Origin: a virus
Virus record (IMG/VR): IMGVR_UViG_3300047388_000156
Location: 1-24,063 of that record
Reading direction: 5' to 3' (one strand)
DNA: 24,063 bases
The translations under genes and the position numbers were made by a program. The notes beneath the pieces were generated by a model. That model did no database searches, was not told the origin of the DNA, and worked only from the letters and a program-made list of their open reading frames with translations. Positions 1 through 24,063 of this stretch are shown here, piece after piece. The stretch's first letter is position 1; every line of letters starts with the position of its first letter.

Positions 1-205
1 CCAGCCAAAAGCGGTGCAATTCGAGCGCAACCTCGCGCTGCCACCATCCCATGATCATGCGCGGATTGAGATAGCGGCGATACGCCCAGAAGGATTCGCG
101 CGATTCGCGCTGGGCCTGCTGCTCCATGAGCCACAGGTCTTCCTCGGTGTAGGGGCGCGGCGCTGGGACGTTGATGTTCACGCACATCACCACATCGGCG
201 CGCAT
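1..205 (-). CDS. Terminase large subunit, N-terminal fragment (runs off left edge)
   Basis: Reading the complement leftward from the ATG at 205-203 gives an open frame to base 1 (about 68 residues). It contains the sequence SFWAYRRYLNPRMIMGWWQR followed by EVALELHRFW. A Phe/Tyr-Arg-x-Tyr-x-x-P stretch followed by WWQREV...L..F is typical of the N-terminus of one group of phage TerL proteins, just before the ATPase. TerL is the packaging motor that cuts concatemeric DNA and pumps it through the portal. The Walker A and nuclease motifs would lie beyond the window edge, so the call rests on this N-terminal signature. An in-frame TAG at 235-233 limits the start to ATG 205 or ATG 187. Neither has a good Shine-Dalgarno, so the start is uncertain. 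The gene follows the glycosyltransferase fusion by 41 nt on the same strand. Confidence 0.66.
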   Translation of the reverse strand, partial: MRADVVMCVNINVPAPRPYTEEDLWLMEQQAQRESRESFWAYRRYLNPRMIMGWWQREVALELHRFWL

Positions 206-246
206 TTCGCGCGCGACGCCCGGCGAGGGCGACTATACGCAATCAA

Positions 247-3200
247 TCATGCGCTGCCTAGGAAGGCTTCATCCGGCGTGCCAAAAATCTCTGCGGTCCA
301 GCCCGACATGCTGCGGAAGTGCGGGGCAATCTCGTTCTTGTATCTGATCCAACTCGGGCGGAATGCAATCGCCGATTGCCACTTTTGCCCGCGGATGTAG
401 TGCGCGCCGCCCACGGTCATCGGCACCCCGACCCCGATAATCTTCTGATGCCCTTCCCGCCGCGCCACCTGAACGGCAAATAGTCCCGACGAGCCGCCCC
501 AGTCCATCCCGGTGTCATGGGTGATCTCTGGAGCCTTGCGATGCGCCCAAATCTGTTCTGGCTCCGGCAGCCCAGCCTTGCGCCGGCCATTCAGCCAGGC
601 GATGGGCCCCACAAGCTTGTCGGGATGCAGCGTGACCGCGACGCATTCATCGGGGAAAGTCTTGATCTGGTCGTTTATGGCAAATACGCGGAAGGGCAAA
701 TTGCCAATCAGCTTCCTGGCCGACTCCAAATCCTGCCTCCAGCACGTGGCACCGCCGAGCACGATTGCCACCGTGGATGCATGGGACGTCGCATTTGATA
801 CCTGACTCGGCAAACTCGGCAAACTGGACAAATCACCGGCTTTGCGCGCCTCGAACGTGCATGACTCGATCTGATTGAAGTAGTCCCCAATGACCCGGCC
901 GTGCCCCTCGACGCCACGGAGCGCCGGGTCCTCCGATAGCCCAGACTCGCACGCCAGCACGTCATCGAAGCCTGCGAAGTAAAGCGTATCGCGCATAAGC
1001 TGCGCGTTCCATGCCGTTTCATGGCCATGCGCGTAAATGATCGCGCTCATGGCGCCACGCTTGTTGGGCCCGAGCTTCTGCCACTTGGTCGTAAAACGGT
1101 GGTAGTCAGCGTCATCACATGCGGCGATCTGCTCGAGACTAGGAACTGTCACCCGCAGCACGCCGCCTGGCGCCAGCACCCGATGAGCCTCCTGGAAGAA
1201 GCCAATCGCCGCCTTATAGGGAACGTGCTCGACGCAATGCTCGATGTTGATGTGGCTGGCGCTGTTGTCCGGCCACGGCAGCTTTTTGGTGATATCGACA
1301 TCGGCATCGTGGTTTTCCCAGCCTGGGAGCTTGTTCGTGCCGCACCCCAAATTGAATTTCCTAGGCATTGCTGCCGCCTCCTTGCGCTGTTGAGCGCAGG
1401 CTGCGTCGACAAACCTGCGATAGGCGCCCTGCTGCGCGCTGTCGTGCTGATGTGTGACCCAATCGAGGTTCAGCTCGAGGATATTTGCCACGGTGATCGT
1501 ATTCTTGTCCGCGCGCCACGCCTTCCACGGCATAATCCGGCATTGCCTGGTCGTCTGATCGAGGATTTGCTGCCGGATCACCCGCTCCGGGGTCGGCGCG
1601 ACCTTCCGGTTCGGCCACTCATAGCGTCGTACGAAATCGCTGCGCCGAAGGTAATCCGTCGAAAAGAACATGAGCCCGGTCTCGACCCAGAGCTTTTCAT
1701 GCTCCTTGTGTTTCATCCCCTTCACATCGGTGGTTGCGCAATCGGCCTTCTCCTGCTGCATCCACCGGGTGATGTCCCCCACGCGGAGCCGGAACAGGCT
1801 GTCGCCTTCGATGTGAACCACGTAGTCGTATCCCAGCTCGCAGGCGATCTCTAATCCCTTGCAAAAGGCCCGTCCCCAGCCGTCACGCCCCTCCGTCACA
1901 CCTTTGCGGCTGAGATGGCCGATGTTGTCCGGAAAATTAAAGACCATCCGGTGGTGCCGCTTGCCGTCATACGGCGTCCAGTCTTCGAATTTCAGAATCG
2001 GCGACTGGCTGTCGACGGCGAGGAAATCGCAATCTCGTTCATTTAATGAGAAGTGCAGCCGCTTCCACAGGTCCGTGAGATTGTCCCTGTCCGGGCTGTC
2101 CACATAGAACGTTCCGAACAACAGGGTGCTGCGCCTGGCCGCAAACGCCGTCACCGCCGTCACCGCCTTCGGCACATCGATTGTCTTGTCGCAGCGGTGC
2201 TTGTTGCTGTGACAATCGCATGGATTAACAACGTCCACCGGGAGCGTGGGGGCGAGATGCGCGCCGACCCGCTGCGTGGTCCGGTAGCTCTCGCGGCCGC
2301 CGTAGACCACGACAACCTGGGTCCCCACGGCCTGCGCCAGGACCGGCGCGAAGCCCGCATTGCAATAGACGAGGTCAGCCTGTGCGAACAGCGCGGCCAT
2401 CTCTTCGAACGCCAGCTCGCCGTTATGCAGTCTGACATCCACCGGCTGCTCAGGCCCCTCGATCCACTCCTCTCCGCGCAGCAGGTCGGCGACGCTCACC
2501 ACAAAGAACTGGTCGCGGATCGAATGGTAGATGGCGTCGTAAGCCGCTGGGTCGGGATTACGTGACCGGCCGTCCCACTCCCGGCGCACCACGATCGGCC
2601 GGTGCACCATCAACGCTTTGCCACCGGTATTCCATCGCCCCTGCACCGAACTCCGCCACTCCGGCTTGATCGGCAGGCTGAAATCCGGCCGCTCGGGCAT
2701 TCGTAGATCGACGCAGGAAAACATCGCCTCAAGGATTGATCCATGCTGGTCGATCAGCGTCTTCGGGTAGCCGATACGGGCCTGCCGTGCTGTCGCCGGA
2801 GCGGCAGGAAACTTGGCCTGCTCGAACAGCGGCCGCTCGCGGGCGATTGTCCTCGCCTGCGCATGAAGGCTCGTCGGCCGCATCACCAGTTTCAGCCCCT
2901 TGGCGACGAGATCATGGTAAAGATTAAAATGGCAGGTGTGCAACCAGACATCATAATCCCGCATCAGGACGCGCATCACTGCCCGCTGATGCAGGTTGTC
3001 GCCGATACCGAAATGCCCGGTCACCGAAATGCATGGCTTTGCCTTCTCCTGCGTCACCTTCGGCGGAAGCGGCGGCAGGTGGGCGTGACGCTCGAACCTC
3101 GCAGGTGCCACCACGAGGTCGTTGCGCGCCAGCAGCCGGTCGGCTGTGCCCTGGTCGAGGTCGGCGTACCTCATCGCTCCTGGCTGCAACATGATCTCCT

Positions 3201-3261
3201 GATTCCGCGTGTCGTAAAAGGCGCGCGGCGAAGGTGCCATGTTGGTCACCATGTAAATCAT
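247..3261 (-). CDS. Multidomain glycan-modifying enzyme: GT-B + GT-A + SAM methyltransferase + Rossmann-like domain
   Basis: The protein has 1004 residues. Residues 1-375 resemble GT9/heptosyltransferase-like GT-B enzymes: an early GDNLHQRAVMRVL stretch and a late ADLVYCNAGFAPVLAQAVGT segment, the usual donor-site region. Residues 376-630 look like a GT-A transferase, with VHIEGDSLF (about 482-490) as a DxD-like metal site. Residues 634-800 are a class I SAM methyltransferase: FNLGCGTNKLPGW (motif I), INIEHCVEHV and APGGVLRVTVPS. After a Ser/Pro linker (812-830), residues 830-1004 begin AIVLGGATCW and include VFAINDQ; this is a Rossmann-like domain I cannot name. The ATG at 3261 overlaps the upstream TGA as ATGA, indicating translational coupling. 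Family knowledge suggests sugar transfer plus methylation. Whether the target is virion protein, tail appendage or host surface polysaccharide is unknown. The enzyme is probably cytoplasmic, as I see no signal peptide or membrane segment. Confidence 0.72.
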   Translation of the reverse strand: MIYMVTNMAPSPRAFYDTRNQEIMLQPGAMRYADLDQGTADRLLARNDLVVAPARFERHAHLPPLPPKVTQEKAKPCISVTGHFGIGDNLHQRAVMRVLMRDYDVWLHTCHFNLYHDLVAKGLKLVMRPTSLHAQARTIARERPLFEQAKFPAAPATARQARIGYPKTLIDQHGSILEAMFSCVDLRMPERPDFSLPIKPEWRSSVQGRWNTGGKALMVHRPIVVRREWDGRSRNPDPAAYDAIYHSIRDQFFVVSVADLLRGEEWIEGPEQPVDVRLHNGELAFEEMAALFAQADLVYCNAGFAPVLAQAVGTQVVVVYGGRESYRTTQRVGAHLAPTLPVDVVNPCDCHSNKHRCDKTIDVPKAVTAVTAFAARRSTLLFGTFYVDSPDRDNLTDLWKRLHFSLNERDCDFLAVDSQSPILKFEDWTPYDGKRHHRMVFNFPDNIGHLSRKGVTEGRDGWGRAFCKGLEIACELGYDYVVHIEGDSLFRLRVGDITRWMQQEKADCATTDVKGMKHKEHEKLWVETGLMFFSTDYLRRSDFVRRYEWPNRKVAPTPERVIRQQILDQTTRQCRIMPWKAWRADKNTITVANILELNLDWVTHQHDSAQQGAYRRFVDAACAQQRKEAAAMPRKFNLGCGTNKLPGWENHDADVDITKKLPWPDNSASHINIEHCVEHVPYKAAIGFFQEAHRVLAPGGVLRVTVPSLEQIAACDDADYHRFTTKWQKLGPNKRGAMSAIIYAHGHETAWNAQLMRDTLYFAGFDDVLACESGLSEDPALRGVEGHGRVIGDYFNQIESCTFEARKAGDLSSLPSLPSQVSNATSHASTVAIVLGGATCWRQDLESARKLIGNLPFRVFAINDQIKTFPDECVAVTLHPDKLVGPIAWLNGRRKAGLPEPEQIWAHRKAPEITHDTGMDWGGSSGLFAVQVARREGHQKIIGVGVPMTVGGAHYIRGQKWQSAIAFRPSWIRYKNEIAPHFRSMSGWTAEIFGTPDEAFLGSA

Positions 3262-5450
3262 TTGGGCGTCTTCGGTAGATCTTTGAGCCTGGCCGCAAGG
3301 GCGGTCGTCGCGGGCGGGGTCAGGTCTGAATAAGCGAGCGGACCGTCGATGACGACTTGGTTTTTAGCGACGTGCTTGGCATTCTTCGTCCACGTCTTGC
3401 CCATGTCAGTTGAGATCGCAATCTCGGCGCCAGCAACAATAATGGTGCCTCTGGTGGTGGTACCGGCATAAGCGAGACAGAGAAAAGGGATTCCCGGCGA
3501 GCAAGTTGTTTTTGTCTTATTCTTGCTCTTCCCGTCAGCGCTAACTATTGTTTGTACAATGGTTACAGTGGTGGCCGTCACGTTGACGTCTATCCCGCCC
3601 GTGTCCCATTGGATGGAGGGTACGGCGTCGCCGCGGATGAAAATCTCGTTGCCCCGACTATCTTTGCTGTAGTGATAGATGCCGTCCGGAACGTTGTTGT
3701 CGAATTTATCTTTAACCTTGTCGCTGCAATGATCGACCAGCAACCCTTGTTTCGGGAGGTGTTCGCCCTTGGTGATACGCGCCGTGCGCTGGTCTATTCC
3801 TTGCCAGGTGTATCCGTCCGACGATGACCAAAGAATATCGTGCTCGTCGATTACATATGACGTGTCAATGAAATCTGGCTCTATAGAAATGAGCCTAAAG
3901 ATAACGAGCGCGTGCACGCCAGCGTAAAAATTCTGTCCGTCCCACGTCAGCCCTAAAACCTGCACCCAGTTCACGTAGGTGCCGAATAATCCTGGCACGA
4001 CTGGAACTTCTATTTCTAACACCGTATCCCAGGTCCTCCCGTCCTTCGAGGCGACGATGATGCCTTTGCCGAATTTGGCCGTGCCAGCGTGGACTTGGTC
4101 GATGTTTCCAGGAGCCCTGTTGTCCGTGCCGCACATCAAGAAGACCGGCTTTGTGGTCTTGTTTCCCTTGTCATCGACCTTGGTGACATTAGCAAACGAT
4201 CCGCCGTAAATTTGGCCCTGGTCCGTGAACGCCAGCTTGCCCAAAGATAAAGGGGGTTTGATGTTATTTTTGCTCTTCGCCTCGATGCGACCACTGCTGC
4301 CGCCATAATCGCCGATTACAAAAACCGCTCCTATAGGAAAGCCGACATTGACGATCGTCTGGAACGGATCGGTTCGGACCAGGCAGGGCAAGCCATCTAC
4401 GTCTCTCGCCTCTGGATCACCATAATCAAAATACCCCTCGGCCAATGTCTTGCCCTCGATCATGGACATCACGATTTCCTGGCCCTGAACACCACCCCTC
4501 ACCTCATCGGTCTGAAATCGGTGGTGGTATCTCGTCGTGATCTCGACATCCAGATATTGAGAGTCGTCGTTCGTGCCTGCCTTCAGTCGTTTCAGGTAGT
4601 CCTCGAATGGAACGATCTTCGGATGACTGCCATCCTCATTAGCCATCTCAAACCCGCCAAGGTCGTTATTGACGACCTTGACCACTTGAACATTCCGGTC
4701 TGCGGGACGACCGTCGTCGTTCTCACCGCCCTGCCCCTGCGGTTGATCGTTGTGAAACGTGAATATTATTCCCTGGCCATGCTTGCCAGAAACGCCATCG
4801 GACTGGAATATCTGCAGGCCTGTTCTGTCTATCAGCCAAAGCTGGTTGTCGTCGCCGTCCTGCACGTCATTCTGCGAGACCTGGGGGTTCTTGATTTCAA
4901 GTTGATGTGTCTCCCTGGCGGCATTCGCATTCTCGTATTGAATGTCAGCGTTGCTGTCGTCGGTGTTTTCCTCCGGATTGTCCGGGTCGTCATTCCAATG
5001 AACAACAAAATCAATCTGCTGATTATTGGTGCCGTAATTATCGCCCCAATGGGCTACCGGCAGGTGATCCACCCGAAGCACATCGATCCAACAGTCCGAG
5101 ATGATCGCACTTTGGTCCCCCCCTTTCGCTTGAGCGCGAGCCTCGCCGCCGCCCTCCAGCGCGAACACTCTCTTGACATGAGCACTCCGGCCTGTAGCAG
5201 GAAAGCCATCCCCGCCGCCGCCCACGGCGGCGGTCTTCTCGTTCTTGGCCTGGGCGCAATAGCTCGTGATGGTCTCGTCGAAATGGGCTTGACCGGTCAA
5301 GATCGGCGGGAGCTGTCCCGCCCCCGATGATCCGAACCCCGGCGTGATCGAGATCGGCAAATTGCTCGTGAGCGGCTGATTGGTCCGCTCGCCAGGCGCC
5401 TTTTGCGGCAGTTCATAAGCGCGGACCGCGTCAGAAGGGCCTTGCGGCAT
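3258..5450 (-). CDS. Asp-box (BNR-like) appendage protein with shared N-terminal module
   Basis: The protein has 730 residues. Residues 17-67 (APGERTNQPLTSNLPISITP onward, ending TSYCAQA) nearly copy the 90-residue protein encoded at 13899-14171. A Gly/Ala linker follows, then an acidic Asn/Asp-rich region (about 140-260). Three Asp-box motifs of the S-x-D-x-G-x-T-W type then appear: SKDGRTW (about 468), SSDGYTW (about 543) and STDMGKTW (about 690). Asp-boxes sit on beta-propeller turns in sialidases and related sugar-binding proteins, so the C-terminal half is probably propeller-like and virion-exposed. No catalytic sialidase Arg triad is obvious, so I infer binding rather than cleavage. The ATG at 5450 follows the previous TGA by one base, with a GGGGA Shine-Dalgarno about 6 nt upstream. 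Base composition looks more AT-rich than its neighbours by eye, which would fit separate acquisition. The exact role is unknown. Confidence 0.6.
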   Translation of the reverse strand: MPQGPSDAVRAYELPQKAPGERTNQPLTSNLPISITPGFGSSGAGQLPPILTGQAHFDETITSYCAQAKNEKTAAVGGGGDGFPATGRSAHVKRVFALEGGGEARAQAKGGDQSAIISDCWIDVLRVDHLPVAHWGDNYGTNNQQIDFVVHWNDDPDNPEENTDDSNADIQYENANAARETHQLEIKNPQVSQNDVQDGDDNQLWLIDRTGLQIFQSDGVSGKHGQGIIFTFHNDQPQGQGGENDDGRPADRNVQVVKVVNNDLGGFEMANEDGSHPKIVPFEDYLKRLKAGTNDDSQYLDVEITTRYHHRFQTDEVRGGVQGQEIVMSMIEGKTLAEGYFDYGDPEARDVDGLPCLVRTDPFQTIVNVGFPIGAVFVIGDYGGSSGRIEAKSKNNIKPPLSLGKLAFTDQGQIYGGSFANVTKVDDKGNKTTKPVFLMCGTDNRAPGNIDQVHAGTAKFGKGIIVASKDGRTWDTVLEIEVPVVPGLFGTYVNWVQVLGLTWDGQNFYAGVHALVIFRLISIEPDFIDTSYVIDEHDILWSSSDGYTWQGIDQRTARITKGEHLPKQGLLVDHCSDKVKDKFDNNVPDGIYHYSKDSRGNEIFIRGDAVPSIQWDTGGIDVNVTATTVTIVQTIVSADGKSKNKTKTTCSPGIPFLCLAYAGTTTRGTIIVAGAEIAISTDMGKTWTKNAKHVAKNQVVIDGPLAYSDLTPPATTALAARLKDLPKTPK
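5247..5399 (-). repeat. Copy B of a 153-bp dispersed repeat (other copy 13971-14123)
   Basis: This segment aligns without gaps to 13971-14123 with about 15 mismatches by eye, roughly 90% identical. It encodes the N-terminal module of the Asp-box protein, in the same frame as the copy in the 90-residue gene. Several mismatches cluster in one short stretch; both ends are nearly perfect. Confidence 0.9.
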
Positions 5451-5451
5451 T

Positions 5452-6012
5452 TCACATCCCCGCCGCTAGCAGAATCCCATGAGGCGGCAACGGCGGACCA
5501 ATCGTAACCGCCAGCATCGAGCCGACCCCATCCATGTGCGCCGCCCCCGAAACAATCCGCGAAACGGCGCCCTTGAAACTGACGGTAGCCACACCGTCCA
5601 TCTCCGCTGCCCCGATGCCGAACCCGCCCGTCACGATGCCGGCAAATGCAACGGTAGCCACACCGTCCATATTGGCGATGCCACTGCCCACGGCCCCACG
5701 GAAGTCGACCGTCGCGAGCCCGTCCATCTGCGCGGCGCCGCGCGACACCAATGTGCCGGTGAAGGCCACAGACGAACTGCCGTCCATCTGCGCTGCGCCT
5801 GAATGAACGATTCCGGTCGTGCCCGTCACCGCGACGTTGGCCTGACCGTCCATCTGCGCCGCCCCCGGCGCAGGGGTGCCTGTTAGTCTGGGGTTGTCCT
5901 CGATCCCGATGTTCGAGAGTGCGCGGGTCCCGAGTTGTGCCGTGTCGTCGACGACCACCACCGAGCCGAGGCCGGGGCGCGAAGCACTCAGGATGGTGTA
6001 TTTGGTGGTCAT
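5452..6012 (-). CDS. Small repeat protein with six 'A-x-MDG' units
   Basis: The protein has about 186 residues from the ATG at 6012, which lies 5 nt after the stop of the third spike gene. A TTG at 6048 would extend it but would overlap the spike gene by 31 nt. The N-terminus (TTKYTILSASRPGLGSVVVV) is followed by six units of roughly 19-27 residues, each with the core G-[AI]-A-x-MDG and most continuing [VL]ATV-x-F-x-G. Evenly spaced short beta-strand units suggest a small repetitive beta structure or a virion decoration, but I do not recognise a named family. The position directly after three spike genes and one base before the Asp-box gene suggests a tail-appendage component. It contains no Cys and has no predicted membrane segment. 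The function is unknown. Confidence 0.6.
   Translation of the reverse strand: MTTKYTILSASRPGLGSVVVVDDTAQLGTRALSNIGIEDNPRLTGTPAPGAAQMDGQANVAVTGTTGIVHSGAAQMDGSSSVAFTGTLVSRGAAQMDGLATVDFRGAVGSGIANMDGVATVAFAGIVTGGFGIGAAEMDGVATVSFKGAVSRIVSGAAHMDGVGSMLAVTIGPPLPPHGILLAAGM
5524..5880 (-). repeat. Degenerate coding repeat array (six MDG units)
   Basis: On the plus strand the motif accgtccat[ct]tgcgc or a close variant recurs near 5534, 5597, 5665, 5730, 5783 and 5850. The spacing is about 53-68 bases. Each occurrence is the complement of the A-x-MDG codons. The units have diverged but remain in frame. Confidence 0.75.
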
Positions 6013-6017
6013 CTGGA

Positions 6018-8129
6018 TCAGGCGATCGTTATCCGTGGGTCGACCCAAGCCGTCGTCAAAACGTGGCCCAGTCGCACCACTCCGCGCACGCGCCCCGCGA
6101 CCCTCGGGGTGAAGGTGACCTGCAGCTTTGTCGGCCCCGCGCTGCGGATGCCCGACGTGAACCCAGCCGGGACGGCCCCGGTAAACGAGCTGCCACCAAA
6201 GTTAGCGGTGCACTGCTCACCCCCAGTGCCAGGGCAGTATAGCGGCAACGTCTGGGAGGGGGCTATAAGAGCGTTTGGACCGCTTGCAAAGGGAACGCCT
6301 CCTGCCCCGGTCGCCGGATTGGCCGTGCTCGAACCGTTCCAGTTTCCGCTCGGGGCGACCCGCCACCAGATCAAGCCGTTTGGAACGTCAACCGCGACGC
6401 CAATCACGTCGCCGCTTGCTCGCGTACCGAGGGAGACGCTGGTGCCCGCTCCGTTGACGGTGGCGAACCCACCGTGAAACAGCACCGCCGACTCCTGCCC
6501 ATCGTTTGCAACTGATGACAAATTGGCCAAACCTGTCGCAATTCCACAGATAGTGGAGATACTGGTCCAAGTCGTCATCTTGTATTCCCAGTACCATTTT
6601 CCGCTGTTGAGCGCTCCCGTCGCTCGTACCCCTCCTATCGAAGAACCCACGCCCGATGCTGTAAGATTATTGGTGCCACCGAGCGACGTGTTGAAGATGT
6701 CAGTCGGACTCCAACTGTAGGCCGGTGAGGCGCTCCAGCTTCCCGTCGAGGTCGACAACGCCGATGGCGTTGGCGGTACCGTTGGGAGACTGCTGGCGAA
6801 GCTCGCGACCGACGATCCGCTCGTGCCTAGGTATTCGAGCAGCAAGCTGATGTCGTCGTTGTTGAGCGGCATCGGCGCTATCATTTCCACTGTCGCCGTC
6901 TTCGATGCGCCGATGCTGGTGTTATCGACATCGAAGGCAAAGGTTGGCAACGGCATGGTGAATTTGTCGGGACCGACGTTCGTTGTCAGCTTTAGAGCAT
7001 AATGGCCGATGTCGTCCTGCGCCCCAGTGGTCATGTATGTGCTGCGATCGGTAACGACGTTGCCGATGGCAATATAGCGCTCGTTGAGGGTATTGGTCCC
7101 GTCCCAGCAGTTGATCAATTCAACTTCGTCGCCTGTGTTGCTACCGGCCGCGGCCGCCGCCATTCGCGTTGCCCCAGGTGCAATCTTGCAGCTCTCGAAT
7201 AGCGCTTTTACCATGACGTTGGAGTTGGTGGTGCCGATCGAGACCAAGGTGCCCGTAATAGCGCTCAGATCGACCCCCCGGCAGGTGATGCTATTGTGGC
7301 CGGAACCAAGGGCGGGCCCAGGAGTAAACAGAGCCGCTGGGTTTATTCCTTGGATTGCGGATGGTGTGTTGATCCAAACCCATTCGCATGGACCGTTACC
7401 GCCGATAGAGTGCCCGCTTGTAGCGAACAGTAATGTCGTGTTGTCGAATACGACACGGGTGCCGATGCTGGTCCCATAGCGACCGCTCGTCGACGAAGAC
7501 ACAAGGTTGAAGGCACAATTTTTGAAGTAGTGACCTTTATCCCCGTTGGACGCAAAGTTGAAGCCCTGCCCACTAGTTGCTCCAGCGGTAAATGTTATTC
7601 CTTGCCAAAATGTGCTCGTGTAACCATCAAGGATTAAAACCCCCTCTGCGGTAATGGCCGCTCCAGACTGAATATCAACAGGAACCGGCGGCACCGATCC
7701 CGCCCGGTTGACCGAGATGATTTGGACAAGGCCGAATGCCTGGGTGTTATTGTTAAATGAATAGATCAAATTTGTCGGTGTAAAATCCTCACTGTGATCG
7801 CTCGACAGAAACACCCGATCACCGACGACAGGACGATTCAACGAACTGGAGATCGCCAACAGTGAACCCGCCGGCGCACTCCAACCGTAAGCCGCTTGCC
7901 CAGTCACGTTTGTGAAGCGTGCCCCCGCGATAACAGACGTTCCATTGTTACTGGAAGACCATGGCGGCTCCGTCGTTCCAGATGTCCCCGCCGTCGTCAC
8001 GCGAAAGGCGTGTTCAACTCCCGCAGCCGGTGCGGTCGGCCGGACGATGTCGCCGACGTTGTAGACAGTGCTCGGCTGCCAGACTGGTAGCGTTGCATAA
8101 ACGGCAGAGGAGACGTACCAATCGGCCAT
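6018..8129 (-). CDS. Tailspike-like protein 3 (beta-helix plus SPRY-like domain)
   Basis: The protein has 703 residues and is the third of three tandem paralogues. It begins MADWYVSSAVYATLP. A small N-terminal module (residues 15-77) carries the Y-x-x-GD-x-V and TTAGTSGTTEPPW pattern seen in phage appendage proteins. Residues 100-460 hold the paralogue-wide blocks DRVFLSSDHSE, VNRAGSVPPV, FWQGITF, YFKNCAF, WINTPSAIQG, CRGVDLSAITG and ELINCWDGTN. This succession of short beta segments with Asn/Cys turns suggests a right-handed beta-helix, as in tailspikes. Residues 472-660 resemble a SPRY/B30.2 domain (SGKWYWEY, SGDVIGVAVD, GLIWWR, NFGGSSF, PAGFTSG). The end (VTFTPRVAGRVRGVVRLG) is common to all three. 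The ATG at 8129 follows the previous TAA by 4 nt. Likely role: receptor binding; enzymatic activity cannot be judged. Confidence 0.7.
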   Translation of the reverse strand: MADWYVSSAVYATLPVWQPSTVYNVGDIVRPTAPAAGVEHAFRVTTAGTSGTTEPPWSSSNNGTSVIAGARFTNVTGQAAYGWSAPAGSLLAISSSLNRPVVGDRVFLSSDHSEDFTPTNLIYSFNNNTQAFGLVQIISVNRAGSVPPVPVDIQSGAAITAEGVLILDGYTSTFWQGITFTAGATSGQGFNFASNGDKGHYFKNCAFNLVSSSTSGRYGTSIGTRVVFDNTTLLFATSGHSIGGNGPCEWVWINTPSAIQGINPAALFTPGPALGSGHNSITCRGVDLSAITGTLVSIGTTNSNVMVKALFESCKIAPGATRMAAAAAGSNTGDEVELINCWDGTNTLNERYIAIGNVVTDRSTYMTTGAQDDIGHYALKLTTNVGPDKFTMPLPTFAFDVDNTSIGASKTATVEMIAPMPLNNDDISLLLEYLGTSGSSVASFASSLPTVPPTPSALSTSTGSWSASPAYSWSPTDIFNTSLGGTNNLTASGVGSSIGGVRATGALNSGKWYWEYKMTTWTSISTICGIATGLANLSSVANDGQESAVLFHGGFATVNGAGTSVSLGTRASGDVIGVAVDVPNGLIWWRVAPSGNWNGSSTANPATGAGGVPFASGPNALIAPSQTLPLYCPGTGGEQCTANFGGSSFTGAVPAGFTSGIRSAGPTKLQVTFTPRVAGRVRGVVRLGHVLTTAWVDPRITIA
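6150..6716 (-). other. SPRY-like domain segment of spike 3
   Basis: This is the coding segment for residues 472-660. It shows the SPRY core order of a KWYWEY strand, GIA, a GDVIGVAVD strand, LIWWR, NG-x-x-x-ANPATG and C-T-x-NFGGSSF. The equivalent position in spike 1 (about 10389) has no such domain. Confidence 0.65.
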
Positions 8130-8133
8130 CTTC

Positions 8134-10236
8134 TTATGTCGCCATCTGTGGGTTGACCCAGACTATGGTGTTGGTCTTGCCAAGCTTGATGAGGCCGCGA
8201 ACACGACCGGCGACGCGCGGGGTGAAGGCAACCTGCAGCTTGGCCGGACCGGGGATTGGTAGACCGGACGTAAAGCCGGATGGAACGCTGCCGACGAAAC
8301 TACTGCCCCCAACATTGATGCTGCATTGATCGCCGGAAGCAGCACCTGCAAACGCAGGGTACAAAGCGCCGAGTAGGCCGCTTATGTTCAAGCCACCCGT
8401 TCCTGTCGCCGGGTTAGCGGTGCTCGAACCATTCCAGTTGCCGGACGGAGCGAGGCGGAACCAGATCAGGCGGCTCCCAATGTCCAGTGCGATGCCGATC
8501 ACATCACCGCTGGCGCGCGCGCCGAGTGAGTTGCCCGTGGAAACGTTGTTGACCCAGATGAGGCCATTTTGCCGAACCAAAGCAGCCTGTGTGGGCGTTG
8601 CGCCGAAGTTTGATAGGATGGCGGATGCCGAGGCGATGCCAGGGGCGGTATTTGCATTGGCCCAGGTCGCCATCGCGCATTCCCAGTAAAACTTACCGGA
8701 AGCGTATGAAACACCCCGCACTCCCCCGCTGCCCGCTGTGCTGGTCGCCGTGAGATTGCCTGCGCTGAGTGTCATGCTGTTGATGTCCGCGGGATTCCAA
8801 CCGCTTCCCGGCGGATTAGCCCATGTCGCAGATGACGAGGTCAGCGTCGACGGCGTCGTCAGCATCGGCGGCAAGCTGCTGGCGAAGCTCGCAACCTGCG
8901 ATCCCGAAGTGCCCATATATTCCAGGAGCAACGAAATCTCGTCGTTGTAGAGCGTGGTCGCAGAAACGATCTCCACTGTCGCAGTCTTCGATGCGCCGAT
9001 GCTGGTGTTCTCGATGTCGAGCCAGAAGCTGTCGAGTGGATAGGCGTACTTGTCGCAACGGGCGCTTGAGGTCAGCTTGAGGCTGAAGTTACTGAGGTCA
9101 TCCTGCGCGCCGAGGCTCTGATAGTTGGTGCGATCCGTGACAACGGACCCCGCTCCCGTATAACGCTCGGTGAGCACATTCGTCCCGTCGAAACAATTGA
9201 TCAGCTCAACCTCGTCGGACACACCATTGCCCGCCGCCGGAGTAGCCAGCCGCACCACATTTGGTGCGAGCTTGCAGCTGTCCAACAGCACCTTGTTCAT
9301 GGCTGAATTTGCCGTTGCCATGCCCAGCAAGGCGCCGGTGATGGCGCTGAGATCGACACCGCGACAGATGATGTTGGTGTGCCCGTTGGTGCTGAAGTTG
9401 AATAGTGCGTTTGGGATGGTCGGGCCCTGGATCGCCGCCGGCGTGTTGATCCAGGTCAAGTCGAGTGACATTATGGCGGTCGAACCGATGTATTGCCCCA
9501 CGTTACCGAATTTCACCGTGGTGTTGTCGAATGTGACCTTGGCAGGATTAGTAGTCGTAAGACGCGCCGCCGCAGATGTCGTGCTGAGCACGAAGGCACA
9601 GTTCTTGAAATAGTGCCCCTTTAAGGTCATAGTGTTTATGTTGCCGGTCACATTAAAATTGAGCGTTGATCCTCCGGTTCCCCCCAATGTAAAGGTGATC
9701 CCTTGCCAATACATATTCACCAGAGCGCCAAATGTTATCGTAAAAGCTGTAAAGGTATTTATTGTAATTGCGGCCCCACTCTGAGCATCGGTACTGACAG
9801 GAGGTACGCTACCAGCCCGATTGACCGAGATCATCTGGATCAACCAGAACCCACGGCTGGCACCAAATGCATAGGTGATGTTGCCGGATGCGTTGTAGGT
9901 CTCGCTGTGATCGCTCGACAAGAACACCCTGTCGTTTGCGATAAGGCGATTACCGATGGCTACCAGCGATCCTGCACATCCGCCCCAGCCATAAGCGGAC
10001 TGACCACTCACGTTGGTGAACGTCGCGCCACCCGACGACACCGTCCCACCGTCGTTGCTCGGCCACGCCGTCGGCTCTGTGCTTGACGTTCCAGCCGTCG
10101 TGCAACGGAAGGTGTACTCCTGACCGGCAGATGGCGCCGTCAGCGGCCGAATGATATTGCCGACGGCATAAAAGTGGCTCGCCGCGAACTGCGGGATCGC
10201 TGCATAGGCTGCCGAGGAAACATACCAATCACTCAA
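8134..10236 (-). CDS. Tailspike-like protein 2 (beta-helix plus SPRY-like domain), TTG start
   Basis: The protein has 700 residues and is the middle member of the spike array. The start is a TTG at 10236-10234. It is supported because the residues that follow (SDWYVSSAAY) line up exactly with the MADWYVSSA starts of both paralogues, and because a GAGGG sits 5 nt upstream. Blocks shared with the other two include FRCTTAGTSSTEP, DRVFLSSDHSE, VNRAGSVPPV, YWQGITF, YFKNCAF, WINTPAAIQG and CRGVDLSAITG. Residues 100-455 are probably a right-handed beta-helix. Residues 476-658 are SPRY-like (SGKFYWEC, GDVIGIALD, LIWFR, SVPSGFTSG), and the end is AFTPRVAGRVRGLIKLGK. By eye it is more than half identical to spike 1 before the SPRY domain. 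The likely role is receptor recognition at the tail tip. Confidence 0.7.
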   Translation of the reverse strand: MSDWYVSSAAYAAIPQFAASHFYAVGNIIRPLTAPSAGQEYTFRCTTAGTSSTEPTAWPSNDGGTVSSGGATFTNVSGQSAYGWGGCAGSLVAIGNRLIANDRVFLSSDHSETYNASGNITYAFGASRGFWLIQMISVNRAGSVPPVSTDAQSGAAITINTFTAFTITFGALVNMYWQGITFTLGGTGGSTLNFNVTGNINTMTLKGHYFKNCAFVLSTTSAAARLTTTNPAKVTFDNTTVKFGNVGQYIGSTAIMSLDLTWINTPAAIQGPTIPNALFNFSTNGHTNIICRGVDLSAITGALLGMATANSAMNKVLLDSCKLAPNVVRLATPAAGNGVSDEVELINCFDGTNVLTERYTGAGSVVTDRTNYQSLGAQDDLSNFSLKLTSSARCDKYAYPLDSFWLDIENTSIGASKTATVEIVSATTLYNDEISLLLEYMGTSGSQVASFASSLPPMLTTPSTLTSSSATWANPPGSGWNPADINSMTLSAGNLTATSTAGSGGVRGVSYASGKFYWECAMATWANANTAPGIASASAILSNFGATPTQAALVRQNGLIWVNNVSTGNSLGARASGDVIGIALDIGSRLIWFRLAPSGNWNGSSTANPATGTGGLNISGLLGALYPAFAGAASGDQCSINVGGSSFVGSVPSGFTSGLPIPGPAKLQVAFTPRVAGRVRGLIKLGKTNTIVWVNPQMAT
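8263..8811 (-). other. SPRY-like domain segment of spike 2
   Basis: This is the coding segment for residues 476-658 of spike 2. It is homologous to the SPRY-like part of spike 3, sharing YWE, ARASGDVIG, LIW, APSGNWNGSSTANPATG and PSGFTSG or close variants. It starts just after the NPP residues that align with NSPP in spike 1, where the domain is absent. Confidence 0.65.
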
Positions 10237-10241
10237 GGATG

Positions 10242-10246
10242 CCCTC
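10242..10246 (-). promoter_or_regulatory. Shine-Dalgarno (GAGGG) supporting the TTG start of spike 2
   Basis: On the minus strand GAGGG is followed by five bases and then the TTG at 10236. No ATG or GTG near this point is compatible with the paralogue alignment. Confidence 0.6.
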
Positions 10247-10259
10247 GCTCAAGGTTGAG

Positions 10260-11816
10260 CTAATTGATCGCGATCTGCGGATTGACCCAGACTGTGCTGC
10301 TTACCTTGCCGAGCCTGACCAGTCCGCGCACGCGACCTGCCCGCTGTGGCGTAAAGGTGGCTTGAAGTAATTGTTTCTGCGGCGTCGAGGGCGGACTGTT
10401 CCATGTGTTCGAGGACGACGGCAGCGCTGAGGCCGCTGTCAGCACGCTCGCCAGAGTGTCGCCGAAGCTGGCTATCGGGTTGCCCGACGTGCCCATGTAT
10501 TCGAGCAGCAACCTGATGTCGTTGTTGTTGAGCGTGCCGGACGAGATGACCTCTATGGTGGCGGTCTTGGACGCGCCCGTCACGGCGTTTTCCACATCAA
10601 ATGCGAAGCAATCTAGCGGGAAGGTCGCAAAGTCGCTGCGCGAACTCGATACCAGCTTGAGGCTGTAACCGCCGAGGTCGTCCACCGCGCCGCCCGTCAA
10701 ATAAGTGCTGCGTTCTGTGGTAATATCCCCAGCGGCCGTGTGGCGTTCGTTGATGACGTTGGTGCCGTCGTAGCAGTTGACCAATTCGATCTCGTCGGCT
10801 GCACTATTAGAGCCAATCGGCGTTGCCATGCGTGTTACACCGGATGCAATCTTGCAACTATCTAGCAGCACCTTCATGGTTGATGTGCTGTTGGCCTGAA
10901 TGGCTGCGAGAGTTCCGGTAACAGCGCTCAAATCAACGCCTCGACATGTGATCATGCTCGGCTGAGTGGTGCCATTAGCGTTAAACAAGTTAGTCGGAAT
11001 TATTGCCCCTTGGATCGCTGCCGGCGTGTTGATCCACGTCAATTCAAAGTTTCCTGCTACCCCACAGCCTAGATATTGTCCGACCGAAGAGAATTGGACC
11101 GTGGTGTTATCGAAAACGACCTTTCCTCCGGTGTGACCAATGTTTGAAGGTGACGATGTCGCCCCTAGCACGAGAGCGCAGTTTTTAAAGTAGTGCGAAT
11201 GTGCCGCAGTACCAGAAAACCTAATGGTCGCACTCGTGGTCGTGCCTGATATCGTAAACGTGATGCCTTGCCAGAACATGTTGCAATATGGCTCAAGGAT
11301 CAACGCCTGATTGGACGTTGCAGCACACGTAATCGCCGCCCCGCTCGTAAGATCAGCCGCGACCGGTGGCACCGACCCCGCCCGGTTGACCGAAAGCACC
11401 TGGATGCATCCAAAACCAGCAACCCCGCCATTGAACCCATACGTCATACTGCCTACACCTGCCGCGCTCTCACTGTGATCGCTCGACAGAAACACCCGAT
11501 CGCCGACGACAGGACGATTCCACCCAGCCGCCTGTGAGATGCTGTATAGGTCACCAGCCGGGGCGTTCCAGTTGTACGTGGACTGCCCCGTGACGTTGGT
11601 GAAGGTCGCGCCGCCGGTCGTAATCGTGCCGTTATTCGCGGTGGGCCACGTCGGTTCCGTGCTCGAGGTGCCCGCCGTCGTGCAGCGAAACACGTGCGCC
11701 TTGCCGAGCGCAGGAGCCGTCAGCGGCCGAACGATGTCGCCGACGCTATAAGCGTGGCTCGCCGCGAACTGCGGGATCGCTGTCCAAGCTGCGGACGAAA
11801 CGTACCAATCGGCCAT
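10260..11816 (-). CDS. Tailspike-like protein 1 (beta-helix, no SPRY domain)
   Basis: The protein has 518 residues and is the first and shortest of three tandem paralogues. The N-terminal module (residues 15-77) has Y-x-VGDIV and FRCTTAGTSSTEPTW. Residues 100-455 carry the same beta-helix-like blocks as its neighbours (DRVFLSSDHSE, VNRAGSVPPV, FWQGITF, YFKNCAL, WINTPAAIQG, CRGVDLSAVTG, ELVNCYDGTN). At residue 476 (NSPP) it jumps directly to STPQKQLLQATFTPQRAGRV, skipping the SPRY-like domain of about 185 residues. It ends in the common C-terminal motif (AGRVRGLVRLGK, then VWVNPQI). The ATG at 11816 lies 7 nt after the upstream TGA, with a weak Shine-Dalgarno. The likely role is receptor binding or a polysaccharide-active spike. 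No catalytic residues can be assigned. Confidence 0.7.
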   Translation of the reverse strand: MADWYVSSAAWTAIPQFAASHAYSVGDIVRPLTAPALGKAHVFRCTTAGTSSTEPTWPTANNGTITTGGATFTNVTGQSTYNWNAPAGDLYSISQAAGWNRPVVGDRVFLSSDHSESAAGVGSMTYGFNGGVAGFGCIQVLSVNRAGSVPPVAADLTSGAAITCAATSNQALILEPYCNMFWQGITFTISGTTTSATIRFSGTAAHSHYFKNCALVLGATSSPSNIGHTGGKVVFDNTTVQFSSVGQYLGCGVAGNFELTWINTPAAIQGAIIPTNLFNANGTTQPSMITCRGVDLSAVTGTLAAIQANSTSTMKVLLDSCKIASGVTRMATPIGSNSAADEIELVNCYDGTNVINERHTAAGDITTERSTYLTGGAVDDLGGYSLKLVSSSRSDFATFPLDCFAFDVENAVTGASKTATIEVISSGTLNNNDIRLLLEYMGTSGNPIASFGDTLASVLTAASALPSSSNTWNSPPSTPQKQLLQATFTPQRAGRVRGLVRLGKVSSTVWVNPQIAIN

Positions 11817-11823
11817 CGGGCGA

Positions 11824-12258
11824 TCAGCTTTCTGTTAATGCCGTCCCCGTTGTCAGCTGCGGCGACACGCCGGTACTTACTGAGAGGTTGGGGGTGATCG
11901 GCCCGCGATAGAGGATTTTCCCCGCCCCCGTCAGCGCCGTGCCGACCGCCGCCCAGGTCTCCGTCTCCGAGCCAGCCGTCGCCGCCGGGAAAATCACCGA
12001 CGTAGTCAAGGTCGCCGTCGCGCCTGACACCGTGAACCCGGTCGAGCTTCGCGCCACCGCCTGCCTGGCGTAACCCGTATAGGCCGCCTCGTTAGTGTTC
12101 TGGCCGCCGCCCGCGCCTGGATCGGCGGTGTGCAGCGAGAGATATAGGCTGGTCAACGGCCCAGACGCCGCGTTGTCCGCTATGTTGGGAATCGGCGTGC
12201 CGTTTAGGATGAGCTTGAGTAAGTCATTATCAAATGATGACCCCTTACCTCCTGCCAC
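11824..12258 (-). CDS. Small phage tail-fibre-family protein
   Basis: The protein has 144 residues. It carries SLYLSLHTADPGAGGGQNTN (about 38-57) then AAYTGYARQAVARS, followed by FPAATAGSETETWAAVG and ILYRGPITPNLSVSTGVSP. This LHTADPG ... YTGYAR layout matches a small protein family often annotated as phage tail fibre or minor structural protein and found next to fibre or spike genes. The precise role in the family is not known to me. The start is GTG at 12258, strongly supported by AGGAGG five bases upstream. That site overlaps the TAG stop of the HNH gene (TAGGAGG). It sits immediately upstream of the first spike, so it may be a spike adaptor or assembly factor (inference). Confidence 0.72.
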   Translation of the reverse strand: MAGGKGSSFDNDLLKLILNGTPIPNIADNAASGPLTSLYLSLHTADPGAGGGQNTNEAAYTGYARQAVARSSTGFTVSGATATLTTSVIFPAATAGSETETWAAVGTALTGAGKILYRGPITPNLSVSTGVSPQLTTGTALTES

Positions 12259-12263
12259 AGTAG

Positions 12264-12269
12264 CCTCCT
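12264..12269 (-). promoter_or_regulatory. Strong Shine-Dalgarno (AGGAGG) for the GTG start at 12258
   Basis: AGGAGG lies five bases before the GTG and shares bases with the TAG stop of the preceding HNH gene. This decides a non-ATG start. Confidence 0.75.
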
Positions 12270-12786
12270 ATGTCTGGATGTGATTGGTGCGAGCGAAGGC
12301 GCCCCAATACTTCAGCGCAGCCGCGTCGTATGCTCTAGCCGCCTCTTGCGCAGTGCTGAAAAGGCCAAGGTAAATATATCGTCCTTGGAACTTCAACGCC
12401 GCTTCGTACTTCCTACGAAGTTTGCGCCATCTGACGCCTTTGAAGCCGGTGGTGGAGTTGAGTGGCCTTTTGCTGTTTGCTCTATTCTGGCTACGGGTCG
12501 CCGCGCGGAGATTTGCCTGTTGCGCATTGAATCTGTCGCGGTCGATGTGGTCCCACTCTTTTGAAACGGGCAATCCTGCCAATCGAGCCACGTCTGCGTG
12601 AAGATAAATGTTTTGCCCCGGCCACTCGCAGCGCTTCGGGTAGCCGTTGTGAAGGGTCCAAGTGAACTTGGACAGGTAGTCGTAAAACTCGTCGTCCACC
12701 TGAGCATGCGCAATGGTGTCATATCGCAGAGAATGCGGCCACTGCCTGCTTTCGCCTGTCCACTTCATGATTGGAAGTAGCTTCAT
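12268..12786 (-). CDS. HNH endonuclease with C-terminal AP2 DNA-binding domain
   Basis: The protein has 172 residues. EWDHIDRDRFNAQQANLRAA (about 77-96) followed by RSQNRANSKR is the HNH nuclease signature, with His80 and the downstream Asn residues as likely metal and catalytic ligands. Residues 112-168 (TGFKGVRWRKLRRKYEAAL, then LGLFSTAQEAARAYDAAALK and GAFARTN) form an AP2-like DNA-binding domain. This is the standard architecture of free-standing phage homing-type endonucleases, which nick or cut DNA at target sites and promote their own spread. The ATG at 12786 overlaps the fibre gene stop as ATGA and has AGGA upstream; Met7 (12768) is an alternative start. The gene sits between two structural genes and is the only clearly non-structural insertion in the tail-tip part of the window. 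No intron boundaries are visible, because both flanking genes appear intact. Confidence 0.9.
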   Translation of the reverse strand: MKLLPIMKWTGESRQWPHSLRYDTIAHAQVDDEFYDYLSKFTWTLHNGYPKRCEWPGQNIYLHADVARLAGLPVSKEWDHIDRDRFNAQQANLRAATRSQNRANSKRPLNSTTGFKGVRWRKLRRKYEAALKFQGRYIYLGLFSTAQEAARAYDAAALKYWGAFARTNHIQT

Positions 12787-13889
12787 CGGAAATCCTGTCC
12801 GGCGATATTGGCATAGATCGTCGTCCCGCCATCAAAACTAACCAAAATGTAGATGTCCTTTCCGTTCGGCGTCATCGTTGGCGCAATGCCGCTCGGCCAC
12901 AGCACACCGTTCGGGAAGGCCAGCCCGAAGCTTCCGGAGTTCTGCACCTCGAGCACAAGCCGCGCGAATTGCCCGCCGGGCGGCCATCCTATGATGTTGG
13001 TGATGGTTACAGTGCTGCTGAGCGCCAGCCGCTGCACTTCACCGGCCGACCGATCCAAAGTGAGCGATCCGGAAACCACATTGATGCCACCACAAGGCAT
13101 GTCGACCGTGACAGCATCGACCCAGTTGGTCCCGTCGAAGATCAGCGGCTGGCCGGCTACCGGTGTGGACAGATTCACATCGGTAAGTCCGCTCAACGCC
13201 ACGCTGATCGCTTTGTTGATCCAATCAGTAGCGCTGGCGTTATAGGTGAGCACATCGCCATCGGCGGGGCCGGTGATGGCGACGTCGGTTAGATTGTCTA
13301 GCGCCAGCGGCGGCGCCGGCAGATTTTGCCAGTGCCCACTTTCATAACTTAGAATGTCTCCGTTTGTCGGTGACGCGATCGCAACATCCGTCATCTCGGT
13401 GATTGCTGCGGTCGTCCAATGGACGGCATAATCCGCCGAGGTCGATTTGCGCAGGAACCAGCCGGCCGGGCCGCCAGATGGGAGGGTCGCCGCCGCGCTC
13501 TTGAGCAGCACGCCATAATAGTCGTTGCCCATCCCGTCATTGGCGCCAGCATCGAACGTCGCGTTGCTGACGTGATTGATCTCGACCATGTAGGTCGCGC
13601 CGACAGAGGTGATGATGTCGCCTGCGTAATATTGGGTATTTGGCGCCCATTCGCCCTTGAACTGGATCGTCATCATCGGTATGTCGTACGGACCAAGCAA
13701 CGTATGGTCGGTCAGAACGACCGTGAATTGATTGCCGTGCACCACAATGTTGGCGATGCCAACGCCCTGCACCGCCTTCGCCTGATTATCCTGAATGGCC
13801 TGCCAGAAATTATTGTCGACCTGCTCAGGGGTCAGGTCTTGGTTGTTGCCGATGCCCCATGGTCCAGATGTTCTAAACGTGTATCCCAT
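12783..13889 (-). CDS. Tail fibre-like protein with three 'LTDV' repeats
   Basis: The protein has 368 residues. The N-terminus (PWGIGNNQDLTPEQVDNNFW) looks like a docking region found at the start of many fibre proteins. Residues 76-115 (FKGEWAPNTQYYAGDIITSV, then GATYMV) resemble a small carbohydrate-binding or fibre-linker module with the W-x-x-x-x-x-Y-x-x-GD pattern. Residues 165-260 hold three units of the type [ML]TDV-x-[IL]-x-x-P-x-x-G-x-x-L with W near the end, a common shaft repeat in phage fibres. The C-terminus (WPPGGQFARLVLEV, then NGVLWPSG and IYANIAGQDF) is likely a globular tip. The ATG at 13889 has AGGAGAGGG just upstream, overlapping the TAG of the preceding gene. It acts in the virion at the tail tip or baseplate, and the stop is coupled to the HNH gene by ATGA. 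Confidence 0.72.
   Translation of the reverse strand: MGYTFRTSGPWGIGNNQDLTPEQVDNNFWQAIQDNQAKAVQGVGIANIVVHGNQFTVVLTDHTLLGPYDIPMMTIQFKGEWAPNTQYYAGDIITSVGATYMVEINHVSNATFDAGANDGMGNDYYGVLLKSAAATLPSGGPAGWFLRKSTSADYAVHWTTAAITEMTDVAIASPTNGDILSYESGHWQNLPAPPLALDNLTDVAITGPADGDVLTYNASATDWINKAISVALSGLTDVNLSTPVAGQPLIFDGTNWVDAVTVDMPCGGINVVSGSLTLDRSAGEVQRLALSSTVTITNIIGWPPGGQFARLVLEVQNSGSFGLAFPNGVLWPSGIAPTMTPNGKDIYILVSFDGGTTIYANIAGQDFR
13110..13397 (-). repeat. Three-unit fibre-shaft repeat
   Basis: The units encode MTDVAIASPTNGDILSY, LTDVAITGPADGDVLTY and LTDVNLSTPVAGQPLIF, each followed by a Trp 5-8 residues later. The spacing is about 35 residues. Units 1 and 2 are the most similar. Confidence 0.75.
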
Positions 13890-13898
13890 GGCCCTCTC

Positions 13899-14171
13899 CT
13901 AGCCCTCTAACCGTCGCCGCCTGCTGGCGCCCAAAAGGCCAGCACTATCCCCCTGGCGGCTCTCCACCGAGGCCTGGGCGCAATAGCTCGTGATGGTCTC
14001 GTCGAAGTGGGCTTGACCGGTCAAGATCGGCGGCAATTGACCAGCGCCGGAGCTGCCGAACCCCGGTGTGATCGAGATCGGTAGATTGCTCGTGAGCGGC
14101 TGATTGGTCCGCTCGCCAGGCGCAGTGTCGGGGAGCTGGTACGGCCTTACAACGTCATCAATCCCCGGCAT
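13899..14171 (-). CDS. 90-residue protein made mostly of the shared appendage module
   Basis: Residues 17-67 (APGERTNQPLTSNLPISITP through TSYCAQA) are nearly identical to the N-terminus of the 730-residue Asp-box protein at 3258-5450. Even the preceding residues are alike (DDVVRPYQLPDT versus DAVRAYELPQK). After the module it has only an unrelated 23-residue tail ending RRRRLEG. Its ATG at 14171 overlaps the end of the hub gene by 14 nt, with AAGGA about 10 nt upstream. The copy could be a stand-alone docking or assembly protein, or a truncated relic of an appendage that lost its C-terminal part. The intact frame and its place between hub and fibre favour a functional gene, but weakly. I do not recognise the module as a named family. 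Confidence 0.62.
   Translation of the reverse strand: MPGIDDVVRPYQLPDTAPGERTNQPLTSNLPISITPGFGSSGAGQLPPILTGQAHFDETITSYCAQASVESRQGDSAGLLGASRRRRLEG
13971..14123 (-). repeat. Copy A of the 153-bp dispersed repeat (other copy 5247-5399)
   Basis: This is a direct repeat about 8.7 kb from its partner. It aligns without gaps, is about 90% identical by eye, and is coding in the same frame in both copies. Confidence 0.9.
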
Positions 14172-17100
14172 AGCGCAACAATCCTTCCGGAGCTGGAGAG
14201 GCGGCGGACAGATCGATCGTCATCGGGATCTGCAACTTCGTGGTCTGCACGACATACGAATTAGAGAATGGTCCGTTGGTGACCGGTTTCAGCGTCAATT
14301 CGTACCACAAACCTTCGCCCTGCATGATGCTTTTTAAGATCATTGTCTGAATTTGGGTCTGAAGCTGGATCATTGGACTTGGAGGATTGGTGATCGTCCA
14401 GTTGCCAATATAAGTCTTCTGCCCCTGAGCTACGGCCTCCGCGACGACTTCAGCGATTTGCAAATTATAAATTGCAAGGTTGTTCTTGTTCAGCGTCGAA
14501 GGAATCCCGTGCCATTGATTGGCCAGGATCACTTCGCTAGGGCCGAGCGGGAATCCGAGGCCATCATCGTTGGCGTGGCCGAATGGCGGCGTGTAGCCGA
14601 TTTCGTTGCCGGCAGGATCATCGATCGGCGGCGTCCAGTACGAATCGAGCGCTGGGCACGTTTCTGGCGGAAGCGTTGGAGGAACCGATGGCGTCTCGAA
14701 CGTCGGCACATCGAACGACACCCCCTGAACCGGAAGCGTGTCAGGAGGCGCTCCGCTCATGCTGCTGTAATACTTTTGGTATCCACGCTGCACGTAACCT
14801 TCGTTCACATAGGATGGCGTACCGGGATCAGTCGCTACTCCCCTCGTCGCCTTCCTGCTCCCCGAGCTTGGCAAAAGGCCGAGACATGGATTGAACATCA
14901 TCGAGGACGTGACCCACCCCTTGCCACTTTGCCCGCCATGCGCCGCGTTAGTGAACGTCGCGCCCGAACTCTCTCCCGCCGTTGGCTTCTGCCACCACTC
15001 CGTACAAACGCCGACCAATCCTGCCTCGTCATTGAACAGGCCTGGCTCAAAATGAGTGCCCGGAACGGTCCCGCCAAGATTGCTGAGGCCGCCGGTCTTG
15101 TTGATCGCGAAGGTGACGCCCCAGGTAAGAGCGCCATCCACTGGCGAAACGGCGCCCGCAACAATGGCGTCATTGGCGCCGCCGGGGCTCATCTGGGCGT
15201 TGGACCCAACCCCAACCACGTTGTTGATGTCTTTGCCGCTTATGGCCAGCGAATTGCTGGCATTGAACTCCTCGATTATCAGCGACACCCACGTATGGGC
15301 AGTGGGGAAATGTGCGGTAAAAACCTGCGGAAGATTGCTGATATTGCTATGGGAAAATACCCATATTCCAAATTTTGAAACAGGATCGACGAGGACATCG
15401 TGGTTGGCATAAGTGTTGCCCTTGTCGTCAGTGATCCACGGAGAGCTGTCGGCAGGCGCTCCCTGTGCCGTCACGGCCATGCAGAGCAGGTCTTGCTGCC
15501 CTACCGGGTTGGTCAGAATGACCTGGACGTGATCGACTGAGACCGGACCGGAGAGATAAGCCCCACCCTGGACCAGACGAAACGGCAATGGCTGCGGCGT
15601 CGGCGCCGGGCCCCCAGCCCGCTCGTTGCCGATGCTGCATCCCAAGGTGACGCTGCCCTTCACCTGGCCGGTATCGCCCTGGACCTCCAACTTGTAGCCA
15701 ATCACTTTGCCCTGTGCGGTGCCCCCAGGTAATCGGGCGTCGTTGACGTTTCCGTTCATTCGACAGGACAGTTGGGCCGCCACCTCGAAGCGTGTATCGA
15801 ACGAGACATCGACGGCCCGCGCCCGCTTCCGTAGCTTGGCCCGCGCCCGGCATATCATGTTCTCGATGGACTGCTTGCCGCGATCAGATGGAAAGAATGT
15901 CGCATTAGGGGTATGCCCAGGCCAGCCGCCGACTGGCACCTTCGCCAAGCCGATGCATTGCCAGGTCACCGACCCGTCGCCCGTCTGTGCCCCCTTGGCC
16001 TCTGCAAACGTCGGGTGCCATTCATCCGTCTGCCCCGCCTTGATGCAGATATACTGGTAAGATCCGGTCGGATTTGAGAACTCGCGGAATTCCGCTGGTG
16101 GTGCCTCACTCAGCCCTCCGACCATGCCGGCCACTGTGCATTCCTTGATCGTGTCGCCGGGGCCGCCCCAGCCCATGCAGTACATGCTATGCTTTGCCAC
16201 GGCGACACCCATTGGCGGAAAGCTGAGGTTTCCTGGCGCCAGCAAAGCCTCCCAATTTGGGACACCGGAAACAGGCTTCGGGCAGATGATCGTGCCGAGG
16301 CCTACGTTCGCCATCCGCACCTGGTCCTGCGCTTGCTCCGTCGGCGGAGTATCTCCCAGGCTGGCCCAAACCACTGTGCCGTCCGTCGTGGTGTGGCCGG
16401 CGATGTTCGAGAATACCGGTTCCTGCATCCCGGTGGTGCCGGCAGTGAGGCATACCTGCGAGGAGGTCTGCCCAGGCACCAGGGGATTGTCAGGATAGAT
16501 GAATTGGCCGACATCGACGAACCGGCCTTCTCCCACAGTGTCCCAGTTCTCCAAGTCAATAAGCGGAAGTGACAAATCTCCGCTCTTGAGCGTGATCGTC
16601 TCGGTGTCCTCGGTCACCAATGGATCAATCAAGATCGGCTGAATCTCAGCCTGGACGGTCATCTCCGCCCGCTCGGATCGTTTGCGATCCGCGTTGTAGA
16701 CAAGGCTAATTACCGCAAGCGATTGCTTGCCTGCAAAGTCGAGCGCGAAAGCCTCGTAGCAAAACCACTGCCTAGAAACTGACGCCGGGATGTTGATTGG
16801 CGCCGGGTCGCCGTTCAGGTCTACCGCATACTCGTCGATGAATCCGGTTTGAGTATGTTCGGCAATCATAACGGCCTGGCCGAATGGCGGCACATAGCTA
16901 AGCTCGACCGACATCGTATCGCCGGTCGCATGCTCCTTTTCACCGTTCTGCCAATGGAACTGCCATTCCCCTTGCGCTGGCTTCATTGGGAATATCAATG
17001 GGTCTCGCTCGCCAGCCCACGAAACCCCGGCATACCAGCCACCGCCGAGCGAGCTGCCGCTCTTGGGCCAGTCACCAACGAAGGCGTCCGATCCCAACGT

Positions 17101-18480
17101 CGGGAACGCCCATTTCCCCAGCTCGCCACCCGCCGGGAGCGCTCCCTTGAACTGCTGATTCCAACTCACCTCCGCCTTGACGTTCACCGCGACCAATGGT
17201 GACTGGAGCAATTTGCATTGAACGCTGTCATAAAACACCTCGCTGTCGGCGAACCAGAGAATCCCATCCTCGCCGGTCAGAATATCGCTTGCGGTGACTT
17301 GGCCACTGACACGATCAACATGATAGAGAACCGACCAGCCCTCCAGGATCGCATCAGGATCGTCTCGCTTCAAAATCTCTATGAATAGCGGATCGTAATT
17401 CGGCGGTTTCTTCAGCGTCTCCGCCACCTGTTGTTTCTGGTAGATGTAATCGGGAAGCCGCGCGATCAGCTTCATCTTCACGGTGTTGGATTCAATCCGC
17501 TCAGGCACGCCAACCAGGCGCCCGAAGAATAGCGGTTGCGGTGGGCAAGCCTCGTACCCAAACGAAATCCACGCCCAATAGAGCCGCCCTGGCGCAATGA
17601 AGCCAACCCTCGGATTCTTGATCTCGATCGTGGCTGTCGGAATCTGACCTTCGTCATGCTCGATCACGAGATCGAATATGTTCTCGTCGAAGCGGGCGAG
17701 CGACAGGTCCCAAGGGGTGCCTTGCGACACCCAGGCGAAATAGAAAGTATACTCGCGGCCCTCGATGGAGGCGGGACCGCCACCAGTCGACGGCACATCC
17801 GTCGTCTTCAGCGACAGACCGGCGGTGATAAAAACCCGGGTCGTGCCCTCGATGCCGAATATGTTGTCGTTGCTGAATGTCGCCTCGCCGAACGGCGCTA
17901 TGCTGTACTTGAACTCGGTGGTGAACGCGCCGACGACGTTGTCATGCGCCCCGATCCTGAAGCTGGTGCCCGGATTGGTGCTGCCCACGGCGCCGTAGTA
18001 CCAGCACGCGCCCCAGATCAGATCGCTCCGAAACGGCGTTGAAAACTGACCGGAGGTGATGGCGTTGAGGCTCGTATCCGCCTGCGGCTGCAAGCTGATC
18101 TTGTGGCCTTCAAGCGCGTCCTCTGGGACAATCCCAGAATATTCCTCGGCGAGAATGATATATCCAATATGGTCGCCGCTGGTGCTCGTCAGCGTGAGCG
18201 TTTGCGGCCCGTTGGTGATGCCTTCGAGGTAGAAGATTCGAAAGGTCCAATACGGATCGCCTAACGCATCAACAAATTTGTAATTATTCCCTTTATCGTC
18301 CGTGATGATGCAGTCGTATAAATAACCCGTGTCTGTAGCGGACGCTTGCGAAAATTGGACGGCAATGACGACGGCACCGCCATCCGCGACAGGCGCGTCG
18401 AGCGTGACCGACCAACCCGGGAGGTAAGTGGCGTCGGTCGGTCCCTGCGAGAACTTGCCTTGAATAAGACGAGGAGGCAA
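14158..18480 (-). CDS. Giant baseplate-hub-like tail protein with duplicated beta domain
   Basis: The protein has about 1440 residues from the TTG at 18480; a GTG at 18510 would add 10. TTG is preferred because GGAGGAG lies 8 nt upstream and the start falls just after the previous stop. Numbered from the GTG, residues 13-235 form a beta-rich domain containing IITDDKGNNYKF and GYIILAEEYSG. Residues 255-650 (WDLSLARFDENIFDLVIEHD, RLYWAWISFGYE, MKLIARLPDYIYQKQ) and about 880-960 (AQGKVIGYKLEVQGDTG) resemble tail-hub proteins. Two small modules with the C-[LI]-x-AG-x-T ... TDG or GDG ... VxW pattern lie at about 685-720 and 820-856. Residues 970-1205 repeat the first domain (WITDDKGNTYAN, WVSLIIEEFNA). 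The hub assignment also rests on position after the tape measure. It probably closes the tail tube and carries the appendages. Confidence 0.62.
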   Translation of the reverse strand: MPPRLIQGKFSQGPTDATYLPGWSVTLDAPVADGGAVVIAVQFSQASATDTGYLYDCIITDDKGNNYKFVDALGDPYWTFRIFYLEGITNGPQTLTLTSTSGDHIGYIILAEEYSGIVPEDALEGHKISLQPQADTSLNAITSGQFSTPFRSDLIWGACWYYGAVGSTNPGTSFRIGAHDNVVGAFTTEFKYSIAPFGEATFSNDNIFGIEGTTRVFITAGLSLKTTDVPSTGGGPASIEGREYTFYFAWVSQGTPWDLSLARFDENIFDLVIEHDEGQIPTATIEIKNPRVGFIAPGRLYWAWISFGYEACPPQPLFFGRLVGVPERIESNTVKMKLIARLPDYIYQKQQVAETLKKPPNYDPLFIEILKRDDPDAILEGWSVLYHVDRVSGQVTASDILTGEDGILWFADSEVFYDSVQCKLLQSPLVAVNVKAEVSWNQQFKGALPAGGELGKWAFPTLGSDAFVGDWPKSGSSLGGGWYAGVSWAGERDPLIFPMKPAQGEWQFHWQNGEKEHATGDTMSVELSYVPPFGQAVMIAEHTQTGFIDEYAVDLNGDPAPINIPASVSRQWFCYEAFALDFAGKQSLAVISLVYNADRKRSERAEMTVQAEIQPILIDPLVTEDTETITLKSGDLSLPLIDLENWDTVGEGRFVDVGQFIYPDNPLVPGQTSSQVCLTAGTTGMQEPVFSNIAGHTTTDGTVVWASLGDTPPTEQAQDQVRMANVGLGTIICPKPVSGVPNWEALLAPGNLSFPPMGVAVAKHSMYCMGWGGPGDTIKECTVAGMVGGLSEAPPAEFREFSNPTGSYQYICIKAGQTDEWHPTFAEAKGAQTGDGSVTWQCIGLAKVPVGGWPGHTPNATFFPSDRGKQSIENMICRARAKLRKRARAVDVSFDTRFEVAAQLSCRMNGNVNDARLPGGTAQGKVIGYKLEVQGDTGQVKGSVTLGCSIGNERAGGPAPTPQPLPFRLVQGGAYLSGPVSVDHVQVILTNPVGQQDLLCMAVTAQGAPADSSPWITDDKGNTYANHDVLVDPVSKFGIWVFSHSNISNLPQVFTAHFPTAHTWVSLIIEEFNASNSLAISGKDINNVVGVGSNAQMSPGGANDAIVAGAVSPVDGALTWGVTFAINKTGGLSNLGGTVPGTHFEPGLFNDEAGLVGVCTEWWQKPTAGESSGATFTNAAHGGQSGKGWVTSSMMFNPCLGLLPSSGSRKATRGVATDPGTPSYVNEGYVQRGYQKYYSSMSGAPPDTLPVQGVSFDVPTFETPSVPPTLPPETCPALDSYWTPPIDDPAGNEIGYTPPFGHANDDGLGFPLGPSEVILANQWHGIPSTLNKNNLAIYNLQIAEVVAEAVAQGQKTYIGNWTITNPPSPMIQLQTQIQTMILKSIMQGEGLWYELTLKPVTNGPFSNSYVVQTTKLQIPMTIDLSAASPAPEGLLRYAGD

Positions 18481-18482
18481 AA

Positions 18483-18971
18483 CTAAATCTCCTCCAACGC
18501 GACTTGCCACTCGTTAATCGCAGCCCACTCGGCAAAACTATTCTTGATCTCGGTGACCATCATCAGAAGGAGTGGTCTGTAAAACGTCACATCCCCTTCT
18601 GTCCGCATTGATCCCGGCACCACTCGCCGAGCTGGCACCGCACCAAGAAGATAACTGAACTCGAAAGCACAGCTGACCTCAGCGACATGGCCGATCCAGG
18701 CGTCGTCGAGGCACGGGGCCGCGCCATCGCGACAAGTGATGGTCGATTTGTATTTACGGAAGCGCGTGTCGGCGAGGCTGCGCAGGGTGCCATTCACGTC
18801 TCGCCTTAGCCAATTCCCGCCACCGCCCCCCGTTCCCGTAAGCGGCTCGTATGTCTGCGTGAGCCCGCGCGCCGAGTATGGCGAAAGCTGCAAGCCGGTG
18901 TCACCCGACAATGGCGTCAGAACCAGCAGCGTGCCTTCAGGGAGCCACAGCATCACAATAGACCCGACCAT
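18483..18971 (-). CDS. Conserved small tail protein between tape measure and hub
   Basis: The protein has 162 residues from the ATG at 18971, four bases after the tape-measure TAG. A longer frame starting at 19169 would overlap the tape measure by about 190 nt and its extra N-terminus is Arg/Pro-rich shadow sequence, so I reject it. The text LSPYSARGLTQTYEPLTG, LRRDVNGTLRSLADTRFRKY, STITCRDGAAPCLDDAWIGH and FYRPLLLMMVTEI reads like the short proteins that sit between tape measure and hub in other phages. These are often left as hypothetical or treated as distal-tail/tail-tip proteins. The two Cys (in TCRDG and APCLD) frame a short loop. No Zn motif or signal peptide is visible. It likely helps join the tail tube to the hub, a role inferred from position. 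Its end carries the Shine-Dalgarno for the hub gene. Confidence 0.62.
   Translation of the reverse strand: MVGSIVMLWLPEGTLLVLTPLSGDTGLQLSPYSARGLTQTYEPLTGTGGGGGNWLRRDVNGTLRSLADTRFRKYKSTITCRDGAAPCLDDAWIGHVAEVSCAFEFSYLLGAVPARRVVPGSMRTEGDVTFYRPLLLMMVTEIKNSFAEWAAINEWQVALEEI
18489..18495 (-). promoter_or_regulatory. Shine-Dalgarno (GGAGGAG) favouring the TTG start at 18480
   Basis: GGAGGAG ends 8 nt before the TTG. It lies inside the end of the upstream gene, whose TAG stop (18485-18483) falls between the Shine-Dalgarno and the start. The rival GTG at 18510 lacks a comparable site. Confidence 0.6.
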
Positions 18972-18975
18972 CCAA

Positions 18976-21900
18976 CTATGAGAACCACGAAGGTCTCTCG
19001 CCTGTTCGCGAGAGTTTACCGGCAAGAGCCGAAGATCGAAGCGCCTCCATCGTATCCTGGGCCACGGACACTCGGAAATTCCCCTTGTCCGTTCGGAGAT
19101 CGAGCTGGTGGTAGCTGGTGTTGGCCTTGCCGCCGGCGCCGGCGGCGGATACTCGTCCGCCTTCCGCATATCCGCGAATGCTGTCGGTGAAGGCGCCGAC
19201 TATGCCACCGTTCGCGAAGTGTTTGGTAAAATGGTCGATCGCCTCGTGCAAGTTGCTGCCGTCCGCCCGGACGATGTATTCGCCCTTCGAAACCCAGGCG
19301 AGATTGCTGTCGCTCGTGCCGCTGCCGTGGCCACCAACCTCGCCGCCTTCCGCCATACCCCCCACTGGCTTGCCAGTATATTTGGCGGCGGCGGCGAGGT
19401 AAGCTGCTTCTGTGCCAAACGGGTCGCACGGCCTATTTACTATCACCCACTTATCACTGCCGGGGAATTGCGGCTCCCAGAATGGCTGTCCCGTCCCCGG
19501 CATGCAGCGGCCGCCGCGGTCCTCGCCAAAGTGCTGCGCCTTGGCCCGGGCAGCCAAGCCGGGGTCCTTCGTTATGAGGCCGGGTGATTTTGATAGGTCT
19601 TTGAATGGATCCCCTATCGGGCCGCTGGGCGGCGGGAATTTGATCGGGGTCGGCTGCGGCGCCGTAATAATCTTCGGACCGGATGTTTTCGTCTGACAGA
19701 TCGGATTGGTTGGGTCTGCCCCGCAGCCGATCCAGTCGCTAGACTGGTCGCCAACCGGGCCGCCATCTGCGAATCCAGATGGGCCGCTGGCCACAGGTGG
19801 GTCGGCCTTGATTATCTTCGCTCCCAAATCTTGGTGCTGTTCATCCTCTCGGCGCCGCTGCTGTTCCTCCTCTCGACGCCGCCGCTCCTCCTCCTCACGT
19901 TGTCGCTTCAGCTCATTGTCATCGCCGCCAACCGGGCCGCCTTCCGCATACCCAGGATACACAATGGCTTCCGGCGGAGGAGGAGGCGGAGGCGGAGGTT
20001 GGTCCTGTGGATAGCTGATAGGAATTTGCAGCCCGCTGTCGTCACGCGGCCGCGGCGGGGCCGGACGCGGAAGCGGCGGCGTCTCAGGGAATGGTGGCGT
20101 ATTTAGCCCGGACGGAGCACCGGGTGGAAACGTGAAAGCTCCTCTGTAAGCATTCCGTTGTTGTTCGGTCCACGGCGTCCACCGATATTGATTTGTCGTT
20201 GGGTCTATCACCCAATTCCCCTCGCCGCCGCTCAGCTCGTCCGGCGGCGTGACGCCAGGATGTCGTCTAGACCACTCCTTCCAATGGGCTGGGTCAGACC
20301 CGGTGCGAGGCTTCCGAACCGGCTCCCGCTGCTGCTGCTGCTCCTTTTCCTGCTGCTTCTGATATTCTTCCCACGCCCTCCGTCGGCGCTCCTCGAAGTT
20401 ATCGGTTTGCGGTTCCTTTGGCTGTGGCTGGACCTTCTCCCGCGTCGTCTCTTCTGGACCTCGCGGCATAGGGGGCACCGGCCCTGGCGCTTCAGGCGGC
20501 CTGGACTGATCCTTATCCTTCCGCTTCGTCGTATCGATCGTGACCGGCGTCGCCTCTGGCGGCCGCGGCCTGGGCAACGGGATATCAGGCGGTGCCGATG
20601 GCGGCTCTCCGTGCGGGCTTTCAAGCTGTTTCAGCCACCACGGCAGATCGCGCTTTGAGCCACCGCCGGGCACTCGCTGGCCGGGCTCCGTAGGCACATT
20701 CGGCGCGGGCGGCTCCGTCTTTGGCGGTTCGGGCTTTGGCGGTTCCGTCTTTGGCGGTTCCGTCTTTGGCGGTTGCCGCTCCTTCTGCCGCTCCTGCTCG
20801 AGCTCCTTCTCGCGACGTTGACGTTCCTGCTCCCTCTTTGGATTTAGTCCACCGCCTTTCCGCTCCTCCTCACGCTCCTTCTTCATCCGCTCTTCATTCT
20901 CTTTGCGCCGTTGCTCCGGCGTCTTCTCCGACTCTGGAACACGTTGCGGCTTCACCGGCTCAAGGGTCGGCGGCAGCGGCACCTCCGGCCCTTCCGGCTT
21001 AGGCGGCTCTCCGCGCAGCTTTCTCAGATCGTTGGCTGTCGGCAGTCCGCGACCGCCCTGCCGATGAAAATCCTCGATCTCCTTGTCGCTGGGCGGCGAC
21101 ATGCCTGGCCACATCTTGTTCATTTGGTCCGGCGACATGGAGCCGGTGTCTAGTGGCGTGCTCCCTTCGCCGCCTTTGGGGACGGTTCCGTCACCCCCAC
21201 CCCCAGTCCCAGGAGGGATCGGCGCAGGAGGCGAGGGAGGGGTTGGCGGCGGCGTCGCAGGTGGCGTGGGTGCAGGTGATGGCGTGGGCGTAGGCGCTGG
21301 TGGCGTGGGTGCAGGTGATGGCGTGGGCGTAGGCGTGGGCGTAGGCGCTGGTGGCGTGGGCGTAGGCGCAGGCGACGGGGAAGGGGCGGGGGCAGGCGTA
21401 GGTACCGGTGCCGGAGTAGGAGCAGAGCGGCCAGGGCCGGGACCAGGAGCGGGGCCAGGAGCGGGTCCAGGGGGAGTTACGATCAACGGTCCGCCTGAAC
21501 CGCGCGGAAAAGTCCTGCTGCCAGGTGTAAATGGGGCGCCGCCCGGAGGCGTAATGGCGGTGGGCCCGGCGGGGGGCTGCTTCGGCCCGCCCTCCTCGCC
21601 CCCAATCTCTTCCGCCTTCTTCTTCGCCTTCGCGCCGTCTTCAGGAATGTTGCCGAGCGCTGCGATCAGCTTCTTGATGGCCGCGGCCAGCTCGTCCATC
21701 GCCGAGGCGACATTTCTGGTCGGCCCCGGGACGTCGCCAAGCCCGCCAGCCGCCTGGGTCGCCGCTTCGCCGGCATCCTTCAGGCCAGACGACGCGGTAT
21801 CCGCCGACGAGCCGGTCTTCTGCAAGCCTGCCTCGGCCGCATTCGCCGGGGTGACGAAGGCCTTCAGCGCTTCGGTAACGCTGGCGATCGCGCCGGCTTG

Positions 21901-24063
21901 CGGCTTCTGCGCCTCGTTGACCTTGTCGGTCGCGTCAGCCATGTCCTTGAGGGACTTGGTGGCGTCGTCCTCGACCTCGGAGCGCTTCTGGCCACGGTCA
22001 TCTCGGCCAGGGAGATTGAACCCCTTCATCGTCTCGGGAGGAGTCGGTATCGCATCAAGCCTCTTGAGCTGTTCCTCTTTCGACAGATCGAGGAACTTGC
22101 GCTGATCCTCGATGGACTGGTCGAGAAACTTCTGAACCTGCTGATCGGAGAAGCCTCGCTCTTTAAGCGCGCCACCGATCTGCTCACGGGTCTTGGCTCC
22201 CTCGATCAACCCGAGGAGCTGGAGCATGGCGCCGCTGATGCCGCCGAATTGCAGCAGCCCCTTCCATCCGCCTAGGCTTTGCATGAAGCCAGGAGCGGCC
22301 CCAGCCTCGCCAGCCCGAGCAGCACCAGCCGCCCCAGCAGCACCAGCCTGCGGTATCTCCACGCCGATCTCGGGAAGCGCGCCGGCGGCCCCGGGAGCGG
22401 CGGCGCCAGCCTCAGCACCCGCGCCAACTTTGGCACCAGCACCCAGTTCCTCGACCAATTCCTGGCCACCGCCTTTGAACATCTGGCCAGTGAAGAGGGT
22501 GCCTTGATACAGCTTTTCGAGCCCAGCAGCTCCAAGCCCAAGGAGTCCCAGCTTCCCTAGGCCACGAGCACCGAGACGGAGTCCCTTAAACCCAAACTTA
22601 AGTGTTTTGATGGGATGCAATAATGCTTGGAGCCCGACGTAGCCCGCTGCTGCTGCCCCTGCGAGCCCGCCAGGAAAGCCTCCGCCCGAGTCCGGCGGAG
22701 CCTCCGCGTGCTCAGGGTGCTCAGGGTGCTCCTCAGTGGGGGTGGCCTCATCCGTCTTGGGCGATGTCGGCGGGGTCTCCTCCTTACCGACACGCGACGG
22801 CGGGACGACGATGCCGCGCTCGTACAATTTCCGGGCATCATCTTCGCTGAGTTTCTGACCGCTCTGAAGTTTCGAGAACGCCGAATTGAATGGCGTCTGC
22901 TCAACTGGCTGCGCGGCGGTGACACCAGGCGCGAACCGAACGCCAGGGCCGCCCATCAATTCGTGCTGACGCAACAGCCGCCGGTTTTCTTCGCTGAAAA
23001 ATCCGGTCGGCTTTTCAGGCGGCATCGTCGGTCGCGCCCGCGGCAGGGGCACCTCGCCAGCCGGAGCCGTCGGAGCCCCTTCAGCATGGGCTGTGCTGAT
23101 CGGTGACAGTTCCTCAAGAAGGCTTTGCTTGCCGTCGGACGGCGCCCCCGCACCCGCTGGCGCGCCCTTCTTGCCGGAAAATTGCTCCTTTAACTTTTCC
23201 CACGTCCACTCAGCGGCGAAGCCCGCCAGGGCCGCCTGACCAAGCTTTCCGCCCAATGTCCTGAAACCAATCAGCATCCCCGCGCCGATTTGCAGCGTGG
23301 AAGCATCTTGATCAAACAGCTTGTTAAATGTGTCCTTGAATGGCTTGACGAAGCTAGAGGCGTCCTCTTTCAGGGTTCTTAACGCCTTACCGATCGTCTC
23401 AAATGTTTTTTGCCATTTCTCCACGCCGGCATCCGCGCGGGTGTCGTCGCCAATGATGGCGCGCGACAGACCAAGCATCGAATCGCCGAAGCCCTTGATA
23501 TACGGCGTGATCTTTCCGGCGATGGAGTCGCCCCACGCGAGAATTTGTTTGTGGTTCTGTGAAACATACTCGGTGAACTTATTCATGTTCTCCGCCCAAG
23601 CGGGGGCGAACATGAGGCCGAGCTTCGTCTTGGTGGTATCGAGGACCGAGGAGAGCCGGTTGAACGCCTGATGGAAGGCGGTGGCCCTGTGCTCCTCGAC
23701 ATCACCCATGGTGAGGCCGAGTTCCTCCATTTTGTGCATGAATTCTTCGATGCCCTGACGACCCTGCTTGAACACAGGGATCATGTCGGAGCCCATCGTG
23801 CGCCCCATGGCGCGCATCAATATCGAGGAATTTTGCGCGGCGTTGCCGCTATTCTTGACGAAATCCGCGACGTTTTTGAATACCTCCAGGACCTTCGGTC
23901 CCTCGCCCTGGATCGATAGCAAGCTGCCGTTGAAATTCTTGAGCGCCTCCTCGGCGCCCTCGGTGTTGCCGATCAGTCCCTTGAAAATATTGTCGGTGGT
24001 GAGATTGGCCTCTTTGCCTGCCTCGGCAAGCGTCTTCTGGCCTTTGAGGATATTGCCAACCGC
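18976..24063 (-). CDS. Tail tape-measure protein, C-terminal 1695 residues (runs off right edge)
   Basis: The frame is open through the right edge. The apparent start at 23922 is only an internal TTG, and 47 more residues (TLAEAGKEANLTTDNIF and so on) precede it. The N-terminal visible part (MGRTMGSDMIPVFKQGRQGI, AFNRLSSVLDTTKTKLG, FAPAWAENMNKFTEYVSQNH) is classic tape measure: it templates tail length and is ejected with the DNA. Next comes an Ala/Gly/Leu-rich hydrophobic region (about 22200-22700) and a charged helical stretch. A long proline-rich and Glu/Arg/Gln-rich part follows (about 19900-21600). Five [FYM]-A-[DEN]-GG-x-V motifs lie near the C-terminus, the third continuing GHGSGTSDSNLAWVSKGEYI. 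The last 50 residues look globular. Tape-measure chaperones and the start lie outside the window. Confidence 0.88.
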   Translation of the reverse strand, partial: AVGNILKGQKTLAEAGKEANLTTDNIFKGLIGNTEGAEEALKNFNGSLLSIQGEGPKVLEVFKNVADFVKNSGNAAQNSSILMRAMGRTMGSDMIPVFKQGRQGIEEFMHKMEELGLTMGDVEEHRATAFHQAFNRLSSVLDTTKTKLGLMFAPAWAENMNKFTEYVSQNHKQILAWGDSIAGKITPYIKGFGDSMLGLSRAIIGDDTRADAGVEKWQKTFETIGKALRTLKEDASSFVKPFKDTFNKLFDQDASTLQIGAGMLIGFRTLGGKLGQAALAGFAAEWTWEKLKEQFSGKKGAPAGAGAPSDGKQSLLEELSPISTAHAEGAPTAPAGEVPLPRARPTMPPEKPTGFFSEENRRLLRQHELMGGPGVRFAPGVTAAQPVEQTPFNSAFSKLQSGQKLSEDDARKLYERGIVVPPSRVGKEETPPTSPKTDEATPTEEHPEHPEHAEAPPDSGGGFPGGLAGAAAAGYVGLQALLHPIKTLKFGFKGLRLGARGLGKLGLLGLGAAGLEKLYQGTLFTGQMFKGGGQELVEELGAGAKVGAGAEAGAAAPGAAGALPEIGVEIPQAGAAGAAGAARAGEAGAAPGFMQSLGGWKGLLQFGGISGAMLQLLGLIEGAKTREQIGGALKERGFSDQQVQKFLDQSIEDQRKFLDLSKEEQLKRLDAIPTPPETMKGFNLPGRDDRGQKRSEVEDDATKSLKDMADATDKVNEAQKPQAGAIASVTEALKAFVTPANAAEAGLQKTGSSADTASSGLKDAGEAATQAAGGLGDVPGPTRNVASAMDELAAAIKKLIAALGNIPEDGAKAKKKAEEIGGEEGGPKQPPAGPTAITPPGGAPFTPGSRTFPRGSGGPLIVTPPGPAPGPAPGPGPGRSAPTPAPVPTPAPAPSPSPAPTPTPPAPTPTPTPTPSPAPTPPAPTPTPSPAPTPPATPPPTPPSPPAPIPPGTGGGGDGTVPKGGEGSTPLDTGSMSPDQMNKMWPGMSPPSDKEIEDFHRQGGRGLPTANDLRKLRGEPPKPEGPEVPLPPTLEPVKPQRVPESEKTPEQRRKENEERMKKEREEERKGGGLNPKREQERQRREKELEQERQKERQPPKTEPPKTEPPKPEPPKTEPPAPNVPTEPGQRVPGGGSKRDLPWWLKQLESPHGEPPSAPPDIPLPRPRPPEATPVTIDTTKRKDKDQSRPPEAPGPVPPMPRGPEETTREKVQPQPKEPQTDNFEERRRRAWEEYQKQQEKEQQQQREPVRKPRTGSDPAHWKEWSRRHPGVTPPDELSGGEGNWVIDPTTNQYRWTPWTEQQRNAYRGAFTFPPGAPSGLNTPPFPETPPLPRPAPPRPRDDSGLQIPISYPQDQPPPPPPPPPEAIVYPGYAEGGPVGGDDNELKRQREEEERRRREEEQQRRREDEQHQDLGAKIIKADPPVASGPSGFADGGPVGDQSSDWIGCGADPTNPICQTKTSGPKIITAPQPTPIKFPPPSGPIGDPFKDLSKSPGLITKDPGLAARAKAQHFGEDRGGRCMPGTGQPFWEPQFPGSDKWVIVNRPCDPFGTEAAYLAAAAKYTGKPVGGMAEGGEVGGHGSGTSDSNLAWVSKGEYIVRADGSNLHEAIDHFTKHFANGGIVGAFTDSIRGYAEGGRVSAAGAGGKANTSYHQLDLRTDKGNFRVSVAQDTMEALRSSALAGKLSRTGERPSWFS
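19146..19960 (-). repeat. Five dispersed A-[DEN]-GG-x-V motifs at the tape-measure C-terminus
   Basis: YAEGGPVG (near 19940), FADGGPVG (near 19760), MAEGGEVGGHGSGTSDS (near 19340), FANGGIVG (near 19210) and YAEGGRVS (near 19160) share one core. The third is followed by a GEYIVRADG segment known from the C-termini of other tape-measure proteins. The spacing is irregular. Confidence 0.75.
20717..20776 (-). repeat. Four 15-bp tandem units (PKTEP-type) in the tape-measure gene
   Basis: The plus strand reads gtctttggcggttcc or a one- or two-base variant four times in a row. Translated from the other strand, this gives KTEPP/KPEPP units. The length is a multiple of three, so copy-number change would keep the frame. 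Confidence 0.85.
21262..21390 (-). repeat. 39-bp proline-rich tandem repeat in the tape-measure gene
   Basis: Units at 21262-21300 and 21301-21339 match for their first 36 bases, and a decayed partial copy follows. They encode Thr-Pro/Ala-Pro/Ser-Pro dipeptides within a proline-rich stretch of about 90 residues. The period is a multiple of three. Confidence 0.8.

Follow-up and report, generated by a model that had tools for sequence, protein, structure and literature searches.

The hosts that a phage can infect are determined by its receptor-binding proteins, each of which normally carries an N-terminal anchor that restricts it to a single virion type. A 24,063-nt stretch of DNA from an uncultured tailed phage (IMG/VR record IMGVR_UViG_3300047388_000156, positions 1 to 24,063; hereafter, the window) contains three spike paralogs, all on the minus strand and in tandem, within a tail gene cluster, and raises the question of how such an array is maintained, held on the virion, and varied. 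The reading that we favor, with a probability of roughly 0.6, is that the array encodes diversified beta-helix tail spikes that would be anchored by a separate short module, denoted SRAG, and would carry SPRY domains as plug-in modules. The genes of the array and the domains inserted in them are as follows:

Positions 6018..8129, minus strand: spike copy 1, 703 aa, complete ORF; core plus SPRY insert
Positions 6147..6713, minus strand: copy 1 SPRY domain (residues ~473-661), which shares 49% identity with its copy 2 counterpart
Positions 8134..10236, minus strand: spike copy 2, 700 aa, complete ORF with a TTG start; core plus SPRY insert
Positions 8257..8805, minus strand: copy 2 SPRY domain (residues ~478-660), inside a loop of the C-terminal domain
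Positions 10260..11816, minus strand: spike copy 3, 518 aa, complete ORF; beta-helix core plus C-terminal beta-sandwich, without SPRY

The sequence-only reading of this locus had judged, by eye, that the three proteins are more than half identical in their shared part, have a common start and end, and are all intact and too diverged for an artifact, and each of these points holds. Pairwise identity over the shared part is 54-55%, with a common start (M[AS]DWYVSS) and a common end (FTPxxAGRVRGxxxLGxxxxxWVxP) in the protein alignment; by segment, identity is 61-71% over the first 85 alignment columns, 54-55% within the helix, and 54-61% beyond it, and at the DNA level the copies appear as families of diverged direct repeats, mostly 60-78% identical. 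The Nei-Gojobori estimates per segment (dN 0.2-0.5, dS ~0.8-3) indicate that the copies are neither an assembly artifact nor decaying. With synonymous sites saturated and the proteins constrained, all three look maintained and, judged by these substitution patterns, are old copies under purifying selection. An assembly artifact or a recent duplication is ruled out by the saturated synonymous sites and by five other contigs that also have arrays, with two or three copies each. The intergenic gaps are only 4-23 nt long, and promoters and terminators show no excess over chance in the array region, so the three genes look like one operon, which is entered from a Gp80-like gene and followed by the gene at 5452-6012.

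The spike family was found in ~45 distinct IMG/VR contigs with one to three copies each: the window, L009, and L033 have three, L029, L047, and L032 (where the second is divergent) have two, and the others have one, although contig ends may hide copies. Neither 50,697 phage records nor 84,980 prokaryote species genomes, the latter covered by two GTDB scans, yielded a relative of the spike core, and these scans revealed no host of the spike phages; among cultured phages, the matches, for example in Burkholderia phage AH2, are to the SPRY part only. In the core tree, copy 3 is closest to spikes of single-copy phages (65% identical to that of L031), and monophyly of the three window spikes is not rejected (AU p 0.51; p 0.85 for L033); duplication within one lineage and recruitment would both be compatible with the tree and the AU test. 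The divergent spikes of L075 (8001-9758) and L069 (7870-9591) have a ~60-aa N-terminal module, TTAGTS, that is repeated at the C-terminus and is also present in the 1450-aa ORF of the window.

The AlphaFold model of copy 3 (57-row alignment; pLDDT 92.8, pTM 0.90) has a core predicted to be a right-handed parallel beta-helix, which matches phage tailspikes and pectic lyases with Z 10-16; a search of solved structures by sequence yielded nothing relevant for the core. The rescored Foldseek matches to residues 1-390 include a rhamnogalacturonan lyase (Z 16.3) and the tailspikes K2-2 TSP (14.4), CBA120 TSP4 (13.8), Sf6 (12.8), HK620 (11.7), and P22 (10.7), with tailspike matches to the core overall at Z 10.2-14.4 over 220-290 residues, and residues 354-518 match an alginate-binding module at a borderline Z of 8.8. 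The suggestion that these proteins are tailspike-like is borne out by the predicted beta-helix and by the place of the genes in the tail cluster, downstream of the tape measure gene, with hub and fiber genes also upstream. A fold unrelated to tailspikes, named beforehand as grounds for abandoning this suggestion, was looked for in the predicted model and did not occur. The tailspike reading of the three proteins is thus well supported by predicted fold and gene context. In the favored reading, the spikes are probably trimeric and would bind, and perhaps cleave, host surface polysaccharide, their fold neighbors being lyases and tailspike depolymerases.

The chain itself starts unusually. In the copy 3 model, the beta-helix begins at residue 1, with no separate virion-anchoring domain at the N-terminus, and this residue aligns past the N-terminal anchors of known spikes (HK620 residue 188, Sf6 192, P22 122). 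The candidate anchor is encoded in the adjacent gene:

Positions 5452..6012, minus strand: adaptor gene, N-terminal SRAG followed by six ~20-aa GAAQMDGxATVxFxG repeats
Positions 5902..6012, minus strand: SRAG module, MTTKYTILSASRPGLGSVVVVDDTAQLGTRALSNIGI; proposed spike-docking peptide (HMM E 2e-12)

The adaptor, whose start codon is 5 nt from the stop of copy 1 and whose repeats are visible in the DNA, lies just outside the interval given in the sequence-only reading (6018-11816), and neither SRAG nor the missing anchor figured in that reading. SRAG is ~36 aa long, with the consensus LSASRAGxGSVxxTD / TxxLSASRAGxGSVVxT. When adjacency was defined as a start between -40 and +120 nt from the last spike stop (the offsets seen were 0 to +30), SRAG directly followed the last spike in 26 of the 43 distinct testable contigs, or 26/35 without the divergent spike clade (L066-L080), which shows no SRAG; this count is partly primed because the seven SRAG seeds were picked from genes beside spikes or fused to a spike. 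Five more contigs (L029, L032, L040, L043, and L065) have SRAG just upstream of or between spike copies. A less primed result came from scanning 2.9 million viral contigs for SRAG only: 38 pattern matches included 17 confirmed loci, all on spike-bearing contigs, 15 with a spike in the fetched stretch and two (L106 and L107) from contigs already known to bear spikes.

The proteins that carry SRAG are diverse. Fusions were found to PF10076 Phage_Mu_Gp48, a baseplate protein (L005, E 2.9e-22), PF09343 DUF2460 (L016 and L111), PF13550 Phage-tail_3 (L029), a homolog of the hub protein of the window (L045), Laminin_G_3 (L040), SPRY proteins, and the spike itself (L009), and SRAG is nearly stand-alone, as a ~50-aa peptide, in L034, L035, L042, and L106. 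Given the co-occurrence with spikes and the fusions with tail proteins, a spike-docking module appears to be the best reading of SRAG, which could instead be an assembly factor. More tentatively, at slightly less than even odds, SRAG may be a portable docking tag, such that any carrier, be it Mu Gp48, DUF2460, Phage-tail_3, a lectin protein, or the stand-alone peptide, would hold anchorless spikes, and unrelated baseplates would exchange spikes freely. The possibility that SRAG mimics the spike strand SVNRAGSVPP was considered and is not supported (hhalign probability 0.6%; reversed or shuffled spikes match equally well).

The remainder of the tail cluster, upstream of the array, includes the following genes:

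Positions 11824..12258, minus strand: Gp80-like homolog of podophage GP4 fiber I (PF23140, E 1.4e-15; 8jou chain a, E 1e-5)
Positions 12783..13889, minus strand: tail fiber-like protein, 368 aa (PHROG tail fiber matches)
Positions 14158..18510, minus strand: probable tail hub, a large protein of 1450 aa; the L045 homolog has an N-terminal SRAG
Positions 18483..19169, minus strand: small tail protein of 228 aa, encoded between the tape measure and hub genes; kept in related contigs
Positions 18976..24063, minus strand: tape measure protein, running off the end of the window; matches several PHROG families of tape measure proteins (best 9e-9)

The order tape measure, hub, fiber, and spike recurs in L024, L048, L051, and L063, and the Gp80-like gene, which scores 58.2 bits against the 27-bit gathering cutoff of PF23140, the family of GP4 fiber I gp80, adjoins the spikes in the window, as it does in about ten related contigs. 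Unlike in the window, the Gp80 homologs of the four GenBank phages checked have no adjacent beta-helix spike of the window family; the spike-like neighbors of Gp80 homologs in cultured phages were considered as relatives and are not homologous to the window spikes. Several other features of the region were observed. The tape measure protein (18976-24063) has a very long Pro/Lys/Glu-rich low-complexity middle, and the tail cluster also includes a homing-type endonuclease gene with HNH and AP2 domains (12268-12786), which immediately precedes the Gp80-like gene. Two direct copies of a 187-nt sequence, 83% identical (5247-5433 versus 13971-14157), flank the whole fiber and spike region and make the N-terminus of a 730-aa ORF (3258-5450) a copy of a stand-alone 90-aa ORF (13899-14171). 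A 1004-aa ORF (247-3261) matches a PHROG of unknown function at its N-terminus, a methyltransferase in its middle and, weakly, a sialyltransferase family at its C-terminus.

The SPRY domains of copies 1 and 2 are ~180 aa each and are lacking in copy 3. The copy 2 insert is recognizable as SPRY/B30.2 by both fold and sequence profile: in the predicted model (pLDDT 78.7 for the spike), it matches animal SPRY domains with Z up to 21.7 (SPRY7, 7ccb; 159 residues, 1.8 A), and its sequence matches phrog_10080 (E 2e-13) and Pfam SPRY (E 0.0039). The Pfam matches of the window domains (E 0.003-0.004) are below the gathering cutoff, with values down to 2.3e-6 for other members of the family. Of the 54 scored spike cores, 15 contain SPRY, a distribution that requires at least 10 gains or losses on the core tree; in L033 and L039, it occupies a different site, with two SPRY domains in L039, and genes for stand-alone SPRY proteins neighbor the spikes in L028, L043, L065, and L057. 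The second and third spikes of L033 (8136-13366) have long C-terminal extensions, that of copy 3 resembling, by eye, a concanavalin-type lectin. SPRY proteins are known in phages (PMC7824862); those of the window differ from known SPRY/B30.2 domains in being inserted in a loop of a beta-helix spike and in being missing from one of three paralogs.

Three other explanations of the array have to be weighed. The sequence-only reading had offered, as one option, a hetero-oligomeric spike, in which the paralogs would co-assemble as mixed trimers or a branched complex and not as separate homotrimers. The single operon with 4-23-nt spacing and no internal excess of promoters or terminators is in line with this option, 54-55% full-length similarity would permit shared interfaces, and Ackermannviridae are known to assemble several tailspikes into branched complexes (PMC11414711); however, most related contigs have a single copy, so a spike needs no partner paralog, and we consider mixed assembly unlikely. 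Slightly less likely again is that the proteins are head or collar fibers and not tail-tip spikes. Such a location stays a rival because Gp80 relatives bear the annotation "head protein" in Lacusarx and, in vB_CbaS-RXM, have portal and capsid genes as neighbors, and it would agree with the match of the N-terminal TTAGTS module to a PHROG called head decoration and with the presence of phrog_26502, which is filed under head, in the adaptor C-termini of L036, L037, and L039. It is opposed by the placement of the spikes among tape measure or hub and tail fiber genes in the window, L024, L045, L048, L051, and L063, by the SRAG fusions to Mu Gp48, DUF2460, and Phage-tail_3, and by the naming of GP4 gp80 itself as a tail fiber protein.

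The least probable alternative, in our estimate, is that the extra copies form a recombination reservoir for antigenic-type variation, with one spike displayed at a time: each copy is intact with its own start, all belong to one operon, and all are under purifying selection. Synonymous codon sharing among the window copies (0.43-0.49) is not above that for homologs in different phages (0.33-0.51). What speaks for a reservoir is that copies 2 and 3 (residues 13-31, 15/15, p 0.001) and copies 1 and 3 (residues 98-112, p 0.027) have the same synonymous codons over short stretches, but one pair from different phages also reaches p 0.001, and gene conversion between the window copies is therefore suggestive only.

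Diversified tail spikes with a separate SRAG anchor and SPRY plug-ins remain the best explanation, based on the intact paralogs, predicted folds, purifying selection, place in the tail cluster, co-occurrence and fusions of SRAG, and turnover of SPRY. Known systems offer precedents by analogy for parts of the proposed mechanism, namely the short peptide of KP32, the RcGTA spike with no classical anchor, and the tailspike clusters of Ackermannviridae. In the latter (CBA120, Kuttervirus), the TSP1-4 genes, likewise several beta-helix tailspike genes side by side, exchange modules (PMC11414711, PMC8432352), and CBA120 TSP4 is among the predicted fold matches given above. Ackermannviridae TSPs have common N-terminal attachment domains and different receptor-binding parts, whereas the window spikes have no N-terminal anchor, are alignable over their full length at ~55% with divergence spread along the chains, vary via loop-inserted or C-terminal modules, and lack cultured relatives in the phage records searched. 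Klebsiella phage KP32 carries two spikes per virion, RBP1 and RBP2, with C-terminal carbohydrate modules and a short conserved attachment peptide (PMC13082707); that peptide is on the spike and docks on RBP1, whereas here the short module is on a separate tail protein. RcGTA TspA is a trimeric tailspike of a gene transfer agent without a canonical phage anchor whose contacts are with the tail tube, the distal tail protein, and the megatron (PMC13420450); it has its own N-terminal beta-sandwich, whereas here the adjacent SRAG is the candidate anchor.

Under the proposed mechanism, the spike body, a right-handed beta-helix with a C-terminal beta-sandwich that is probably a trimer, would bind and perhaps cleave host surface polysaccharide, and the SPRY domain in the C-terminal loop of two copies would serve as a plug-in binding module. 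The anchorless spikes would probably be held at the tail tip by the SRAG module with which the adjacent gene begins, SRAG being carried by whatever tail protein the phage has, as baseplate, distal tail, or hub fusions, and the spike copies would diverge, with C-terminal binding modules added or lost. Trimerization, binding of SRAG to the spikes, receptor binding, and incorporation of all three spikes are steps that we infer. With anchor and spike separate, spikes could be duplicated, diverged, and swapped, giving several specificities per virion or lineage. Several receptor specificities, the other option raised by the sequence-only reading, are plausible and would fit the variable copy number and the gained and lost SPRY and lectin modules.

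Because the spike family is absent from the searched collections of cultured-phage and bacterial genomes, it is currently invisible to laboratory work. If the reading is correct, anchorless spikes, a separate SRAG on unrelated tail proteins, and a loop site for SPRY would amount to a plug-and-socket system for swapping specificity and, if SRAG docking is real, a phage could vary its binding without rebuilding the tail.
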